Shown piece after piece: positions 1-64,000 of a stretch of DNA of 64,000 nt (position 1 is the stretch's first letter; every line of letters begins with the position of its first letter). Source of the DNA: an uncultured Eubacteriales bacterium (GTDB lineage Bacteria > Bacillota > Clostridia > Oscillospirales > Oscillospiraceae); assembly GCA_900317425.1 (NCBI GenBank), contig ONGR01000001.1:85368-149367 (forward strand). Reading direction: 5' to 3'. A model generated the notes under the pieces. That model ran no database searches. It was not told the DNA's origin and saw nothing but the letters and a program-made list of their open reading frames with translations. The translations under genes and the position numbers were made by a program.

Positions 1-1164
1 AACGTCGCCACCCGCAACAAGTATCTCAAGGAATTCGGCGATAAGGAAGGCCCCTATCTGTACATCATCGTGGCCACCGGTAATATCTATGAGGATATCA
101 TCCAGGCCAAGGCCGGTGCCAAGCAGGGCGCCGACATCATCGCCGTCATCCGTACCACCGGTCAGTCCCTGCTGGACTACGTGCCTTACGGCGCCACCAC
201 CGAGGGCTTCGGCGGCACCTACGCCACCCAGGAGAACTTCCGCCTGATGCGCGCCGCGCTGGACGAGGTGGGCGAGGAGCAGCACCGCTACATCCGCCTG
301 TGCAACTATTGCTCCGGCCTGTGCATGCCCGAGATCGCCGCCATGGGCGCTCTGGAGCGTCTGGACGTCATGCTGAACGACGCTCTGTACGGCATCCTGT
401 TCCGCGACATCAACATGCAGCGCACCATCGTGGACCAGTTCTTCTCCCGCGTCATCAACGGCTATACCGGCGTCATCATCAACACCGGTGAGGACAACTA
501 CCTGACCACCGACGACGCCATTACCTCCGCCCACACCGTGCTGGCCTCCCAGTTCCTGAACGAGGCGTTCGCTCTGTCCGCCGGCATGCGTGAGGAGCAG
601 ATGGGCCTCGGCCACGCCTTCGAGATGGATCCCTCCGTGGAGAACACCTTCCTGTTTGAGCTGGCCCAGGCGCAGATGGCCCGCGAGATCTTCCCCAAGG
701 CTCCCCTGAAGTACATGCCTCCCACCAAGTTCATGACCGGCAACATCTTCCGCGGCCACATCCAGGATGCCCTGTTCAACATGGTCACCATCCTCACCGG
801 CCAGAAGCTGCACCTGCTGGGCATGATGACCGAGGCGATCCACACCCCGTTCATGTCTGACCGCGCCCTGTCCATCGAGAATGCGCAGTACATCTTCCGC
901 ACCATGAAGGATCTGGGCAGCGAGCTGACCTACAAGGAGAACGGCATCATCCGCAACCGCGCCAACGAGGTGCTGGTGAAGGCCACGGATCTGCTGAAGG
1001 AGATCGAGAAGCTGGGCCTGTTCACCACCATCGAGAAGGGCATCTTCGCCGACGTAAAGCGTCCCAAGGACGGCGGCAAGGGCCTGGCCGGCGTTGTGGT
1101 CAAGGACGAGAAGCACTTCAACCCGTTTGTGGAAGTGATGAAAGGTAAGGTGGCAGGAGAATGA
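1..1164 (+). CDS. kamD: Lysine 5,6-aminomutase alpha subunit, 5' end missing
   Basis: The reading frame is open from base 1, so the gene starts upstream; 387 codons remain of a family that is usually about 515 residues, so roughly the first quarter is missing. KamD is the PLP- and adenosylcobalamin-dependent large subunit that moves the terminal amino group of D-lysine or L-beta-lysine from C6 to C5 in anaerobic lysine fermentation. I recognise the protein by overall sequence, and the call is secured by the KamE gene that overlaps its stop by 4 bp (ATGA). The first in-frame start inside the window (GTG at 70) is only a window-edge artefact. Confidence 0.9.
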   Translation, partial: NVATRNKYLKEFGDKEGPYLYIIVATGNIYEDIIQAKAGAKQGADIIAVIRTTGQSLLDYVPYGATTEGFGGTYATQENFRLMRAALDEVGEEQHRYIRLCNYCSGLCMPEIAAMGALERLDVMLNDALYGILFRDINMQRTIVDQFFSRVINGYTGVIINTGEDNYLTTDDAITSAHTVLASQFLNEAFALSAGMREEQMGLGHAFEMDPSVENTFLFELAQAQMAREIFPKAPLKYMPPTKFMTGNIFRGHIQDALFNMVTILTGQKLHLLGMMTEAIHTPFMSDRALSIENAQYIFRTMKDLGSELTYKENGIIRNRANEVLVKATDLLKEIEKLGLFTTIEKGIFADVKRPKDGGKGLAGVVVKDEKHFNPFVEVMKGKVAGE

Positions 1165-1949
1165 GCAGCGGACTGTATAACACCCATAAAATCGATTTCG
1201 ACACCACGCTGGACCTGACCCGCCTGAAGCCCTACGGCGATACCATGAACGACGGTAAGGTGCAGACCAGCTTCACCCTGCCCGTCAAGGACGACGCCCG
1301 CGGCGAAGAGGCCGCCCGCCAGATCGCCAAGAAGATGGGTCTGGAGGAGCCCAACGTGGCGTACCACGCCCCTCTGGACAAGGAGTTCACCTTCTACGTG
1401 GTGTACGGCAGCTGCGTGCACACCATCAACTATGAGGACATCCACGTGATCACCGTCGATTCCGACGTGATGACCATGGAGGAGACCAACGACTATATCC
1501 GCGAGCACATCGGCCGCAAGGTCGTCATGGTGGGTGCCTCCACCGGCACCGACGCCCACACCGTGGGTATCGACGCCATCATGAACCGCAAGGGCTTCGC
1601 CGGCCACTACGGTGTGGAGCGCTACGAGATGGTCGAGGCCTATAACCTGGGTTCCCAGGTCCCCAACGAGGAGTTCATCAAGAAGGCCGTCGAGCTGCAC
1701 GCCGACGCCCTGCTGGTGTCCCAGACCGTCACCCAGAAGGATATCCACATCCAGAACCTGACCAACCTGATCGAGCTGCTGGAGGCCGAGGGCCTGCGCG
1801 ACAAGTTCGTGGTGGTCTGCGGCGGTCCCCGTATCACCCACGAGCTGGCCAAGGAGCTGGGCTATGACGCCGGCTTCGGTTCCGGCACGTACGGCGACGA
1901 CGTGGCCAGCTTCGTGGTCACCGAGATGGTCAAGCGCGGCATGAAGTAA
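1161..1949 (+). CDS. kamE: Lysine 5,6-aminomutase beta subunit
   Basis: A 262-residue protein and the cobalamin-carrying partner of KamD. The base-off B12 motif DxHxxG is at residues 131-136 (DAHTVG), with His133 as the expected cobalt ligand. Lys144 is present; in the characterised clostridial enzyme the equivalent beta-subunit lysine forms the PLP Schiff base. Residues after about 110 form the Rossmann-like B12 domain. The start overlaps the kamD stop, so the subunits are probably translationally coupled. The other lysine-pathway genes (3,5-diaminohexanoate dehydrogenase, the cleavage enzyme and the ammonia lyase) are not in this window and may lie upstream. Confidence 0.95.
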   Translation: MSSGLYNTHKIDFDTTLDLTRLKPYGDTMNDGKVQTSFTLPVKDDARGEEAARQIAKKMGLEEPNVAYHAPLDKEFTFYVVYGSCVHTINYEDIHVITVDSDVMTMEETNDYIREHIGRKVVMVGASTGTDAHTVGIDAIMNRKGFAGHYGVERYEMVEAYNLGSQVPNEEFIKKAVELHADALLVSQTVTQKDIHIQNLTNLIELLEAEGLRDKFVVVCGGPRITHELAKELGYDAGFGSGTYGDDVASFVVTEMVKRGMK

Positions 1950-1975
1950 GAACCGATCTCATACGATCCGGTAAA

Positions 1976-2008
1976 CCGGACGGCCATGAGAGGATCGAGG
2001 CCGTCCGG
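1976..2008 (+). terminator. Hairpin after kamE
   Basis: A perfect 10-bp stem (CCGGACGGCC / GGCCGTCCGG) with a 13-nt loop lies 26 bp after the kamE stop. The U-tract is poor (a short ATTTTTA about 18 bp later), so it may be a weak terminator or an mRNA-stabilising hairpin separating kamDE from atoDA. Confidence 0.4.
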
Positions 2009-2064
2009 CAAGTCACCGTGCGCATTTTTAGTGCAAAAAGGGGGCGAAAGAGGGGAGTGACCCC

Positions 2065-2093
2065 TTGCATTTGCCCTTGAAAGGTGATATTAT
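2065..2093 (+). promoter_or_regulatory. Promoter of atoDA
   Basis: TTGCAT, 17-bp spacer, TATTAT: a good sigma-A match about 75 bp before the atoD ATG. It indicates that atoDA can be transcribed independently of kamDE. Confidence 0.6.
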
Positions 2094-2167
2094 CTGTGTG
2101 TTAAATTTCTGGCAAATTTTTACCCCGGCATTTTAGTCAGTATCAAAACAACAAGGAGGAACACCAA

Positions 2168-2860
2168 ATGGCAAAGAAACCTGTTCTCACTGCCGCCGAG
2201 GCAGCGAAAATGATCCCCGAAGGTGCCACCATTCTGTGCGGCGGCTTCCTGGGCTGCGGCCAGGCTCGTGCGATCGTCAAGGAGCTGGTCAAGCTGGGTA
2301 CCAAGAACCTGACTCTGGTCTGCAACGACATGGCTCGTCAGACCGGCCCCATGGGCGAGGAGTTCTTCGGCATTGCCGAGCTGATCCACAATCATCAGGT
2401 CAGCCGTATCATCGCCACCCACGTGGGCATGACCCCCGAGGTCGGCCAGCAGAAGAACGAGGGTACGCTGGAAGTCAACCTGATCCCCCAGGGCTCCCTG
2501 GCTGAGTGCGTGCGTGCCGGCGGTGCCGGTCTCGGCGGCGTTCTGACTCCCGTTGGCGTTGACACCCTGATCGAGGACAGCCCCCTGTGCCTCGGCAAGC
2601 AGCGCATCAACGGCAAGGATTATCTGCTGATGGCTCCCATCCGCGGCGACTTCGCTCTGCTGGGCACCTACAAGTGCGATGAGTACGGCAACTGCTGGTA
2701 CAAGGGCACCATGCGCAACTTCAACACCGTCATGGCCACTGCCGCTGATACCGTCATCGCCGAGTGCGAGTACATCGTCCCCGTGGGCGAGATCGAGCCC
2801 GAGAACATCCATACCTATGGTATGTGCGTTGACTACATCGTGGAAGGAGACAGAAAGTAA
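2168..2860 (+). CDS. atoD: CoA-transferase family I, alpha subunit (butyryl-CoA:acetoacetate type)
   Basis: A 230-residue protein with the small-subunit signatures of class I CoA-transferases: an N-terminal glycine-rich CoA-binding stretch (GGFLGCG, about residues 25-31) and the PQGSLAE...GGAG block near 108-120. With AtoA it would move CoA between butyryl-CoA and acetoacetate, the step that releases butyrate in lysine fermentation. That substrate choice is inferred from the kamDE neighbourhood; an acetate or propionate transferase cannot be excluded. A strong AAGGAGGA ribosome site lies 8 bp before the ATG. The stop overlaps the atoA start (TAATG). Confidence 0.88.
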   Translation: MAKKPVLTAAEAAKMIPEGATILCGGFLGCGQARAIVKELVKLGTKNLTLVCNDMARQTGPMGEEFFGIAELIHNHQVSRIIATHVGMTPEVGQQKNEGTLEVNLIPQGSLAECVRAGGAGLGGVLTPVGVDTLIEDSPLCLGKQRINGKDYLLMAPIRGDFALLGTYKCDEYGNCWYKGTMRNFNTVMATAADTVIAECEYIVPVGEIEPENIHTYGMCVDYIVEGDRK

Positions 2861-3528
2861 TGGAAAAGTCTGAAATCAAGGCCTTTATTGCCAAGCGCTG
2901 CGCCAAAGAGCTGAAGAACGGCGATGTTGTCAACCTGGGTATCGGCCTGCCCACCATGATCCCCTCCTACCTGCCCGAGGGCGTTGAGCTGATCATCCAC
3001 GCTGAGCTGGGTATCGTCGGCGCCGGTGCCACTCCCAAAGAGGGCGACGCCAACTTTGATCCCTACCACGTGATCGACGCCGGCGGCGGCGTGGCCAGCG
3101 TGGCTTACGGCGGCGGCTTCATCGATTCCGCCACCAACTTCGGCCTGATCCGCGGCGGCCACGTGGACGCCTGCTTCCTGGGCGCTCTGGAAGTTGACGC
3201 TCAGGGCAACCTGGCCAACTGGATCATCCCCGGCAAGAAGATGCCCGGCATGGGCGGCGCCATGGACCTGTGCGTCGGTGCCAAGAACTGCATCGTCTGC
3301 ATGGAGCACACCGCCAAGGGCAACCCCAAGATCCTGGAGAAGTGCCGTCTGCCCCTGACCGCCTCTCACTGCGTGAACAAGATCATCACCGAGATGTGCG
3401 TGTTCGAGGTCGATGACGAGGGTCTGATCATGACCGAGTACAACCCCGAGTTCACCATCGATGAGATCCGTGCCGCTACCGCTGCACACTTCCGCATCGC
3501 TGTGAGCCTGAAGAGCATGCTCCACTAA
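2860..3528 (+). CDS. atoA: CoA-transferase family I, beta subunit
   Basis: A 222-residue beta subunit of the same transferase. Glu49 in the HAELGIVG segment aligns with the glutamate that forms the covalent glutamyl-CoA intermediate (E in the SENG motif of other class I enzymes). The start overlaps the atoD stop by one base, so the two chains are co-translated. A strong bidirectional terminator follows, closing the lysine/butyrate module. Confidence 0.88.
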   Translation: MEKSEIKAFIAKRCAKELKNGDVVNLGIGLPTMIPSYLPEGVELIIHAELGIVGAGATPKEGDANFDPYHVIDAGGGVASVAYGGGFIDSATNFGLIRGGHVDACFLGALEVDAQGNLANWIIPGKKMPGMGGAMDLCVGAKNCIVCMEHTAKGNPKILEKCRLPLTASHCVNKIITEMCVFEVDDEGLIMTEYNPEFTIDEIRAATAAHFRIAVSLKSMLH

Positions 3529-3545
3529 GCTGTTCCCAAGTTCAT

Positions 3546-3580
3546 AAAAAATCACCTGCCGTGAGGCAGGTGATTTTTTT
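3546..3580. terminator. Bidirectional terminator between atoA and nhaC
   Basis: A-tract, stem ATCACCTGCC / GGCAGGTGAT, 4-nt loop, then seven T. It serves atoA on the plus strand and the convergent antiporter gene on the minus strand. Confidence 0.9.
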
Positions 3581-4949
3581 ATTTCCTTGTTGTTCGGCGC
3601 TGTTTCAAAACGGCGTAGATGACGGCGGCAAACAGCATGCCGTAGTTGTAGAAGGCGTAGGGGAGATAGTGGAGGGTCCCCACGCCCAGCACCCCGGCCA
3701 TGAACATGCCGCAGGTGTTCCATGGCACCAGCGCCGAGGTCAGTGCTCCGCCCACGCCGATGCCCAGCGCCAGATCCAGCCGCGCCGCGCCCTGACTGTC
3801 ATAGGCTGCGGCGTACATCTTCCCCGGCAGGGCAATGGCGATGTACTGGTCGGGGAGCAGGACGTTGACCCCCACGCTGGTGAAGACGGTGGCGGCCATC
3901 AGCGCCGGGAAGCTGCGGAGGCGCCGGATCAGGGGCGTCATCAGAGCGGGCATCTGCCCGGTGTGTTCCATGATGCCGCCGAAGGACATGGCCAGCACGA
4001 TGATGACGATGGTGCCCGCCATGGACCACATGCCGCCGGCGGTGAGCAGCTGATCCACCGTGTCCACGCCGGTCTGTCCCCGGTAGCCGCCCCAGATGCA
4101 CCGGACCATACCGCCCACGGTGGCGTGCTGCACGATGATCCCGTAGACCGCGCCGGCCAGCGCGCCGATCAGCAGGCTGGGGATAGGCGGGATCTTGACG
4201 AGGATGCAGATGAGCAGGATCACCAGCGGCAGAAAGTTCAGCGGTCCGATGGAAAAGGTTTGATTGAGCGTCTCGCTGACGGACAGGATCTGCGCCGGCG
4301 ACGCGCCGCCTGCGCCGCCGTACCGCCAGCCCAGCAGGGCATAGACGCCCAGGGTGAGCAGCAGCATGGGGGCAGCCACCTTGAAGATGTTGCGGATGCT
4401 GTCAAAGACGTTGACCTCCGCCACGGCGGCGGCCAGATTGGTGGTGTCGGCCAGCGGGGACAGCTTGTCGCCCACGTAGGACCCGGAGATCACGGCGCCC
4501 GCCGCCAGGGGCAGGGGCACGCCGAAGGCCCGCGCGATGCCCATGAAGGCCAGCCCCACCGTGCCCGCCGTGCCCCAGGAGCCCAGCACCATGGAGAGAA
4601 TGGCGCATACCAGCATGGCGCTGGCGAGAAACAGCCGGGGGGAGATAAGCCGCAGACCCCAGCAGATCATGGCCGGCACCACGCCCGCCGCGATCCACAC
4701 GCCGATCAGCGCGCCGATGAGCAGCAGGATGCAGATGGCCTCCAGGGCCTGACGCACGCTCTGTACCACGCCTGCGCCGATCTCCCGGGGCGCGCAGCCG
4801 CCGATCAGAGCCGCCGCGGCGGCGATCAGGCAGCCCAGCAGCAGGGGGATCTGGGGCTCCAGGTGCCAAACCGCCAGACAGAGGAACATCACCACCGTGG
4901 TGCAGAGAAAACTCCCCAGAGCCAGGGGAAGGGGAAAACGCTTCTTCAT
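3579..4949 (-). CDS. nhaC: Na+/H+ antiporter, NhaC family
   Basis: A 456-residue polytopic membrane protein with about 11-12 hydrophobic segments. The block SGSYVGDKLSPLADTTNLAA near the middle is the NhaC hallmark, with an aspartate in a transmembrane segment. It should exchange cytoplasmic Na+ for H+; relatives also swap organic ions such as malate and lactate, so the exact substrate is open. I start it at the methionine before KKRFPLPLALG, where the first membrane segment begins; the open frame extends 36 codons upstream. A GGAGGT lies about 12 nt upstream, slightly far. Confidence 0.85.
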   Translation of the reverse strand: MKKRFPLPLALGSFLCTTVVMFLCLAVWHLEPQIPLLLGCLIAAAAALIGGCAPREIGAGVVQSVRQALEAICILLLIGALIGVWIAAGVVPAMICWGLRLISPRLFLASAMLVCAILSMVLGSWGTAGTVGLAFMGIARAFGVPLPLAAGAVISGSYVGDKLSPLADTTNLAAAVAEVNVFDSIRNIFKVAAPMLLLTLGVYALLGWRYGGAGGASPAQILSVSETLNQTFSIGPLNFLPLVILLICILVKIPPIPSLLIGALAGAVYGIIVQHATVGGMVRCIWGGYRGQTGVDTVDQLLTAGGMWSMAGTIVIIVLAMSFGGIMEHTGQMPALMTPLIRRLRSFPALMAATVFTSVGVNVLLPDQYIAIALPGKMYAAAYDSQGAARLDLALGIGVGGALTSALVPWNTCGMFMAGVLGVGTLHYLPYAFYNYGMLFAAVIYAVLKQRRTTRK

Positions 4950-5004
4950 TTGCCGACAAATACCTCCGAACATTCTGTTTTTTCCATGATAGTCCAAAAA
5001 CATC

Positions 5005-5033
5005 TTGCTGTCAAATGGCCAAGGCCGTATAAT
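5005..5033 (+). promoter_or_regulatory. Promoter of the PhzF-like gene
   Basis: TTGCTG, 17-bp spacer, TATAAT, 23 bp before the gene. It lies in the upstream region shared with the divergent antiporter gene. Confidence 0.7.
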
Positions 5034-5055
5034 GGGGTCAGAAAGGATGTGACGC

Positions 5056-5916
5056 ATGATGCAGGCCTACGTGATGGACGCCTTTTCCGCCCGGCTTTTC
5101 GGCGGCAACCAGGCCGGCGTGGTGCTGCCGGACCGCCCCCTGGAGGACGGATTGATGCAGCAGATCGCCGCCGAGTTCAAGCATTCCGAGACTGCCTTCG
5201 TAACAAAAAATGACGATGGAAGTGTAAACCTCCGATACTTTACACCCGCCGGAGAAGTGGACCTCTGCGGTCATGCCACCATCGCCAGCTTTGCCCTGCT
5301 GCGGAAGCTGGAGCGGATCGGCGACGGCGACTGCATCGCCCATACCCGCTCCGGCGATCTGAACATCGCCATTGGGGGCGAAACGGTTTGGATGGACATG
5401 GCGCCGCCCCAATTGCTCCGCACGCTGACAGGGGACGAGGCGGCGGAGCTCTACGCCGCCTACGGCCTTACCCCGGCGGACTGTCCGGAGGGATTTCCCG
5501 CCAAGATCATCACCACCGGCCTGGCGGATATCATGCTGCCCGTCCGGGATCACGACACGCTGATGCGAGCCGTCCAGAACGAGGCGGCCGTGACGGAGCT
5601 CTCCCGCCGCTATGACTGCGTGGGCGTCCACATGTTCTGCCCCGGCGATGACACCTGCACCGCCTGGTGCAGCAACTTCGCCCCGCTGTACGACATCCCG
5701 GAGGAGTGCGCCACCGGCACCTCCAACGGCGCCCTGACCTATTATCTCTATCAGCAGGGCATGGTTCGTCCCGGTGATGAAAACGTGTTCATCCAGGGCG
5801 AGCACATGGGCCGTCCCTCGGAGATCCGCAGCCGCCTGACGGCGGATGGCGGCACGGTGCTGATCCGGGTCGGCGGCCGCGCCGTCATGAGCATGAGCTG
5901 TGAGTTGAAGATCTGA
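5056..5916 (+). CDS. PhzF family isomerase
   Basis: A 286-residue protein of the PhzF/YddE fold, two similar halves of diaminopimelate-epimerase type. Glu45 in HSETAFV is the catalytic residue of PhzF, and the GNQAG and DLCGHAT segments are the usual substrate-pocket motifs. Family members isomerise small hydrophobic acids; most bacterial copies, including this one without phenazine genes, have unknown substrates. The start is a tandem ATGATG; the first is given. A private promoter upstream and terminator downstream make it monocistronic. Confidence 0.85.
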   Translation: MMQAYVMDAFSARLFGGNQAGVVLPDRPLEDGLMQQIAAEFKHSETAFVTKNDDGSVNLRYFTPAGEVDLCGHATIASFALLRKLERIGDGDCIAHTRSGDLNIAIGGETVWMDMAPPQLLRTLTGDEAAELYAAYGLTPADCPEGFPAKIITTGLADIMLPVRDHDTLMRAVQNEAAVTELSRRYDCVGVHMFCPGDDTCTAWCSNFAPLYDIPEECATGTSNGALTYYLYQQGMVRPGDENVFIQGEHMGRPSEIRSRLTADGGTVLIRVGGRAVMSMSCELKI

Positions 5917-5934
5917 CCGAAAGGATAAAAGAAA

Positions 5935-5961
5935 CCTCCCGCCGCCGGCGGGAGGTCTTTT
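5935..5961. terminator. Terminator after PhzF-like gene
   Basis: Stem CCTCCCGCC / GGCGGGAGG with a 3-nt loop, flanked by AAAGAAA and TCTTTT, so it can act for both convergent genes. Confidence 0.85.
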
Positions 5962-5976
5962 ATGTATCAGGTGAAA

Positions 5977-6870
5977 TCAGTCGGTGGTCTCGCTCTTCTG
6001 GGTCAGGAACACGCCCACGGTGATCAGCACGGCGCCGACGATGCCCATGACGGAGATGGATTCATCCAGCAGCAGCCAGCCTACCACCAGCGTCACGAAG
6101 GGGGAGGCGTATAGGTAGTTGTTGGTGACCACCACGCCCAGCCGCTGGAAGGCGATGTTCCAGATGGCGAAGCACACGGCGTTGCCGAACACGGCCAGGA
6201 ACAGCCAGCTCAGCAGTACCTTGGGCTGAGTGAACAGGGGGGTGAGATCCGGCATGCCGTCGGTGAGCAGCATCAGGGGGATGGCGGTGAGGAAGGCCCA
6301 CAGCATGACCCGGCGGGTGACGATAAAGTTATCGTAGCGCTCGGTGTACTTCTTGATGAGGATGGAGTAGACCGCCCAGGCCACGGCGGCGGCCAGAGCC
6401 AGCACGTCGCCCAGGGGGCTCAGATGGAAGTTGAGACTGCCGTTGAGCACCACCAGCACCACGCCGGCGATGGCCACCAGCGAGCCGATGTAGACGAATC
6501 TGCCCAGCTTCTCGTTGGTGCGGCTGAACAGCTGTGCCAGCATCACGGTGAAGATGGGGGACAGGGACACGATGATGCTGACGTTGGCGGCGTAGGTATA
6601 GGTGAGGGCGGTGTTCTGCAGGAAGAAGTAGAAGCTGCCGCCGGTGATGCCGATGAGCACGAACATCAGCTCATCCTTCAGCGGCAGGCGCAGGAATTTG
6701 GGCCGCATGACCAGCAGCGCCACGTAGGCCAGGGCCATCCGCAGGGGGATGATCTGGATGGCGGTGTAGCCGGCGGCCAGCAGGTTCTTGGTCAGTACGT
6801 AGCAGCTGCCCCACACCACGATGGTGAACAGGGCGAACATGTGGCCCAGGGTCTTTTGAGTGGTTGACAT
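5977..6870 (-). CDS. EamA/DMT family permease
   Basis: A 297-residue membrane protein with ten hydrophobic segments in two repeats, the layout of drug/metabolite transporters of the EamA type. The N-terminal GSCYVLTKNLL and the second-half AVAWAVYSILIKKY segments are typical. The substrate cannot be told from sequence; amino acid or metabolite export is common in the family. The chosen ATG (MSTTQK) has GAGGAGAG 8 nt upstream; the open frame runs 23 codons further but without a ribosome site. Confidence 0.8.
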   Translation of the reverse strand: MSTTQKTLGHMFALFTIVVWGSCYVLTKNLLAAGYTAIQIIPLRMALAYVALLVMRPKFLRLPLKDELMFVLIGITGGSFYFFLQNTALTYTYAANVSIIVSLSPIFTVMLAQLFSRTNEKLGRFVYIGSLVAIAGVVLVVLNGSLNFHLSPLGDVLALAAAVAWAVYSILIKKYTERYDNFIVTRRVMLWAFLTAIPLMLLTDGMPDLTPLFTQPKVLLSWLFLAVFGNAVCFAIWNIAFQRLGVVVTNNYLYASPFVTLVVGWLLLDESISVMGIVGAVLITVGVFLTQKSETTD

Positions 6871-6916
6871 GGTATCTCTCTCCTCACGTGATAAACTGGA
6901 TCGGTCCGGATGGGAA

Positions 6917-6940
6917 AAATGCCCGGCGGCGCCGGGCATT
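6917..6940 (-). terminator. Terminator of the LCP gene
   Basis: Stem ATGCCCGGC / GCCGGGCAT with a 3-nt loop followed on the minus strand by TTTT, just after the LCP stop codon. Confidence 0.75.
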
Positions 6941-6963
6941 TGGGTTGGTGATCAAGGTTCGGC

Positions 6964-8526
6964 TCAATAGCCCACGTCGTCCTCTTCCGGTACCACGGGG
7001 ATCTCGCCGTCCATGACCTGGCGGATCAGCTCCTTGGCGGTGTTGACGGTGTCGTAATCGGGGGGCATGACCCAGGCGTAGCCGTAGGTGTAGGTGTACT
7101 GGGTGGTGTCGCCGTAGCCCATGCCCACGGAGTAGGTGGTGATGTTCCAGTCGTCGCCGCTCTTCTGATAGAGCTTTGCCAGCTTGGTCATCTCCTCGTA
7201 GCTGAGGTTGGTGATGAAGGAGTCGGACACGGCCTTGAGGAAGCCCTGGAAATTGCCCAGCACGGCGGAGGAGGACGCCTTCTCCACGATGCCCTTGATG
7301 ACGGTCATCTGGTTCTTGCCGCGCTGACTGTCGCCGTCTACGAAGGCGGACCGCTCCCGGGAGAAGGCCAGGGCCTCGCGGCCGGTGAGATGTACCTTGC
7401 CCTCGGGGAAATAGAAGGCCTGGTCGGAGTATCCGTTGCCGTCCTCGTTGGGCATCTCCATGGCGGTGGTGTAGAACTCCATGGGGGATTCCACGTCGAT
7501 GCCGCCCATGGCGTCCACGATGTCGATCAGACCGTTGAAGTTGACCCGGACGTAATAGGGCGTGTTGATGCCGTAGAGGTCGTCCAGGGTTTTCATGGAC
7601 TCGTCGATGCCGTACACGCCGGCGTGGGTCAGCTTATCCATCTCGCCGTTCATGTGCAGAGGGACGTAGTAGTCGCGGGGGGTGTTGATCAGCAGGACCT
7701 GCCGGGTGGAGGGATTGACCACCGCCAGGATGTTGGTATCGCTGCGGCTGCGGACGCTCAGATCGCTGTCCCGGGCGTCGGTGCCGCTGCAGTAGACGAT
7801 GAAGGGGGCGGTGACGTCACCCTGAACGCCGGGCAGATCGATCTCGCGGGTGATGGTGTGCTCGTAGATGATGCGGGTCTGCTGGGAGAAGTCGGCGTAT
7901 TCCTCCTTGTCCTCCAGCAGGGAGATGTAGCCCTTGTTGAGGATGATGGCGCCCACGTTGTCGTCATAGAGGGCGTCCACCAGGTCGGTGAGGGATTCGC
8001 TGGCGCTGGTCTCCACACCGCCCAGAGCCTCGTCCAGGTGGGCCAGCAGCTCCTCGGTGTTGGCGGTGTCCAGCCGCTCGGCGTAGCCGAAGGTGTAGCC
8101 CAGAGTGTCGCTGATCTGCTGGGCGGGATCGTCCGCCGTCACGATGACGCAGATCACGTCGGTCTCCACCAGCCGTCCGGTGATGCGGGCCAGGGCGGCC
8201 TGGGCCGAGCTCACGCCGGACATGCCCCACAGCATGGCCACGCAGAGGAGGGAGGCCACCACGCCGCTGATGAGCTTGCCCATCTTGTTGCTGCGCAGGG
8301 GGGTCTGGATGATGACGCTGGCCGCGTTCACTGCCAGCAGGCCTGCCACCAGCAGGAAGATGTTCTTGCCGGCCAGCAGGTCGGTGGCCATGAGCCGGGC
8401 GAACAGCACCAGGCTGCAGGCCAGCAGCGCGATCATGGAGACGGTGCCGAAATGATCCACCCCGGTGCGCTTGCGCCGGCGGCGGGAGGTGTCGGAGGGA
8501 CGGGGGTTCTGTTCGTGCTGTTTCAT
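6964..8526 (-). CDS. LytR-CpsA-Psr (LCP) family protein
   Basis: A 520-residue membrane-anchored protein: a basic cytoplasmic tail (RRRRKR near 16-21), three hydrophobic segments in the first 120 residues, an extracellular region, and an LCP catalytic domain at roughly residues 255-450. The domain shows the family blocks TNILAVV, LLINTPRDYYV, GGIDV and LTGREALAFSRER. LCP enzymes transfer undecaprenyl-linked wall polymers onto peptidoglycan. The accessory region between membrane and LCP domain is also common in the family. AGGAGTC precedes the ATG; the gene is monocistronic. Confidence 0.87.
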   Translation of the reverse strand: MKQHEQNPRPSDTSRRRRKRTGVDHFGTVSMIALLACSLVLFARLMATDLLAGKNIFLLVAGLLAVNAASVIIQTPLRSNKMGKLISGVVASLLCVAMLWGMSGVSSAQAALARITGRLVETDVICVIVTADDPAQQISDTLGYTFGYAERLDTANTEELLAHLDEALGGVETSASESLTDLVDALYDDNVGAIILNKGYISLLEDKEEYADFSQQTRIIYEHTITREIDLPGVQGDVTAPFIVYCSGTDARDSDLSVRSRSDTNILAVVNPSTRQVLLINTPRDYYVPLHMNGEMDKLTHAGVYGIDESMKTLDDLYGINTPYYVRVNFNGLIDIVDAMGGIDVESPMEFYTTAMEMPNEDGNGYSDQAFYFPEGKVHLTGREALAFSRERSAFVDGDSQRGKNQMTVIKGIVEKASSSAVLGNFQGFLKAVSDSFITNLSYEEMTKLAKLYQKSGDDWNITTYSVGMGYGDTTQYTYTYGYAWVMPPDYDTVNTAKELIRQVMDGEIPVVPEEDDVGY

Positions 8527-8718
8527 AGTTGACTCCTCATTCTATGTAGAGTGGCGCAGGGGACCGCGCCGGGAATTGTAAATAGTCACAGCTTAATATT
8601 ATATACCGCCACTACTGTAAAATCCAGTATAAAATGTAACGAAACGGTGAATTTTTCGACGCCGACAGACGCCATTCCCCACAAAAACTCTTTTTGCCCC
8701 AATTCCCCGGGAAACGGC

Positions 8719-8747
8719 TTGAAGGCGGTGGCGGTTTATGCTACAAT
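8719..8747 (+). promoter_or_regulatory. Promoter of nucleotidyltransferase gene
   Basis: TTGAAG, 17-bp spacer, TACAAT, 76 bp before the start codon. Confidence 0.65.
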
Positions 8748-8823
8748 ATAACCGAATATAATCTGGTATTGTGTGCCGGAGGAGCCGCCTGCAGGCGGCG
8801 AACGAAAAAGGAGGAAGCAGCAA

Positions 8824-9744
8824 ATGAAAGCAGCTCTTGTGATCATGGCGGCCGGTATGGGCTCCCGCTACGGCGGCAACAAGCAGGTGGACGGTGTGGG
8901 CCCCAACGGCGAGATCCTGATGGAGTACTCCATCTACGACGCCATCCGCGCCGGTTTCACCAAGGTGGTGTTCATCATCAAGCCGGAGATGGTGGATATG
9001 ATGAAGAACCTGTGCGGCGACCGGGTCGCCCGGCGCAAGACCCGTGACGGCGAGAACGTGGAGGTCTGCTACGCCTTCCAGGATTTCTCCTCCGTGCCCG
9101 ATTTCTATCAGATCCCCGCCGACCGGGTCAAGCCCTTCGGCACCACCCACGCGGTGCTGTGCGCCCGTGACGTGATCCGGGAGCCCTTCTGCGTCATCAA
9201 TGCCGACGACTATTACGGCGTGGACGCCTTCCGCATCGTCTATGAGGAGCTGGGCCGCCTGGCCGAGACCGGCGAGGCCACCATGGTGGGCTATCTGCTG
9301 AAGAACACCGTCAGCATCAACGGCACCGTGTCCCGCGGCGTCTGCCAGACCGAGAACGGCAATCTGACCGGCGTCAAGGAGACGCTGAAGATCCAGCTCT
9401 TCCCGGACGGCTCCATCGCCGACGTAGCCGACGGCCGCGTGGATCTGGACCCGGATACGGTGGTATCCATGAACTTCTGGGGCTTCACCCCCGGCATCTT
9501 TAAGGAGATGGAGGCCTACTTCGAGGACTTCCTGCGCAACCGGGCCGGCACCAATATCAAGGCCGAGTGCCTGCTGCCCAACATGGTGGGCGAGCTGGTG
9601 GATGAGGGCCGTCTGACCGTATCCGTGCTCCACAGCGCCGACCGCTGGTTCGGCATGACCTATCATGAGGACCGCCAGAACGTGGCCGACGAGCTGAAGA
9701 AGCTCCACGACAACGGCACCTATCCCAAATCCCTGCGGGACTGA
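8824..9744 (+). CDS. Nucleotidyltransferase (NDP-sugar pyrophosphorylase family)
   Basis: A 306-residue GT-A type nucleotidyltransferase. The N-terminal signature MAAGMGSRYGGNKQ is the nucleotide-binding loop with the catalytic lysine, and NADDYYG near residues 125-131 supplies the metal-binding aspartate. Such enzymes activate sugar phosphates with NTP; the sugar and nucleotide are unknown here. AAAGGAGGAAG lies just upstream of the ATG. The LCP ligase gene on the other strand suggests, weakly, a cell-envelope role. Confidence 0.8.
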   Translation: MKAALVIMAAGMGSRYGGNKQVDGVGPNGEILMEYSIYDAIRAGFTKVVFIIKPEMVDMMKNLCGDRVARRKTRDGENVEVCYAFQDFSSVPDFYQIPADRVKPFGTTHAVLCARDVIREPFCVINADDYYGVDAFRIVYEELGRLAETGEATMVGYLLKNTVSINGTVSRGVCQTENGNLTGVKETLKIQLFPDGSIADVADGRVDLDPDTVVSMNFWGFTPGIFKEMEAYFEDFLRNRAGTNIKAECLLPNMVGELVDEGRLTVSVLHSADRWFGMTYHEDRQNVADELKKLHDNGTYPKSLRD

Positions 9745-9776
9745 CGAGCAGCGCATAGACCCATATGTCCATACGA

Positions 9777-9808
9777 AAAGCGGAGGACGGTCACTCGTCC
9801 TCCGCTTT
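9777..9808. terminator. Terminator shared by convergent genes
   Basis: A 13-bp perfect stem AAAGCGGAGGACG / CGTCCTCCGCTTT with a 6-nt loop, serving the nucleotidyltransferase and the small Asn-rich gene opposite. Confidence 0.85.
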
Positions 9809-9823
9809 CTATATGATGCTTAT

Positions 9824-9949
9824 TTACTTGTCGCAGTTCTTGTTGTTGCGGTTCTGCTCGTTGCGGTTATTGTTGTTCTGCTCGTTGCGGTTATTGTTGT
9901 TCTGCTCGTTGCGGTTGTTGTTGTTGTTCTGCTCGTTGCGGTTGCTCAT
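9824..9949 (-). CDS. Small asparagine-rich repeat protein
   Basis: A 41-codon gene. After MS the protein is nearly all repeats of an 8-9 residue unit, N-R-N-E-Q followed by three to five N, four times over, ending in a short basic tail with one cysteine (NKNCDK). A strong AAAAGGAGG ribosome site lies 8 nt before the ATG, and a perfect terminator follows the stop, so I take it as a real gene and not a low-complexity accident. No fold or family is recognised; very hydrophilic repetitive peptides of this size are sometimes spore or coat associated, but that is only a suggestion. Confidence 0.65.
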   Translation of the reverse strand: MSNRNEQNNNNNRNEQNNNNRNEQNNNNRNEQNRNNKNCDK

Positions 9950-10050
9950 GGTGGCACCTCCTTTTGACTGGTATGCCCCTATTTTGGCCGGGATCGCCGC
10001 GGCTTATACCGAAAAATGCAGGAAAAACATAATATTTTTCCAAAAATGTG

Positions 10051-10079
10051 TTGACAACGGCAGGAAGCAGTGATAGAAT
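10051..10079 (+). promoter_or_regulatory. Promoter of the infC operon
   Basis: TTGACA, 17-bp spacer, TAGAAT. Transcription would start near 10,086 and run through a structured leader before infC. Confidence 0.75.
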
Positions 10080-10217
10080 ACCTGCGGAAAACAAAGAAGG
10101 TCGGTGCATCCGCCCTCACCTCAAGCGATAAGCAAAGAGGTCAACAGCGATGAAAGAAAGCCGGGATCGGCTTTGTGTTGTTGCGCGGATGCTGTGAGCG
10201 TTCGCGTTTTTTATTTT
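10080..10217 (+). ncRNA. infC-rpmI-rplT attenuator leader (L20-leader type)
   Basis: A long-range stem GCATCCGC (10106-10113) with GCGGATGC (10185-10192) encloses two hairpins (ACCTC/GAGGT at 10118-10141 and AAAGCCG/CGGCTTT at 10157-10174), a three-way junction. An alternative hairpin, CGCGGA (10184-10189) with TTCGCG (10201-10206) followed by TTTTTTATTTT, uses the same strand and looks like a terminator. The two folds exclude each other. In Firmicutes this operon is attenuated by L20 binding its own leader; the position and logic match. Confidence 0.7.
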
Positions 10218-10237
10218 GGAATGGAGGTGCTTCGGCT

Positions 10238-10756
10238 ATAAGCAAGGTAGTGCATCAACTGAACGAAGAGATCCGTGATAAGGAGATCCGCCTGATCAGC
10301 GACAGCGGCGAGCAGCTGGGTATCGTCTCCTCCGAGGAGGCGCTGCGCATTGCTGAGGAGCGCGGTTTGGACCTGGTGAAGATCTCCCCCCAGGCGGTCC
10401 CGCCTGTGTGCAAGCTCATGAACTACGGCAAGTTCCGCTTTGAGCAGAGCAAGAGGGAGAAGGAAGCCCGGAAAAACCAGCACGTGGTGGAGATCAAGGA
10501 GATCCGTATGTCTCCCGGCATTGACGTGGGTGATTTCAACACCAAGCTGAAGAACGCCCAGAAGTTCTTGGCGGACGGCAACCGGGTGAAGGTCTCTGTG
10601 CGCTTCCGCGGCAGAGAGATGGCCCATACGGAGATCGGCCGGGATCTGCTGGTGAAGTTTGCCGAATCCTGCACCGAAGTGGCCGCCATGGACAAATCCC
10701 CCAAGCTGGAGGGCCGGAACATGTCCATGTTCCTCTCGCCCAAGACCGGTAAGTAA
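10238..10756 (+). CDS. infC: Translation initiation factor IF-3
   Basis: A 172-residue IF-3 with N-domain ([15 protein letters not shown]), linker helix ([10 protein letters not shown]) and C-domain ([24 protein letters not shown]). No canonical start fits the ribosome site: GGAGGT at 10223-10228 is followed 9 nt later by ATA at 10238, which gives the expected length and N-terminus ([13 protein letters not shown]). IF-3 genes often use AUU, AUA or AUC so that IF-3, which rejects such codons, limits its own synthesis. The frame extends upstream without a usable start near a ribosome site. It is the first gene of infC-rpmI-rplT. Confidence 0.92.
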
Positions 10757-10817
10757 TTGCAGTAAGTTTTTCCTCCGTCCCATGAGGGCGGAAGGATCGA
10801 TGGAAGGAGAAAACATT

Positions 10818-11015
10818 ATGCCTAAACTGAAGACCCACAGCGGCGCAAAGAAGCGCTTCAATCTGACGAAGACCGGCAAGGTCAAGAGAGCTCACGCTTT
10901 CAAGAGCCACATCCTGACCAAGAAGGACACCAAGCGCGGCCGTCGCCTGCGCAGCACCACCTATGCCGATGGCACCAACGAGTCCGCCATCCGCAAGATG
11001 ATCCCTTACAAATAA
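10818..11015 (+). CDS. rpmI: Ribosomal protein L35
   Basis: A 65-residue, highly basic large-subunit protein beginning [13 protein letters not shown], the standard L35 N-terminus, and of normal length. A GAAGGAG site precedes the ATG. It lies between infC and rplT, the conserved order. Confidence 0.97.
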
Positions 11016-11048
11016 TTGACGGTACGTTAGAATAGGAGGCAATATACT

Positions 11049-11402
11049 ATGGCACGAGTAAAAGGCGCGATGATGACGCGCAAGAGAAGAAATAAGATGC
11101 TGAAGCTGGCCAAGGGCTACTGGGGCGCCAAGTCCAAGCACTTCAAGATGGCCAACGAGCAGGTCATGAAGTCCCTGACCTACGCTTACGTGAGCCGCCG
11201 CCTGAAGAAGAGAGACTTCCGTCAGCTGTGGATCACCCGCATCAGCGCCGCCTGCAAGATCAACGGCATGAACTACTCCACCTTCATGCACGGCCTGAAG
11301 GTCGCCGGCATCGAGATCAACCGCAAGATGCTCAGCGAGATGGCTATCAACGACGCCACGGCGTTCACCGCTCTGTGCGACATCGCCAAGAAGGCCTGCT
11401 GA
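11049..11402 (+). CDS. rplT: Ribosomal protein L20
   Basis: 117 residues, full length: basic N-terminal extension ([28 protein letters not shown]) and globular C-domain ([18 protein letters not shown]). It binds 23S rRNA early in 50S assembly and, in Firmicutes, the leader of its own operon. It is the last gene before a strong terminator. Confidence 0.97.
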
Positions 11403-11418
11403 ACCCATCGGAGTTTGG

Positions 11419-11453
11419 AAAAGACAGTCTGAAATGACTGTCTTTTCTTTTTT
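11419..11453 (+). terminator. Terminator of the infC operon
   Basis: An 11-bp stem AAAAGACAGTC / GACTGTCTTTT with a 6-nt loop, followed by a T-rich run. Confidence 0.9.
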
Positions 11454-11458
11454 TCGCC

Positions 11459-11487
11459 TTGCGGCAGGGAGCGAAGCATGGTAAAAT
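11459..11487 (+). promoter_or_regulatory. Promoter of flavodiiron gene
   Basis: TTGCGG, 17-bp spacer, TAAAAT, 46 bp before the ATG. Confidence 0.65.
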
Positions 11488-11532
11488 AAATCTGTTGAGC
11501 CAATAGAATTTTTACCACACAGGAGGAACACT

Positions 11533-13005
11533 ATGTACTGCGTGCGAAAAGTAAACGACGATTATACCTGGGTCGGCGCCGACGCACGGCGTCTGGCCAT
11601 GTTTGAGGGCGTGTTCGACGTGCCCTACGGCATCTCCTTCAACAGCTACCTGCTGACGGACGAGAAGACCGTCCTCTTCGACACGGTGGACAGCGCCGTC
11701 CGCCGCCAGTTCCGGGAGAACCTGCTCCACGCGCTGAATGGGCGGAAGCTGGATGCCGTGGTGGTGCACCACATGGAGCCGGACCACACCGCCGAGCTGG
11801 AGGATCTGGCGCTTCAGTGGCCGGAGCTGGAGATCTACTGCTCCACCATGGCCCGGAACATGATCCGTCAGTTCTTCGGCGACAAGCTGGACAGCCGCGT
11901 CCACGTCATCAAGGAGGGGGACACCCTCACCACCGGCCGTCATACGCTCCAGTTCGTCTCCGCCCCCATGGTCCACTGGCCTGAGGTCATGATGACCTAT
12001 GATCAGACCGATAAGGTGCTGCTGACGGCTGATGCCTTCGGCTGCTTTGACGCCCTCAACGGCAAGCTGTTCGCCGATGAGGTGGACTTCGACCGGGACT
12101 ATCTGGATCCCGCCCGCCGGTACTACACCAACATCGTGGGCAAGTACGGTCCCCAGGTCCAGGCCGTTCTGAAGAAGGCCGCCGGCCTGGAGATCGCCAT
12201 GCTGCTGCCCCTCCACGGCTTCGTGTGGCGGAAGGATCTGGACTACATCCTGGACAAGTACGATCTGTGGAGCCGGTATGAGCCGGAGGAGCAGGGCGTG
12301 CTGATCGCCTATTCCTCCGTCTACGGCAACACCGAGAGCGCCGCCAACGTGATGGCCTGCCGTCTGGCCGAGCAGGGCGTCACCGTGGAGATGTACGACG
12401 TGTCCGTCACCCCCGTCAGCTACGTGCTGGCCGCCGCCTTCAAGTTCAGCCACGTGGTGCTGGCCACCACCACCTATAACATGGGCGTGTTCATCACCAT
12501 GGAGAACCTGCTGCACGACATCGCCCAGCACAACCTCCGGAGCCGCAGATATCTCCTCATCGAGAACGGCTCCTGGTCTCCCGCCGCCGCCAAGGGCATG
12601 GAGGCCATTCTGGAGCCGTTGGGCTGGGAGCGCCTGGCCCCCACGCTGACCATCAAGTCCGCGCTGCAGGAGGAGAAGCTGGCGGAGCTGGAGGCCATGG
12701 CCGCCGCCGTCATCGCCGATCTGGGCAAGCAGGGCGGGGAAGAGGAAGCACCTGCCCAAGAGGCTCCCGCCCGCCGCTGGGTCTGCAAGGTCTGCGGCTA
12801 CGTGTATGAGGGCGCTGATCTGCCCGAGGACTTCAAGTGCCCCCTGTGCGGCGCCGGCGCCGCCTTCTTCAAAGAGGTGGAGAACAAGCCGGTGAAGAAG
12901 TGGGTCTGCAAGATCTGCGGCTTCGTCTATGAGGGCACCGAGCTGCCGGAGGATTTCCGCTGCCCGCTGTGCAACGCCCCCGCCTCCCAGTTCGAGGAGA
13001 AGTAA
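11533..13005 (+). CDS. Flavodiiron protein with two C-terminal rubredoxin domains
   Basis: A 490-residue soluble enzyme that reduces O2 or NO. Residues 1-250 form the metallo-beta-lactamase-like diiron domain (His80, Glu82, Asp84, His85 in HHMEPDH; further ligands His148 and, probably, the aspartate in LTADAFG). Residues about 255-400 are the flavodoxin domain (YSSVYGNTESAA). After a short linker come two rubredoxins, each with two CxxC pairs (VCKVCGY...CPLCG and VCKICGF...CPLCN). One rubredoxin is common (NorV type); the tandem is less usual. Promoter upstream and terminator downstream make it a single-gene unit, fitting oxygen or NO defence in an anaerobe. Confidence 0.92.
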   Translation: MYCVRKVNDDYTWVGADARRLAMFEGVFDVPYGISFNSYLLTDEKTVLFDTVDSAVRRQFRENLLHALNGRKLDAVVVHHMEPDHTAELEDLALQWPELEIYCSTMARNMIRQFFGDKLDSRVHVIKEGDTLTTGRHTLQFVSAPMVHWPEVMMTYDQTDKVLLTADAFGCFDALNGKLFADEVDFDRDYLDPARRYYTNIVGKYGPQVQAVLKKAAGLEIAMLLPLHGFVWRKDLDYILDKYDLWSRYEPEEQGVLIAYSSVYGNTESAANVMACRLAEQGVTVEMYDVSVTPVSYVLAAAFKFSHVVLATTTYNMGVFITMENLLHDIAQHNLRSRRYLLIENGSWSPAAAKGMEAILEPLGWERLAPTLTIKSALQEEKLAELEAMAAAVIADLGKQGGEEEAPAQEAPARRWVCKVCGYVYEGADLPEDFKCPLCGAGAAFFKEVENKPVKKWVCKICGFVYEGTELPEDFRCPLCNAPASQFEEK

Positions 13006-13026
13006 ACAGCTATGAACCGATAAAAG

Positions 13027-13058
13027 AATCGCCTGCCGGACTGCTCCGACAGGCGATT
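13027..13058. terminator. Terminator between flavodiiron gene and trmB
   Basis: A 9-bp stem AATCGCCTG / CAGGCGATT with a 14-nt loop and flanking A and T tracts. Confidence 0.8.
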
Positions 13059-13070
13059 TTCTCTTGGGGA

Positions 13071-13751
13071 TTATTCTTCCGCGTCCTCCGCGTTGTCCTC
13101 CGCCGGCTCGGTCCAGTCCACCATGGTGGCCACGCACCGATTGATGTTCTTGCCCTCGCCGTAGAACTTGGCCTCGTAGTCGGTCATCACGCCCACGGGA
13201 CCGTCGGCGTGGAGGTCCGTGGTCACCTCGCTGAGGGTAAAGCCGAACTGGGGGATCTCCTCCACCGACCAGGCGAAGAGCTTGTCGTTGTCGGTCTTGA
13301 AGTGGATCTGGCCGCCGTCGGTGAGCACCTTCCGGTAGACCTTCAGGAAGTTGCCGTGGGTGAGGCGGCGCTTCTTCTGGTTGCTCTTGGGCCAGGGATC
13401 GCAGAAGTTGATGTAGATCCGGTCCACCTCGCCGGGGGCGAACATCTCCGCCAGACCGGCGGCGTCGGCGTCGATGAAGCGGACGTTTTTCAGCCCGGCG
13501 TCCCTGGCGCGCTCCATGGCCACCACCATGGCGTCGGGCACCTTCTCCACAGCGATGAGCAGCACGTCCGGCTCTGCCGCCGCGGTGCCGGCGGTGAACC
13601 GACCCTTGCCGCAGCCCAGCTCCAGACGCAGCTCCTTTGCCTCCGGCATCAGCTGACGCCAGTGGCCCCGCAGGGCGGCAGGGTCGGTGATGAGCCAGTC
13701 GGCGCAGGCCTCCATCCGGGGAATGAGATTCTTTTTCTTCCGCATACGCAT
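13071..13751 (-). CDS. trmB: tRNA (guanine-N7-)-methyltransferase
   Basis: A 226-residue SAM-dependent methyltransferase that makes m7G46 in tRNA. SAM motif I is LELGCGKGRF; the family motif FCDPWPKSNQKKRR, with its catalytic and tRNA-contacting residues, is present. The start MRMRKKKN is typical of the family and has GGGAGG 8 nt upstream; the frame is open 29 codons further but that part is not conserved-looking. The acidic C-terminal tail (EPAEDNAEDAEE) is a minor addition. Confidence 0.92.
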   Translation of the reverse strand: MRMRKKKNLIPRMEACADWLITDPAALRGHWRQLMPEAKELRLELGCGKGRFTAGTAAAEPDVLLIAVEKVPDAMVVAMERARDAGLKNVRFIDADAAGLAEMFAPGEVDRIYINFCDPWPKSNQKKRRLTHGNFLKVYRKVLTDGGQIHFKTDNDKLFAWSVEEIPQFGFTLSEVTTDLHADGPVGVMTDYEAKFYGEGKNINRCVATMVDWTEPAEDNAEDAEE

Positions 13752-13967
13752 GGCGTGATCCTCCCAGAAGCGGCGGGATACCCGCCGCCAGACGTCATAT
13801 TCACCGAGTATTCTATCATAAAGACGGCGGCTGTGCAAAGGGAAAAATCCAACGCCGGAAAAAGGGAAAACGCCCTGTCTTTGGCCACAAAATCGGGGGG
13901 AGAACCGGAGGAAAAAATGTGGAAGATGCTAAAAAAGAAAAAGCCGAAAAAAAGCGAAAAACAAGAC

Positions 13968-13996
13968 TTGCTAAAAAAAAGACAAGGTACTATAAT
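13968..13996 (+). promoter_or_regulatory. Promoter of the crt-hbd-bcd-etf operon
   Basis: TTGCTA, 17-bp A-rich spacer, TATAAT, about 95 bp before crt. The 340-bp gap around it (13752-14091) is otherwise A-rich and holds no convincing gene. Confidence 0.7.
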
Positions 13997-14091
13997 AGAT
14001 AAGGTATGGGGAGCAGTATGCGCAAATGGTGCATGACAGCCCCTCAAAACCCGCGTAATATGCGGCAAAGAGGTAGTAAGGAGGAATGAAT

Positions 14092-14871
14092 ATGACGCAT
14101 GTTCTGCTGGAGAAAAAGGATCATGTCGCCATCGCCACCATCAACCGTCCCCAGGCGCTGAACGCCCTCAATTCCGAGGTGCTGACGGACCTGAACGAGC
14201 TGGTGGACCTGGTCAACGCCGACAGCGATATCTACGCGCTGGTGCTGACCGGCAGCGGCGCAAAGGCCTTTGTGGCCGGCGCGGATATCGGCGAGATGAG
14301 CAAGCTGACGAAGGAGGAGGGCGAGGCCTTCGGCAAGAAGGGCAACGACGTCTTCCGCAAGCTGGAGACCATGCCGATCCCCACCATCGCGGCGGTGAAC
14401 GGTTACGCTCTGGGCGGCGGCTGCGAGCTGAGCATGGCCTGCGACATTCGCCTCTGCGCAGACACGGCTGTGTTCGGTCAGCCGGAGACCGGCCTGGGCA
14501 TCACCCCGGGCTTCGGCGGCACCCAGCGTCTGGCCCGTCTGATCGGGCCCGGCATGGCCAAGCAGTTGATCTACTCCGCCAAGAATATCAAGGCTGACGA
14601 GGCCCTGCGGGTAGGCCTGGTGAACGCGGTGTATCCCGTGGAGGAGCTGATGCCGGCCGCTGAGAAGCTGGCCGCCACCATCGCCAGGAACGCCCCCATC
14701 GCCGTCCGCGCCTGCAAGAAGGCCATCAACGAGGGCCTCGAGGTGGGTATGGACGAGGCCGTTGTCATCGAGGAGAAGCTGTTCGGCAGCTGCTTTGAGA
14801 CGGCGGACCAGAAGGAGGGCATGGGCGCCTTCCTGGAAAAGCGCAAGCACGAGCCCTACCAGAACAAGTGA
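14092..14871 (+). CDS. crt: 3-Hydroxybutyryl-CoA dehydratase (crotonase)
   Basis: A 259-residue crotonase. The oxyanion-hole segment AGADIGEM, the glycine-rich NGYALGGGCELSMACD and PETGLGITPGFGGTQ are present, with the two catalytic glutamates Glu112 and Glu132 spaced as in active hydratases. It interconverts 3-hydroxybutyryl-CoA and crotonyl-CoA. I use the second of two close ATGs because AAGGAGG sits 7-8 nt upstream of it and only 1-2 nt before the first (14086). First gene of the butyryl-CoA operon. Confidence 0.92.
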   Translation: MTHVLLEKKDHVAIATINRPQALNALNSEVLTDLNELVDLVNADSDIYALVLTGSGAKAFVAGADIGEMSKLTKEEGEAFGKKGNDVFRKLETMPIPTIAAVNGYALGGGCELSMACDIRLCADTAVFGQPETGLGITPGFGGTQRLARLIGPGMAKQLIYSAKNIKADEALRVGLVNAVYPVEELMPAAEKLAATIARNAPIAVRACKKAINEGLEVGMDEAVVIEEKLFGSCFETADQKEGMGAFLEKRKHEPYQNK

Positions 14872-14931
14872 TTGCCAGACGTGGTGTCTGATAAATAAGA
14901 GTATAAAAATTATATTTAGGAGGAACAAACC

Positions 14932-15768
14932 ATGAAAGTAGCAATTTTCGGCGCCGGTACGATGGGCAGCGGCATTGCCCAGGTTTTCGCAGCGAAGGGC
15001 CACACCGCCCTGATGTATGCCTCCAGCGTGGCAAGCGCACAGCGCCACAAGGATAAGCTGGCTGCCTCTCTGAACAAGAAGGTCGCCCGCGGCAAGATGG
15101 ATCAGGCTGTGGCCGATGACATCATGAGCCGTGTCCTGGTGGAGGAGTTCGAGGCCGCCGCCGATGCCGATCTGGTCATCGAGTGCGTGGCCGAGAACAT
15201 GGCCGTCAAGAAGGAGCTTCTGGCTCGTCTGGACGCTCTGTGCAAGGACGAGGCCATCTTTGCCACCAACACCTCTTCTCTGTCCATCACCGAGATGGCT
15301 CAGGGTCTGAAGCATCCCATGGTCGGCATGCACTTCTTCAATCCCGTGCCCGCCATGAAGCTGGTGGAAGTCATCGCCGGCGGCAACACCCCCGCCGAGC
15401 TGGTGGAGTGGACCAAGAACCTGGCCCTGGAGATCGGCAAGACCCCCGTGGTGGTCAATGAGGCCCCCGGCTTCGTGGTCAACAAGATCCTGATCCCCTA
15501 TTGCAACGAAGGCGTTTGCGTTCTGCAGGAGGGCGTTGCCTCTGCGGAAGATATCGATATTGCCATGCAGCTGGGCTGCAATCACCCCATGGGCCCCCTG
15601 CACCTGGGCGATCTGATCGGCTGGGACGTCGTTCTGAACATTATGGACGTGTTGTTCAACGAGACCCACGACAGCAAGTATCGTGCAAACGTGCTGATCC
15701 GCAAGATGGTTCGCGCCGGCAAACTGGGCATGAAGACCGGCGAGGGCATCTTCAGCTACAACAAGTAA
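14932..15768 (+). CDS. hbd: 3-Hydroxybutyryl-CoA dehydrogenase
   Basis: A 278-residue NAD(P)-dependent enzyme that reduces acetoacetyl-CoA. The Rossmann motif GAGTMG is at residues 7-12, and catalytic His134 sits in GMHFFNPVPAMKLVE. The C-terminal helical domain (PGFVVNKILIPYCNEG) is complete. It follows crt by 60 bp with an AGGAGGAAC ribosome site. Here it sits second in the operon, whereas the classical clostridial order places it last. Confidence 0.94.
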   Translation: MKVAIFGAGTMGSGIAQVFAAKGHTALMYASSVASAQRHKDKLAASLNKKVARGKMDQAVADDIMSRVLVEEFEAAADADLVIECVAENMAVKKELLARLDALCKDEAIFATNTSSLSITEMAQGLKHPMVGMHFFNPVPAMKLVEVIAGGNTPAELVEWTKNLALEIGKTPVVVNEAPGFVVNKILIPYCNEGVCVLQEGVASAEDIDIAMQLGCNHPMGPLHLGDLIGWDVVLNIMDVLFNETHDSKYRANVLIRKMVRAGKLGMKTGEGIFSYNK

Positions 15769-15793
15769 ATTTTAGGGTAAAGGAGAAAAGAGT

Positions 15794-16957
<1,164 letters not shown>

Positions 16958-16977
16958 TCAGAGGAGGTAAATGGAAA

Positions 16978-17778
16978 ATGAAAATTATTGTTACTGTGAA
17001 GCAGGTTCCCGATACCTCCGGTAAGGTAGCTGTGAACCCCGATGGTACGCTGGACCGCGCCTCCATGCAGACCATCATCAACCCCGACGACATGAACGCC
17101 GTTGAGGCTGCCCTGGCCCTGAAGGATGAGCTGGGCTGCAAGGTCGTCGCTTTCACCATGGGTCCTCCTCCCGCAGAGGGCATGCTGCGTGAGCTGATGG
17201 CCATGGGCGTGGACGAGGGTGTTCTGATCACCGCCCGTGAGTTCGGCGGCTCCGATACCTTCGCCACCAGCCAGATTATCGCTGCCGGTATCGATACCTA
17301 TGGCATCGATGACGACGACATCATCCTGGCCGGTCGTCAGGCCATCGATGGCGATACCGCTCAGGTCGGTCCCCAGATCGCTGAGAAGCTGCATCTGCCC
17401 CAAATCACCTATGCCGGTGAGATCCACAAGGATGGCAATGAGCTGACCGTCAAGCGCATCCTGGAGGATGGCTACATGACCGTCAAGGTCAAGACTCCCT
17501 GCATGATCACCTGCATCAAGGAGCTGAACCAGCCCCGTTACCTGTCCGTGGGCGGCGCTTTCGAGGCCTATTCCAAGCCCCTGGTCACCATGACCTATGA
17601 GACCCTGAAGGATCATCCCCTGATCGACAAGACCACCATCGGTCTGGCTGGTTCTCCCACCAACATTCTTACCTCCTTTACGCCTCCTCAGAAGGGCGCC
17701 GGCATGATGCTCGAGGGCGCCGGCAAGGAGACCACCGACAAGCTGGCCGGCATTCTGGCCGCCAAGCACATCATCTGA
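16978..17778 (+). CDS. etfB: Electron transfer flavoprotein beta subunit
   Basis: A 266-residue EtfB, beginning KIIVTVKQVPDT and carrying the AGRQAIDGDTAQVGPQ nucleotide-binding block typical of the family. GAGGAGGT sits 9 nt before the ATG chosen; an earlier ATG at 16971 is out of frame. Partner of EtfA and Bcd. Confidence 0.95.
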   Translation: MKIIVTVKQVPDTSGKVAVNPDGTLDRASMQTIINPDDMNAVEAALALKDELGCKVVAFTMGPPPAEGMLRELMAMGVDEGVLITAREFGGSDTFATSQIIAAGIDTYGIDDDDIILAGRQAIDGDTAQVGPQIAEKLHLPQITYAGEIHKDGNELTVKRILEDGYMTVKVKTPCMITCIKELNQPRYLSVGGAFEAYSKPLVTMTYETLKDHPLIDKTTIGLAGSPTNILTSFTPPQKGAGMMLEGAGKETTDKLAGILAAKHII

Positions 17779-17798
17779 TAGAAGGGAGATAAGAAAAA

Positions 17799-18920
17799 AT
17801 GGCTTTTAATAGTGCTGATATCGGCGCCTTCAAAAACGTTTGGGTTTTTTGTGAGCAGCGCCAGGGCGTCATGATGCCCACTACTTTCGAACTGATCTCC
17901 GAGGGCCGGAAGCTGGCCAATGAGCTGGGCGTTGAGCTGTGCGGCATTCTGCTGGGCGACAACGTGGACGGCATCGCTCCCGAGCTGGGCAAGTACGGCG
18001 CCGATAAGGTGTACGTGTACAACAGCCCCCTGCTGAAGGACTACACCACCGACGGTTACACCAAGGTCATTGTGGACGCCGTTGAGGAGATCAAGCCCGA
18101 GATCCTGCTGTTCGGTGCTTCCAACATCGGCCGTGACCTGGCCCCCCGCTGCGCAGCCCGTCTGCACACCGGCCTGTGCGCCGACTGCACCCACCTGGAC
18201 ATCGACATGCCCAACTACAAGGGCTTCCTGAAGGAAGCTTCCACTCTGCCCGCCGAGCGCATTGATAAGCTGGGCACCGTGATGATCAACCGTGAGCCCC
18301 ACTCCGTGGAGCGCGACCTGAAGATGACCCGTCCCGCTTTCGGCGGCCATCTGATGGCCTCCATCATCTGCCCCCGTTTCCGTCCCGCCATGGCCACTGT
18401 GCGTCCCGGCGTGATGAAGAAGCGCGAGTGCCCCAAGACCGCTGAGATCATCCATCCCGCCTTCAACCTGACCGCTGAGGATATCCACACCAACGTGACC
18501 GAGACCGTCAAGGCCGCCAAGAAGCTGGTTGACCTGATCGGCGCCGACTTCATCGTTTCCGTGGGCCGCGGCATCAGCAAGGACGTGGAGAAGGGCATCG
18601 AGCTTGGCCAGGCTCTGGCTGACGAGCTGGGCGGCGTGCTGGGTTCCTCCCGCGCCTGCGTGGACGCCGGCTGGATCACCGCCGATCACCAGGTCGGCCA
18701 GACCGGCAAGACCGTCCATCCCAAGGTCTACGTGGCTCTGGGTATCTCCGGTGCCATCCAGCACAAGGCTGGTATGCAGGAGTCCGAGTGCATCATCGCC
18801 GTCAACAAGAACGAGAACGCCTCCATTTTCGAGGTTGCTGACTACGGTATCGTCGGCGACCTGTTCAAGGTCGTTCCCGAGCTGATCGAGTCCATCCGCG
18901 CTGCCAAGGCTGCCAAGTAA
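17799..18920 (+). CDS. etfA: Electron transfer flavoprotein alpha subunit
   Basis: A 373-residue EtfA. The N-terminal half is Rossmann-like; the C-terminal FAD domain shows SRACVDAGW, HQVGQTGKTVHPK and ISGAIQHKAGM, the standard FAD-binding blocks. It is longer than the roughly 320-residue respiratory form by an N-terminal extension and an insertion, as in clostridial Bcd-linked ETFs. Last gene of the operon, followed by a strong terminator. Confidence 0.95.
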   Translation: MAFNSADIGAFKNVWVFCEQRQGVMMPTTFELISEGRKLANELGVELCGILLGDNVDGIAPELGKYGADKVYVYNSPLLKDYTTDGYTKVIVDAVEEIKPEILLFGASNIGRDLAPRCAARLHTGLCADCTHLDIDMPNYKGFLKEASTLPAERIDKLGTVMINREPHSVERDLKMTRPAFGGHLMASIICPRFRPAMATVRPGVMKKRECPKTAEIIHPAFNLTAEDIHTNVTETVKAAKKLVDLIGADFIVSVGRGISKDVEKGIELGQALADELGGVLGSSRACVDAGWITADHQVGQTGKTVHPKVYVALGISGAIQHKAGMQESECIIAVNKNENASIFEVADYGIVGDLFKVVPELIESIRAAKAAK

Positions 18921-18942
18921 GGATTCGCATCGTAAACCAAAC

Positions 18943-18977
18943 AAAAGCGCCTGCCCCAATGGGGCAGGCGCTTTTTT
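18943..18977. terminator. Terminator of the crt-etfA operon
   Basis: A 15-bp perfect stem AAAAGCGCCTGCCCC / GGGGCAGGCGCTTTT with a 3-nt loop, then TT; it also serves the convergent gene. Confidence 0.93.
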
Positions 18978-18987
18978 GCGCTGTGGA

Positions 18988-19587
18988 TCAATCCTCCGGA
19001 TAGCCGTCCTTCAGCGTCATGTCATAGGCCGCGCGCTCGCCGCCGATGAACTTGGGCCGTGTCCGGGCGGCCAGCACAATGGCCTGGCCGATATGGTTCC
19101 GGGTCAACCGTACCGGCACCGCCACCTGTTTCAGGTGCATGCCGATGAGGGTGCCGCCGATGTCCAGACCGGCATCGGCCCGGATCTCCTCCAGGGCCAC
19201 CGGATGGTGGAAGGCGTGATAGGCGGCGGTGGCAAAGGAACCGCCCGCCTTGGGCTGGGGCACCACGTTGACGATGTCGGCGCCCGGTACGGCGGCGTGT
19301 TCCACGATCAGCGCCCGGTTCAGATGCTCGCAGCATTGGGCGGCCAGATAGATGCCCAGGGGGTCCAAGACGCTGCTGAGCCCCTCGAAGATGGCCTGGC
19401 CCACCTCAGGCGTGGACCAACTGCCCACCTTGCGGCCCACCACCTCGCTGCTGCTGCAGCCGATGACCACGATCTGCCCCCGGCGAAGATGAGCCGCCTC
19501 CACCAGCTCCGCGGCGGCCTGTGCCGCCTGCTGACGGATCTCTTCCAGCAGCTCCTGTGATTCCGCCTCATGAATGATACCTGCCAT
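18988..19587 (-). CDS. UPF0340 / TIGR01440 family protein (YwlG-like)
   Basis: A 199-residue protein recognised by the conserved segments IGCSSSEVVGRKVGSWSTPEVGQAIFEGL, QCCEHLNRALIVE and GADIVNVVPQPKAGGSFATAAY, with DIGGTLIGMHLK. The family is widespread in Firmicutes without an assigned activity. The start codon overlaps the end of the upstream ECF gene by 20 bp, so the two are co-transcribed. AGAGGTG precedes the ATG used. Confidence 0.85.
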   Translation of the reverse strand: MAGIIHEAESQELLEEIRQQAAQAAAELVEAAHLRRGQIVVIGCSSSEVVGRKVGSWSTPEVGQAIFEGLSSVLDPLGIYLAAQCCEHLNRALIVEHAAVPGADIVNVVPQPKAGGSFATAAYHAFHHPVALEEIRADAGLDIGGTLIGMHLKQVAVPVRLTRNHIGQAIVLAARTRPKFIGGERAAYDMTLKDGYPED

Positions 19588-20113
19588 GATGAAGCACCTC
19601 TTTCCTGTCAAAATGATTGTCTGATATCGCTGCCTTTTCCAGGGCGTGGAGAAGAACCATGCCGATGACCAGTCCCACGCACCCCTGGACCAGATTGCCG
19701 GGGATGCTCAGAGCCGCGCCCAGCCCCTTCTGCAGCAGCAGGGCAGTATAGCCGAAGTAGCCCGCTGTCATGATGAGCTCTCCCGCCAGGCCGCTGAGGA
19801 GCTGTGCCTTCCGGGACTGCCCCAGCATGCGAAACAGAAGTCCGGCTGCCAGGGCGTCCAGCCCCTTGATGACCAGCGAGCCCGGCGCATAGAGGGGACT
19901 GCCCATCAGCAGGTCCGTCAGAAATGAGCCGATACCCGCCGCTGCGCCGCCGTACCACGGCCCCAGCAGCCAGGCGCACAGCAGCACCATGCCGTCTCCG
20001 GCGTTCACATAGCCGCCGGTGGGGGAGGGGATGCGGATCACCGCGGTGGCCCCGCAGACCAGTGCCGCCATCAAGGCGGTATGGACCATCATGTGCAGCT
20101 TTTTTGTTTTCAT
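19568..20113 (-). CDS. ECF transporter S component (possibly vitamin B6)
   Basis: A 181-residue membrane protein with about six hydrophobic segments and the S-component look: IRIPSPTGGYVNAGDG after the first helix, GPWYGGAAAGIGSFLTDLL, and APGSLVIKGLDAL. S components bind a vitamin and dock on a shared ATPase module encoded elsewhere. The substrate is not readable from motifs. The divergent neighbour is a MocR/PdxR-like PLP-binding regulator, which suggests a pyridoxine-type substrate. The start is the third of three close methionines, placed 9 nt after AAGGGG. Confidence 0.75.
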   Translation of the reverse strand: MKTKKLHMMVHTALMAALVCGATAVIRIPSPTGGYVNAGDGMVLLCAWLLGPWYGGAAAGIGSFLTDLLMGSPLYAPGSLVIKGLDALAAGLLFRMLGQSRKAQLLSGLAGELIMTAGYFGYTALLLQKGLGAALSIPGNLVQGCVGLVIGMVLLHALEKAAISDNHFDRKEVLHHGRYHS

Positions 20114-20218
20114 CTGCATCATCCCCTTGCATTTTCCTCTTAACTGCATTATAGTATAATCTGACATGACGGAAATATCCAAATTATGAATGAATGATAA
20201 GACCAGATGGAGGGCGCC

Positions 20219-21622
20219 ATGCTGACCTATTCGCTGGATAAAACCAAAGGCATCAGCCTGTATGAGCAGTTATACAGCGCCATCCGCGGCGACATCGTCC
20301 GGGGCACGCTGGCCACGGGGGAGAAGCTCCCATCCAAGCGGGCCCTGGCCGCCCATCTGGAGATCAGTGTGGTGACGGTGGAGAACGCCTACGAACAGCT
20401 GGCGGCGGAGGGCTATATCCGCTCCGAGGAGAAGCGGGGCTACTACGTCTGCCCGGTGGATACGCCTCCGGAGCCGGAGAGCTCCAAGCTGCCGCCGGAG
20501 CCGGGAGAACCGGAGGAGCGGCGCTGGTTCCTGGACTTCGTCACCAATTCCACGGCGGCGGAGTATTTCCCCTTTGATACCTGGGCCCGGCTGATGCGCC
20601 GGACCATCCTGGATAAGAGCACCGATCTCCTGCGCCCCACGCCGTCCACCGGCGCCCTGGAACTGCGGCGGGCCATCGCCGACTGGCTCCGGGCCTTCCG
20701 GGGCATGGGCGTCAGCGCCAGCCAGATCATCCTGGGCGCTGGCACCGAGTCGCTTTACAGCCTGCTCATCAAGCTCCTGGGTCGGGACAAGTGCTACGCC
20801 GTGGAGGATCCCGGCTACGGCAAGATCGCCAAGATCTATGAGAGCGACGACGTCACCGTCCGACGCATTGCCCTGGACGAGGCCGGCCTCAGCGCCGAGG
20901 CTCTCCGCCGCAGCGACGCCGACGTGGTGCACATCTCGCCCAGCCATCACTATCCCACCGGCATCGTCATGCCCATCGGCCGGCGGCAGGAGCTGCTGCG
21001 CTGGGCGGGGGAGAAGGAGGGTCGCTACATTCTGGAGGACGACTACGACAGCGAGTTTCGCTTCGTGGGCAGGCCTATCCCCACGCTGTTTGCGGCGGAT
21101 GAGAGAGAGCGGGTGATCTATCTCAACACCTTTTCCAAGACCATCGCCCCGTCCATCCGCATGAGCTATATGATCCTGCCGCCCCATCTGTTGGCGGCCT
21201 ATCAGCAGAAGCTGGGCTTCTATGCCTGCACCGTCTCCAGCTTTGAGCAGTACACCCTGGCGAAATTCCTGACCCAGGGCCATTATGAACACCATCTCAA
21301 CCGCATGAAGACCCGCTACCACCAGAAGCGGGACGCCGTCATCGCCGCCATCCGGGCCGGCCTGCCCCGGGCGGAGATCATGGAACAGGATGCGGGACTG
21401 CACTTTCTGGTGCGGCTGGACACCCATCTGGCGGATGATGAACTGCAGAGCCGGGCGGCGGAGCAGGGGATCCGGCTGGCCCTGCTGTCGGACTACTACA
21501 GCGATCCCCGAAACGCTCCGCCCCACGTGCTGGTGGTGAACTATTCCGGCATTCAGCCGGAGCGGCTGGGGGAGGGACTCCGGCGGCTGAACACTATTAT
21601 GGAGGGAAACGACCATGTATGA
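20219..21622 (+). CDS. MocR/PdxR-like transcriptional regulator (GntR-HTH + aminotransferase domain)
   Basis: A 467-residue two-domain regulator. Residues about 5-75 are a GntR winged helix (LYEQLYSAIRGDIVRGTLATGEKLPSKRALA); residues about 110-460 are a fold-I aminotransferase domain. The PLP lysine lies in NTFSKTIAPSIRMSY, and the aspartate segment is ILEDDYDSEFRF. Such proteins sense PLP or substrate amines and control neighbouring genes, most often vitamin B6 or GABA metabolism. The ATG at 20219 has GGAGGG 4 nt upstream; an in-frame ATG at 20207 lacks a ribosome site. Its stop overlaps the next gene. Confidence 0.88.
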   Translation: MLTYSLDKTKGISLYEQLYSAIRGDIVRGTLATGEKLPSKRALAAHLEISVVTVENAYEQLAAEGYIRSEEKRGYYVCPVDTPPEPESSKLPPEPGEPEERRWFLDFVTNSTAAEYFPFDTWARLMRRTILDKSTDLLRPTPSTGALELRRAIADWLRAFRGMGVSASQIILGAGTESLYSLLIKLLGRDKCYAVEDPGYGKIAKIYESDDVTVRRIALDEAGLSAEALRRSDADVVHISPSHHYPTGIVMPIGRRQELLRWAGEKEGRYILEDDYDSEFRFVGRPIPTLFAADERERVIYLNTFSKTIAPSIRMSYMILPPHLLAAYQQKLGFYACTVSSFEQYTLAKFLTQGHYEHHLNRMKTRYHQKRDAVIAAIRAGLPRAEIMEQDAGLHFLVRLDTHLADDELQSRAAEQGIRLALLSDYYSDPRNAPPHVLVVNYSGIQPERLGEGLRRLNTIMEGNDHV

Positions 21623-22118
21623 TGAACTGACCCGGGAGGACATCCAAAAGATGCAGGAGGAGATCGACTACCGTGTGCAGGTACTGCGCCCCAAGCTGAT
21701 TGAGGACGTCCAGACCGCCCGGGCCTTTGGCGATCTCAGCGAGAACTTTGAATATAAGGTGGCCAAGCAGGACAAAAACCGGAACGATGCCCGGATCCGC
21801 TATCTCCAGCGGATGATCAAGACGGCGAAGGTGATCGAGGACCGCTCCGGCGCCGACACCGCCGGGCTCTATGACCATGTGGAGATTTTGATGGAAAACA
21901 CCGGCAAAAAGCGGACCATCCAGCTGGTCACCACGCTGCGGCAGGATGCGCTGCAGGGACTCATCAGCAATGAGTCCCCGGTTGGCAAGGCCGTCATGGG
22001 CCACCGGGCCGGGGAGCGGGTGGAGGTCCATATGGAAAACGGACGGACGTTTTTCGTCCAGATCCTCTCTATCGAAAAGGGAAAGGACGACGGCTCCATC
22101 CCCATCGGCAGCTTTTGA
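21615..22118 (+). CDS. GreA/GreB family transcription elongation factor
   Basis: A 167-residue protein with an N-terminal coiled coil whose tip carries the acidic GDLSENFEYKVAKQDKNRNDARI motif (the residues that coordinate Mg2+ in the RNA polymerase active site) and a C-terminal FKBP-like domain (PVGKAVMGHRAGERVEV). It rescues backtracked RNA polymerase by transcript cleavage. It overlaps the MocR gene by 8 bp, an unusual partner, so it may be an extra paralogue and not the housekeeping greA. Confidence 0.85.
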   Translation: MYDELTREDIQKMQEEIDYRVQVLRPKLIEDVQTARAFGDLSENFEYKVAKQDKNRNDARIRYLQRMIKTAKVIEDRSGADTAGLYDHVEILMENTGKKRTIQLVTTLRQDALQGLISNESPVGKAVMGHRAGERVEVHMENGRTFFVQILSIEKGKDDGSIPIGSF

Positions 22119-22125
22119 AAAAACG

Positions 22126-22157
22126 AAAATCCCACCGGAATTTTCCGGTGGGATTTT
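22126..22157. terminator. Terminator between gre gene and HAD gene
   Basis: Stem AAAATCCCACCGG / CCGGTGGGATTTT with a 6-nt loop; symmetrical A and T flanks let it work for both convergent genes. Confidence 0.9.
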
Positions 22158-22173
22158 GCTGTGGTTTCGGTCA

Positions 22174-22800
22174 TTACAGCAGCTCCGCAAAGCCCCTGAT
22201 GGTGCGGTCACACACGTCCTGCATCTCATCCCAGGACACGTGAAAGAACTCGTCATATACGCCGATCACCGTCATGCCGGCGGCCTTGGCACTGCGGCAG
22301 GAGGCCACGGAGTCGTCAAAAACGGTACAGTCACTTTCCTTTACACCCATGATCTCAGCGGCCTTGTGAAAGATCGCCGGGTCTTTTTTGTCGATCCCCA
22401 GTTCGTGGGCAAAGAGGATCTGCTCAAAATAGGGCAGCAATCCCAGATGGGTGAGCGCCATGCGGCAGTGGACCGGTACGCTGGAGGTCAGGACGATCAT
22501 CCGCTCTCCGGCGGCCTTGCATTTCTCCAGATACTCCACCACGCCGGGCTTCACCGGCACGGAGGTGGCATACATATCCCCGGCCAGCTCCATCCACTCG
22601 GCCATGATCTCCTCGGTGCTCTCGGAGAGATGGCAGAATTCCTTGGTAAACGCCGCGGCCAACGGGAAGATGGTGTGGGCCACGCCGTCGTAGTACTCCC
22701 GGGTATAGGGTAGCCCTCGCCTGGCCAGAAACGTCTCGTCCACGGTGCGCCAGATGCTGTTGGAGTCGATCAACGTTCCGTCCATGTCGAAGATCAGCAT
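22174..22800 (-). CDS. HAD family hydrolase (phosphoglucomutase-like subfamily)
   Basis: A 208-residue haloacid-dehalogenase phosphatase: motif I DMDGTLIDS (nucleophile Asp5 and acid/base Asp7), motif II LTSS, motif III Lys in DKKDP, and motif IV FDDS. The helical cap after motif I places it with beta-phosphoglucomutase-like phosphatases. The substrate is unknown. Its ATG overlaps the 3' end of the glycosylase gene upstream, which points to co-transcription. Confidence 0.85.
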   Translation of the reverse strand: MLIFDMDGTLIDSNSIWRTVDETFLARRGLPYTREYYDGVAHTIFPLAAAFTKEFCHLSESTEEIMAEWMELAGDMYATSVPVKPGVVEYLEKCKAAGERMIVLTSSVPVHCRMALTHLGLLPYFEQILFAHELGIDKKDPAIFHKAAEIMGVKESDCTVFDDSVASCRSAKAAGMTVIGVYDEFFHVSWDEMQDVCDRTIRGFAELL

Positions 22801-23421
22801 GGTTTTTCCTCCTGTATAAACCGCCAGGAGAAGTCCCTGGCCTCCTCGGCGTAGTCGATGCCCACCCGTTTCGCGGCGCGGATCACAGCGGCCGGCTCCG
22901 GCACCTCCGGCAGTCCTACGTCGGCGGGAGAGGTGCAGATAAACAGCTCGTCACCTGTCAGATCCGTTCCGTTCAGGGACCTGTCAAGGGCAAGGGCCTT
23001 ACAGCACTTGCCGGGGTCCGTTGAGAAAATTCTTCCGCTGCCAGGCCGTCAGTTCTCCGTAAGAGTGCCCGAAACGGAGCCGGGACATGGTACCGACGCC
23101 ATAGACGGGCGCCAGTCCCCGCAGCAGCACGGCATCCGGCTCACCCTCGCCGTTGGTGACAAAGTTCAGGCAGCAGTGCATGCCGTAGACAAGATAGATG
23201 TAGGCGTGGCCCGCCGGGCCGAACATGACGGCGTTGCGGGCGGTCTTGCGGTAGCCGTAGGCGTGGCAGGCCTTGTCAACAGCCCCCACGTAGGCCTCCG
23301 TCTCCACGATGCGGCAGACCAGCCACTCGTCATGCCATCGACGCACCAGATATTTGCCCGGCAGCGACCGGGCGATGGCCACGGTATCGCCCATATATGC
23401 CTCTCGCGGCAGCTTTGCCAT
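22794..23421 (-). pseudogene. 3-Methyladenine (alkyladenine) DNA glycosylase, frameshifted
   Basis: An AAG/MPG-type glycosylase split by one extra base. The first 141 codons read [12 protein letters not shown]...[10 protein letters not shown]...[19 protein letters not shown] and stop at 22999. If one G of the GGGG run at 23013-23016 (plus strand) is removed, the frame continues as [20 protein letters not shown] through VGLPEVPEPAAVIRAAKRVGI to a TGA overlapping the HAD start, giving the full family length of about 208 residues. AGGGGAGGTGAT precedes the ATG. It is either a recent inactivating indel in a homopolymer or an assembly error. The enzyme would excise alkylated purines. Confidence 0.85.
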
Positions 23422-23439
23422 GTCTATCACCTCCCCTCC

Positions 23440-23468
23440 ATTATAGCGGAGAAGGTCGGCGGTGTAAA
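23440..23468 (-). promoter_or_regulatory. Promoter of glycosylase-HAD operon
   Basis: On the minus strand TTTACA, 17-bp spacer, TATAAT, ending 19 bp before the glycosylase ATG. Confidence 0.7.
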
Positions 23469-23475
23469 TGTCTTT

Positions 23476-24645
23476 TTATCCCTCCCTGCCGGCCAGGATC
23501 GTCTCGGCGAAGCCCTTGGCAAAGAGCCGCCCGGCGTAGATGGCCTCGTCCAGGGAGTTGCCGGCGGCGCCGATCTCCACCAGCAGCGTGCCGGGCGTGA
23601 TGCCCTGGTTGTAGTTGGCGTAGACCATGGAGATGGGGCGCATCAACGTGGGGAAGGACTGCTGGATGGTGTGCTGCACCGCCACCGCCAGCTTCATGTT
23701 CTCCTCCCAACCCTCCTGCTTCACCCCCATGATGAAGCTGACCTGGGCGGCGTTAGGGTCCTCCAGCGTCACCAGCTTGTACTGGTTGCCGTCGGCGTCC
23801 GACACGGCGTCGCGGTGGATGTCCAGGATATAGACGAGGGAGGGATATTTCTCCCGGTAGGCCACGGCGGCGTCATAGCTGTTGTAGTAGGCGTCGTTGT
23901 AGGAGGGGACGTCGTGAAGGGTGCGGTCGTGGAGCACAGAGATGCCGTAGGTGGACAGCACAGCGGCGATCTCGTCCCCCACCCGGACCACGTTGACGTT
24001 GGTGTCATCGGTGCGGTAGGAGCCGGTGGGGGTATACTCCTGTCCCGGCGGCATGGAGTAAGCCTCGCTGCCGTGGGTATGGAGGATCAGCACCTGGGGG
24101 CCCTCGCTGCTGTACCGGGCGGCGAAATCGCCGCTCGCCATGGCTGCCGCGTCCAGATCCCGCTCGGACCGGTTGCGGATCAGCACGTCTCCGGCCACGG
24201 CGTAGTTGGAGGTGTTGGTGGGGTTCACCGTCTCGGCGTGGACGCCGTTGTCGGCAAAGGTCAGCCCCTCCGCCAGCTCCGACAGGGGAGCGGGCCGGGC
24301 CGCCGGCTCGGGCTGGGTCTCCGGCTGGCTCTCAGGCGGTGAGGCGGGGGTGTCGTCCGGGATATCCCGGCGATCGTCGTGTTCATGGGCCGGGGCAGGG
24401 AGGTCCGCCTGTGCAGAGAGCAGGATGGGGGACTGATAGAGCGTCATCAGCGTGGCCAGGGAGAGGGACCGGGGGGAGAACAAATCCCCCAGCTCCCAGC
24501 GCACCAGCTGCCGGGGCAGGGCGTCGGAGCGGATGGAATCCAGCGCCTCCGGCAGGGACTGACTGCCCACCGTGGCCGCCACCGCCCACAGCGTCAGAAG
24601 CGCCATGACCAGGGCAGCGGCCCGGCGGAAGATCGGGTGTTTCAT
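23476..24645 (-). CDS. spoIIP: Stage II sporulation protein P
   Basis: A 389-residue protein: N-terminal membrane anchor (about residues 9-27), a Pro/Glu-rich linker (about 80-120), and a C-terminal amidase/endopeptidase domain. Catalytic-domain blocks VLILHTHGSEAY, YILDIHRDA and GTLLVEIGAAGNSLDEA match SpoIIP, which with SpoIID and SpoIIM digests septal peptidoglycan during engulfment. GGGAGG lies 9 nt before the ATG. It shows that the host lineage sporulates or descends from spore formers. Confidence 0.92.
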   Translation of the reverse strand: MKHPIFRRAAALVMALLTLWAVAATVGSQSLPEALDSIRSDALPRQLVRWELGDLFSPRSLSLATLMTLYQSPILLSAQADLPAPAHEHDDRRDIPDDTPASPPESQPETQPEPAARPAPLSELAEGLTFADNGVHAETVNPTNTSNYAVAGDVLIRNRSERDLDAAAMASGDFAARYSSEGPQVLILHTHGSEAYSMPPGQEYTPTGSYRTDDTNVNVVRVGDEIAAVLSTYGISVLHDRTLHDVPSYNDAYYNSYDAAVAYREKYPSLVYILDIHRDAVSDADGNQYKLVTLEDPNAAQVSFIMGVKQEGWEENMKLAVAVQHTIQQSFPTLMRPISMVYANYNQGITPGTLLVEIGAAGNSLDEAIYAGRLFAKGFAETILAGREG

Positions 24646-24715
24646 GGAACTGTGCCTCCCTTCGTACAGACAAGCATATGCGGCCTGTCCGGCGGATATG
24701 AGAGGCGGAAAGACC

Positions 24716-24744
24716 TTGCAATAAAAGTGCCGACGTGGTATACT
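24716..24744 (+). promoter_or_regulatory. Promoter of riboswitch-guanine deaminase unit
   Basis: TTGCAA, 17-bp spacer, TATACT, so the transcript would start just before the aptamer. Confidence 0.7.
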
Positions 24745-24754
24745 GAACGCAGTA

Positions 24755-24856
24755 AGAGACTCATATAGTCCTGCGGGATCGGTGCAGGACGTCTCTACGG
24801 GGCGACCGATAGCCCCGCTATGGGTGTTCTGCCGTGTGGCAGAGCGCCTTTTTTGT
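24755..24856 (+). promoter_or_regulatory. Purine-class riboswitch with terminator
   Basis: Three-way junction: P1 AGAG-ACTC / GGGT-G-TTCT; P2 GTCCTGC / GCAGGAC (24768-24790); P3 CGGGGC / GCCCCG (24798-24817). Loops kiss by ATCGG with CCGAT. The core TCATATAG, TCTCTAC and CTATGGG resembles guanine aptamers, with C before TATG suggesting guanine-type pairing. Compared with the consensus I know, one C is absent in J2/3 and one A in J3/1. A terminator GTTCTGCC / GGCAGAGC plus T6 shares the TTCT strand with P1, so ligand binding should favour read-through (ON switch). Confidence 0.8.
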
Positions 24857-24878
24857 TTGGCGAAAGGGGGAAATACAG

Positions 24879-26144
24879 ATGATCCGCGTGTTGAAGGGCC
24901 ACATTGTCAGCGCACCCCGTCTGGGGGAACTGGACGTGGTGGAAAACGGATTTCTGGTACTGGATGGCGGTGTGATCCGGGGCGTGTACGACCGTCTGCC
25001 GGCGGAGTATGCCGCCGCACCGCTCACCGACTACGGCGACTGTCTTCTCATGCAGTCCTTTGCCGATATGCATCTCCACGCTCCCCAGTACCCCATGCTG
25101 GGCATGGGCATGGATCTGCCGCTGCTGGACTGGCTGAACACCTACGCCTTCCCTACGGAGGCCCGGTTTGCCGACACCGACTATGCCCGGCGGGTCTACC
25201 GCCGCCTGGCCTCCGACCTCATCACCAACGGCACCACCCGGGTGTGTATGTTCTCCTCCCTCCATACCGAGGCCACCTGGATCTTGATGGAGGAGCTGGA
25301 GAAGGCGGGCGTCACCGGCTACGTGGGCAAGGTGAATATGGACCGCAACAACGCCCCCGGGGTGCTGGAGGAGACCACGGAGCAGTCGGTGGCGGAGACC
25401 CTGCGCTGGTTGGACGGCTGCCGTTTTGACCACGTCAAGCCCATCCTCACGCCGCGGTTCACCCCCAGCTGCACCGACGAGCTGATGGCGAAGCTGGGAC
25501 AGATCGCGGCGGAGCGGGGCCTCTGCGTCCAGTCCCACCTGAGCGAGAGCATCCCGGAGATGGAGTGGGTCCGCCGGCTGCACCCGGAGTGTGAACGATA
25601 CTGGGAGACCTACGACAAGTACGGCCTGTGGAAGGACCACACCCTCATGGCCCACTGCGTCCACTCCGACGCCGCGGAGCGGGCGGCCATGAAGAAGGCC
25701 GGGGTGGTGGCGGTCCACTGCGCCGACTCCAACGTGAACATCTGCTCCGGTATCTGCCCGGTGCGGCAGATGCTGAATGAGGGACTTTGGGTCACTCTGG
25801 GCAGCGACATCGCCGGCGGCGCCCAGCTGCCCATGTACAAGGTCATCACCGCCACCATCCGCACCTCCAAGAACCGCCGAATCGTGGACGATTGGCAAAC
25901 CGATTTTCTCACGGTGGAGGAGGCCTATTATCTGGGCACCACCTCCGGCCATCGGTATTTCGGCGCCGGGGAGGGCTTTGCCCCCGGCGACAAGCTCCAC
26001 GCCATCGTCCTGGACGACAGCGACTTCCCGGAGAGCGGCAAGCCCCTCACCGTCCGGGAGCGGTTCCAGCGGGCCATCTACATGACCCATCGACACAACA
26101 TCGTCGCCGTCTGGTCCGACGGACGCTGCGTGGTAGGGGAGTAG
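24879..26144 (+). CDS. guaD: Guanine deaminase-like amidohydrolase
   Basis: A 421-residue amidohydrolase. The metal-binding HLH at 65-67 sits in ADMHLHAPQYPMLGMGMDLPLLDWL, which is characteristic of guanine deaminases; further ligands are in QSHLSES and LMAHCVH, and the catalytic aspartate in LGSDIAGG. It hydrolyses guanine to xanthine plus ammonia, a purine salvage or nitrogen-release step. AAAGGGGG precedes the ATG. A purine-class riboswitch directly upstream supports the assignment and implies control by a purine ligand. Confidence 0.85.
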   Translation: MIRVLKGHIVSAPRLGELDVVENGFLVLDGGVIRGVYDRLPAEYAAAPLTDYGDCLLMQSFADMHLHAPQYPMLGMGMDLPLLDWLNTYAFPTEARFADTDYARRVYRRLASDLITNGTTRVCMFSSLHTEATWILMEELEKAGVTGYVGKVNMDRNNAPGVLEETTEQSVAETLRWLDGCRFDHVKPILTPRFTPSCTDELMAKLGQIAAERGLCVQSHLSESIPEMEWVRRLHPECERYWETYDKYGLWKDHTLMAHCVHSDAAERAAMKKAGVVAVHCADSNVNICSGICPVRQMLNEGLWVTLGSDIAGGAQLPMYKVITATIRTSKNRRIVDDWQTDFLTVEEAYYLGTTSGHRYFGAGEGFAPGDKLHAIVLDDSDFPESGKPLTVRERFQRAIYMTHRHNIVAVWSDGRCVVGE

Positions 26145-26255
26145 CGGCAACTGTTTGAGAAAAGTTTACAATTCACTGATGCATTTTAAAAGAGAATGTG
26201 GTATGATAACGGCAGAATAAACGTCGGACAAGCCATGATACAGGAGGATTTGAAG

Positions 26256-26507
26256 ATGGAGACCATGATGACGACACTGCAGGAAAACGGCAAGAAGATC
26301 CTGACCTCCGTGCTGGACCTGCTGAACACCACTGCCGAGGCGGTGTGCAGCGTGGCGGGCCAGGGCGCGAAATCCGCCTGGGGCAAGGTGAAGGAGTTCG
26401 TGGAGGACAACCGCCGTGCCGTGACCATTGCCGCCGGCGTGGTGGCCGGCGTGGTGGTGGTTTGCACCGTGCTGAAGCTGGTGCTGGGCAAGAAGGAAAA
26501 GGAATAA
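26256..26507 (+). CDS. Small single-pass membrane protein
   Basis: An 83-residue protein: an amphipathic N-terminal half (about residues 1-50, lysine- and glutamate-rich near KVKEFVEDNRR), one transmembrane helix (about 55-78, AVTIAAGVVAGVVVVCTVLKLVL), and a charged tail KKEKE. CAGGAGG precedes the ATG. No family is recognised; the architecture is like small membrane-anchored stress or apolipoprotein-like proteins. It stands alone with its own terminator. Confidence 0.7.
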   Translation: METMMTTLQENGKKILTSVLDLLNTTAEAVCSVAGQGAKSAWGKVKEFVEDNRRAVTIAAGVVAGVVVVCTVLKLVLGKKEKE

Positions 26508-26536
26508 GGGCACCGTATGGGTGCCTGACGAGCAAG

Positions 26537-26570
26537 GCGGAGACTGCCAGGGGGCAGTCTCCGCTTTTTT
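26537..26570 (+). terminator. Terminator of small membrane protein gene
   Basis: A 12-bp stem GCGGAGACTGCC / GGCAGTCTCCGC with a 4-nt loop and six T. Confidence 0.92.
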
Positions 26571-26583
26571 GCGCAGTCCACGG

Positions 26584-26612
26584 TTGCGGCGGGGGAGATT
26601 TTGTGGTATAAT
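26584..26612 (+). promoter_or_regulatory. Promoter of the kinase pair
   Basis: TTGCGG, 17-bp spacer, TATAAT, 37 bp before the kinase start. Confidence 0.7.
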
Positions 26613-26648
26613 ACATTAAAGTATATCCCCGGAAAGGAGATCATGGAT

Positions 26649-27575
26649 ATGCGCGTCATCGATATGGAAAACATCAACTACGCCATGCGCAACGAGACAC
26701 AGTTCGTTTTGCGCTGCGAGGAGGTGTTTCACGATAAGATCAGCGCCGCCGTGGCGACGATCCTGTCCTCCCGCAGTGAAAAGCCCTTCGTGGCGCTGAC
26801 GGGCCCCTCCGGCTCCGGCAAGACCACCACGGCCATGCGCCTGCGGGACTATCTGCAGAATCTGGGCGTGAAGGCGTGCCTCATCAGCATGGACAATTTC
26901 TTTCTGCCCCTGGATCAGCGCCCGCCCGAGGCCACGGACTGGGAGTCACCCTACTGCGTCAACGTGGATCTGCTGATCTCCTGCCTGAGCCAGTTGGCTG
27001 ACGGCAGGGAGGTGGACATCCCCTGGTACGACTTCAAGGCCGGCAAGACCGGCGGCTATAAGAAGATGCAGGGCGACAAGGACGCCATCATCATCGCCGA
27101 GGGTATCCACATGCTCAACCCGCTGATCTTTGACAAGATCCGGGGCGTGGCCAACGGCATCTACGTGGCGCCCCGTACCCGTATCATCACCAAGGAGGAC
27201 AAGATCGTCCGTCCGGAGCAGCTCCGGGTGGCCCGCCGTCTGATCCGGGATTATAACACCCGTGGCCATTCCCTGCGGGAGACGGTGGAGCGCGCCCGCA
27301 GCGTGGATCAGGGCGAGGTCAACTATATCATGCCCTACAAGGATAACGCCGCCATCCACATCGACACCTTCCACGACTATGAACCCTGCATCCTGGCCAA
27401 GTATCTCAACGAGATCCCCCGGTTCCGCCAGGAGCTGACGCCGGATTTCCTGGCCGAATACGGCTTGACGGATCTGATGAAGGTGGTGGGCGGCGTGGCG
27501 CCGCTCCACACGCCTTATGTGCCCCGCAACTCCATCGTCCGTGAGTTCGTGGGCGGCAGCTGCTACGAGTATTAA
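26649..27575 (+). CDS. Uridine kinase / phosphoribulokinase-family nucleoside kinase
   Basis: A 308-residue P-loop kinase: Walker A GPSGSGKTT, then SMDNFF (substrate-side aspartate), PWYDFKAGK, a Walker-B-like IIIAEGIHML, and a lid region RLIRDYNTRGHS. This order is that of uridine kinases and related proteins. The roughly 30-residue N-terminal lead and about 90-residue C-terminal tail are longer than in plain Udk. AAGGAG favours the second ATG (26649) over 26643. It forms an operon with the downstream cytidylate-kinase-like gene; both are predicted nucleotide kinases. Confidence 0.8.
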   Translation: MRVIDMENINYAMRNETQFVLRCEEVFHDKISAAVATILSSRSEKPFVALTGPSGSGKTTTAMRLRDYLQNLGVKACLISMDNFFLPLDQRPPEATDWESPYCVNVDLLISCLSQLADGREVDIPWYDFKAGKTGGYKKMQGDKDAIIIAEGIHMLNPLIFDKIRGVANGIYVAPRTRIITKEDKIVRPEQLRVARRLIRDYNTRGHSLRETVERARSVDQGEVNYIMPYKDNAAIHIDTFHDYEPCILAKYLNEIPRFRQELTPDFLAEYGLTDLMKVVGGVAPLHTPYVPRNSIVREFVGGSCYEY

Positions 27576-27591
27576 AAGGGAGGGAATGCAC

Positions 27592-28218
27592 ATGACGAGG
27601 ATCATTACCATCAACCGGGAGTTCGGCAGCGGCGGCCGTGAGTTGGGCAAGCGCCTGGCGGACGCTTTGGGCGTGCCCTGCTACGATCACGAGATCATCG
27701 AGATGATCGCCAAGGAGAACGGCTTTGACGAGCGGTACGTGGCCAACGTGTCGGAGAAGAGCATCGAGGCCGCCTATCCGCTGACTATCGGCCACCGGTT
27801 CGCTATGCCCACCATTCAGGTCATGGACCAGCCCATCCGGGTGGCGGTTGCCCAGCGTCAGATCCTGGAGAACTTTGCCCGGAAGGGGGACTGCGTCATC
27901 GTGGGCCGCTGCGCCGACGTGATCCTGAAGGAGTATCATCCCCTGCGGATCTTTGTCTACGCCTCTATGGACGCCAAGGTGGCCCGCTGCCAGGAGCGCG
28001 CCCCGGAGGGGGAGGATCTGAGCCGCAAGGAGCTGGAGCGCCGCATCCGCCAGATCGAGCGCAACCGCAGCCAGTTCCGGGAGATGTATACGGACACCAA
28101 GTGGGGCGCCAAGGAGTCCTACGACCTGTGCATCAACACCTCCGGCAGGGAGATCAAGACCCTGGTCCCGGCGGTGGCGGATTTCGTGGACTGCTGGTTC
28201 GGTAAGGAAGCGGAATAA
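27592..28218 (+). CDS. Cytidylate kinase-like family protein
   Basis: A 208-residue protein of the AAA_26/Cmk-like family. The N-terminus TRIITINREFGSGGRELGKRLA is an atypical P-loop in which GSGG replaces the classical GxGK. The middle holds CVIVGRCADVIL and the arginine-rich lid RRIRQIERNRSQF. The family is common in gut Firmicutes; substrate unproven. GGGAGG lies before the ATG, and 16 bp separate it from the upstream kinase gene. Confidence 0.82.
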   Translation: MTRIITINREFGSGGRELGKRLADALGVPCYDHEIIEMIAKENGFDERYVANVSEKSIEAAYPLTIGHRFAMPTIQVMDQPIRVAVAQRQILENFARKGDCVIVGRCADVILKEYHPLRIFVYASMDAKVARCQERAPEGEDLSRKELERRIRQIERNRSQFREMYTDTKWGAKESYDLCINTSGREIKTLVPAVADFVDCWFGKEAE

Positions 28219-28225
28219 AAAAACA

Positions 28226-28253
28226 AAAGCCGGAGCCATTTGGCTCCGGCTTT
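28226..28253. terminator. Terminator after the kinase pair
   Basis: Stem AAAGCCGGAGCC / GGCTCCGGCTTT with a 4-nt loop; it also serves the convergent rhomboid gene. Confidence 0.9.
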
Positions 28254-28263
28254 CTTTACGCGA

Positions 28264-28833
28264 TTATTTCCGTCCGCCCCGGTTGGTAAAGCCGAAGATC
28301 AGACCGCAGACGCCGCCCACCACGTGGGTGATCTGGGAGATGTTGTCCTTGGTAAAGAGACCGTCCATGATCTCGCCGCCCAGATAGAAAATGGCCACCA
28401 GGATCAACGTCACGGGGATGCCGTCCCTTTTTGTCTCCGTAAAGGAGGACAGGATGATCATCATGAACACCACGCCGCTGGCGCCCAGCAGGGCGCTGGC
28501 AGGGAAGAACACGTACTGCACCAGACCGGTGATCAGCGCCGTGGCCAGGATGAACAGCACCGTGGAGCGGCTGCCGTACCGCTCCTCCACCGCCGGGCCC
28601 ACCAGCAGCAGGAGCAGCATGTTGCCCATGTAGTGGGAGTATCCGGAGTGGCCCAGCACGTGGGTGAAAAGCCGCAGATACGTCAGCGGATCGGACAGGG
28701 GGGAGTGGTAAACGCAGAAGTACCGGGTGGTGGACACGCCGCCGGTGAGCCCGTCCAGCAGCAATGCAGCAAGAGACAGCAGGGCAAAGGTCAGTACCAC
28801 CGGCGCGTTGAATCGAATTGTCAGCTTTTTCAA
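28264..28833 (-). CDS. Rhomboid family intramembrane serine protease
   Basis: A 189-residue, six-helix membrane protein. The rhomboid catalytic dyad is visible: Ser in GASGVVF after YVFFPASALL, and His in ITHVVGGVCGLIFG near the C-terminus; the upstream GHSGYSHYMGNMLLLLLVG matches the helix-2 HxxxN motif. It cleaves membrane proteins within the bilayer; targets are unknown. It is a compact form without extra domains. Confidence 0.87.
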   Translation of the reverse strand: MKKLTIRFNAPVVLTFALLSLAALLLDGLTGGVSTTRYFCVYHSPLSDPLTYLRLFTHVLGHSGYSHYMGNMLLLLLVGPAVEERYGSRSTVLFILATALITGLVQYVFFPASALLGASGVVFMMIILSSFTETKRDGIPVTLILVAIFYLGGEIMDGLFTKDNISQITHVVGGVCGLIFGFTNRGGRK

Positions 28834-28911
28834 AATGAATTTCCTCTTCCTATTTTAGGTTTTTCCCATTATAATACAAACATCCCGAAAAGTAAACCGA
28901 GGAGGCGCGTT

Positions 28912-29982
28912 ATGAAAAAAGTGCTGAAGACCGTCCTTTGCGTTCTGCTGGCCCTGGTGCTCATCGTGGGGGGCTACCTGGCCTACGTGTTCATCGACTA
29001 TCACCGCATCGGCGACAACGTCCCCCTGGAGGTCACCGACAATCAGACCGCCCGGGCCGAGACCGGCAAGGCCTACACGATCATGTCCTGGAACATCGGC
29101 TTCGGTGCTTATGAGAGCGACTACGGCTTCTTCATGGACGGCGGCACCGAGAGCTGGGCCTGGAGCAAGGAGCGGCTGGACGCCAACCTGCGGAACATCT
29201 CCGACGTGGTGCGTGATCAGGGTGCCGACTTCTATATCATCCAGGAGGTGGACACGGATTCCACCCGTTCCTACCACCGGGATGAGCGGGTCCCCCTGCA
29301 GTTGGCCCTCCCGGGCTGCGCCAACATCTGGGCCCAGAACTATGATTCGCCCTTCCTGTTCTACCCCCTGACCCAGCCCCACGGCAAGTCCGTGGCGGGT
29401 ATCATGACCTTCTCGCCCTTTGCCATCACCTCCGCTACCCGTCGGGAGCTGCCCATTGAGGATTCTTTGATGAAGCTGGTGGATCTGGACCGGTGCTATT
29501 CCGTCAGCCGGATCCCGGTGGCAAACGGCCGGGAGCTGGTGCTCTACAATATGCACCTGTCCGCCTATACCTCCGACGGCACCATCGCCAACGAGCAGCT
29601 GCAGCTGCTGATCGGTGATATGCAGGCCGAGTATGAAAAGGGGAATTACGTGGTCTGCGGCGGCGACTTCAACAAGGATATCCTGGGCGATTCCAGCGTG
29701 TATTTCGGCAAATCCGACATCGAGTACACCTGGGCCCAGCCCCTGCCGGAGAACATCTTCGACGGCACGGATCTGCAGCTGGTGGCGCCGCTGGATGAGG
29801 AGCATCCCGTGCCCTCCAGCCGCAACGCCGACGGCCCTTATCATGAGGGCCAGTACGTGCTGACCATCGATGGATTTATCGTCTCCGCCAACGTGACCGT
29901 CAGTGCTTCCACCGTTATCGACACCCGGTTTGCCTATTCCGACCACAACCCGGTGGAGATGACCTTCACCCTGGAGCCGTAA
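28912..29982 (+). CDS. Membrane-anchored endonuclease/exonuclease/phosphatase family protein
   Basis: A 356-residue protein with an N-terminal signal anchor (about residues 7-30) and an extracytoplasmic EEP domain. Motifs: MSWNIGFG, IIQEVDTDS (metal-binding glutamate), LYNMHLSAYT, CGGDFNKDI (catalytic Asp and Asn), and YSDHNPVEM (Asp-His). Members include nucleases and lipid phosphodiesterases; outside the cell both are possible. GAGGAGG precedes the ATG, and TATAAT at 28870-28875 is the likely -10 box. Confidence 0.85.
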   Translation: MKKVLKTVLCVLLALVLIVGGYLAYVFIDYHRIGDNVPLEVTDNQTARAETGKAYTIMSWNIGFGAYESDYGFFMDGGTESWAWSKERLDANLRNISDVVRDQGADFYIIQEVDTDSTRSYHRDERVPLQLALPGCANIWAQNYDSPFLFYPLTQPHGKSVAGIMTFSPFAITSATRRELPIEDSLMKLVDLDRCYSVSRIPVANGRELVLYNMHLSAYTSDGTIANEQLQLLIGDMQAEYEKGNYVVCGGDFNKDILGDSSVYFGKSDIEYTWAQPLPENIFDGTDLQLVAPLDEEHPVPSSRNADGPYHEGQYVLTIDGFIVSANVTVSASTVIDTRFAYSDHNPVEMTFTLEP

Positions 29983-30005
29983 ATGCTGCCTGGAGAAAGC
30001 AGAAG

Positions 30006-30040
30006 GCCCGCTCTGCAGTCTGCAGAGCGGGCTGTTTTTT
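30006..30040 (+). terminator. Terminator after EEP gene
   Basis: Stem GCCCGCTCTGCA / TGCAGAGCGGGC with a 3-nt loop followed by TGTTTTTT. Confidence 0.92.
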
Positions 30041-30058
30041 AGCAGATGGGATTGGTGC

Positions 30059-30484
30059 TTACTTGGCGGCCTTTTTCCGGGCCTGCTCGTTGGTGTCGAT
30101 GCTGCCGCGGAACACCACGAACCGGTCGAAGAGGTATTCGGTGACGAAGTTGGCCACCATGTTGAGGGCGGTCACAATGTACTCGTTCCAGCCCAGAGTC
30201 TCGGCCAGATAGTTGCCCAGGATGGTGGACACCGGGGTGAACACGCAGTAATAGGCGAACACCTTGGCCATGGCAACCGGCACGTTGTTGGCGGACTGGA
30301 AGGTGAACTTCCGGTTGAGGGTGAAGTTCCAGATCACGGACAGTACCAACGCGATGAGATAGCAGGGCCAGTAGGGGAGATGGGCAAACTCGTTGAGCAG
30401 GGTAAAGGTGACGATCTCGATGACGCCGGCGGAGATGGAGAAGCCGACAAATTTCAACGTGCGGATGATTTCCTTCTTGTTCAT
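30059..30484 (-). CDS. GtrA family membrane protein
   Basis: A 141-residue protein with four transmembrane helices and the GtrA-like segments FVGFSISAGVIEIVTFTLL, WNFTLNRKFTFQ and VTEYLFDRFVVF. GtrA proteins are thought to flip or hand over lipid-linked sugars. The start MNKKEI has GAGGTG upstream; the longer open frame before it is non-coding in character. The last chromosomal protein gene before the tRNA. Confidence 0.85.
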   Translation of the reverse strand: MNKKEIIRTLKFVGFSISAGVIEIVTFTLLNEFAHLPYWPCYLIALVLSVIWNFTLNRKFTFQSANNVPVAMAKVFAYYCVFTPVSTILGNYLAETLGWNEYIVTALNMVANFVTEYLFDRFVVFRGSIDTNEQARKKAAK

Positions 30485-30633
30485 AGAGCACCTCGTCAGT
30501 TGGTATGGGGCGGGCAGAACCGCCGACCCAGAAAAGTTTACTCCATCCCGGCGGGAAATGCAACGGGAAATCTGCAGGAAAGAGGCCGGATCCAGCTGCA
30601 GGAAAATATTTTGTTTTTTTGTAAAGTTGGGGG

Positions 30634-30662
30634 TTGACAACTGAGGTATTTCCTGTTATATT
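30634..30662 (+). promoter_or_regulatory. Promoter of the tRNA-Ala transcript
   Basis: TTGACA, 17-bp spacer, TATATT. Transcription would begin near 30,669, ahead of both the truncated tRNA copy and the complete tRNA. Confidence 0.75.
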
Positions 30663-30696
30663 AAGCAAGTCGACAGCGACAAGGACAATTTCACAT

Positions 30697-30718
30697 GGGG
30701 GTATAGCTCAGCTGGGAG
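30697..30718 (+). pseudogene. Truncated tRNA-Ala 5' end
   Basis: 22 bases identical to the 5' end of the complete tRNA-Ala 107 bp downstream (acceptor strand and most of the D-arm), then divergent sequence. It lies inside the predicted tRNA transcript leader. It could be a relic of a tandem tRNA copy, a deletion scar, or a trace of an earlier insertion. Confidence 0.8.
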
Positions 30719-30803
30719 CGCACACCGTATTTAACCAGCCCCCTGTTTGAGAGAGCTACTTAAAGCAAAAACCCTTATAATTCAATAATAATGCGTCTCC
30801 TAC

Positions 30804-30879
30804 GGGGGTATAGCTCAGCTGGGAGAGCGCTTGAATGGCATTCAAGAGGCCAGCGGTTCGATCCCGCTTATCTCCACCA
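30804..30879 (+). tRNA. tRNA-Ala (anticodon GGC)
   Basis: 76 nt including encoded CCA. Acceptor GGGGGTA / TATCTCC (two G-T pairs), D-stem GCTC/GAGC, anticodon stem CTTGA/TCAAG with loop ATGGCAT (anticodon GGC), T-stem AGCGG/CCGCT. The 3' 47 nt are attL: this half came from the prophage, which restores the tRNA with one change in the variable loop (GGCC here, GGTC at attR). Confidence 0.95.
30833..30879 (+). repeat. attL, 47-bp attachment repeat
   Basis: Identical to 63926-63972 except C at 30850 versus T at 63943. It covers the anticodon arm to the CCA end of the tRNA-Ala. Confidence 0.93.
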
Positions 30880-30917
30880 AAAAGACCTGGAATCCTATGA
30901 TTCCAGGTCTTTTTTTG
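30880..30917 (+). terminator. Prophage-supplied terminator of the tRNA
   Basis: Directly after CCA: a 15-bp stem AAAAGACCTGGAATC / GATTCCAGGTCTTTT with a 4-nt loop and more T. It belongs to the prophage side and would end the host tRNA transcript before phage genes. Confidence 0.9.
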
Positions 30918-30987
30918 CACTTTGGGAGATCCGCCCGGTTTGCCACGGAGAACGCTATTACTAATCTATTGCAGGGCATTTTTGTAC

Positions 30988-32121
30988 TTACAGGGCGTCC
31001 GTGATCTTCCGCAGTCCCTCGATGTCCACGTCCTGATAGTGGCGCAGCATTTCGGTGGATGTGTGTCCGATGAGGCGGAGCTTATCCTTGTCGGGAGCGT
31101 TGACCCCCTTCATCAGCGTGGCGAAGGTGTGCCGGCAGCTGTGTGGCGTGTACTTGTGATACTCCATTCCGTCCCGCACGGTGACCGGATTGCTGATTCC
31201 CAGGGCCTGCAGCAGGGCATAGAAGGCCTCGCGATATGCCTTAATTCCCATCGTACTGCCGTCCGGAGCGCAGAACACCGGACCGCTGATCTTATTCCCC
31301 ACGAGCCTGTCGATGATCGGCTGAATCTTCGGGGAGACCGTTACCACCCGATCCCGGCCGGCGTCCGTCTTGGATCCGCCCGTGAAGGCCCGCTGCTGCC
31401 GGTCATAATCCCGGGCATCCAGGGCCAGCAGCTCAGAGGGCCGGAATCCGAGATAGCACTGGGCGAGGACGTAATCCGCATAAGGAACGGTCCCCACGGC
31501 CTTTTGGATGGCCGCCAGCGCATCCATGGGCAGGCCGTCCTTGTTACCCGCCTCGCCGTTTACGTACAAATACTGCCCCAGATTGACGGTCGCAAGCCCC
31601 CTTGGGATGGCGTACTTGTAGATCAGCCCGATACACGCTTTCATTTTCTCCTGGGTGCTTTTGCTGCGCGGGCAGTCATCCATACAGTCTTGCAGGTCAT
31701 CGATCTCGATATCCGCAAGGCGATAATACCAGAGTGGCTTAAAATACCGAAAGGCGGCCTTGTAGTTGTCTATGGTAGACTTTCCCGCCCGGTGGGTAGG
31801 AATCCACTTGTCATAGGTTTCTTTGAGTGTGGGGGCCTTCTTTGGCTTGGGAGCATACCGCAAGGCGGGGAGGGCAGCCACGGCATCCCGCTTTGTCTTA
31901 AATCCGGACTTAGACCTCGTCAGACGGTGCTTCTTGCCGGCCTCATCGATTGTATACCCCAGCGTGACTACGGCAATCCAGCTCTTGTTGGGAAGCTGAT
32001 ATGCGCTGCCCTGCCCGTTTCCCCGGGACTTAGGCCGACAGGATAACGTTTGCTTTGCGCCGCATCGATGGCAGAACACGGCATCGTCCGGGATCTGAGC
32101 CCGGCATTTTTTGCACTGCAT
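30988..32121 (-). CDS. int: Tyrosine integrase with N-terminal zinc ribbon
   Basis: A 377-residue phage integrase. Residues 1-24 form a zinc ribbon with CxxC and, after DDAVF, CHRC; then an AP2-like arm-binding region (GSAYQLPNKSWIAVVTLGY), a SAM-like core-binding domain, and the catalytic domain with Arg in LGFRPSELLAL, HxxR in HSCRHTFATL, GHTS and Tyr in RHYQDVD. AAGGAGG precedes the ATG. It would recombine attP with the tRNA-Ala attB. The gene reads towards attL, as usual. Confidence 0.93.
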   Translation of the reverse strand: MQCKKCRAQIPDDAVFCHRCGAKQTLSCRPKSRGNGQGSAYQLPNKSWIAVVTLGYTIDEAGKKHRLTRSKSGFKTKRDAVAALPALRYAPKPKKAPTLKETYDKWIPTHRAGKSTIDNYKAAFRYFKPLWYYRLADIEIDDLQDCMDDCPRSKSTQEKMKACIGLIYKYAIPRGLATVNLGQYLYVNGEAGNKDGLPMDALAAIQKAVGTVPYADYVLAQCYLGFRPSELLALDARDYDRQQRAFTGGSKTDAGRDRVVTVSPKIQPIIDRLVGNKISGPVFCAPDGSTMGIKAYREAFYALLQALGISNPVTVRDGMEYHKYTPHSCRHTFATLMKGVNAPDKDKLRLIGHTSTEMLRHYQDVDIEGLRKITDAL

Positions 32122-32134
32122 GACTATACCTCCT

Positions 32135-32153
32135 TGTGCCCAAATTGGACACA
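32135..32153. other. Degenerate copy of the prophage 19-bp palindrome
   Basis: TGTGCCCAAATTGGACACA, 14 bp before the integrase ATG on the minus strand. It differs at four positions from the motif found exactly at 39334, 46804 and 52828, and keeps the outer arms. It is either a binding site for the same protein at the int promoter or a decayed copy. Confidence 0.5.
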
Positions 32154-32188
32154 ATAAAACAACTGTTCGATTGTGCGATTAGAGAAAA

Positions 32189-32210
32189 GACCGCCCGCAC
32201 TTGGGCGGTC
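32189..32210 (-). terminator. Terminator of the leftward lysogeny operon
   Basis: Stem GACCGCCC / GGGCGGTC with a 6-nt loop, followed on the minus strand by TTTTCTC, just beyond the stop of the membrane protein gene at 32227. It separates that operon from integrase. Confidence 0.75.
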
Positions 32211-32226
32211 CTTCTTTATTTTCAAA

Positions 32227-32859
32227 TTACCGTGGCTTGCATGTTCCGCATGGTTTATATCCTGCGGCTTCGGCTTCAGCTATCGTGTACCAACCGATGA
32301 GATTCTCATCAAGAATCTTTTGGGCGTGCTGACAACTCGGATAGTGGTACTTATCTGATTCAATGCTACCCACATAGACATAGGATGTCGGCTGCGTGGG
32401 GGTAGGCTCTGGATCGGGCTCAGGTGCCGGGGTGGACCGATCCTGAGATTCTCCCGGCTCATCGGGCGTTGACACAACGAAGTCCTGTGCCGGTTTGGAA
32501 TCATTGGATTCCTGATTGTCGGCCACAATGGCGTCGTCAGAGGTATTCGGCTCAGCCTCCGAAGACTCGGGTGTGCTGGCGTTGTCCTCGGTCTCTGGGG
32601 CCTGTACTTCAGCCTGCTGGCGTGTCTCGATCGCAGACGACGGTGTGTTATCCTGCATATTGCTTGCCGATCCTCCACCGCCGAGGATGGCGCCAATCCA
32701 GATCAGACCGAACATCGCAGACAAGCCGGCCTTGACGGCGGGATGCCATCGAGGGCAATTCTTCCAGATCAGAAAGATACCCACGGGTGCAATGAACAGA
32801 AGGAGAAGAATCATGACCCACGTGCGCTGGAAGAAGGGTTTCTTTGGTACATTATTCAT
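32227..32859 (-). CDS. Membrane protein with C-terminal Cys/His metal-binding-like domain
   Basis: A 210-residue protein: two hydrophobic segments (about 15-35 and 45-65), a roughly 90-residue acidic Ser/Pro/Glu/Asp linker, then a compact end domain with YVGSIESDKYHYPSCQHAQ and CGTCKPR. That end resembles Ada-like or nuclease-associated metal-binding modules (Y-H-xx-C ... C-xx-C). Its start overlaps the end of the K+ channel gene by 8 bp, so the two are co-expressed in the lysogen. Function unknown; surface exclusion or an envelope sensor are possibilities. Confidence 0.7.
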   Translation of the reverse strand: MNNVPKKPFFQRTWVMILLLLFIAPVGIFLIWKNCPRWHPAVKAGLSAMFGLIWIGAILGGGGSASNMQDNTPSSAIETRQQAEVQAPETEDNASTPESSEAEPNTSDDAIVADNQESNDSKPAQDFVVSTPDEPGESQDRSTPAPEPDPEPTPTQPTSYVYVGSIESDKYHYPSCQHAQKILDENLIGWYTIAEAEAAGYKPCGTCKPR

Positions 32860-33583
32860 TTTCAGATATCCCCCTGTCTTTTTCAATTTCTGACATATAT
32901 CCGGCTGTAATGATACCAGCCGGTAGTGCCACCACGGCAATGCCCAGAATTGAGGACAGCATCGTGATGATCCTTCCTGCGTCTGTCACCGGGTAGATGT
33001 CTCCATAGCCCACCGTTGTCAGACTGACGGTGGCCCAGTAGACGGCGTCAAAGTAGTCCCCGAAGCTGTCCGGCTCTACGTTGAAAATGACCAAGGCGGA
33101 GATGAGGATGTAGCTGACAGCGAGGCTAAATACGGCCAACAGAGCCGTTTTCTGCTTGCGGATCACATTTGCAATGATAATCATGTTCCTGCTGTACCGG
33201 AGCGCCTTGAACGCCCGGAATACCCGGAAGGCGCGGAGCAGTCGCACGACCTTCAGAATCCTGAAACTGCCGGACAGGGCGGCAAAAGAGGGGAGAATGC
33301 AGAGAAGGTCAATGATAGCCAGCGGCGTGAGAGGATAGAGCAGAAAAGAGACGGCGCCCTTGTTCAGCTTGATATCCGCCGTCCAGAGCCGCAAGATGTA
33401 ATCGATAATGAAAATTCCTGTTGTAATCCACTCCAAGACAGTAAATGCGGGAGTGGGTTCTTTGAAGGCCAGAGGAATAAGACTCGCAACGATAACGATG
33501 ATCATTGCCACATCATAGACCGAGCTGGCCTTGTCCTTACCGCTGCTGGCCTCAATGATTTGGAATACTCTCTTTCGTATCAT
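32852..33583 (-). CDS. Voltage-gated potassium channel (Kv type)
   Basis: A 243-residue six-helix channel. S1-S3 lie within residues 22-98; S4 has a basic residue every third position (Arg108, Lys111, Arg114, Arg117, Arg120, Arg123, Lys126, Arg129); the pore has the K+ filter TVGYGD at 190-195 between S5 and S6. It is compact with almost no cytoplasmic C-terminus. It starts 12 bp after the CI-like repressor stop on the same strand, so it is probably expressed from the prophage state. A full channel in a phage lysogeny operon is unusual; superinfection exclusion or altered membrane potential is an inference. Confidence 0.92.
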   Translation of the reverse strand: MIRKRVFQIIEASSGKDKASSVYDVAMIIVIVASLIPLAFKEPTPAFTVLEWITTGIFIIDYILRLWTADIKLNKGAVSFLLYPLTPLAIIDLLCILPSFAALSGSFRILKVVRLLRAFRVFRAFKALRYSRNMIIIANVIRKQKTALLAVFSLAVSYILISALVIFNVEPDSFGDYFDAVYWATVSLTTVGYGDIYPVTDAGRIITMLSSILGIAVVALPAGIITAGYMSEIEKDRGISENE

Positions 33584-33595
33584 GGCCGCACCCGA

Positions 33596-34192
33596 TCAGA
33601 ACTTCCCACGGAGTTCCACGACCTTGCCGATAATGCGGACCGGCAGGGAGGAGATCTCCTCAGCGCTGTAATACTTGACCTCATAGGACGGATTGTTCGG
33701 GATCAGCGCGATCCCATGTCCGTCTTTTTTGATGCGCTTGCAGGTGGCCTCGTACCCGTTGACCAGCACGATGGCGGTATCGCCGGTGTCGGCGTCATCC
33801 TGTTTGCGGACAATGACCACGTCACCCTCGCAGATCCGGGGCTCCATAGAGCTGCCCTTTATCCTCAATCCGAAGAACTCTCCGGTGGCGGCCAGCTCCG
33901 GCTCGATCTCCTCATAGTCCACGATGTCCTCGATGGCCTCTATCGGGATCCCGGCGGCGACGGCGCGGTAGACGGGAATTTTAACACCATGGCGCTTTGT
34001 GGTCCGTTCTCCTCCGACGACATAGTCAACACTGACTCCGAAATAGGCGGCAATCTTCTTCAGAGTGGGGATGTCTGGCTCATACTTGCCTGTCTCATAT
34101 TCTGACATCGTTGCCTGGCTTACATTGATAGCTTTTGCCAGCTCCGCCTGTTTGATTTTGTTGGCCTGTCGCAGCTCTTTTATCCGATTCAC
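33596..34192 (-). CDS. CI-like repressor (XRE HTH + S24 peptidase)
   Basis: A 198-residue LexA/CI-type regulator. Residues 1-60 are an XRE helix-turn-helix (QAELAKAINVSQATMSEYETGKYEP). The C-terminal S24 domain has the Ala-Gly cleavage site in AVAAGIP, catalytic Ser in KGSSMEP and Lys in YEATCKRI, so it should self-cleave with RecA during SOS. GTG start with TTTGGAGGTGA upstream. It heads a leftward operon with the K+ channel and faces the rightward early promoter. Confidence 0.93.
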   Translation of the reverse strand: MNRIKELRQANKIKQAELAKAINVSQATMSEYETGKYEPDIPTLKKIAAYFGVSVDYVVGGERTTKRHGVKIPVYRAVAAGIPIEAIEDIVDYEEIEPELAATGEFFGLRIKGSSMEPRICEGDVVIVRKQDDADTGDTAIVLVNGYEATCKRIKKDGHGIALIPNNPSYEVKYYSAEEISSLPVRIIGKVVELRGKF

Positions 34193-34210
34193 GGCGTGTC
34201 ACCTCCAAAT

Positions 34211-34356
34211 ATCGGATATACCTATATGGCAAGATACAACAAACTGCACAATTCGTAAAGACCAATTCGGTAAAATCAAACAAAAAGTAAAGAATTGACT
34301 TGACATATCGGTAAAACCGATATATATTTTCATACACAGACATCGGGTTTTCCGAT
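34211..34356. promoter_or_regulatory. CI/Cro operator region
   Basis: Repeated sites of the form ATCGG-N5-CCGAT: 34211-34225 (ATCGG/CCTAT), 34308-34320 within an 8-bp-armed palindrome at 34305-34323, and 34342-34356 (ATCGG/CCGAT), plus a half site TTCGGTAAAA near 34266. They lie between the divergent repressor and cro genes. Confidence 0.8.
34300..34328 (+). promoter_or_regulatory. Early rightward promoter
   Basis: TTGACA, 17-bp spacer, TATATT. The spacer is occupied by the perfect palindrome ATATCGGT-AAA-ACCGATAT, so repressor binding would block polymerase directly. Confidence 0.85.
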
Positions 34357-34379
34357 TTACAAAGGAAGGAGGTGGCAAA

Positions 34380-34571
34380 ATGAATATCCGGGAGCTCCGC
34401 AAGGCCGCAGGCCTTACTCAGAGCCAGCTGGCGGAGAAGGTCGGCGTTGCTCAAGCGACGGTTGCCGAGTGGGAGCGTGGCGACTATTTCCCCAGCGCAC
34501 AGAAGCTGCCGTCTATTGCCGAGGCACTCGACTGCACAGTTGGCGATCTCTACCGCACCGACACCTTATGA
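34380..34571 (+). CDS. Cro-like XRE regulator
   Basis: 63 residues, a lone helix-turn-helix domain (GLTQSQLAEKVGVAQATVAEWERGDYFPS). AAGGAGGTGG sits before the ATG. First gene of the rightward early operon, opposite the CI-like repressor, so it is probably the lytic-side regulator binding the same operators. Confidence 0.88.
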   Translation: MNIRELRKAAGLTQSQLAEKVGVAQATVAEWERGDYFPSAQKLPSIAEALDCTVGDLYRTDTL

Positions 34572-34585
34572 AAGGAGGATGTTGT

Positions 34586-34795
34586 ATGAATTACCCGAAA
34601 GGGGAGACCGTCTGGCTGACGGCCCATGACAAGAACCGTGAGATTCGCTATATCATCACCAGCCCGCCCGATCGGCACGTGTACTATCTCTACACGCCGG
34701 AGCCGGACGGTTCCTGGAAACGCTGGGGCAAAGACACCTCTGCCGGCCGGCTGGAGCAGCGGTACTTGAATCGGAGGTGTCAGGATGCTCTATAA
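34586..34795 (+). CDS. Hypothetical early phage protein
   Basis: 69 residues, rich in aromatic and charged residues (RYIITSPPDRHVYYLYTPEPDGSWKRWGKD); it looks like a small beta-sheet domain. AAAGGAGGATG precedes the ATG; it overlaps the next start by 11 bp. No family recognised. Confidence 0.65.
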   Translation: MNYPKGETVWLTAHDKNREIRYIITSPPDRHVYYLYTPEPDGSWKRWGKDTSAGRLEQRYLNRRCQDAL

Positions 34796-35291
34796 GAACA
34801 GTTTATCACAGCCCGGCGGCATGTCCATTGACCGGAAGCCGCAGAATCCCATCCAAAAGGCGCGGATCCGTCGCGGTCTGACGCAGGAGGGTCTGGCGGA
34901 GCGTACCGGTTATTCTGCCGACAGCATCCGGGCCTGGGAATCCGGCGTGAGGATGCCATCGCTGGAGGCCCTGGAGATCCTGCAGCGTGAGCTGAGGGCG
35001 CCGTGGCTGACCGGCAGATTCCTCCGCATACAAACGGAGGCGCTGGCGCCGATTCTGCCCAACTTCGAGGTGGACAGGCCCCTGGCCGAGGCGGCAGCGC
35101 GGTATATCAGCTGCATTCTGGCCTGGACGGACGGGCGCTTTGACCGGCACCTGCTGGCCATGATTGCCGACGGCCGGATCGACGAAACGGAAAAGGCCGA
35201 CTACAGCGCCATTATGGAAATGGCGGAGCAGACGACCAAGGCGTACCTGGAATTGAAATTTGCGGACACCAGAAAGGAGCCAAGAGGATGA
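34785..35291 (+). CDS. XRE-family HTH protein with C-terminal extension
   Basis: 168 residues. An N-terminal lead of about 22, then a helix-turn-helix (ARIRRGLTQEGLAERTGYSADSIRAWESGVRMPS) and a helical C-terminal region of about 90 residues (AEAAARYISCILAWTDGRFD). Probably an early transcriptional regulator; the partner of the C-domain is unknown. Confidence 0.78.
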   Translation: MLYKNSLSQPGGMSIDRKPQNPIQKARIRRGLTQEGLAERTGYSADSIRAWESGVRMPSLEALEILQRELRAPWLTGRFLRIQTEALAPILPNFEVDRPLAEAAARYISCILAWTDGRFDRHLLAMIADGRIDETEKADYSAIMEMAEQTTKAYLELKFADTRKEPRG

Positions 35292-35500
35292 CAAGGAAAA
35301 CGCTGCAGGATCTGATCGACAGCGAGAAGGACTTCTTCGTGGCCGAAGATGTCGCCGGTGTGCTGGGGTGCGATGCCCACACGCTGCGCCTGACGGCCCG
35401 CCAGCGTCCGGAGCTGCTTCAGTTCCCCACGATCTGCATGGGAAACCGGGTGAAGATCCCCAGGATCCCCTTCCTCCGCACCATGGGCGTTGCGGTATGA
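35288..35500 (+). CDS. Excisionase/MerR-like small DNA-binding protein
   Basis: 70 residues: a short lead, then FFVAEDVAGVLGCDAHTLRLTARQRPELLQFPTICMGNRVKIPR, the pattern of winged-helix Xis or DNA-binding helix domains (domain starting with V/A-E-DVA, then a wing strand). It overlaps the preceding stop (ATGA). An excision or regulatory role is inferred. Confidence 0.6.
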   Translation: MTRKTLQDLIDSEKDFFVAEDVAGVLGCDAHTLRLTARQRPELLQFPTICMGNRVKIPRIPFLRTMGVAV

Positions 35501-35513
35501 GGAGGTGAGACGG

Positions 35514-35654
35514 ATGGAAATGGTAATGATCATCATCGGCGCCGCCGCGTTGGCCGGCTGGACGACGCAGCTGATCACGGCGATCGACACGCCGAAGACA
35601 AAAAGAGAGCCCCAGAGCAGCGGGAACTACTCCAGGGCTCGGTGTGGTCGGTAA
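35514..35654 (+). CDS. Tiny single-pass membrane protein
   Basis: 46 codons: a hydrophobic helix at about residues 3-22 (MVMIIIGAAALAGWTTQLITAI) and a basic, polar tail. A strong GAGGAGGTGAG ribosome site sits just upstream. Unknown function; small membrane peptides in early phage operons are common. Confidence 0.55.
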   Translation: MEMVMIIIGAAALAGWTTQLITAIDTPKTKREPQSSGNYSRARCGR

Positions 35655-35716
35655 ACCACTAGGACATGTGTATTATACCATACCACTAGGATTTTTGCAA
35701 GCGAGGAGGAAAGAAA

Positions 35717-36505
35717 TTGGGCGACAAATTAAAGCTGGTTCGAAAGTCGGGCTTTACGACGCTGCCAAACGCGGTCGTCCGGGATCCTCGCCTCAACTTC
35801 CAGGCCAAGGGCCTGTTTTGGCTCATGTTCTCCCTGCCAGACGACTGGGAGTTCTCCATCGGCGGCCTGGTCGCCGTGGCCGGAGGAGGCAGAGGGAACG
35901 GCAAGGACGCTGTGAGAGCGTCGCTGAATATGCTGGAAGATGCTGGGTATCTCTTGCGGGAGCAGCGGCATGATGGGGCCGGAAAATTTACGGGCAATAC
36001 CTTCGTCCTCTACGACGAGAGCCTTATTCCGATGCAGGGCGAAGCGGGGGAAAAACCACCGTTGTCGGGTTTTCCGTCAACGGTTTTCCCGTCAACGGAA
36101 AAACCGTCGTCGGTTTTTCCGACGGTACTAAATAAAGATATACAAAGTAATACCCCCCATAATCCCCCCAAGGGGGGACGGCGTGCGCGATCCCCCGAGT
36201 GGAAGGAAGCGCCAGACTGGAAGCCGGAGCGATTCGCACGGTTCTGGTCATTCTATCCACGGGAGGGGCGCAAGGATAAACAGAAGGCTATCCGGGCATG
36301 GGACAAGCTCAAGCCGGACGATGCCACGCTGAAACTCATGGCGGACGCCCTCATCAAGCTGAAGGAGTCGGACGAATGGCAGCGCGGCATCGGGATCCCG
36401 TATGTCAGCACGTTCCTCAACGGCCATCGGTGGCTGGACGCGGAGTCGCTGGATGTGCCGCCCGATGATCTGGAGGTTGAGGAGGTGGCCGTTGGATGGA
36501 GATAA
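35717..36505 (+). CDS. Phage replication initiator (HTH domain)
   Basis: 262 residues with a TTG start after GAGGAGGAAAG. Residues about 15-80 are a winged-helix domain of phage replisome organisers (FTTLPNAVVRDPRLNFQAKGLFWLMFSLPDDWEFS, then VRASLNMLEDAGYL). A low-complexity middle (about 115-140) is encoded by repeats that look like origin iterons. The C-terminal part (FWSFYPREGRKDKQKAIRAWDKL...GIPYVSTFLNGHRWLD) is the helicase-loader-type segment seen before DnaB genes. It overlaps dnaB by 10 bp. Confidence 0.82.
   Translation: MGDKLKLVRKSGFTTLPNAVVRDPRLNFQAKGLFWLMFSLPDDWEFSIGGLVAVAGGGRGNGKDAVRASLNMLEDAGYLLREQRHDGAGKFTGNTFVLYDESLIPMQGEAGEKPPLSGFPSTVFPSTEKPSSVFPTVLNKDIQSNTPHNPPKGGRRARSPEWKEAPDWKPERFARFWSFYPREGRKDKQKAIRAWDKLKPDDATLKLMADALIKLKESDEWQRGIGIPYVSTFLNGHRWLDAESLDVPPDDLEVEEVAVGWR
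36049..36152. other. Candidate replication origin: iterons plus AT-rich tract
   Basis: Inside the initiator gene, four consecutive 15-bp units begin at 36067, 36082, 36097 and 36112 (GGTTTTCC-GTCAAC-like, some inverted: GGAAAAACCGTCGTC). They are followed by an AT-rich stretch, 36127-36152. Iterons then an AT-rich unwinding region inside the initiator gene is the lambda O/ori layout. Confidence 0.6.
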
Positions 36506-37884
36506 CCAATGACCGCCGCCTGGACGCCGAGCAGGCCGTCCTGGGATCGCTTCTGATCGACGAGAGCGTGGTGGGTAGGGTCCTGTCCACCGTGGATCCC
36601 CGGGACTTCCTGAGCGAGAATAACCGGCTGATCTATCAAGCAGCCCGAGACCTGTTCCGCGCCGGCGAGCCGGTTGACCCGGTTACCATCCGCGGCCGGC
36701 TGGGTCAGGACTTTACCGACTACCTGATGCAGTTGATCCAGATCACCGTCACCAGCGCCAACTGGCGGGTCTACGCGAAGATGATGCACGAGGAGGCCAC
36801 GCTGGCTCGGATCCGGGACGCCGCGCAGGATCTCACCACGGCCGTCAACCTGGACGAAGCCAGGCCGCTGGTGGCATCGATGACGCAGTATCTCAGCGAG
36901 AGCCAGCAGGTGGAGACCTGGAGTATGACCGATATCCTGACGCATTTCCGGGAGGCCCAATCCTCGACGGAGACGGTCAAATATGTCACCTACGGCATCA
37001 AGGAGCTGGACGAAGGCACCTACACGGAGCCCGGTGACGTGGTGATTATCGGTGGCTATCCCTCCGACGGCAAGACAGCTCTGTCGCTCATGTGGGCCTA
37101 TCACATGGCGAAGGATTACCGGGTCGGTTACATATCCATGGAGACCAGCAAGCCGAAAATCGGTGACCGTATGGTGACCCAGGCGATGCAGATCAGCTTC
37201 GACACGATCAAGCGCCGGACAATGGGGGAGGGGGACTGGGCCAATCTGGCCACAAAGTCCTCGGACTTCACCGACCGGAATCTCCACGTCGTCTCCGTCT
37301 CCGGCTGGACCGTGACAGACATCTCCGCCTATTGCCAGGCCATGGGCTTTGATATCGTGATCCTGGACTACGTGCAGCTGGTGCAGCCGGATCCCGGCCG
37401 GAGGTACGGCACGGATGCTGCCGCTATGGCTGCCGTGTCACGAGACCTGCACCGCTTTGCTCAGAGCACCGGTACCCTGGTAATCGAGCTGGCCCAGCTG
37501 AGCCGTCCTCCAAAACAGGTCGGCTGGCGGGAGCCTGATATGCACGACCTCAAGGAGACAGGCCAGTTTGAGCAGGACGCCGATACGATCTTCCTACTCT
37601 ACCAGCCCAAAGAGGGCACCAAGACGAAAGACGGCCGGACCCTGGACCCCGACACATCCCGCCTCATCAAGATTGCCAAGAACAAAGAGGGTCGCCGTGG
37701 CAAATGGCCGCTGCACTTCGACGGCCAGCATCAGACCTTCAGCGTGATGGTGGACGATCAGGGCCGCGTAGTAATGCTGCAGCTGGTGAACAAAGGCAAA
37801 AAAGCCAAGGTAAAGCGCGGCACTCAGATCCCCGGACAGACAGATCTCGCAGAGGTCGACGAGGACGAGGAGATGCCATTTTAA
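36496..37884 (+). CDS. Replicative DNA helicase DnaB
   Basis: 462 residues: N-terminal DnaB domain (about 1-105, AEQAVLGSLLIDESVV), linker, and RecA-type motor domain with Walker A GGYPSDGKTA (186-195), Walker B FDIVILDYVQL and arginine-rich QADTIFLLYQP-type C-part (FEQDADTIFLLYQPKE). It overlaps the initiator gene, the standard loader-helicase pair of a phage replication module. Confidence 0.95.
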   Translation: MEITNDRRLDAEQAVLGSLLIDESVVGRVLSTVDPRDFLSENNRLIYQAARDLFRAGEPVDPVTIRGRLGQDFTDYLMQLIQITVTSANWRVYAKMMHEEATLARIRDAAQDLTTAVNLDEARPLVASMTQYLSESQQVETWSMTDILTHFREAQSSTETVKYVTYGIKELDEGTYTEPGDVVIIGGYPSDGKTALSLMWAYHMAKDYRVGYISMETSKPKIGDRMVTQAMQISFDTIKRRTMGEGDWANLATKSSDFTDRNLHVVSVSGWTVTDISAYCQAMGFDIVILDYVQLVQPDPGRRYGTDAAAMAAVSRDLHRFAQSTGTLVIELAQLSRPPKQVGWREPDMHDLKETGQFEQDADTIFLLYQPKEGTKTKDGRTLDPDTSRLIKIAKNKEGRRGKWPLHFDGQHQTFSVMVDDQGRVVMLQLVNKGKKAKVKRGTQIPGQTDLAEVDEDEEMPF

Positions 37885-37903
37885 CACAAGAGGAGGCAGC
37901 GAT

Positions 37904-38275
37904 ATGACAGACCGACAGATCCAGCTTCTGCACAGCGAGGTGCAGCGGCACGTGTCCCTGGCAATGGCCAGCCGGGAGCCGGCGATCCACCGCGGACACA
38001 TGGAGGTGGCCGAGGCCCTGTCCGCTGCCATCCAGGAGCACACAGAAGAAACGAAGGAGGAGTCTTTATGCGAACACCATATTTCCCCGCTGTCGGCGAG
38101 ACGCCGAATTGCGACGTCTGTGAGCGGGAAGGCTGCCACAGCCGAGGGAAGTTTCAGAGGGATTATCGGACGTTTTCTTACACATCTGGGCGCTGCCCGC
38201 GTCTCCCGGACATTCATGACCGAATGGAGCCGGAAGATGCTGCATTGTGGGCGTCGCTTCATACGGAGGAGGTAG
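37904..38275 (+). CDS. Hypothetical early protein, 3' half overlaps next gene
   Basis: 123 codons. The first 55 or so residues (MTDRQIQLLHSEVQRHVSLAMAS...EALSAAIQEHTEETKEESL) look like a real helical protein with GAGGCAGCG upstream. From codon 56 onward the frame runs opposite 38068-38286, a better gene, and turns arginine- and serine-rich as shadow frames do. The true end may have been lost by a small indel. Function unknown. Confidence 0.45.
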   Translation: MTDRQIQLLHSEVQRHVSLAMASREPAIHRGHMEVAEALSAAIQEHTEETKEESLCEHHISPLSARRRIATSVSGKAATAEGSFRGIIGRFLTHLGAARVSRTFMTEWSRKMLHCGRRFIRRR

Positions 38276-38286
38276 ATCATGCGTGA
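38068..38286 (+). CDS. Small cysteine-containing phage protein
   Basis: 72 residues with a cysteine cluster (CDVCEREGCHSRGKF, then CPRLPD) that could bind one zinc. GAAGGAGGAGTC lies 7 nt before the ATG, better than the overlapping frame from 37904. It overlaps the next start by 8 bp. Unknown function. Confidence 0.65.
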   Translation: MRTPYFPAVGETPNCDVCEREGCHSRGKFQRDYRTFSYTSGRCPRLPDIHDRMEPEDAALWASLHTEEVDHA

Positions 38287-38494
38287 GAAAATCATCAATC
38301 CCCCGGCGCCTGTCGCGCTGGGTGACCCGTACAAGTTCCATCCGTCGGCCTTCACCAACGAGTCCCCTGGTGGAATCCGCCAGAAGGCCGGCAAGGTGAA
38401 AGGCGAGGTCAAGTTCATCCATGCCACGCACCGTTTCTTCACCGTCGAGTACGAGGTGGACGGCAAGCGACTGCGTGAATCATTCAAATTCTGA
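38279..38494 (+). CDS. Hypothetical phage protein
   Basis: 71 residues, probable small beta barrel (KVKGEVKFIHATHRFFTVEYEVDGKRLRESFKF at the C-terminus). The same ending is common in short early proteins of Firmicutes phages. It is 17 bp before parA and in the same operon. Confidence 0.65.
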   Translation: MREKIINPPAPVALGDPYKFHPSAFTNESPGGIRQKAGKVKGEVKFIHATHRFFTVEYEVDGKRLRESFKF

Positions 38495-38511
38495 CAAAAC
38501 GGAGGTAAACC

Positions 38512-39291
38512 ATGAGGACAACTGTAATTGTAAACAACAAGGGCGGCGTCGGGAAAACCGTCACGAGCATCAATATGGCGGCGATCCTCGCCACCGACCA
38601 CAAAAAGCGGGTGCTTCTGATCGATGCCGATAGCCAGCACAACGCCACGAGTTTCTTTGGCGCCGATCAGGACGCAGGCAACCTGTCGGACTATCTGATG
38701 AGCCGAAATGAGCCGTATTACCCCAGCATGATTCAGTCCACGGATATTCCGGGACTGGATATCCTGGCAGGAAACGATGGCCTGATGGCGCTGGACATCT
38801 CCGCCATCAACGGCGGCCACGTCAACAAAATGGCGCTGGTGGGTCTCTTTGCCGCCATCGCTGAGGACGACGCCTACGATCACATCATCGTGGACTGTCC
38901 GCCCGCGTTTAATGCGGCCTCCACGGCGGCTCTGGCGGCATGCGACGAGGCTGTCATTCCCACCAAGCTGGACGCTTTCTCCATGGAGGGTATGGCCAAC
39001 GTTCTGTATCAGATTCACACGATGCATCAAGTCAACCCACGACTGCGGGTTGTTGGCTGTCTCATCACCATGTGGAACAAAACACAGAAGGAATACGAAG
39101 CTCAGCTGCGCAAGTTCAATGACCGGATGCTACCGGTTTACAAGCAGATGATTCGCAACAGTGAAAAAGTGGACGGCATGACCCACAGTGGAGATCCCCT
39201 GACGATCTACAGCCCCCACAGCTCGGCCGGCGTGGACTATCGCCGCTGGGTGCGGGAGTACCTGGGAGAGGAGGACGGCAAAAATGGGTAA
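38512..39291 (+). CDS. parA: ParA family partition ATPase
   Basis: 259 residues, a Soj-type ParA without N-terminal HTH. Deviant Walker A KGGVGKT at 10-16 (signature Lys10), Walker A' LIDADSQHNAT, Walker B IIVDCPPAF. ParA uses ATP-dependent DNA binding to move ParB-bound cargo. It overlaps parB by 8 bp. AAACGGAGG precedes the ATG. In phages, ParAB usually means maintenance as a plasmid-like replicon at some stage. Confidence 0.93.
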   Translation: MRTTVIVNNKGGVGKTVTSINMAAILATDHKKRVLLIDADSQHNATSFFGADQDAGNLSDYLMSRNEPYYPSMIQSTDIPGLDILAGNDGLMALDISAINGGHVNKMALVGLFAAIAEDDAYDHIIVDCPPAFNAASTAALAACDEAVIPTKLDAFSMEGMANVLYQIHTMHQVNPRLRVVGCLITMWNKTQKEYEAQLRKFNDRMLPVYKQMIRNSEKVDGMTHSGDPLTIYSPHSSAGVDYRRWVREYLGEEDGKNG

Positions 39292-40921
39292 GGGATTTAA
39301 TCTTGCAGACACGTTTGGCGCGGCCCTGCAAAATGTGCCCAATTCGGGCACAGCACAGATAACGCCGATTGATATTGACCTTCTGTATGCAGATCCCAAA
39401 AACTTCTATCGTATCGATCCCGATGATGTCAGCAGGCTAGCCGATTCAATTTCCGATGTCGGTGTCCGTCAGCCGCTGGATGTGCGGCCACATCCGGATC
39501 TGCCGGGCAGCTATATGGTCATCAGCGGCCATCGGCGCCGCCAGGCAATCCTCCAGCTGGTTGCAGATGGACGAGAGGATCTGCGAATGGTGCCGTGCGT
39601 TGTTGATACGACTGAGGGTACGCCAGAGGTGTGGGAGTATAAGCTGATCCTCGGCAATGCGGAGACCCGCAAGCTGTCTGACGCAGAGTTGGCCGAGCAG
39701 GCGGCACACTTGACAGACGTGCTCTACGCCCTAAAGCAGCAAGGCTATTCTTTCTCCGGTCGCATGCGTGACATCGTGGCGGAAGCCTGCCAGGTCAGCA
39801 AGTCCAAGCTGGCCCGGCTCAAGGTTATCCAGGAGAGACTCTACGACCCCATCAGACGGGGTTGGGAGGCGGGTATCCTCTCTGAGGCATCCGCCTATCT
39901 CCTTGCCCAGCAGGATCCAAAAATCCAGGAAACGGTACACCGGAAGTATAGCTCGACCGCATGGGATATGACAACGGAAGACCTCCAGAAGGTCATTGAC
40001 CGGTGTAAGTCCGACGCCTTGGATAAGTCTATTGACAAGCTGGATGAGATCATTCGGAAGAAAAAACAGCCAGAACGGTCTCCTGTGGATGCCGGCAAGG
40101 ACTATGTAGAGCAGCTCAGAAAAGAAGATGAGAGATTTTTCAACCAGCTCCGCAAGGTGGCGTCCAGTTTTATCTGCGGGCTGGTGCGAGATCTCCCCAC
40201 TACCAGACGCGACAGCATTGACCGCCTGCGCATTGCGAATCGTTCTCGTGGCTTTGCTGGCGGGGGATGCGACGGCGACGGTTCCAACAAGGGCCTCACG
40301 CTGGATTCCCTTGGCAAGCACCCCATCACTCGGTCTTGGACCGACGTGTGGGACATGCTGGCTCTGATTGCTCTCCACGATTATACTCAGAATCGTGAGG
40401 CAAAGGCGCAGAACCTACGGGAGCGGGACAATCTGAATGATTTGCGGGCGAGGCTGGAGTCTGCGCCCATGGTCAGATGGAATCATAGGCAGGTCAAGCC
40501 GCCTGAGAACGCGACGCTCCTCACGAGCTACTTTACCAGCGCAGGCAGCATAGTCTACCGCGTCGCCGTTTGGACCGGTAAACGCTGGGTAGACCCTGCA
40601 AATCAAAAAAAGGAGCTGACAGGGCTCCAGGTCGATAGATGGATGCGGATTCCGGTGTTCGGACAGGTGTTCGTGGAGGATTCAACGCCTGCTGCGGTGC
40701 CGGCTGCGGCTGCTTCGCTGTCCGGCTGGTGCCCTGCAGATACACCGCCTACACATCCCTGTGACTGCGTGGTAGAATTCGACCTGGGAGACGGGCATCT
40801 GGATAAGATTCTTTGCCGATGGGACGGCGATACATATTGTTGGCGCAACGACAGCCACCGTGTTGATATGCAGCCGGTCAAGTGGATCGAGTTGCCGGAG
40901 GATGCGGAAGGAGGCTCGTGA
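39284..40921 (+). CDS. parB: ParB-like protein with C-terminal tandem DUF551-like modules
   Basis: 545 residues, much longer than ordinary ParB. Residues 24-110 are the ParB/Srx CTPase-like domain (YADPKNFYRID, then SGHRRRQAI at 81-89). Residues about 145-200 hold the HTH (FSGRMRDIVAEACQVSKSKLARLKVIQ). A lysine-rich linker follows. Residues about 410-475 and 485-545 are two similar tryptophan-rich units (W...P...VYRVAVWTGKRW...VDRWMRIP and WCPADTPP...ILCRWDGDTYCW...VKWIELP) resembling DUF551. A candidate parS lies within its own codons 17-23. Confidence 0.85.
   Translation: MGKGFNLADTFGAALQNVPNSGTAQITPIDIDLLYADPKNFYRIDPDDVSRLADSISDVGVRQPLDVRPHPDLPGSYMVISGHRRRQAILQLVADGREDLRMVPCVVDTTEGTPEVWEYKLILGNAETRKLSDAELAEQAAHLTDVLYALKQQGYSFSGRMRDIVAEACQVSKSKLARLKVIQERLYDPIRRGWEAGILSEASAYLLAQQDPKIQETVHRKYSSTAWDMTTEDLQKVIDRCKSDALDKSIDKLDEIIRKKKQPERSPVDAGKDYVEQLRKEDERFFNQLRKVASSFICGLVRDLPTTRRDSIDRLRIANRSRGFAGGGCDGDGSNKGLTLDSLGKHPITRSWTDVWDMLALIALHDYTQNREAKAQNLRERDNLNDLRARLESAPMVRWNHRQVKPPENATLLTSYFTSAGSIVYRVAVWTGKRWVDPANQKKELTGLQVDRWMRIPVFGQVFVEDSTPAAVPAAAASLSGWCPADTPPTHPCDCVVEFDLGDGHLDKILCRWDGDTYCWRNDSHRVDMQPVKWIELPEDAEGGS
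39334..39352. repeat. Candidate parS-like site 1 (inside parB)
   Basis: TGTGCCCAATTCGGGCACA: 7-bp arms TGTGCCC / GGGCACA around AATTC. It is repeated exactly at 52828-52846, and 18 of 19 bases recur at 46803-46821. It encodes VPNSGT of ParB. Confidence 0.65.
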
Positions 40922-41220
40922 TGGCTGAAAAAGAGTATATTGAGCGAGAAGCGGCAATCTTTGAATTTGAAACGAACGGAAGCAACTTTGTTTACGGGAA
41001 AAAGGCGTGTAATGCTATTATTAGCAGGTTGAAAACCATCCCCGCTGCCGATGTGGTGGAGGTGGTTCACGCACATTGGGTAAAGCCGACAAAGATTGGT
41101 TGGCGCAGTGTTGATGTTCCGCATTGTTCTCATTGCAAAGAAATTCCTTGCGGCGTAGACATGAACACGCACTATTGCCCCAACTGCGGCGCAAAGATGG
41201 ACGGAGGTGCTGACAAGTGA
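40921..41220 (+). CDS. Zinc-ribbon phage protein
   Basis: 99 residues: helical N-terminus, the segment IPAADVVEVVHAHWVKP, then a zinc ribbon (CSHCKEIP ... HYCPNCGAKMDGG). This small family is frequent in Firmicutes phage accessory clusters. Its ATG overlaps the parB stop, so it is in the same operon. No known activity. Confidence 0.75.
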   Translation: MAEKEYIEREAAIFEFETNGSNFVYGKKACNAIISRLKTIPAADVVEVVHAHWVKPTKIGWRSVDVPHCSHCKEIPCGVDMNTHYCPNCGAKMDGGADK

Positions 41221-41651
41221 TTATCTGTGGTTTTCCGGGAACTGGCAAATCCACAATGGCAAGGTTTTCTCGCTGGGTGGATTTGGAGAGTACGCCGTTT
41301 AGCCGTCGTGGTCAATGGTTACTTTACGCAGAAGTGGCAAAGCATATGAGCGACAACGGCTATACTGTTATGGTGTCAACACACAAGGAAATGCTTGATG
41401 CACTTGAACAAATTGAAGCACCATATACCGTTGTGATACCACATCGCATGGATTATGAAATCTACTGTGATCGGTACGAATTGCGTGGGAACACACCTGA
41501 GTTCATTTCTAAAGTGTCAGAAAATTGGGAGGACTGGATTTCCAATATTATCAATGCACCATCTTTTTTGAAAACTGTTGTGATTTTGCCAAAAGGCGGG
41601 TGTATACAAGCGTGGGCAAAAGAAATGGACGGAGGTGCGAACGATGGTTGA
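41217..41651 (+). CDS. P-loop kinase-like protein
   Basis: 144 residues, GTG start overlapping the upstream stop. Walker A GFPGTGKST at residues 5-13 right at the N-terminus. Next comes a WVDLESTPF segment, then YTVMVSTHKEMLDAL and TVVIPHRMDYEIYCDRYELRG. The size and order suggest a small nucleotide or polynucleotide kinase-like fold. The substrate is unknown. It ends in the same MDGGA-type tail as its neighbour, a sign of shared ancestry or recombination of ends. Confidence 0.65.
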   Translation: MIICGFPGTGKSTMARFSRWVDLESTPFSRRGQWLLYAEVAKHMSDNGYTVMVSTHKEMLDALEQIEAPYTVVIPHRMDYEIYCDRYELRGNTPEFISKVSENWEDWISNIINAPSFLKTVVILPKGGCIQAWAKEMDGGANDG

Positions 41652-41991
41652 CTGCGCAAACTGCATTGAGAAGTGCCCACAGGCCGCGGCGGCAAATGAG
41701 ATTGCAAAGGGAAGAATGTTCGCCGAGCGTGAGTTCATTAATCTTATAAATAAAATCGAAAACGGAACGTTGGTAGAAGTGGTGCGGTGTAAAGATTGTA
41801 AGCACTGGTCAAGAATGTGCGGCGAGTCATACCTCGGAGAGCCGGGGCTGGGCAAATGCCGAAATGCGCGGTTCTTCGCCTTTGATTACGGATTTGAAAC
41901 GGAGGACAACTTCACCTGTGCAGACGGTGAGCGCAAAAAGGAGGGGACGAGTGATGGAGAGACTGACAGAGAGAGATTACAATGTGTCTGA
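41644..41991 (+). CDS. Cysteine-rich hypothetical phage protein
   Basis: 115 residues. An N-terminal CANCIEKCPQ motif, a helix, then VVRCKDCKHWSRMCGESYLGEPGLGKCRN and a late FTCADGERK: the CKDCKHW...C...C zinc-binding block common in phage accessory genes. GGAGGTGCG precedes the ATG. It overlaps both neighbours. Confidence 0.65.
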   Translation: MVDCANCIEKCPQAAAANEIAKGRMFAEREFINLINKIENGTLVEVVRCKDCKHWSRMCGESYLGEPGLGKCRNARFFAFDYGFETEDNFTCADGERKKEGTSDGETDRERLQCV

Positions 41992-42466
41992 TGGTGGCGC
42001 TTACCTCAAATGCAGCGAGGGGTGTGCCGTACCGTGGTGTGACGGCTGCAGCAACTTTGAACGGTTGGTAGACCGCCTCGCCGCCTACGAGGACACGGGG
42101 CTGGAGCCGAGCGAAGTAAAAGCTAAATGCGCATGGGCTGACAAGATGTGTAAAACGCTTTCCGACATTTTTGGAGATTCCGGCGTATTTGATTTCTCGC
42201 ATTTTAAGGAGCTGTCAAAAGCTGAATCCGAAGGTCGCTTGCTAGTGCTGCCGTGCAATGTGGGGGATACGGTGTATCTCCCCACCAAGAACGACTGGGG
42301 AGATCTCCTTAGCTTTGAGGTCATCGAAATCGGCGTGGATCGGGATGGCCCGTTCTTTGTCATCGATGATGAGGAGCACGATCACATCCCGATGAGTGAT
42401 ATTGGGGCTGACGTCTTCCTGAGCCGTGAGGAGGCCGAGGAGGCACTGGCAAAGGAGGCAACATGA
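41954..42466 (+). CDS. Hypothetical phage accessory protein
   Basis: 170 residues beginning MERLTERDYNVSDGGAYLKC with KLAAYEDTGLEP-type wording (DRLAAYEDTGLEPSEV), a family widespread in prophages of gut Firmicutes. The C-terminal half (GDTVYLPTKNDWGDLLSFEVIEIGVDRDGPFFVI) looks like a small SH3-like beta barrel. GAGTG-rich upstream gives a modest ribosome site. Unknown function. Confidence 0.72.
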   Translation: MERLTERDYNVSDGGAYLKCSEGCAVPWCDGCSNFERLVDRLAAYEDTGLEPSEVKAKCAWADKMCKTLSDIFGDSGVFDFSHFKELSKAESEGRLLVLPCNVGDTVYLPTKNDWGDLLSFEVIEIGVDRDGPFFVIDDEEHDHIPMSDIGADVFLSREEAEEALAKEAT

Positions 42467-42732
42467 TGAATCAAAAACCAGAAGTTATTCGCGGCACCAT
42501 CAATGGAAAAGCAAAGTATTGCAGGATCCCGGTTCGTAGTAAATTATACGAAACCATGCAGGGCAGCGGCGAACTGACTGCCGAGAATATCCTGTCTATG
42601 CCCCGTGAAAAGGCTGTAATGGTGATAGATGCTATTATGTCCGATTGGTTTTATTGGATGAAGCGCGCGGGCGAATATTTTGTGCAACTTTCGCCGGAGC
42701 CGCCCGTAAAGGAGGATGCCGATGCGCTGTAA
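42463..42732 (+). CDS. Hypothetical phage protein
   Basis: 89 residues, starting ATGATG overlapping the upstream stop. Mixed helix and strand (GTINGKAKYCRIPVRSKLYETMQ). No family recognised; membership in the operon with 4-bp overlaps supports expression. Confidence 0.6.
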   Translation: MMNQKPEVIRGTINGKAKYCRIPVRSKLYETMQGSGELTAENILSMPREKAVMVIDAIMSDWFYWMKRAGEYFVQLSPEPPVKEDADAL

Positions 42733-42880
42733 GTGGTGTGATGACTTTAGTGGCGTATGTACGAACGGAGATTGTCCCGTCTGTGCCGACTGCTGCCCCT
42801 GTTTTTACTACCCGGAGATCTGCAAGTATGCGGAGGAAAAGGAGGCCGACAATAGCGAACATAAGGAGGAGACACCGTGA
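42722..42880 (+). CDS. 52-residue cysteine-rich protein
   Basis: Ten cysteines in the first 37 residues (RCKWCDDF..CTNGDCPVCADCCPCF...ICKYA), followed by an acidic tail. AAGGAGGATGCCG upstream and overlaps with both neighbours support a real gene. It probably binds zinc or is a disulfide-rich peptide; function unknown. Confidence 0.65.
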   Translation: MRCKWCDDFSGVCTNGDCPVCADCCPCFYYPEICKYAEEKEADNSEHKEETP

Positions 42881-43197
42881 AGATCAAGATTTATCAGATC
42901 AATATGGACCGCGACACGAACGGAATCTGCTTCATGTCCTGGGAGTATCTGCAGAAGCAGGGACTTGTCAGCCGGGACGCAGATGGGCTCCGCGGCGTCA
43001 TTGGCAAGGAGATCTACGACATGGTGTATGAGGTAGAGTCTGACACCGACGATCTGGAGCGGATCTATACACGTTTCAATACGAGACTCCCGGAGGACTT
43101 CCGTGGCCGCTCCCTCAGCTGTTCCGATATTGTGGAGACGCCGGCCGGCCTGTACTTTTGCGATTCCGTCGGCTGGGTGCCGGTCCGCTGGGGGTGA
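42877..43197 (+). CDS. YodL-like domain protein
   Basis: 106 residues, GTG start overlapping the upstream stop. KIKIYQINMDRDTNGICFMSWEYL followed by LERIYTRFNTRLPEDFRGRSLSCSDIV and GLYFCDSVGWVPV is the YodL module found in mobile elements of gut Firmicutes, often joined to antirestriction proteins. Activity unknown. Confidence 0.72.
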   Translation: MKIKIYQINMDRDTNGICFMSWEYLQKQGLVSRDADGLRGVIGKEIYDMVYEVESDTDDLERIYTRFNTRLPEDFRGRSLSCSDIVETPAGLYFCDSVGWVPVRWG

Positions 43198-43202
43198 GTT
43201 AA

Positions 43203-43391
43203 GTGTGGGAGAGGCTCTTTGCGGAAGACTGGAGCAACACCGCCTGTGAGGGCTATATGCTGATGGCCATGGATGCGGCGGGAGTCGACCAGGAGACGCA
43301 GATGAAGGTAGTGGGACAGCTCCACGCCATCTTCGACCAGTATTCACTGGATGATGCGGAGGACTACTATCGGAAGGTGGTGTGTTTCTAG
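43203..43391 (+). CDS. Small acidic hypothetical protein
   Basis: 62 residues, GTG start just after the YodL gene; helical, acidic (MKVVGQLHAIFDQYSLDDAEDYYRKVV). Similar small helical proteins follow YodL genes elsewhere. Ribosome site GGGGGTGAG is moderate. Confidence 0.55.
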   Translation: MWERLFAEDWSNTACEGYMLMAMDAAGVDQETQMKVVGQLHAIFDQYSLDDAEDYYRKVVCF

Positions 43392-43952
43392 GTGAGCAAA
43401 GCAGTAATGCAGGCCATCCGGCCGGAGTGGTGCGAGAAGATCATCCGAGGAGAAAAGACCATTGATGCGCGGAAGACCCACCCGGATCAGGAAACGCCAT
43501 TCAAGGTTTACATCTATTGCACCATTGGGAAGAAAACACTGTATCGCAGTAGCCATGACGGCGCGATCCGCCTATATCACAAGGCGGCGCCGACGGCATT
43601 TGCGCATCACCAGGTTCTGAACGGCAAGGTGATCGGTGAGTATGTATGCGACAAGCTGGTCTGGGTAGTATCACATCCGAGCATTTTCGCCGGGCACACA
43701 CTTTTATTTGCGAAGCCTATAAAATACGCTTGTCTGACGAACGAGGAGGCAGAACATTATTCCGGCGGCAAAGATGTGTACGGCTGGCACATCTCCCAGC
43801 TGAAGATCTATGACCAGCCGAAGGATCTTGTGGCGTTCTGCAAGCCGTGTGAACGTCAGCGGGGATCTGATTGTAGGTATTGCAAAAGACACAGTGGAAA
43901 CAAGCCGATACTGCGCCCGCCACAGTCTTGGTGCTATGTGGAGGAGGTGTAG
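43392..43952 (+). CDS. ASCH domain protein
   Basis: 186 residues, GTG start immediately after the previous stop. MQAIRPEWCEKIIRGEKTIDARKTHP is the ASCH/PUA-like signature (substrate-binding loop GEKTIDAR), with KVIGEYVCDKLVW and WHISQLKIYDQP further on. ASCH folds bind RNA or modified nucleosides. A cysteine-rich tail (CKPCERQRGSDCRYCKRHSG) adds a possible zinc site. A role in nucleic acid modification or translation control is possible. Confidence 0.78.
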   Translation: MSKAVMQAIRPEWCEKIIRGEKTIDARKTHPDQETPFKVYIYCTIGKKTLYRSSHDGAIRLYHKAAPTAFAHHQVLNGKVIGEYVCDKLVWVVSHPSIFAGHTLLFAKPIKYACLTNEEAEHYSGGKDVYGWHISQLKIYDQPKDLVAFCKPCERQRGSDCRYCKRHSGNKPILRPPQSWCYVEEV

Positions 43953-43953
43953 G

Positions 43954-44292
43954 ATGGATGACCTGAGGCAGGGCTGGCTATCTCCCACGGGTGAATTCCG
44001 GGAGTGTTCGTCTTATGATCACGTGTCCACGGCCCGCGAGATTGCAGAAATTCTCCACCTATCAGATATTGATGTCAAAACCGGCCGGCAGATATCTGCC
44101 GACGATGCTTTGATGAAATGCGGATGGGCGTATGTAGGGATATCTTCTTTTGGGCGTCATGAATGGCGCATTGGATGGGACAGAAATCTTACTCCGGAGC
44201 AGGTCCGCTTTTTGCGCCCGTACTTTGAAGGGGCATGTTTGCCCGTAAATGAGTATTCTTTGATGCGATGGAGGGATGAGTTGGGTGGCTGA
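43954..44292 (+). CDS. Hypothetical phage protein
   Basis: 112 residues. The N-terminus GWLSPTGEFRECSSYDHVSTAREIAE and the middle CGWAYVGISSFGRHEWRIGWDRNLTPEQVRFLRPYFE match a small phage family of unknown role in Firmicutes. GAGGAGGTG precedes the ATG. Confidence 0.65.
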   Translation: MDDLRQGWLSPTGEFRECSSYDHVSTAREIAEILHLSDIDVKTGRQISADDALMKCGWAYVGISSFGRHEWRIGWDRNLTPEQVRFLRPYFEGACLPVNEYSLMRWRDELGG

Positions 44293-44512
44293 GATCATTG
44301 ATATCACCCAGTATTTCCGGACGTGCGCCAACTGCGTCTTCTATAAGCACGGTCCAGATCGTGCGTGTGGTCATCCGGGCGGGTGGACAGTGAAAATCAA
44401 AAATATGTACTCCATAGAGTGCAATGAGTTCGTAAATAAGAATAAGGCCCTGCCCGGCAGCACCGGGCAGGGCAAAGGATATGGTAGTCAGTCCAACAGA
44501 AAACGACTATAA
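44276..44512 (+). CDS. Cysteine/histidine-containing small protein
   Basis: 78 residues overlapping the previous gene by 17 bp. CANCVFYKHGPDRACGHPGGWT...ECNEF is a four-ligand zinc-like pattern also seen in other accessory proteins here. The 3' end contains a strong GC hairpin. Last rightward gene of the accessory cluster before an antisense gene. Confidence 0.6.
   Translation: MSWVAEIIDITQYFRTCANCVFYKHGPDRACGHPGGWTVKIKNMYSIECNEFVNKNKALPGSTGQGKGYGSQSNRKRL
44447..44473 (-). terminator. Hairpin beyond the Cas2-like gene
   Basis: An 11-bp stem GCCCTGCCCGG / CCGGGCAGGGC with a 5-nt loop. On the minus strand it is followed by CTTATTCTTATTT, so it suits termination of the leftward gene ending at 44507, although it also lies in the 3' codons of the rightward gene. 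Confidence 0.55.
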
Positions 44513-44785
44513 AAAAATCCTCTCATGGATAGCCCAAAGAACGTCCTGATTGAAACTTGAACAGTAGTTTTCTTTGACTTCAATGACAAGCAAGTCGTCA
44601 TCAGCATCCATTTGCATCTGGATTTTTCCATAGATAGCTTCTTTCGTCAGCCCATTAGTGCGAACCAACCAGACAGATCCGCCGCAATGACAGCAGTTGC
44701 CGCCCGAAAGATCCATAATGGTTTTGATCACGCCATAATAGTTTTGTTCGGGCTTGCAAAGATCGTATGCAATCAACCAAGCCAT
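44507..44785 (-). CDS. Cas2-like / SinR-family small protein, orphan
   Basis: 92 residues on the strand opposite its neighbours. MAWLIAYDLCKPEQNYYGVIKTI ... SVWLVRTNGLTKEAIYGKIQMQMDADDDLLVIEVKENY follows the beta-alpha-beta ferredoxin-like pattern of Cas2 and its non-CRISPR relatives, with the N-terminal YDL aspartate. A CCHCGG insertion in the middle is unusual. GAAAGGAGGTGAG precedes the ATG. No CRISPR array or cas1 is in the window, so a toxin-like or phage-specific role is more likely. Confidence 0.65.
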   Translation of the reverse strand: MAWLIAYDLCKPEQNYYGVIKTIMDLSGGNCCHCGGSVWLVRTNGLTKEAIYGKIQMQMDADDDLLVIEVKENYCSSFNQDVLWAIHERIFL

Positions 44786-44946
44786 CGCCCTCACCTCCTT
44801 TCTACGAGATTGTACCAAACTATTTGTGAGAAATGGGGGCCACTGCATGGCCGTGACACACGAAGCCCGGTACACCTCGGATTTCTGCAATTATTCCGAA
44901 GGATATGGAGTAGGCGCAGAAAGTCCACACAGCACGGAATAAGCCG

Positions 44947-45067
44947 TTGCAGTATAGTCATTCTACATCAAATGAATCGTCGTTCTCCACACCCCCACCT
45001 GATGCAGGTTTTTGATTGCAGCATAATCATTCTACATCACCGGAGACGACGCTCTCCACACCCCACC
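44947..45067. repeat. Two imperfect direct repeats upstream of HUH gene
   Basis: Two copies of about 52 bp, 69 bp apart, sharing TTGCAG-ATA-TCATTCTACATCA and CGACG-TCTCCACACCCC with a variable centre. Between them is a small hairpin ACCTG-ATG-CAGGT followed by T. They lie in the 350-bp gap between the Cas2-like and HUH genes, which otherwise holds no gene. Candidates are replication-protein sites, operators or a small RNA. Confidence 0.6.
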
Positions 45068-45135
45068 ACAACATTTTCATAAACGAGTGACGCATGCCCC
45101 TGTGGCTCCTGTCCAATCTGAGGAGGACAGGAGCC

Positions 45136-45885
45136 ATGGGCATATGCAGCAAAAGAAAGATGAAAACCGTCCGCGCCGGCCGGCAGGTCCGGCAGATCAT
45201 CTATCCGATAATCTATGCGGCGGATCCTCCGGCAACACGAGGTGCCAAGCGCAAGGCCAGCACAGCGGCGCAGGCCCTGCTGAATCGGCGCCATTCCTTC
45301 GAGAAGGCGCAGGATCTGATCGCGGAGAACTTCGACGTAGGGGACATCCTCTTAACGCTGACTTATGATGATGCACACTACCCAGCCGGCCGAAAGGCAG
45401 CGGAGGGCCGAGCAAAACAGTTCATTGCAAAAGTGCGGAAGCTATGGCGGGCCAGAAAGTGGGGAGACCCCGTTATCTTCTGGGTGACAGAGGAGAAGCA
45501 CGGCGACGGCCGGCTGCATCATCATCTGATCGTCAAGGCGCCGCCTGCAAAGTGCTACGCTATGCTTCGCAGCTGCTGGCGCTGGGGATCCGTAACAGAT
45601 ATGAAGAAATTCCGAGTGGACAAGGAAAAGAACTTTGAGTCCATTGCGCGATACCTCTGCAAAGAGGCGCCGGAGTTGGGCAAGCATCAATGGCACATTA
45701 CCCGCAGCGCCAGCCGTCCGGACGTGGACGTCCGCTGGGTGGATGGTGACGCTATGATCAAGCCGCCGAAGGGGTCCATGGTTCTGGCGAGCGCTTCGGT
45801 ACATGACTATCAATTCGGCGCGGGATATCAGTACGCCACATATATTCTTCCGTTGACCAAGAGGAAACGGACAAGGAAGCAGTAA
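45136..45885 (+). CDS. HUH endonuclease, rolling-circle Rep-like
   Basis: 249 residues. Motif 1 is LLTLTYDDAHYP (about residues 71-82); motif 2 is the metal-binding HUH in GDGRLHHHLIVKAP; motif 3 with a candidate catalytic tyrosine is FESIARYLCKEA. This order is that of rolling-circle Rep/relaxase-like proteins found in some tailed prophages and inoviruses. AGGAGGAC before the ATG at 45136 favours it over the upstream start. Its job in a DnaB-bearing siphovirus is unclear. Confidence 0.78.
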   Translation: MGICSKRKMKTVRAGRQVRQIIYPIIYAADPPATRGAKRKASTAAQALLNRRHSFEKAQDLIAENFDVGDILLTLTYDDAHYPAGRKAAEGRAKQFIAKVRKLWRARKWGDPVIFWVTEEKHGDGRLHHHLIVKAPPAKCYAMLRSCWRWGSVTDMKKFRVDKEKNFESIARYLCKEAPELGKHQWHITRSASRPDVDVRWVDGDAMIKPPKGSMVLASASVHDYQFGAGYQYATYILPLTKRKRTRKQ

Positions 45886-45945
45886 TCTTTTTATATTTTT
45901 CTGTCTTGATAATAATAGTATTTTTAGGGGTTAGGATGGTGAAAA

Positions 45946-46152
45946 GTGTTGCAAACAACTCAAAATCATGGTAAACTGTTAACTGTAAGGGACGGATATC
46001 TTGTCTGCCCGGTGTGCAGGCAGAACAAGAAACTCCTCCCGGTCCTGCCGACAACTTCCGGCAGGAACATCGTGTGCTACTGCACCAAGTGCAAGCACCG
46101 AACGATCGTGAATATCGACAGTGGCCTGTGCTTTGAGAGCCCGTGCCTGTGA
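45946..46152 (+). CDS. Cysteine-rich KTR-type zinc protein
   Basis: 68 residues, GTG start. Two CxxC pairs (LVCPVCRQNK ... CYCTKCKHRT) around a short loop make a zinc ribbon, as in cysteine-rich KTR/Com-like proteins of mobile elements. The ribosome site is weak. A long hairpin spans its stop codon. Confidence 0.65.
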   Translation: MLQTTQNHGKLLTVRDGYLVCPVCRQNKKLLPVLPTTSGRNIVCYCTKCKHRTIVNIDSGLCFESPCL

Positions 46153-46192
46153 TCAACGCAAGAAGCGTGAGATTGCAGGTACGGGCTCTTTT
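46137..46192 (+). terminator. Hairpin at end of KTR gene
   Basis: A 13-bp stem GAGCCCGTGCCTG / CAGGTACGGGCTC (one G-T) with a 26-nt loop, followed by TTTT. Confidence 0.65.
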
Positions 46193-46215
46193 CGTTTTGC
46201 CGGAGGTGGCAGATC

Positions 46216-46509
46216 ATGCAATTCGATTACAGCAGCAAGAACAGGCGCTGGCAGGCACTGCGTCTTCGGATTCTCCGGCGTGATCGTTACCTGTGCTGTG
46301 AGTGCAGGCGCTACGGCCGGGTGACGGACGCCAACACGGCACATCACATCTGGCCGGTGGAGGACTTCCCGGAGTATGCCTTCGCGTCCTGGAACTTGGT
46401 CAGCCTGTGCCAGGGCTGCCATGACGCCATGCACGACCGGATCACTCGGAAACTGACGCCGCAGGGCGAGAGGTGGCGCAGAAGTACCCCCCCTCCCTCG
46501 ACGGGGTGA
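46216..46509 (+). CDS. HNH endonuclease (packaging-associated)
   Basis: 97 residues: CCECRRYGRVTDANTAHHIWPVEDFPEYAFASWNLVSLCQGCHDAMHDR gives the HNH core (His-His, Asn, His) with two CxxC zinc pairs. In HK97-type phages this nuclease sits directly before the small terminase and assists cos cleavage. GCCGGAGGTGG precedes the ATG. Confidence 0.9.
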   Translation: MQFDYSSKNRRWQALRLRILRRDRYLCCECRRYGRVTDANTAHHIWPVEDFPEYAFASWNLVSLCQGCHDAMHDRITRKLTPQGERWRRSTPPPSTG

Positions 46510-46540
46510 TTTTGCTCCTCAAGGGACCGGCGGGGGAACC

Positions 46541-46726
46541 TTACGCACACACGGCGGAAAAATTTCGGGAGAAAATTGACCGCCAGGACAAGTTATAACC
46601 GCGCGGGCGGTAAATGGTACGCCGGCGCAGGCGCGGGCCGCGGACGCGAAACGCGAACATTGACCGCGAACATTCAGCAGCTTTATTTACCGTGCCGGCT
46701 TTGGGCCGGGTGGTGAGATCATCCAT
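46541..46726 (-). CDS. Doubtful small antisense ORF
   Basis: About 61 codons starting MDDLTTRPKAGTVNK with an excellent AAAGGAGGAC ribosome site 8 nt before. The second half is arginine-rich and resembles a shadow of structured DNA. It could be a real small gene crossing the packaging region or the relic of one. Confidence 0.25.
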   Translation of the reverse strand: MDDLTTRPKAGTVNKAAECSRSMFAFRVRGPRLRRRTIYRPRGYNLSWRSIFSRNFSAVCA

Positions 46727-46802
46727 ACTCATGTCCTCCTTTCAGCTGGATTCGGTGCACGCAAGGCACCCCATCCGGCCGAGAGCCGGCACGGATCAGC
46801 GC

Positions 46803-46821
46803 GGTGCCCAATTCGGGCACA
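46803..46821. repeat. Candidate parS-like site 2 (before terS)
   Basis: GTGCCCAATTCGGGCAC exact, 17-bp core, with A on the right; it lies just before the terS ribosome site AGGAGGG. Confidence 0.65.
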
Positions 46822-46831
46822 GGAGGGTGTC

Positions 46832-47185
46832 ATGACCAGGGAACAGCAATACAAGACCCAGATGCAGGCGCTGGGGATTTATGACCCTGCGTTTGATCCT
46901 GCGATCCATACCCTGGCGATTATGGAGCGTGAGCTGCAGCGCACGATGAAGGCTTGGAAGGAAACTGCACCGGATAAGAAAAGCGCTCCTTCTGTGGAGC
47001 ATGATCTGTACGCCGTGATTCAGTCTCAGCGCAAGGATATCCTGGCGCACCGGGATGCTCTGGGGCTGACGCCCAAGGCCCTGCGCCGCCTGCAGGCAAA
47101 GGGGAGCGCCGGCCCTGCCGGTGATCCTGTCACGGACGGTATCGGAGCCAAACTGGACGCCCTCGCAAGGCGGTGTGGTCTGTGA
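46832..47185 (+). CDS. Terminase small subunit, P27 family
   Basis: 117 residues with the P27 signatures YDPAFDPAIHTLAIMERELQR and LYAVIQSQRKDILAHRDALGLTPKALRRLQ. TerS recognises the packaging site and recruits TerL. AGGAGGGTG precedes the ATG. The end overlaps the terL start by 13 bp. Confidence 0.88.
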   Translation: MTREQQYKTQMQALGIYDPAFDPAIHTLAIMERELQRTMKAWKETAPDKKSAPSVEHDLYAVIQSQRKDILAHRDALGLTPKALRRLQAKGSAGPAGDPVTDGIGAKLDALARRCGL

Positions 47186-48984
47186 TTCCGTACAGCGTCT
47201 ACAACGCGCCTCACTTGAGGATCGCGCTGGACTACGCTCAGGCCGTCGCCTCGGACGAAACCACATGCGAGCTGACACGGCTGTGCTGCCGGCGCTTTCT
47301 CAACGACATAGAGGATCCCCGCTGGGACTTCCGTCCAGGCCTGGCGGAGTTCTGCATCGAGATCATGACGGGCCTGTTCTGCTTCATGCAGGGCGAGCGC
47401 CTGGACGGCACGCCTCTCCGGGGGTGCCCCCTGGAGCTGATGCCGTGGCACACTTTTGTGACCTACAACGTGTGCGGTTTCTTTCTTCCTGGTACGGAGA
47501 TCCGGCGTTTTACCGAGGCCGATATCTTCGCCCCGCGAAAGACGGTCAAGACCACCTTTGCCGAGGCTCTGCAGACGGCCCTGGTTATGTACTACCGGCG
47601 CTCCGGCGCCAAGGCCAAAACGGTGGCCGGATCCCTGAAACAGGGTATGGAAGGATTTGACTGGCTGGTCTATAACTTCAAGCTCCTGGGCCTGGTGGCA
47701 GACAACAACCCGCCCGGCAAGCTACGGCTACTAAACAGCAGCCTGGGCCACAGCATCGAGGGCCCCTTCTGGGGCGGCTACATCGATCTGGAAACCCTGG
47801 CTTTTAAACCAGAGCTGTTCGACGCCTTCAATGCCGCGTTCGTCCACCTGGATGAGCTGGAGTTATACAAGGATGCCCGGCCTTACACCAGACTGCGCGA
47901 CTCCATGAAGGCCTACACCAACAAGCTTCTCTCCTGCACTTTCACAGCCGGTGACGACGGCACCGGATTCGCCGCCCAGCACCGGGACTACATGGAGAAG
48001 ATCCTCCGCGGCACCGTCACCGGCCTGGACGCCGACCGGACCTTCGTGTTTATGGCCGAGGCGCCAAGAGGGGAGGACGGCGAGGTGGACTATACCAATC
48101 CGGAGGTCCACCGTGCGGCAAACCCCGCCTACGGCATCACGATCCGTCCGGACGACATGTTGGCGGCAGCCCTCCAGGCGGAGCACAATCCGACGCTCCG
48201 CAAGGAGTTCTTCACCCGCTCGCTTAACCTGTTTGTCTCCAGCTTCAGGGCCTGGTTTGACGTGGAGGAGTTCCGGCGCAGCGATCGGCGCTACGACTGG
48301 AGCCAAGCGGAGCTGGCCCAGCTGGTCAAGTCCTGGTACGGCGGCGCGGACCTGTCCAAGCTGCACGATCTGACGGCGGCCGACATCGTGGGCGAGATCC
48401 CCGCCAAGTTGGCAGCCACACCGGACTGGACGCCTCCGGAGGATGTGCTGGTCATCGTGCCGCACTGCTGGTTTCCCCGGACGGCGGCGGCGGAGAAGGC
48501 CGACAAGGACAATATCCCGCTGTTCGGTTGGCAGGATGACGGCTGGCTGGACATGCCAAACGAGCCCAGCATGGATCCCACGGAGCCGGTCAAACAGTTC
48601 AAGAGCTGGCAGGCCTCCAGTTTCCGGATCCGGAAGGTTGGCCACGACCGGAAATTTGCCCGGAAGTACTACACGGCCATGAAAAAGGCCGGTTTCTCCG
48701 TGGTGGACCAGCCGCAGCTTTACCTGCAGAAAAGCGAGGGCTTCCGTTACATCGAACACAAGGCAAAGATTGGCTGTCTCTACTACTGCCACGCCGAGCC
48801 GTTTGAATACTGCGTCTCCAACGTCAGAGCCCAGGAAAAGGTGGACGACGCGGTACAGTATGACAAGATTTCACCCACCAGTCGCATTGACGTATTTGAC
48901 GCGGCGGTGTTTGCCACGGTGCGGATGCTGATCGACAGCGACAAGCTCAGCGACGCCGCCCGGTGGCTCGGAAAGGAGGAGTGA
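47173..48984 (+). CDS. Terminase large subunit
   Basis: 603 residues: ATPase with Walker A-like PRKTVKTTF (the usual glycine before Lys is Val here), Walker B-type FVHLDELELYKD, and nuclease domain with late acidic residues (IDVFDAAVFATVRM). The motor cuts and pumps DNA into the prohead. GTG start within the terS end; a second GTG at 47182 is also possible. Length and order are normal for HK97-type phages. Confidence 0.92.
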   Translation: MWSVIPYSVYNAPHLRIALDYAQAVASDETTCELTRLCCRRFLNDIEDPRWDFRPGLAEFCIEIMTGLFCFMQGERLDGTPLRGCPLELMPWHTFVTYNVCGFFLPGTEIRRFTEADIFAPRKTVKTTFAEALQTALVMYYRRSGAKAKTVAGSLKQGMEGFDWLVYNFKLLGLVADNNPPGKLRLLNSSLGHSIEGPFWGGYIDLETLAFKPELFDAFNAAFVHLDELELYKDARPYTRLRDSMKAYTNKLLSCTFTAGDDGTGFAAQHRDYMEKILRGTVTGLDADRTFVFMAEAPRGEDGEVDYTNPEVHRAANPAYGITIRPDDMLAAALQAEHNPTLRKEFFTRSLNLFVSSFRAWFDVEEFRRSDRRYDWSQAELAQLVKSWYGGADLSKLHDLTAADIVGEIPAKLAATPDWTPPEDVLVIVPHCWFPRTAAAEKADKDNIPLFGWQDDGWLDMPNEPSMDPTEPVKQFKSWQASSFRIRKVGHDRKFARKYYTAMKKAGFSVVDQPQLYLQKSEGFRYIEHKAKIGCLYYCHAEPFEYCVSNVRAQEKVDDAVQYDKISPTSRIDVFDAAVFATVRMLIDSDKLSDAARWLGKEE

Positions 48985-48987
48985 CCC

Positions 48988-50145
48988 ATGGGCCTGTTCA
49001 GAAAACGAAACCAGTCCCTGCTCGGGCTGTATCTCAGCGGGTCTGATAGCACACCGCCCAGCGGGTATACCAGACTTTTGGATGCGCCGGAGGTGGTGGC
49101 CTGCATTGACAGGATCACGGCGATCATTTCCAGTTCAACGATTTACTTGATGCAGAATACGAAACAGGGCGACAAACGCGTGCGGTTTGGCCTGAGCCGC
49201 CTTGTGGATATCGACCCGTGGCCCGGGCACGGTACCCGTCAGACGTGGATGAGCTGGATCGTGTCCACCATGCTGGGGGAGGGCGACGGAAACGCGTTTG
49301 TCTATCCCGTGTATCGGGACGGACGGTTTCGGGCCCTGGTTCCTATGCCCGGTGCTACGCCCAGTTCCATGGGCGGTGACGATTATATCGTGCAGTGGCG
49401 CGGTGAACGGCTGGATCCTGACGAGGTGCTACACTTCCGGCTCTTCGCCGACCTGGATCATCCGTGGCGCGGGCGAGGCTATCGTGTGCAGGCATCCACT
49501 GCGGCGGCGAGCCTCAAGCAGACCGACGAGCTCAAGCGCGCGCTCAGTAGCCCCAAATATAAGCCTCCGCTGATCGTCTCCGTCAACACGGACAGCGATC
49601 TGAGCGACGACGAGAAACGGGAGGATCTCCGGAAGAGGTACCTGGAGGACAGCTCTACCGGCAAGCCCTGGATCCTGCCGGCTGATCTTTTCAAGGTTTC
49701 CCAGGTTCGCCCCCTGACACTGACTGATCTGGCGGTCAAGGACACCGTGGAGCTGGACAAGAAAACCGTTGCCGCAATCTTCGGCGTACCGCCGTTTCTG
49801 CTCGGCCTGGGGGCGTTTAACAAGGACGAGTACAATACCTTTATTCGCACCGTCGTTGTTCCCATCTGTCAGGGTATTGAGCAGGAGTTGACGCTAAAGC
49901 TGCTGCTCAGTGACGAGATGTACTTTGTGTTTAACCGGCGCCGCCTATATGCCTATGACATGCAGACCCTGGTCGACATCGATCTGGCCATGTCTGATCG
50001 AGGCTATGTCTGCGGCGATGAGGTCCGGGAGGACGCCTTCCGGGATCCGGCGGGGCTGACCGAATTCCGCCCGCTGGAAAACTATATCCCCTACGACAAG
50101 GCCGGCGACCAAAAGAAACTGAATCAAAGCAAGGAGGATGAGTGA
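48988..50145 (+). CDS. HK97-family portal protein
   Basis: 385 residues. The middle shows VYPVYRDGRFRALVPMPG and the HFRLFADLDHPWRGRGYRVQAS segment, and a C-terminal GVPPFLLGLGAFNKDEYNTFIRTVVVPICQGIEQELT block: the classic HK97 portal pattern. It forms the dodecameric DNA channel. GGAGGAGTG before the ATG; 3 bp after terL. Confidence 0.93.
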   Translation: MGLFRKRNQSLLGLYLSGSDSTPPSGYTRLLDAPEVVACIDRITAIISSSTIYLMQNTKQGDKRVRFGLSRLVDIDPWPGHGTRQTWMSWIVSTMLGEGDGNAFVYPVYRDGRFRALVPMPGATPSSMGGDDYIVQWRGERLDPDEVLHFRLFADLDHPWRGRGYRVQASTAAASLKQTDELKRALSSPKYKPPLIVSVNTDSDLSDDEKREDLRKRYLEDSSTGKPWILPADLFKVSQVRPLTLTDLAVKDTVELDKKTVAAIFGVPPFLLGLGAFNKDEYNTFIRTVVVPICQGIEQELTLKLLLSDEMYFVFNRRRLYAYDMQTLVDIDLAMSDRGYVCGDEVREDAFRDPAGLTEFRPLENYIPYDKAGDQKKLNQSKEDE

Positions 50146-50146
50146 G

Positions 50147-50737
50147 ATGCCGCCCATGGAATTGCCCGAAAACCTCACCATGCGGACCCGGCGCACGGAC
50201 TTCAAGACGCGCCAGGATGGCAAGGACCTGATTATCGAGGGCTATTTTATCGTTTTCAACCAGCCCTACTACGCCTATGAGGATATGGAGGAGGTCATTT
50301 CTCCTCATGCCCTGGACGGGGCCGACACGAGTGATGTCCGCGCCCTTGTCGATCATCTGTCCCATCTTGTTTTGGGACGCAGCACGGCAAACACGCTGAC
50401 CTTCAGCGTCGACAATATCGGTGTATTCGGCTCCATCAGGATCAACGCCGCTGACACCGACGCCACAAACCTTTATGCTCGCGTCCAGCGGGGTGACGTC
50501 GATCAGGCGAGCTTTGGCTTCGAGGAGGGGACCGTTGCATACACCGAATTGCCCGGCGGGCGGTATCGGCGGGAAATCCAGTCGATCAAGAAGCTATGGG
50601 AGCTCAGCGTTTGCACCTTCCCGGCGTACGAGCAGACGTACGTCGGAGCTCGCGGCAGAATGGACGAAGATATCCGGAAATCGGTTGTCCGCGCTGCCAA
50701 AGAAAAATTGAAAAGGAGATTCAAACATCATGCTTAG
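50147..50737 (+). CDS. HK97-family prohead protease
   Basis: 196 residues. FKTRQDGKDLIIEGYFIVFNQPY...EEVISPHAL is the protease opening; His in LVDHLSHLVLGRS and Ser in DVDQASFGFE are the likely catalytic pair. It matures the capsid by trimming the scaffold part of the major capsid protein. AAGGAGG favours the ATG at 50147 over 50138. It overlaps the capsid gene by 8 bp. Confidence 0.9.
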   Translation: MPPMELPENLTMRTRRTDFKTRQDGKDLIIEGYFIVFNQPYYAYEDMEEVISPHALDGADTSDVRALVDHLSHLVLGRSTANTLTFSVDNIGVFGSIRINAADTDATNLYARVQRGDVDQASFGFEEGTVAYTELPGGRYRREIQSIKKLWELSVCTFPAYEQTYVGARGRMDEDIRKSVVRAAKEKLKRRFKHHA

Positions 50738-52427
50738 ACTTTTGATGCTGCAGCGGCAGCGTACCGCGCTGCAGACCCAGCTGAAACAGCTGCGCACCCG
50801 GCGCACCGAGCTGAAGACCCGTGAGACCCAGCTGCAGGAGCAACTGGAGAAGCTGCCCGAGGATGCCTCCATGGATGAGATCAAGTCCCTGCAGGATCAG
50901 GTGGACGATCTGACCAGACAGCAGAATGAGGTGGAGGACCAGATCGAGGAGACCAACGCCAACATCGAGAAGGTGGAAAAAAACATCTCTGAGGCTGAGG
51001 CCTCCCAGGGCTCCGTGCCCAATGATGATGACGATCCCCGTCAGCCTGCGATGCAGCCCGCAAATGACAGCGGCTCTTTCCGTTGCCGCAGCCGCTGCTT
51101 CGCCAGCCGCAGCGCCCGAGATGCCTTCTATGGCCGCTCCGAGGTGCGGGAGTTCCTGGGCCGCGTCCGCTCGATGCTGGGTAATCAGCCGGGCTCCCGC
51201 CGCACCGTGAACGGCGCCGATCTCACTATCCCCACCGTTGTCCTGGATATCATCCGCGACAACCTGAACAAGTATTCCAAGCTGCTGCCCTATGTCAGCC
51301 TGAAGCCCGTGTCCGGTCGTTCCCGCCAGAACGTGATCGGCGACATTCCCGAGGGCGTCTGGATGGAGATGACCGGTGTCCTGAACGACCTGACCTTCAC
51401 TGTCAACGACGTGGAGATGGACGGCTTTAAGGTCGGCGGTGTCATCATCATCCCCAATTCCTACCTGGAGGATAGCGACATCAACCTGGGCGAGGAAATC
51501 CTCTATATGCTGGGTCAGAGCATCGGCATGGCGCTGGATAAGGCCATCGTTTACGGCAAGGGTGCCGGTCAGAAGATGCCCATCGGTATCATGACGCGCC
51601 TCGCTGAGACGACACAGCCCTCCTATTGGGACGCGAATCGTATGCCCTGGATCGACCTTCACTCCAGCCACGTCATCAAGCTTAACCTCCTCTCTGAGGT
51701 CGGCACGGACTTCTTCACTCCGTTGCTGGCTGCTCTGGCCAAGGCTAAGCCCAAGAAGGATCAGGGCGAGAAGGTCTGGATCATGAATGAGGCCATGCGC
51801 AACACGCTCATGATCAAGGCCCTCGCCTTCAACGCGGCGGCTGCCCTGGTATCCCAGCTGAACGACACAATGCCGGTCGTGGGCGGGAAGATCATCACGC
51901 TGGACTTCATGCCGGACAACAACATCGTTGGCGGTTATCTTGCCCGGTACCTGCTGGCGGAACGCCAGGGCAGCGAGTTCGGTTACTCCGATCTGCCCAT
52001 GTTCATTCAGGACAAGACGGTGTTCAAGGGCACTGCCCGTTACGACGGTCAGCCCATCTTCGGCGAATCCTTCGTCGCTGTGAGCGTCGACAACACCAAT
52101 GTTGTCACCGCCATGGACTTCGTATCTGACTACGCCAATCAGCCCATGAACGCCCTCATCGTTACGGCTGCTGCCGGCTCCGCCAATGGCAAGACGGTCC
52201 TCACCGTCGCCGGTGCCGTGTCCGGCAGCCCCACCCTGAAGTACAAGGCTGGCCATCTGCCCGTCGGCATCAACGTGGGTGATAAGGTGACCGACTTCGA
52301 GGCTCTGACCTCCGGTACTACTGCAATCACTGCCGTGGCCGGTACGCCCATCACCGTGGTAGAGCTGGACAAGGCTGGCCGCGTGATCTCCCTGGGCTAC
52401 GTGACCAGCGTCCCCAAGGCGTCCTAA
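50730..52427 (+). CDS. HK97-fold major capsid protein with C-terminal extension
   Basis: 565 residues. Residues 1-95 are a coiled-coil scaffold (delta) region (QTQLKQLRTRRTELKTRETQLQEQLEKL), expected to be removed by the protease near the Arg-rich FRCRSRCF. Residues about 130-470 are the capsid fold (TVVLDIIRDNLNKYSKLLPYVSLKPVSG, then NAMRNTLMIK-like segment). The last 95 or so residues (TAAAGSANGKTVLTVAGAVSGSP...) form an extra beta domain after the normal end, perhaps a surface decoration. Confidence 0.92.
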   Translation: MLRLLMLQRQRTALQTQLKQLRTRRTELKTRETQLQEQLEKLPEDASMDEIKSLQDQVDDLTRQQNEVEDQIEETNANIEKVEKNISEAEASQGSVPNDDDDPRQPAMQPANDSGSFRCRSRCFASRSARDAFYGRSEVREFLGRVRSMLGNQPGSRRTVNGADLTIPTVVLDIIRDNLNKYSKLLPYVSLKPVSGRSRQNVIGDIPEGVWMEMTGVLNDLTFTVNDVEMDGFKVGGVIIIPNSYLEDSDINLGEEILYMLGQSIGMALDKAIVYGKGAGQKMPIGIMTRLAETTQPSYWDANRMPWIDLHSSHVIKLNLLSEVGTDFFTPLLAALAKAKPKKDQGEKVWIMNEAMRNTLMIKALAFNAAAALVSQLNDTMPVVGGKIITLDFMPDNNIVGGYLARYLLAERQGSEFGYSDLPMFIQDKTVFKGTARYDGQPIFGESFVAVSVDNTNVVTAMDFVSDYANQPMNALIVTAAAGSANGKTVLTVAGAVSGSPTLKYKAGHLPVGINVGDKVTDFEALTSGTTAITAVAGTPITVVELDKAGRVISLGYVTSVPKAS

Positions 52428-52521
52428 ATGCTTGCCGACAGCGTTTCATGCTGTTTTCCTCCTATGAGCCGGGGGCGGGAGACCGTCCCCGGCGGCAAAC
52501 TACCAAGCGAGGTGATAACCA

Positions 52522-52815
52522 ATGGCGGAGCCCATCCTGAAGCGGCTCAAGCAGAGCCTACCGTTGACTTCCACCGCCTATGACGACCTGCTGAACGGCT
52601 TGATTAAGCGGGCTACCACGGCCCTGCAAATGGCAAATACGGGCATCAATGCCAAAACGCTGACAGCGGACGATGAAGAACTGATCATCATGTATGCGGC
52701 GTGGCTCTGGCGCACCAATAAGCAGCCGGATCTCCAAATGCCGCCTGCGCTGCGCCTGGCCATCAATGACCGGAAAGTCTATGTCTCCACAGGAGGTGGC
52801 TCCGGCAATGGATGA
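52522..52815 (+). CDS. Head-tail connector (gp6-like)
   Basis: 97 residues, mostly helical (LKRLKQSLPLTSTAYDDLLNGLIKRATTALQ, then ELIIMYAAWLWRTNK). Size and position after the capsid match HK97 gp6-type adaptors that extend the portal. AAGCGAGGTG precedes the ATG. The last bases overlap the next gene. Confidence 0.75.
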   Translation: MAEPILKRLKQSLPLTSTAYDDLLNGLIKRATTALQMANTGINAKTLTADDEELIIMYAAWLWRTNKQPDLQMPPALRLAINDRKVYVSTGGGSGNG

Positions 52816-53134
52816 TGAAATCTACCTTGTGCCCAATTCGGGCACACAGAACAGTTTCGGCGCCTTTGTCACCGACAGGGCTGCTCGACCGCGCCGAGTT
52901 CTCTGCACTGTCAGCGGGATCATCCGTTCCGAGTGGGCCGCAGCCGGACAACTTGGCCATAAGCCCAGCCTGGTGGCCACCGTGCCGGTGATCGACTACC
53001 AGGGCGAGCAGGAGGCAATCTTCCACGAGAACAGGTACAGCATCTATCGTACCCATCCGACGAAGGACGGATGGGACGTTGAGTTGTATCTGGAGGCCAG
53101 AACGGGGGTGACCTATGAGCATCAAACTGGATGA
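52808..53134 (+). CDS. Head closure / stopper protein
   Basis: 108 residues, beta-rich (EQEAIFHENRYSIYRTHPTKDGWDVELYLEART), the SPP1 gp16-like stopper pattern. GGAGGTGG lies 8-10 nt before the ATG. Its codons 8-13 (VPNSGT) lie in the third exact palindrome copy. Confidence 0.72.
   Translation: MDDEIYLVPNSGTQNSFGAFVTDRAARPRRVLCTVSGIIRSEWAAAGQLGHKPSLVATVPVIDYQGEQEAIFHENRYSIYRTHPTKDGWDVELYLEARTGVTYEHQTG
52828..52846. repeat. Candidate parS-like site 3 (head closure gene)
   Basis: TGTGCCCAATTCGGGCACA, identical over 19 bases to the copy inside parB, 13.5 kb away. Confidence 0.65.
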
Positions 53135-53507
53135 TTTGGCCGCGGAGATCCAGTCCGCCATGTACGACTTCCGTGACAACACTCTGGATGTTATGGATCA
53201 CGCTGTAAGCCGGGTGGCAAAAGAGACCGTCCAGGATATCAAGAAGAACATTGAAAGCGCAGGAATCGGCGGTACGGAGTACCGAAAGTCCTGGGCACAG
53301 AAAAAGGATCCCGACGTACGCGGAAAATGGGCCTCCGGCCGTGTCGTGTATTCAAAACTTCCCGGCTTGCCTCATTTGCTGGAACATGGCCATGCCAAAG
53401 TGAACGGCGGCAGGGTGGAAAGCCGTCCACATATCGCCCCGGCGGAGGAACGGGCCGCCAAAAATTTAGAGGCCTATATCAAGGCTGGAATTGAAGGCGG
53501 TGAGTAA
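53115..53507 (+). CDS. HK97 gp10-like tail completion protein
   Basis: 130 residues: helical start (DDLAAEIQSAMYDFRDNTLDVMDHAVSRVAKETVQDIKKN), RKSWAQKKD, and LPHLLEHGHAKVNGGRVESRPHIAPAEERA, which is the gp10 family signature. It acts at the head-tail joint. It overlaps the upstream gene by 20 bp. Confidence 0.9.
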   Translation: MSIKLDDLAAEIQSAMYDFRDNTLDVMDHAVSRVAKETVQDIKKNIESAGIGGTEYRKSWAQKKDPDVRGKWASGRVVYSKLPGLPHLLEHGHAKVNGGRVESRPHIAPAEERAAKNLEAYIKAGIEGGE

Positions 53508-53831
53508 ATGGATCTCGATACTCTGTATACGACCCTGAATGCCTCTGGACTGCCGGTGACATACCGTGCGTGGGATCCGCCTGATCATCCGGCCCCGCCA
53601 CTGCCCTGGATCTGCTATCTGCAGACCACAAACCGACCCTTTGCCGCCGATGGCGTGGCCTACTACAGCGGCCAGCAATACCGTGTGGAGCTCTACACCG
53701 CCGAAAAGGACCCCGTGAGCGAGCAGGCGGTGGAAGCCGCACTGACCGCCGCGGGGATCTTTTATACGAAGGAAGAAACCTATCTCGACAGCGAGAGCTG
53801 CTACGAGATCATCTATGAAATCGAGGTGTAA
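53508..53831 (+). CDS. Tail terminator-like protein
   Basis: 107 residues: N-terminal short helix, WDPPDHPAPPLPWICYLQTT, strand-rich core with QQYRVELYTAEKDPVSEQAVEAAL. Position between gp10-like and major tail genes matches the tail terminator (gpU-like) of siphoviruses. Start follows directly after the upstream stop. Confidence 0.75.
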   Translation: MDLDTLYTTLNASGLPVTYRAWDPPDHPAPPLPWICYLQTTNRPFAADGVAYYSGQQYRVELYTAEKDPVSEQAVEAALTAAGIFYTKEETYLDSESCYEIIYEIEV

Positions 53832-53833
53832 CT

Positions 53834-54418
53834 ATGTCCGATAAAGAAAACAAGGTCCAGTTTAACCTGAAGAACGTCCACTATGCGCTCCTGACGGAGA
53901 CTGTGACCGCCACGGGTACAACCTATGCGTTTGGTACGCCCGTGCGTGTTCCCGGCGCCGTGAACCTGAATCTGGAGCAGCAGGGCAGCATCCAGAAGTT
54001 CTATGCCGACGGCATCGTCTATTACAAAGCTGCCCAGAACAACGGCTATGAGGGTGACCTGGAGATGGCCCGCTTCATCGACAAGATGATGCAGGAGATC
54101 TGGGGCGCCAAGCTGGGTGCGACCTCCAAGGTTCTGACGGAGTACAACAATGTGGAGCCGAAGGCCTTTGCGCTCCTGTTCCAGATCGACGGTGACGAGG
54201 ACAACGACCTCTACGTGCTCTATAACTGCGTCGGTACCCGTCCCGCCATCAGCTCCAAGACCAACGAGGAGACCAAGGAGCCGGTGACGCAGTCCAGCAC
54301 CATCTCTGCCACGGCGCTGGAGGACGGCCGCGTCATGGCCCGCACGACTGCAGAGACGCCCGACAGCATCAAGAACGCTTGGTTTACCAAGGTGTTTGAA
54401 GAGTCCGACGCCGCCTAA
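53834..54418 (+). CDS. Major tail protein
   Basis: 194 residues (NVHYALLTETVTATGTTYAFGTPVRVPGAVNLNLEQQGSIQKFYADGIVYY), the phi13-type major tail protein. It polymerises as the tail tube. Tail genes follow in the usual order. Confidence 0.9.
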   Translation: MSDKENKVQFNLKNVHYALLTETVTATGTTYAFGTPVRVPGAVNLNLEQQGSIQKFYADGIVYYKAAQNNGYEGDLEMARFIDKMMQEIWGAKLGATSKVLTEYNNVEPKAFALLFQIDGDEDNDLYVLYNCVGTRPAISSKTNEETKEPVTQSSTISATALEDGRVMARTTAETPDSIKNAWFTKVFEESDAA

Positions 54419-54432
54419 GGGAGGGAAAACAC

Positions 54433-54894
54433 ATGGTACGCGAATTTACCATTGCCGGCAAGAACGTGAGAATGAGGGCTTCGGCCCTCATCCCGCGCAT
54501 TTACCGCCACACCTTCGGCCGTGATATGGTTGCAGATATGCGTCAGCTGCAGAAAGCATATAAGCGGTCTCAGGATGCCAAGAAGAATGGCGCCAGTGAG
54601 GACGAGATTCAGGAGGCCACTCTCAGCGTGATCGATCTGGAGATCTTTGAAAACGTAGCCTGGACCATGATGAAGCACGGTGCCGAGTTCCGGGACGTGG
54701 TCACCGGACAGGACGATGACGGCAACGACATCATCGAGCGCATTCTGATGAGCGGCGACATGCGGGTAGGCCACAGCCCCGATGAGTGGCTGGACAGCCT
54801 GGACGGCGTGTTCTCTGTGTATGAGGTCATGCCGGTAATCCTGGAGCTGTGGGGCGCCAACCAGAAGACCACATCTGTCCCGGCAAAAAAGTAA
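54433..54894 (+). CDS. Tail assembly chaperone, G part
   Basis: 153 residues, helical (RIYRHTFGRDMVADMRQLQKAYKRSQ). It lies before the tape measure, as lambda G does. Near its end a slippery A-AAA-AAG with a structured RNA lets some ribosomes shift to the -1 frame and make a G-T fusion. GGGAGGG precedes the ATG. Confidence 0.85.
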   Translation: MVREFTIAGKNVRMRASALIPRIYRHTFGRDMVADMRQLQKAYKRSQDAKKNGASEDEIQEATLSVIDLEIFENVAWTMMKHGAEFRDVVTGQDDDGNDIIERILMSGDMRVGHSPDEWLDSLDGVFSVYEVMPVILELWGANQKTTSVPAKK

Positions 54895-54960
54895 GACCGA
54901 CAACCCGTGAGCCCAACGGGGCGCAGTTCATGCTGCGCTGCGCCCAGCTGGGGTTGTCGG
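54885..54960 (+). promoter_or_regulatory. -1 programmed frameshift signal
   Basis: Slippery heptamer A AAA AAG at 54885-54891 in zero frame (GCA AAA AAG TAA). After a 5-nt spacer, a perfect 10-bp stem CCGACAACCC (54897-54906) / GGGTTGTCGG (54951-54960) encloses a second stem GGGCGCAG / CTGCGCCC. Confidence 0.88.
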
Positions 54961-55085
54961 ACGAGGCTCTGGGCGATATGACCATGGGGATGGTCTATGA
55001 TCTGATGACTGAGAAGGCCAATGATCTGGAGAAATACCCCTACAAGGCCACTCAGGACGATATCAACGCATTTTTCCCGAAGTGA
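54891..55085 (+). CDS. Tail assembly chaperone, T extension (-1 frame)
   Basis: 64 codons read after -1 frameshifting (VRPTTREPNGAQFMLRCAQLGLSDEALGDMTMGMVYDLMTEKAND), giving a G-T product of about 217 residues. The sequence lacks a ribosome site of its own. It matches the gpT-like segment of siphovirus chaperones and ends before the tape measure. Confidence 0.85.
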   Translation, partial: VRPTTREPNGAQFMLRCAQLGLSDEALGDMTMGMVYDLMTEKANDLEKYPYKATQDDINAFFPK

Positions 55086-55096
55086 GGTGAGAATCC

Positions 55097-57130
55097 ATGT
55101 CAGGCAAAAAAATCCGCGGTATCACCGTGGAAATCGGCGGTGACGTATCCGGCCTGAATAAGGCGCTGGAAACCGTCAATAAAAAGTCGAGAGATACCCA
55201 GGCGCAGCTGAAGGATGTTCAGAAGCTGCTGAAGCTGGATCCCACCAACACAGAGCTTTTGCGGCAAAAGCAGCAGCTCCTGACCCAGGCTGTCTCCGAC
55301 ACGAAGGAGAAACTGGATGTCCTCCGGAAGACCGAGCAGCAGCTGAAGGACAGCGGGGTAGAGGAAAACAGCGCTCAGTTCATGGCCGTGCGCCGGGAGA
55401 TCAACTCCACGACCCGGGAGATGGAGGAGTTGGAGAAGGCTGCAAAATCCGCCAATGCCACAATGGAACACATTGGAGCTGTGGCGGATCAAGTCGCTGC
55501 CGGCGCCCAAAAGTTGGCTGGTAAAACACGAGGTCTTTCGACTGCGGCCCAGGCGGGCCTTGCTGGGATTGCTGGTCTGGGCTATAAGGCTATTACTTCT
55601 GCCGACGACCTTAATACACTCTCAAAGCAAAGCGGAATCTCGACAAGAGACCTGCAAAAACTCCAATACGCTGCAGATCTGATCGACGTGGATCCCGATA
55701 ATGTCATCGTGGGCCTCACGAAGATGAAGAAAAACATGACCTCCACGTCTAAGGACACGGTGGCTGCTTGGGATCGAATCGGTGTGTCAACCAGGGATGC
55801 CAACGACGAGCTTCGAAATAGTACTGATGTCTTTTATGAGACTCTGGAGGGGCTTTCCAAAATCTCCAATGAGACCGAGCGTGACGCCTTGGCTATGCAG
55901 CTCTTTGGCAAGTCGGCTGATCAGTTGGCTGGAATCGTTGATGATGGTGGCAAGGCTTTCCGCGAATTGGGTGATCAGGCAGAGGAACTGGGGTATGTTC
56001 TCGACCAGGAAACTCTGGACAGTCTCAACAGCGTAAACGATAAGATCGATGAACTAAAAATGAAAGCCAGCGGCGACCTTGCTGCCGGGGGCGCAAAGGC
56101 GATTGAAGCGTTTATGCCCGAAATCGAAAAAGTCATCGGGTTTGTGGGAGATCTTTTGACAAAGCTCGGGGAACTCTCTCCGGAACAGATCCGGATCATT
56201 ACGCTGATCTTCGCTATTGTGGCTGCCATTTCCCCGGTGGCAGGACTTATTTCCAATGTGGCCGGAAGCGTCAGCACAGTCACAGATCTGCTTACCAAGT
56301 TGGGGCCGTCTATCAGTACCGTCGCAGGCTTTTTGGGCAACATGTTCGGAAAGATCTGGGCGTTTGTGGCGGCAAATCCCATTGTTCTGATTGCTGCAGC
56401 CGTCATCGCCTTGGTGGCGCTGATTGCCACGCAGGGTGACAAGATCCAGGCGATCCTGCAGAAGGTCGACGATTTCATGCAGGGCATCTTTGCGACGGAC
56501 TTCACGAAGATCTTCGGCCCGGTGCTAGGCAGTGCGCTGAATGCGTTCTTTGCCAACGTCAAAAACGTGTGGGACAGTGTCATGAAAGTTTTCAACGGTA
56601 TCATTGACTTCATTCGCGGCGTATTCACCGGCGACTGGTCCCGGGCCTGGAACGGCATCAAGAGCATCTTCTCCGGCATCTTCTCCGGCCTGACGGCCAT
56701 CGCAAAGGCGCCTCTGAATGCCATTATCGGTCTACTGAACGGCCTCATTGGCGGCGCCAACAGTCTGATCGGCAAGCTCAACTCCATCAGCATCACGCCG
56801 CCCAAGTGGGTGACGTCGCTGACTGGCATCGGTTCCTTCGGCTTCAACCTGGCATACCTCGGCTCGATCCCGTACCTGGCCAACGGAGGCATTCTCTCCC
56901 GCGGCTCCGCCGTGGTAGGCGAAGCTGGTCCGGAGCTGCTGACCATGTCCGGAGGGGGAGCAGTAGTGCAGCCGCTGACCAACAATACGACACACCATAG
57001 GAGCACGTATTTGGGCGGTATGACGGTCAATGTGTATGCGTCACCGGGGCAGGACGAAGATGAGATTGCCGAGAAAGTGCTTGAGAAGGCGCAGCAGAAG
57101 TATGAGGAGGAGGCGGTTGCACTTGCATGA
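55097..57130 (+). CDS. Tape measure protein
   Basis: 677 residues. Residues 1-140 are a coiled coil with the standard opener (GGDVSGLNKALETVNKKSRDTQAQLKDVQKLLKLDPTNTELLRQKQQLL). Hydrophobic segments lie at about 370-395 and 415-455, and the C-terminal GGILSRGSAVVGEAGPELLTMSGGGAVVQPL is typical. It sets tail length; at 677 residues it predicts a fairly short tail (about 100 nm by the usual ratio). Confidence 0.92.
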   Translation: MSGKKIRGITVEIGGDVSGLNKALETVNKKSRDTQAQLKDVQKLLKLDPTNTELLRQKQQLLTQAVSDTKEKLDVLRKTEQQLKDSGVEENSAQFMAVRREINSTTREMEELEKAAKSANATMEHIGAVADQVAAGAQKLAGKTRGLSTAAQAGLAGIAGLGYKAITSADDLNTLSKQSGISTRDLQKLQYAADLIDVDPDNVIVGLTKMKKNMTSTSKDTVAAWDRIGVSTRDANDELRNSTDVFYETLEGLSKISNETERDALAMQLFGKSADQLAGIVDDGGKAFRELGDQAEELGYVLDQETLDSLNSVNDKIDELKMKASGDLAAGGAKAIEAFMPEIEKVIGFVGDLLTKLGELSPEQIRIITLIFAIVAAISPVAGLISNVAGSVSTVTDLLTKLGPSISTVAGFLGNMFGKIWAFVAANPIVLIAAAVIALVALIATQGDKIQAILQKVDDFMQGIFATDFTKIFGPVLGSALNAFFANVKNVWDSVMKVFNGIIDFIRGVFTGDWSRAWNGIKSIFSGIFSGLTAIAKAPLNAIIGLLNGLIGGANSLIGKLNSISITPPKWVTSLTGIGSFGFNLAYLGSIPYLANGGILSRGSAVVGEAGPELLTMSGGGAVVQPLTNNTTHHRSTYLGGMTVNVYASPGQDEDEIAEKVLEKAQQKYEEEAVALA

Positions 57131-57830
57131 TTTTTATTTGGATGGCGTCTCCTGCCGGCGATATGGGATCTCCGTCTCTGGCGAGGATACCTTCAACGGC
57201 CCGGAGCGTGACGTGGAATCGCTGGAGATCCCCGGTCGCAACGGAGATCTGACCCTCGATAACAAGCGGTTCAAGAATATTCCCATCCCGTACCCGGCCA
57301 TTGTGCTGGGCAACTTCAAACGGAATGCAGCCGCAGCCCGGGCATGGCTCCTGTCCGTCCCTGGATACCGCCGCCTGGAGGACAACTACCATCCCGACGA
57401 GTTCCGTCTGGCGAAGTATAAGGAGGGGCTGGAGTTTAAGCCCTGGGCGAACAACCATTCTGGAGAGGTTACAATCACCTTTGACTGTGCGCCTCAGCGC
57501 TTCCTCAAAAGCGGGGAGGATCCCGTCGAGTTTACCGAGCCCGGTGTGCTGATCAATCCTACGCTGTTCACGGCGCTGCCTCTGATCACCCTTACCGGTG
57601 ACGGCGCTGGCGAGCTGATTGTCAACGGTCACATTATCCAGATTTCCGACGTGGGCGGCAGCGTGACGCTCAATCGGGAGATCCGGAGGGCCTACGCCGG
57701 TACGACCAGGCGAGATTACACCATGACCGGCCACTTTGATTGGCTGGATCTGGTGCCGGGAGAAAACACAATTTCCTTTAACGGCGGCATCAACGCCGTC
57801 AGTATCATCCCAAGGTGGTGGACCGTATGA
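57123..57830 (+). CDS. Distal tail protein (Dit)
   Basis: 235 residues. LHDFYLDGVSCRRYGISVSGEDTFNGPERDVESLEIPGRNGDLTLDNKRFKNI is the Dit N-domain. No ATG fits: the TTG at 57123 has GGAGG 8-9 nt upstream and overlaps the tape measure stop; a second TTG six bases earlier is possible. The C-terminal part is galectin-like beta. It is the hub between tail tube and baseplate. Confidence 0.85.
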   Translation: MHDFYLDGVSCRRYGISVSGEDTFNGPERDVESLEIPGRNGDLTLDNKRFKNIPIPYPAIVLGNFKRNAAAARAWLLSVPGYRRLEDNYHPDEFRLAKYKEGLEFKPWANNHSGEVTITFDCAPQRFLKSGEDPVEFTEPGVLINPTLFTALPLITLTGDGAGELIVNGHIIQISDVGGSVTLNREIRRAYAGTTRRDYTMTGHFDWLDLVPGENTISFNGGINAVSIIPRWWTV

Positions 57831-59671
57831 TCCCTATTCTTATTTCCGATAAGTTCGACCTGCTGCGTCTGAAGGACAGCAATGGTAAGGCCATGTTCGA
57901 CAGCGAGGGCCGCGCCCTGTATGTTCCGGACACCAATCCCACCATCCCGGAGCACAACGGCCTGGGTGAGATGGGCGACGCCATCAGCTGCATTGTCAAG
58001 AGCACCATCAACGCCCCGGACGAGCTGACCATGACTTATTCCGTCACTGGCAGCCTGTATAAGGACATCAAAGAGCGCTGCGTGATCATGGCCAAGCCAG
58101 ATCAGACGCGTGGCCCTCAGCCTTTCCGCATTTACCGCATCACCAAAGCCATCAAGGGACGTATCACCATCTATGCCCGCCATCTGGCCCATGACGGGCT
58201 TTCCGGCATCCCGGTGGCTCCTTTTACCGCATCGGACATCCAGGGCGCTATGGCCGGTCTAAAGGCCAACGCGATGGTCAACTGTCCCTTCAAGTTGACC
58301 ACCACCCGCACCACGGCGGCGAAGTTCTCTGTAAAGGTCCCCACCGACATCTGGTCGCTCCTCGGCGGCCAGCAGGGAAGCCTCCTGGACGTTTATGGCG
58401 GCGAGTACAGCTTCGACGGCTACAACGTCACCCTGGGGAGTCGTATTGGCCAGGACAACGGTGTAACCGTCAGATACGGCGTCAACATGGTGGATCTGGA
58501 ACAGGACAAAAATATCGCCAACTGCTATACCGGCGTGGTGGCCTACTGGCGCAACGAGGATGATGAGATCCACAGCCCGGTGATGTATGCCGGCGGCACC
58601 TATGGTTATGTGCGGATTCTCCCTGTGGATATGTCCACCAAGTGGGAGAGCAAGCCCACCGTGGAGCAGTTGAAGGCAGCGGCGGTCAAGTACATCAAGG
58701 ACAATGAGATCGGCGTTCCCAATGTGTCCTGGAAGGTCAAGATGGTAGACCTGGCCGACACGGAGGAGTACAAGAATATCGCGCTTCTTGAACGTGTCAG
58801 CCTGGGTGATACCGTTGGCGTGGAGTTCGAGCAGCTGGGCGTGGATGCGACGTCCCGCGTCAGATCTATCGAGTGGGACGTGCTGAAAGAGCGGTATCAG
58901 ACCATTACCCTCGGCAGCGTCAAGGCCAACATCGCCAGCACCATCGCCGCACAGGCCCGTGAGCTGGCCCAGACACCTACGCGATCGGAGACAATAAACA
59001 TCGCCACGGGCCTTGCTGCTGTCGCTATGGGGCTCAAGGGTGGCGCCGCTCGTCTGCTGGATACCAATGACGACGGATATCCCGACGAGTTCTACGTTGG
59101 TGACAACGAGGATCCCGCACTTGCCCGATACGTTGCTCGCTGGAACTATCTCGGCCTGGCGGTATCTGACAACGGCTACAACGGCCCCTTCAAAATGGGC
59201 TGGACGCCGGAGGGCGGCTTCATGGCCTGGATGATCACGGCAGCAAAACTGATTGCCGGCACTATCCAGAGCGCAGACGGTAAATCATTCTACCTCAATC
59301 TGGACACCGGCGAGCTGCGATGCGGCGGGACGATCAGTGTCGGCGGGCAAAACAACACATTTGGACGGCTGGATTTGTATAACAGCTCTGGGAATCTTGT
59401 CGGAACCGTTGGAAACAACGGGGTTGTACAAGAGTTCACCAGTGCGTCTGGAACGGCGTATAAAAGCGTATTGGTCGCGCCTTCTATTACTTTCTTTAAA
59501 AACGGCGTAGCGTTGGGGTCGTTTTCTGGAAATCTCCTCACAATGACAGACCCAAGCGCCACAGGTGCTGATAGTCAATCTATTGCCATTAACGGAAATG
59601 ATGGGCGCATTCGTTGCCGAAAACTCGTTGTTGACGGATCCATAATTCTCAACGGACGCGAGATCACATAA
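57827..59671 (+). CDS. Tail-associated protein (Tal/gp27-like)
   Basis: 614 residues. The first 400 (IPILISDKFDLLRLKDSN...TMTYSVTGSLYKDI...FRIYRITKAIKGRITIYARHLAHDGLSGIPV) are the siphovirus gp27-like hub with an ELxxYG-like SLLDVYGGEYSFD. The C-terminus (GTIQSADGKSFYLNLDTGELRCGGTISVGG) is the common fibre-attachment end. ATGA overlap with the Dit gene. Confidence 0.87.
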   Translation: MIPILISDKFDLLRLKDSNGKAMFDSEGRALYVPDTNPTIPEHNGLGEMGDAISCIVKSTINAPDELTMTYSVTGSLYKDIKERCVIMAKPDQTRGPQPFRIYRITKAIKGRITIYARHLAHDGLSGIPVAPFTASDIQGAMAGLKANAMVNCPFKLTTTRTTAAKFSVKVPTDIWSLLGGQQGSLLDVYGGEYSFDGYNVTLGSRIGQDNGVTVRYGVNMVDLEQDKNIANCYTGVVAYWRNEDDEIHSPVMYAGGTYGYVRILPVDMSTKWESKPTVEQLKAAAVKYIKDNEIGVPNVSWKVKMVDLADTEEYKNIALLERVSLGDTVGVEFEQLGVDATSRVRSIEWDVLKERYQTITLGSVKANIASTIAAQARELAQTPTRSETINIATGLAAVAMGLKGGAARLLDTNDDGYPDEFYVGDNEDPALARYVARWNYLGLAVSDNGYNGPFKMGWTPEGGFMAWMITAAKLIAGTIQSADGKSFYLNLDTGELRCGGTISVGGQNNTFGRLDLYNSSGNLVGTVGNNGVVQEFTSASGTAYKSVLVAPSITFFKNGVALGSFSGNLLTMTDPSATGADSQSIAINGNDGRIRCRKLVVDGSIILNGREIT

Positions 59672-59681
59672 GGAGGGTACC

Positions 59682-60098
59682 ATGGACGAAAAAACCTACG
59701 TCCTCGCTTATCCCGGCGAGGATATCGATGCCGCTATGAACCAGGTCGAGGACACCGGGGATCACGTGCAAGTTTGCCTTGTTGCCTCGCCAAACTCCTG
59801 GAACTACAAGAAATACGCCAGCGGCGATGCGATCCTGTGGGGGCGCTTTACGGTAACGCCCGGTGAATCCAATGCCAGCGGTAGCCAGTTTTACAGCAAC
59901 ATTATCACAATCCCCACGCCATTCGGCGTAGCAAATGCGTCGGTCGTCGGAAGCTGTGATAACCTGTGTGATGTTGTAAACACAGCTAACAGTTACGCCA
60001 GCAAGACGGTGTCGTTCCGCCTCAAGCGCCCGGTTGCGATCGACACGAATACTCCGATCACCGTGCAGTTGCAGGTGTTTGGCGTTTGGCGCCCCTGA
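59682..60098 (+). CDS. Hypothetical baseplate-region protein
   Basis: 138 residues, beginning MDEKTYVLAYPGEDIDAAMNQVEDTGDHV, then a beta-rich body ending in TVQLQVFGVWRP. The first 22 residues resemble the start used by fibre or baseplate proteins in related prophages. AGGAGGGTACC precedes the ATG. Confidence 0.65.
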   Translation: MDEKTYVLAYPGEDIDAAMNQVEDTGDHVQVCLVASPNSWNYKKYASGDAILWGRFTVTPGESNASGSQFYSNIITIPTPFGVANASVVGSCDNLCDVVNTANSYASKTVSFRLKRPVAIDTNTPITVQLQVFGVWRP

Positions 60099-60114
60099 AA
60101 AGGAGAGATGAAAA

Positions 60115-60735
60115 ATGATCGAGAAAAAGGTTAATCTGCGGCTGGATGAATGCGCCTTCCCGGAGCGAATCCGCGTCAGTCAGTTTGATACCATGTGGCA
60201 GTTCGTGTTCGGCATTCTCTATAAGTCCCGGCCGTGGCAGATCCCGACAGGAGCAACGGCTGTTCTCAATGGCCGCAAGCCGGACGGCAACGTGTTCGCC
60301 TTCTCCGGCACTATAGAAGACAACAAGGTGACCGTGGACTGCGACGTGCAGATGACCGCCGTGGCCGGGCAGACCGTGTGCGAGCTGAGCATCCTGTCTG
60401 ATGGCAAGGTTGTCGGAACAGCCAACTTTGTGCTTGATGTGGAGACTGCTCCGAAGTCGCCCGATGATGTGTCCAGCGAAACCACGCTGCCCGCCTATGC
60501 GGAGATTCTTGATGCGGCATCACGCGTTCCACCCAACACTACAAATTGGGTACTCTACGATGAAACTCTGCCGGACGAAACAGCAGAGCCGGTAGCTGTC
60601 GTTGACACGAACGGAACGACTTGGTATTTGGGCGTTGACACCAACGGGGTGCCTTTTGTTGGCAACACAAACAACGAAGTCGTGTGGGTTCCAACAGAAT
60701 CTGAATACGCAAATGGAGATGAGGTGAGATACTAA
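60115..60735 (+). CDS. BppU-like baseplate upper protein
   Basis: 206 residues. KKVNLRLDECAFPERIRVSQFDTMWQFVFGI...IPTGATAVLNGRKPDGNVFAFSGTIEDNKVTV is the BppU N-terminal domain. The C-terminus continues with PAYAEILDAASRV and a short tail. It likely joins fibres to the baseplate. It ends on the next start (TAATG). Confidence 0.8.
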   Translation: MIEKKVNLRLDECAFPERIRVSQFDTMWQFVFGILYKSRPWQIPTGATAVLNGRKPDGNVFAFSGTIEDNKVTVDCDVQMTAVAGQTVCELSILSDGKVVGTANFVLDVETAPKSPDDVSSETTLPAYAEILDAASRVPPNTTNWVLYDETLPDETAEPVAVVDTNGTTWYLGVDTNGVPFVGNTNNEVVWVPTESEYANGDEVRY

Positions 60736-61187
60736 TGCCTCTTGACAATGCCTATGTAATCAGTACATCAAAGCTGACAGCTATCGGAGACGCTATCCGA
60801 GGAAAGATTGGATCGAGTTCAAGCATGACGCTTGACGAGATGGCAACAGAAATTGCAAACATTAGCGGAGGCGGAAGTGCCATAGAAAGCGGTACGTTTA
60901 CGGGAAACGGCTCCAAGACCATTTCTATTACAATGCAGAATAATCCGTCTCATGTTATGATTTATTCTCCTTTTGCCGATTTTGGGACAAAAAACGCCTG
61001 GAATACAGCCATTGTCATTTATAATGTCGGAGAATCATATTACGCTTTGTCTTTTTACGGATCGAGTAACATGAATCCGAACAGAAAGGACGAATCAAAT
61101 ATTTCTTACGCAAATGGCACTTGGATGCTAACCGGCTTGCAATATGCAACCAGGAGTGGCAAAACGTATTATTGGTTTGCGTGGTAG
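60735..61187 (+). CDS. Tail fibre-type protein
   Basis: 150 residues. The N-terminus (VISTSKLTAIGDAIRGKIGSSSSMTLDEMATEIANI) is a short helical attachment motif used by several phage fibre proteins. The rest is beta-rich with many Ser, Asn and Tyr (ISITMQNNPSHVMIYSPF), a likely receptor-contact head. AT content is higher than in flanking genes, a usual sign of swapping of host-range modules. Confidence 0.7.
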   Translation: MPLDNAYVISTSKLTAIGDAIRGKIGSSSSMTLDEMATEIANISGGGSAIESGTFTGNGSKTISITMQNNPSHVMIYSPFADFGTKNAWNTAIVIYNVGESYYALSFYGSSNMNPNRKDESNISYANGTWMLTGLQYATRSGKTYYWFAW

Positions 61188-61203
61188 TTAGGGGTGATAA
61201 AAT

Positions 61204-62547
61204 ATGAGGCTTACAGATAAAGACGGAAATGTTCTGCCTAATCAGAAGTGGTATTCCGCGACAGATGCACAAGTGCAGGTTGCGATTGATGAGCGCATCA
61301 AGGACGGCACTCTGGTGGTTGGCGATGTGATTCCGAAAGAAAACATTTCTTTTGAGACAGAAACGACGAATGTCGATCTTATTGCAAACGGCGAGTGGAC
61401 TGACGGAATTTTTGTGGGGACGGACGGAGAAGGTGTCAGTAACGATGCATATACGCTGTCGGATTATTATCCGACGGATGACCAGACTCCGCTAACGATA
61501 CTCTGCAAAAAAACGAACTATAGCGTTTTCATCTGCTACTACGCGAGTGACAAAAGCTGGCTTGGCAAAAAAAACAGCGGATACACAACGGCAAACGAAC
61601 CCCTTCTGGTTCAGCCACTTGAAAACACAGCCTTCGTCCGAGTCAATATGGCTGTCGGATATAGAAATGGCGGAAACATTGCCGCGTCTCTTCCTATCAC
61701 GGTGAAAACCTACGACTGGCGGGACACGGCTGACAGCCGCATGAACCAGCTCGCAGTCCGAGCCGACATCTACTCTCAGATCGGCGAGCTTCGTGGGCTT
61801 TTGTGGAACTACACCAAATGGAACGGCAAAAAGCTGGTGGTGGACGGCAACAGCCTTGTACACGTTGCTGGCTGGGGCGAGAGCCTTGCCAGTTTTTTGG
61901 GGATGCAGTGTACGAACCTTGGCCGTAGTGGTCAGGGTCTTGTGTTCGGCACAAACAATGCACAGGGGCAAGCGGTCTATCCCAATGTATGGACTGCGGA
62001 AACCATCGTCCAAAGAGTGGCCAATGACTACCCGGAGCAGGCCGATCTGATTATGCTACAAGGCGATAGCAACGGTAGCCAGCCGAGCGGGAGCGTGACC
62101 GACCAGATGGACGGCGATAATCCGAAAACAACGTGGTATGCGAAGATCAACTATCTCATCCGTTGTCTGAAAGCCAAATACCCGAACGCCATCATTGTGA
62201 TCATGCCAGATCAGGTGCGCTACGATGGTGCAGTTAAGGCGCACGAGTTGGAACTCAATCACATATCGTTGACCACCATGCGAGAGATCGCAGAATATAA
62301 CCGCATTGCCTTTTACGACTTTGAACACGCAACGCCATTTAACCCCCTGCACGGCGAAAAAAACTGGTACAGTCTAAAAGGACAGAAGCCCACAATGAAT
62401 CAAGACTATGTTCACGCAAGCGGGACAGGTGGTCAAACGGTTTACGGTGTCGCAAAGGGAAAAGCGTTGGCGGGATTTGTATCACAGTTAATCTTTGATC
62501 CCAATGCCCCCAATAATGCGGCGGAAGATTGGACAAGTCTTATTTAG
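61204..62547 (+). CDS. Tail-associated SGNH/GDSL-like hydrolase
   Basis: 447 residues. An N-terminal lead (MRLTDKDGNVLPNQKWYSATDAQVQVAIDERI), a beta domain (about 50-170), then an SGNH hydrolase: block I DGNSL at 214-218 with nucleophile Ser217 (Asn in place of the usual Asp), Gly in LGRSGQG, block III GDSNGS, and the Asp-His pair in QDYVHASG. Such enzymes deacetylate or cleave esters in capsule or wall glycans, suiting a phage penetrating an acylated envelope. GGGGTG before ATG. Confidence 0.85.
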   Translation: MRLTDKDGNVLPNQKWYSATDAQVQVAIDERIKDGTLVVGDVIPKENISFETETTNVDLIANGEWTDGIFVGTDGEGVSNDAYTLSDYYPTDDQTPLTILCKKTNYSVFICYYASDKSWLGKKNSGYTTANEPLLVQPLENTAFVRVNMAVGYRNGGNIAASLPITVKTYDWRDTADSRMNQLAVRADIYSQIGELRGLLWNYTKWNGKKLVVDGNSLVHVAGWGESLASFLGMQCTNLGRSGQGLVFGTNNAQGQAVYPNVWTAETIVQRVANDYPEQADLIMLQGDSNGSQPSGSVTDQMDGDNPKTTWYAKINYLIRCLKAKYPNAIIVIMPDQVRYDGAVKAHELELNHISLTTMREIAEYNRIAFYDFEHATPFNPLHGEKNWYSLKGQKPTMNQDYVHASGTGGQTVYGVAKGKALAGFVSQLIFDPNAPNNAAEDWTSLI

Positions 62548-62558
62548 GGAGTGATACC

Positions 62559-62600
62559 TTGAAAAAGTTTGGAATTGACATTTCGGCTTACAGGGAATGA
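62559..62600 (+). pseudogene. 13-codon remnant resembling the start of a GH25 lysozyme
   Basis: TTG start, then KKFGIDISAYRE and stop. KK-x-GIDIS is the usual opening of GH25 muramidase endolysins (next expected residues would be the W-Q-G-type loop). The stop overlaps the holin upstream region. It is probably a relic of an ancestral lysin, replaced by the CHAP enzyme downstream. Confidence 0.45.
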
Positions 62601-62617
62601 GAAAGGAAGATACACAA

Positions 62618-63100
62618 ATGAAAACTGAAACCACAACCATCTCCGCCGTCATTGCGGCGGCCCTGGGCGCTCTGCTCAGCTACTGCGTCCAACTGCTTAT
62701 CCCGCTGATCGTGCTGATCCTGGTCATGCTGCTGGACTACGCCACCGGCATGACAAAAGCATGGATCCGGGGCGAACTGTGCAGCCGGATTGGCGTCAGG
62801 GGAATCCTGAAGAAACTGGGCTATATCGTCACCGTAGCCGTGGCCGGCGTCATGGACTGGCTGATCAGCTACGGTCTCAAGAGCGTGGGGATCGATTATA
62901 AGCTGCCGTTTCTCTTTGCGGCCATTGTCATGATCTGGCTCATCATCAACGAGCTTATCAGCATTCTCGAAAACGTGGCGGCCATCGGCGGCCCGACGCC
63001 GCCCTTTGTCACCAAACTGCTGAGCAAATTGAAGAACACCGTGGAGGACAAGGCCGGTGCCGCAGCCGGCGACAGGGAGGAGGTGCCCGACGATGACTGA
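62618..63100 (+). CDS. Phage holin
   Basis: 160 residues, three or four transmembrane segments (about 10-45, 70-95, 105-125) with LLDYATGMTKAWIRGEL, typical of the toxin secretion/phage lysis holin family (TcdE-like). It forms inner-membrane holes that release endolysin. GAAAGGAAG lies before the ATG; an earlier in-frame ATG at 62597 has no ribosome site. It overlaps the endolysin by 8 bp. Confidence 0.9.
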   Translation: MKTETTTISAVIAAALGALLSYCVQLLIPLIVLILVMLLDYATGMTKAWIRGELCSRIGVRGILKKLGYIVTVAVAGVMDWLISYGLKSVGIDYKLPFLFAAIVMIWLIINELISILENVAAIGGPTPPFVTKLLSKLKNTVEDKAGAAAGDREEVPDDD

Positions 63101-63854
63101 GAATCAGATCAGGCAGAGAGTTGTTGACGTGATGCGGGGCTGGGTTGGTGCTACCATGGGCAGCGCCAAGCACCGGGATATCGTGAACACCTACAACAGC
63201 CACAAGCCCCTGGCCCGTGGTTACGCCATCAAACCCACGGACGCCTACTGCGCCGCCACCGTCTCCGCCGCCTGGATCAAGGCCGGCGTGGTGCAGATCG
63301 CCGTCACGGAAGTCTCCGCTCCCAAGATCGTGGAGCTGGCCAAGGCCAAGGGCATCTGGGTGGAGAACGACGCCTATCGCCCTCAGCCCGGTGATGCCAT
63401 CGCTTACGACTGGGATGACAGCGGCTACGGCGACAACACCGGCTACGCTGACCACGTGGGCATCGTGGAGGCCGTCAGCGGCAACACCATCACCGTCATC
63501 GAGGGCAACATGGGATCTGCCGGCGTCGTGGGCCGTCGTTCTGTGGCCGTCAATGGCCGCTACATCCGGGGCTACATCACCCCCAAGTACAAGAGTTTGG
63601 CCACCGAGGAGACCCCGGTGACCGCGCAGGAAGGAGTATGCAATGTGAATCTTCCCATTCTGAGAGAGGGTAGCCGCGGCGGCTACGTCAAGTCGCTGCA
63701 GATCCTGCTCAACGCCTATTACGGCTGCCACCTGAGCGTTGACGGCATCTTCGGCCCGGCCACCAAGGCGGCCGTCATGGGCTTCCAGGGCAAAGAGGGC
63801 CTGGTCAAGGACGGCATCGTGGGCCCGAAATCCTGGGTCGCGCTGCTGCGTTGA
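63093..63854 (+). CDS. Endolysin: CHAP domain plus peptidoglycan-binding domain
   Basis: 253 residues. CHAP/NlpC-type peptidase at about 1-150: catalytic Cys in DAYCAATVSAAW and His in YADHVGIVEAVSG. A short linker follows, then a PG_binding_1 domain at about 180-253 (ILREGSRGGYVKSLQILLNAYYGCHLSVDGIFGPATKAAVMGFQ). It hydrolyses wall peptide cross-bridges at lysis. GGGAGGAGG before the ATG. Last gene of the prophage. Confidence 0.92.
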   Translation: MTENQIRQRVVDVMRGWVGATMGSAKHRDIVNTYNSHKPLARGYAIKPTDAYCAATVSAAWIKAGVVQIAVTEVSAPKIVELAKAKGIWVENDAYRPQPGDAIAYDWDDSGYGDNTGYADHVGIVEAVSGNTITVIEGNMGSAGVVGRRSVAVNGRYIRGYITPKYKSLATEETPVTAQEGVCNVNLPILREGSRGGYVKSLQILLNAYYGCHLSVDGIFGPATKAAVMGFQGKEGLVKDGIVGPKSWVALLR

Positions 63855-63925
63855 CCGGAGAGGCTTATTGCATATCTATTGCATAAAAAACGCCGGGGCC
63901 TCTTGAAAAGCGGCTGAAATTCGAG

Positions 63926-63972
63926 GAATGGCATTCAAGAGGTCAGCGGTTCGATCCCGCTTATCTCCACCA
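63926..63972 (+). repeat. attR, 47-bp attachment repeat
   Basis: Original host tRNA-Ala 3' half with GGTC variable loop. Upstream, 63855-63925 is non-coding phage DNA with the TATTGCATA-ATC-TATTGCATA tandem; ATCTATTGCA also occurs near the left end at 30964, a candidate integrase arm site. Bases 63973-64000 are host chromosome without a visible gene. Confidence 0.93.
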
Positions 63973-64000
63973 GACGCATTATGAAAGGCTTGATTTCTTC

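Follow-up and report, generated by a model that had tools for sequence, protein, structure and literature searches.

The lysogeny module of the Streptococcus thermophilus phage TP-J34 is described, in the accessible part of PMC3952083, as comprising an integrase, an accessory gene, a metalloproteinase, a CI repressor and a divergent cro; the same text describes ltp of this phage as a superinfection-exclusion gene, with transcription in the prophage and a product that prevents the injection of DNA. Genes annotated as 'ion transporter' or 'ion transport protein' lie in the repressor-integrase slot, on the same strand, in PLE2, JNU_P5 and Dulem virus 33, and PLE2 is reported, in the part of PMC9600169 available to us, to induce spontaneously in Lacticaseibacillus casei BL23. 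Potassium channels in viral genomes receive a brief mention in the accessible portions of both PMC8269230 and PMC10294663. Our literature search, with subscription journals and preprints mostly outside its reach, returned neither functional work on the PLE2 or JNU_P5 channels nor any paper devoted to voltage-gated channels in the lysogeny modules of phages.

The same arrangement is present in a 64,000-nucleotide stretch of DNA from an uncultured Eubacteriales bacterium (the window). The initial annotation had placed a voltage-gated K+ channel in the repressor operon of a prophage, within a range (32227-34192) that coincides exactly with the genes for the repressor, the channel and a membrane protein with a sunset domain. 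The element is indeed a complete prophage, with tRNA-Ala att repeats and with integrase, repressor, replication, packaging, head and tail genes, as well as lysis genes recognized by eye. Its features are as follows.

30804-30879, plus strand: tRNA-Ala (GGC), the integration target, whose 3' end is attL (ARAGORN)
30833-30879, plus strand: attL, 47 bp, the tRNA-Ala 3' end with CCA; a second copy, 1 mismatch apart, lies at 63926-63972
30988-32154, minus strand: tyrosine integrase of 388 aa whose N terminus carries a zinc ribbon (Pfam Phage_integrase 4.7e-11, Zn_Ribbon_1 1.9e-6; phrog_1 5.8e-46)
32189-32210, no strand assigned: strong hairpin in the gap that separates the sunset gene from the integrase, a possible terminator
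32227-32859, minus strand: membrane protein of 210 aa that has two hydrophobic stretches and, at its C terminus, a sunset (Ada-like) domain
32852-33583, minus strand: six-helix voltage-gated K+ channel, 243 aa (Pfam, phmmer, AlphaFold2, Foldseek; phrog_7872 2.8e-36)
33596-34192, minus strand: CI-type repressor, HTH_3 and Peptidase_S24, 198 aa (Pfam, PHROGs)
34380-34571, plus strand: divergent Cro-like HTH protein, 63 aa (Pfam, PHROGs)
35717-37884, plus strand: replication initiation protein and DnaB-like helicase (Pfam, PHROGs)
46832-52427, plus strand: small and large terminase, portal, head protease and major head protein (PHROGs)
55097-59671, plus strand: tape measure and tail genes (PHROGs; ORF 57030-57830 lay outside the search)
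62597-63854, plus strand: holin-like membrane protein and endolysin-like protein, adjoining attR (ORFs by eye)
63926-63972, plus strand: attR, a copy of the tRNA-Ala 3' end

The ORFs, motifs and gene layout reported previously were confirmed, including a CI-like repressor (HTH_3 and Peptidase_S24 by Pfam) and, 12 bp past its stop codon on the same strand, the channel ATG at 33583(-), from which the ORF runs to 32852. The channel matches Ion_trans (8.6e-30) and Ion_trans_2 (6.5e-17), contains a T-x-G-Y-G selectivity filter (TTVGYGD, residues 189-195), and has nine basic residues rather than the eight first counted in S4, spaced in steps of three (R/K at 108, 111, 114, 117, 120, 123, 126, 129 and 132). 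Human KCNQ5 was the top match in a phmmer search of the PDB (2e-24), in which 251 distinct sequences were found at E<=1e-3. An AlphaFold2 model (pLDDT 84.5, pTM 0.63) shows a sensor and pore fold, which Foldseek matched to KCNQ, Kv4 and Kv1 channels (top E 9.7e-10, probability 1.00). The profile of PHROG 7872, annotated as function unknown, fits residues 16-235, and the best NCBIfam match, a hyperpolarization-activated archaeal channel, falls far below its cut-off (46.9 versus 300 bits). None of the PADLOC defence families matched the channel at E<=0.1. The Pfam matches, the intact S4 and filter, and the structure model rule out a broken or chance ORF, and sequence and predicted fold together confirm the gene as a genuine, intact six-helix Kv-type K+ channel.

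The downstream gene, whose ATG (32857-32859) overlaps the 3' end of the channel gene by 8 bp, had been called a membrane-tethered, metal-binding-like protein. This description held, since hydrophobic stretches span residues 13-31 and 41-59 and the C-terminal domain matches Ada_Zn_binding (PF02805) above the cut-off (25.5 versus 23 bits). A profile of the domain matched solved Ada N-domain structures at 1.9e-5 to 4.5e-5, the fold match to Ada was weak (E 0.63), and the predicted metal ligands are one histidine and three cysteines that are invariant in 16 aligned domains, or the three cysteines only in another alignment of 13. PADLOC gave a weak PD-T4-6 match (2.4e-5) over residues 55-159, which correspond to the linker. 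An unexpected observation was that sunset-domain proteins cluster beside channels of this kind in both phages and chromosomes.

To determine how often channels occupy this slot, we scanned viral contigs and bacterial genomes, labelling gene context with small HMMs built for this analysis on seed proteins rather than with curated libraries, and with the integrase required to lie no more than 3 kb away in the window clade and no more than 6 kb away in a second clade. Scans with a single query, either the window channel or the Dulem virus 33 channel, were too narrow and returned 0 relatives each, and a scan with channel alignment A1 returned 37 IMG/VR relatives. A same-strand repressor and a downstream integrase flank 24 of these 37 channels, with near-copies among the loci (L089 and L106 are identical, L091 and L092 almost so), and in three more (L087, L092 and L107) a repressor is present and the contig ends within 218 bp. 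In the 23 IMG/VR loci that were measured, repressor and channel are separated by a median of 71 bp, and all other sequence in the repressor-integrase interval amounts to a median of 213 bp. Among the best 80 by score of at least 554 relatives in bacterial genomes, the arrangement occurs in at least 5, a lower bound given that 17 of the 80 have less than 1 kb on one side. These counts leave out L002 and L052 (36-37% identity) and L001 (the window itself), and some loci were recovered by more than one search (the tree shows L039 and L124, for instance, as identical, and likewise L040 and L131). When loci with a lysogeny module are pooled across all sources, 33 of 34 show the order repressor, channel, integrase; the apparent placement of the channel upstream of the repressor in some phages was an artefact of overlap with an over-extended start codon. 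Judged by the genes around the channel, three records filed among phages look chromosomal: a contig labelled Listeria, 'Bacteriophage sp.' MT836734 and an Acinetobacter record ('MD-2021a').

A second channel clade, from Enterococcus and Lactobacillus phages, holds the repressor-integrase slot in 36 of 42 IMG/VR loci, and is also found there in Lactobacillus phages PLE2 and JNU_P5. In 56 Enterococcus-type prophages chosen by means of the neighbouring metalloprotease (recognized by eye, as the ImmA model did not tag it), the slot contains a channel in 26, lipoproteins of two families in 8 and 7, three other kinds of content in 4, 2 and 2 (one of them DUF4352), and nothing in 7. The label 'Enterococcus-type' derives from the L011 channel, which is identical to that of the E. 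faecalis phage record OR846605; a second Efs contig, OR846613, has a 52-residue channel match. Thus, the channel is not an isolated pick-up but recurs at the repressor-integrase site in many temperate phages. The triplet sought on the basis of the initial annotation is less common: repressor, channel, sunset gene and integrase follow one another in 5 of the 34 lysogeny-module loci, and 2 of the 34 have the sunset gene ahead of the channel. The recurrence of such channels in the same place in many dormant phages suggests that they help the infected cell, perhaps against rival viruses.

We consider the channel to be a recurrently recruited lysogenic-conversion cargo that most likely protects the lysogen. 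It is probably an accessory gene that this complete temperate phage expresses in the lysogen: starting 12 bp behind the repressor gene and in the same orientation, it would be made together with CI during dormancy. The product presumably conducts K+ and opens upon a change in membrane voltage, probably depolarization. Were a second phage or another injury to depolarize the membrane, the open channel could protect the lysogen either through K+ efflux that restores the potential or through K+ loss that arrests the infected cell before the rival can multiply, with the membrane-anchored sunset protein as a putative accessory partner. We infer the anti-phage role from the slot alone, and the whole chain of lysogen expression, K+ conduction, voltage opening and anti-phage benefit is proposed tentatively, at a little short of an even chance. 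Both the expression and the anti-phage readings are weakened by our promoter scan, which listed no sigma-70-like consensus promoter in front of the repressor in its orientation and no terminator on the minus strand behind the repressor operon. The hairpin at 32189-32210 was called terminator-like on the plus strand only; on the minus strand, it has a folding energy of -21.5 kcal/mol (z -4.0) and a U run partly paired into the stem. A broader proposal seems unlikely in its entirety, namely that temperate phages of Clostridia and Lactobacillales repeatedly captured whole Kv channels behind the repressor as phage-made sensors that detect depolarization by rival DNA entry and answer with K+ flux, in part with a sunset surface partner in a two-gene unit that is also chromosomal and sometimes includes nuclease or metallo-beta-lactamase domains.

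Alternatively, the lysogen may make the channel for its own K+ and membrane-potential balance or for electrical signalling, and rival phages would have no particular part in this; we give this reading somewhat less than an even chance. A general physiological role is made possible by the finding that 75 of the 80 genome relatives (58-70% identity; the best 80 of at least 554) lie outside a detected lysogeny module. In addition, a search of 394 genomes of the order found the channel at E<=1e-50 in 36, counting the window's genome (seven weaker matches had no locus), the host genome has one other gene above the Ion_trans_2 cut-off, and phage-context and other copies are intermixed on a quick LG+G4 tree (2 of 158 rows were too short and were left out), with 24 changes of context, at least 10 of them forced by starred branches. 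The channels of L098, L100 and L104, which by eye lie at the lysis end of the phage and antisense to the late genes, also fit such a role. However, host fitness alone leaves unexplained why lipoproteins, as in the ltp slot, are the other tenants of the Enterococcus-type slot. The distribution of close relatives, together with the absence of the channel beside the most similar repressors, could also be read as a chance pick-up of a host gene without function for the phage. This is very improbable, given that one small slot is repeatedly occupied by two channel clades, that the S4 and filter are conserved (TT[VM]GYGD in 46 of 46 phage-context copies, 12 of which were labelled by hand, in scans biased toward intact copies by their use of conserved peptides near the filter), and that the channel is kept while its partners change (24 channels at least 85% alike are accompanied by repressor HTH domains of 7 types and integrases of 3). 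Of 20 pairs selected by hand, dN/dS could be computed for 14 and was low (0.045-0.32, with 4 differences in the 0.32 pair), which likewise indicates that the channel sequence is under purifying selection.

Finally, channel and sunset protein might form a functional pair that handles DNA arriving at the cell surface, in which the sunset domain would anchor or target proteins at the surface, including some nucleases, and the membrane event would be read or answered by the channel. Such pairing is favored by the finding that, of 23 sunset matches in 157 channel loci, 22 are no more than 500 bp from the channel, where a fraction of 0.21 of them would be expected (p 1.5e-14, ignoring kinship), against a background of 119 matches in 147 genomes, and by the DNA/RNA non-specific endonuclease or metallo-beta-lactamase domain that precedes the sunset domain in some chromosomal neighbours. 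Nevertheless, three of the 22 are seeds of the search model, L129, L133 and L202 are near-copies, the domain architectures of sunset proteins are very mixed, and only 20 of 158 channel loci have a same-strand sunset neighbour within 800 bp, indicating that the channel usually works without it; we judge this reading improbable. The initial interpretation is partly supported: the complete prophage, the position behind the repressor and the recurrence at this site agree with it, and the absence of the channel beside the most similar repressors does not. Absence from related prophages and orthologues confined to host chromosomes had been named as evidence against it, and both were found in part. 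The channel is missing from all 6 prophages with the most similar repressors in which the slot is visible, from two elements whose integrases are 72% and 62% identical and from two near-identical contigs with 35% identical integrases, and the 75 of the best 80 genome relatives noted above lie outside any detected lysogeny module, yet the channel recurs at the site in other phages.

If the anti-phage role is true, membrane voltage would be the signal by which resident viruses detect a competitor, and the device would be a channel of the nerve type. Even as host-fitness cargo, temperate phages would spread voltage-gated K+ channels among bacteria in a manner tied to lysogeny. The purpose of bacterial Kv channels thereby gains a directly testable setting, since PLE2 carries a channel in this slot, and the pairing with sunset proteins offers a candidate partner for an unexplained protein family.

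Compared with known channels, the window protein is nearest, among solved structures, to animal Kv7 (KCNQ) channels by both sequence and fold (21-25% identity in structural alignments). Kv7 channels have a long cytoplasmic tail with a calmodulin site, and the window channel is without this tail. Viral pore-only K+ channels are of the Kcv type; they share the K+ pore, to which the window protein adds a full voltage sensor with S4, and a BFVD search with it found nothing at E<=1e-3; the weaker matches that look plausible are 78-149 residues long. Clostridial voltage-gated K+ channels outside phages belong to the same Ion_trans family with the same S4 and filter but differ in context, in that no lysogeny module was detected around 75 of the best 80 of at least 554. 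Among phages, the channel of Dulem virus 33 is 65% identical and is also followed by a sunset-type membrane protein, whereas those of PLE2 (33% identity over 77% of the query) and JNU_P5 form a more distant clade, four IMG/VR members of which are 27-31% identical. As for the slot, which the initial annotation regarded as one whose genes often protect the lysogen, it is the place of one proven superinfection-exclusion gene, ltp of TP-J34, according to the accessible part of PMC3952083. Ltp and the window channel both lie in the lysogeny module between repressor and integrase, but Ltp, as described there, is a surface lipoprotein that stops DNA injection, whereas the window protein, in which no lipobox was seen by eye, is a predicted six-helix channel.

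In the window, the genes for a CI-type repressor, the channel and a membrane protein are arranged head-to-tail on the minus strand. As the initial annotation had described, the channel gene begins 12 bp behind the repressor gene and overlaps the third gene by 8 bp. The features of this region are as follows.

30988-32154, minus strand: integrase
32189-32210: hairpin between the sunset gene and the integrase gene, -21.5 kcal/mol and z -4.0 on the minus strand
32227-32859, minus strand: membrane protein of 210 residues (sunset protein, after its Ada-like metal-binding domain)
32852-33583, minus strand: channel, 243 residues
33596-34192, minus strand: CI-type repressor with HTH and S24 peptidase domains
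34300-34328, plus strand: promoter-like site (promoter scan)
start at 34380: Cro-like gene, divergent from the repressor gene

Read from the sequence, the layout of the three genes is that of a putative operon. No minus-strand promoter for the repressor was listed by the promoter scan. The U run of the hairpin at 32189-32210 is partly paired within the stem in the minus-strand fold, and the terminator scan scored this hairpin as terminator-like on the plus strand only; the same scan placed one minus-strand terminator-like site inside the channel gene. Scan totals (4 promoters and 5 terminators) were little higher than the shuffled means (2.1 and 2.5).

The description of the product as a full Kv channel held, since the protein matches Pfam Ion_trans (8.6e-30), has basic S4 residues at every third position (108, 111 ... 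132) and carries the selectivity filter TTVGYGD. Its nearest solved relatives are KCNQ channels (2e-24), and an AlphaFold2 model (pLDDT 84.5, pTM 0.63; 30-row alignment) resembles KCNQ, Kv4 and Kv1 structures. The best NCBIfam match, a hyperpolarisation-activated archaeal channel, fell far under its cut-off, so gating may be of either sign. In BFVD no viral protein reached E<=1e-3, and those plausible among the weaker hits are short channels. Location within a prophage was also confirmed: the last 47 bases of a tRNA-Ala gene (30833-30879) are repeated, att-like, at 63926-63972 with one difference, and between the repeats lie replication, terminase, portal, head, tape measure and tail genes, as well as holin-like and endolysin-like genes recognized by eye. 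The prophage, about 33 kb long, is complete. ParA- and ParB-like genes (38512-40921) occur in the same phage as an integrase. The integrase is of the tyrosine type and has a zinc ribbon at its N terminus (Pfam), and two relatives (contigs G000:C26 and G233:C1) show the same cysteine pattern at the integrase start by eye.

A tblastn search with the window channel matched 13 of 50,697 records. Judged by their neighbours, those of phage or prophage origin are Dulem virus 33 (65%), PLE2 (two records, context read from one), one Efs 1-1-1 contig and the archaeal virus Humcor1; an Enterococcus channel as query added JNU_P5. Repressor, channel and integrase occur in this order on one strand in Dulem virus 33, PLE2, JNU_P5 and the Efs contig, which is an E. 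faecalis prophage with adjoining chromosomal genes; in Humcor1 the channel is not between repressor and integrase. Dulem virus 33 also encodes a sunset-type membrane protein 3' of the channel, so that the triplet of the window is present in a second phage. Matches in Aeromonas LAh phages, Acinetobacter ME3, Streptomyces BillNye and others were limited to the pore region, several being annotated as K+ channels of the Kef or two-pore type.

An alignment of 12 channels (A1), used to query IMG/VR and genomes, identified 37 IMG/VR loci and at least 554 genome loci; the analysis used the 80 top-scoring ones of the latter. A lysogeny module (same-strand repressor and downstream integrase around the channel, tagged by HMMs built from seed proteins) was found at 24 of the 37 IMG/VR loci versus 5 of these best 80 genome loci, and at 2 of 26 new loci from an order-wide search and 1 of 13 from a family search; with the window and Dulem virus 33, this gives 34 loci. 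The order was repressor-channel-integrase in 23 of them, repressor-channel-sunset-integrase in five, repressor-ImmA-channel-integrase in three, repressor-sunset-channel-integrase in two and different in one. Because the repressor-channel gap has a median of 71 bp and the remaining interval one of 213 bp (23 measured loci), the channel is often the sole gene in the slot between repressor and integrase. A mobile element with the row ImmA-like protease, another gene, channel and serine recombinase (L055, G056:C36) lies outside the 34 because no repressor was tagged there.

Three of the 13 other IMG/VR loci (L087, L092, L107) have a repressor followed by the contig end. By eye, L098, L100 and L104 carry the channel at the lysis end of the phage, where it runs antisense to the late genes and adjoins endolysin-like genes, a second recurring place for it. 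Also by eye, L078 and L105 have a 72-75 aa HTH protein directly 5' of the channel, behind lysis genes, an integrase adjoins the channel on the opposite strand in L094 and L076, the channel of L102 is close to terminase-like genes, and L097 and L099 have no nearby phage genes. An IS30-like transposase follows the channel in L078 and L105 (by eye), and the L105 channel frame is split.

A second alignment (A2), of Enterococcus and Lactobacillus channels, recovered 42 IMG/VR loci, 36 of them ordered repressor, channel, integrase. Twenty-four Enterococcus-type channels at least 85% identical are accompanied by repressors of seven HTH types and integrases of three types. Among 56 prophages selected by an adjoining metalloprotease, independent of the channel, the slot holds the channel in 26, lipoproteins in 8 and 7 and other proteins (one matching DUF4352) in 4, 2 and 2, and is empty in 7. 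One contig, IMGVR_UViG_2684622596_000002, carries two different channel genes (L118 and L120).

The link between channel and sunset domain was unexpected and is the hardest part to explain. This C-terminal domain has a conserved H-C-C-C pattern; all four residues are invariant in an alignment of 16 domains, and only the three C in another of 13. A profile of the domain hits the Ada N-domain (1.9e-5). Among 157 loci, the window left out, 22 of 23 sunset hits lay within 500 bp of the channel versus 0.21 of hits expected (p 1.5e-14, uncorrected for relatedness), and three of the 22 (L003, L043, L045) were seeds of the sunset model. A same-strand sunset neighbour implies at least 15 changes on the tree. 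As background, 147 genomes of the order gave 119 hits (match column summed); the window's own genome has a single sunset protein, the channel neighbour. Architectures vary. Besides short forms anchored in the membrane, there are channel neighbours at genome loci with a DNA/RNA non-specific endonuclease domain (found by Pfam in L139, whose sequence L142 and L170 share by eye) or a metallo-beta-lactamase domain (found by Pfam in L147, which L208 resembles by eye), and DUF4236 occurs in L086 and L122. On the rumen Aristaeella plasmid NZ_CP069422 (L069), a channel (35%), a pair of sunset-domain proteins and one gene annotated as ComEC/Rec2 lie within ~3 kb.

The filter reads TT[VM]GYGD in 46 of 46 phage-context copies and T[TS][VMI]GYGD in 106 of 110 others, three deviating (AAVGYGD, TTVGFGD, TALGYSN) and one not covered, in scans biased to intact copies because the search peptides sit close to the filter. 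The TALGYSN copy, from a genome relative (L063, same gene as L049), lacks basic S4 residues at 126 and 129, and is perhaps no longer K+-selective. dN/dS was 0.045-0.32 in the 14 of 20 hand-picked pairs where it was computable. The phage/other label requires 24 changes on a 156-row tree versus a shuffled mean of 39.7, and at least 10 of these changes are forced by starred branches, indicating that the gene crossed many times between chromosomes and phages, in a direction that such counts do not give. Phage-only groups exist (e.g., L088 and L091 to L095).

Absence from related prophages, named initially, together with a lack of transcription in the lysogen, as evidence against the proposed role, was found in part. 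The channel is absent from all six visible slots at seven IMG/VR loci with repressors like the window's (43-59%). It is also absent from the 13 kb read of the host genome's second element and of an element in a related genome (integrases 72% and 62% identical), and from the part read of two near-identical contigs (35% integrases). Of the best 80 of at least 554 genome relatives, 75 lie outside a detected lysogeny module. Given its absence beside similar repressors and integrases, the channel is an optional cargo gene rather than a constant companion of the window repressor.

The initial interpretation is thus partly supported: the site, conservation and recurrence of the channel are real, and its action as an exclusion or abortive-infection device of the lysogen is what we infer from the slot. 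In Streptococcus phage TP-J34 the same slot is occupied by ltp, which PMC3952083 describes as a lipoprotein gene transcribed in the prophage whose product stops DNA injection. An anti-phage role, which the channel may have by analogy, is supported mainly by this argument from position. Cargo in the lysogeny module is of a known kind; here the tenant is a full voltage-gated channel.
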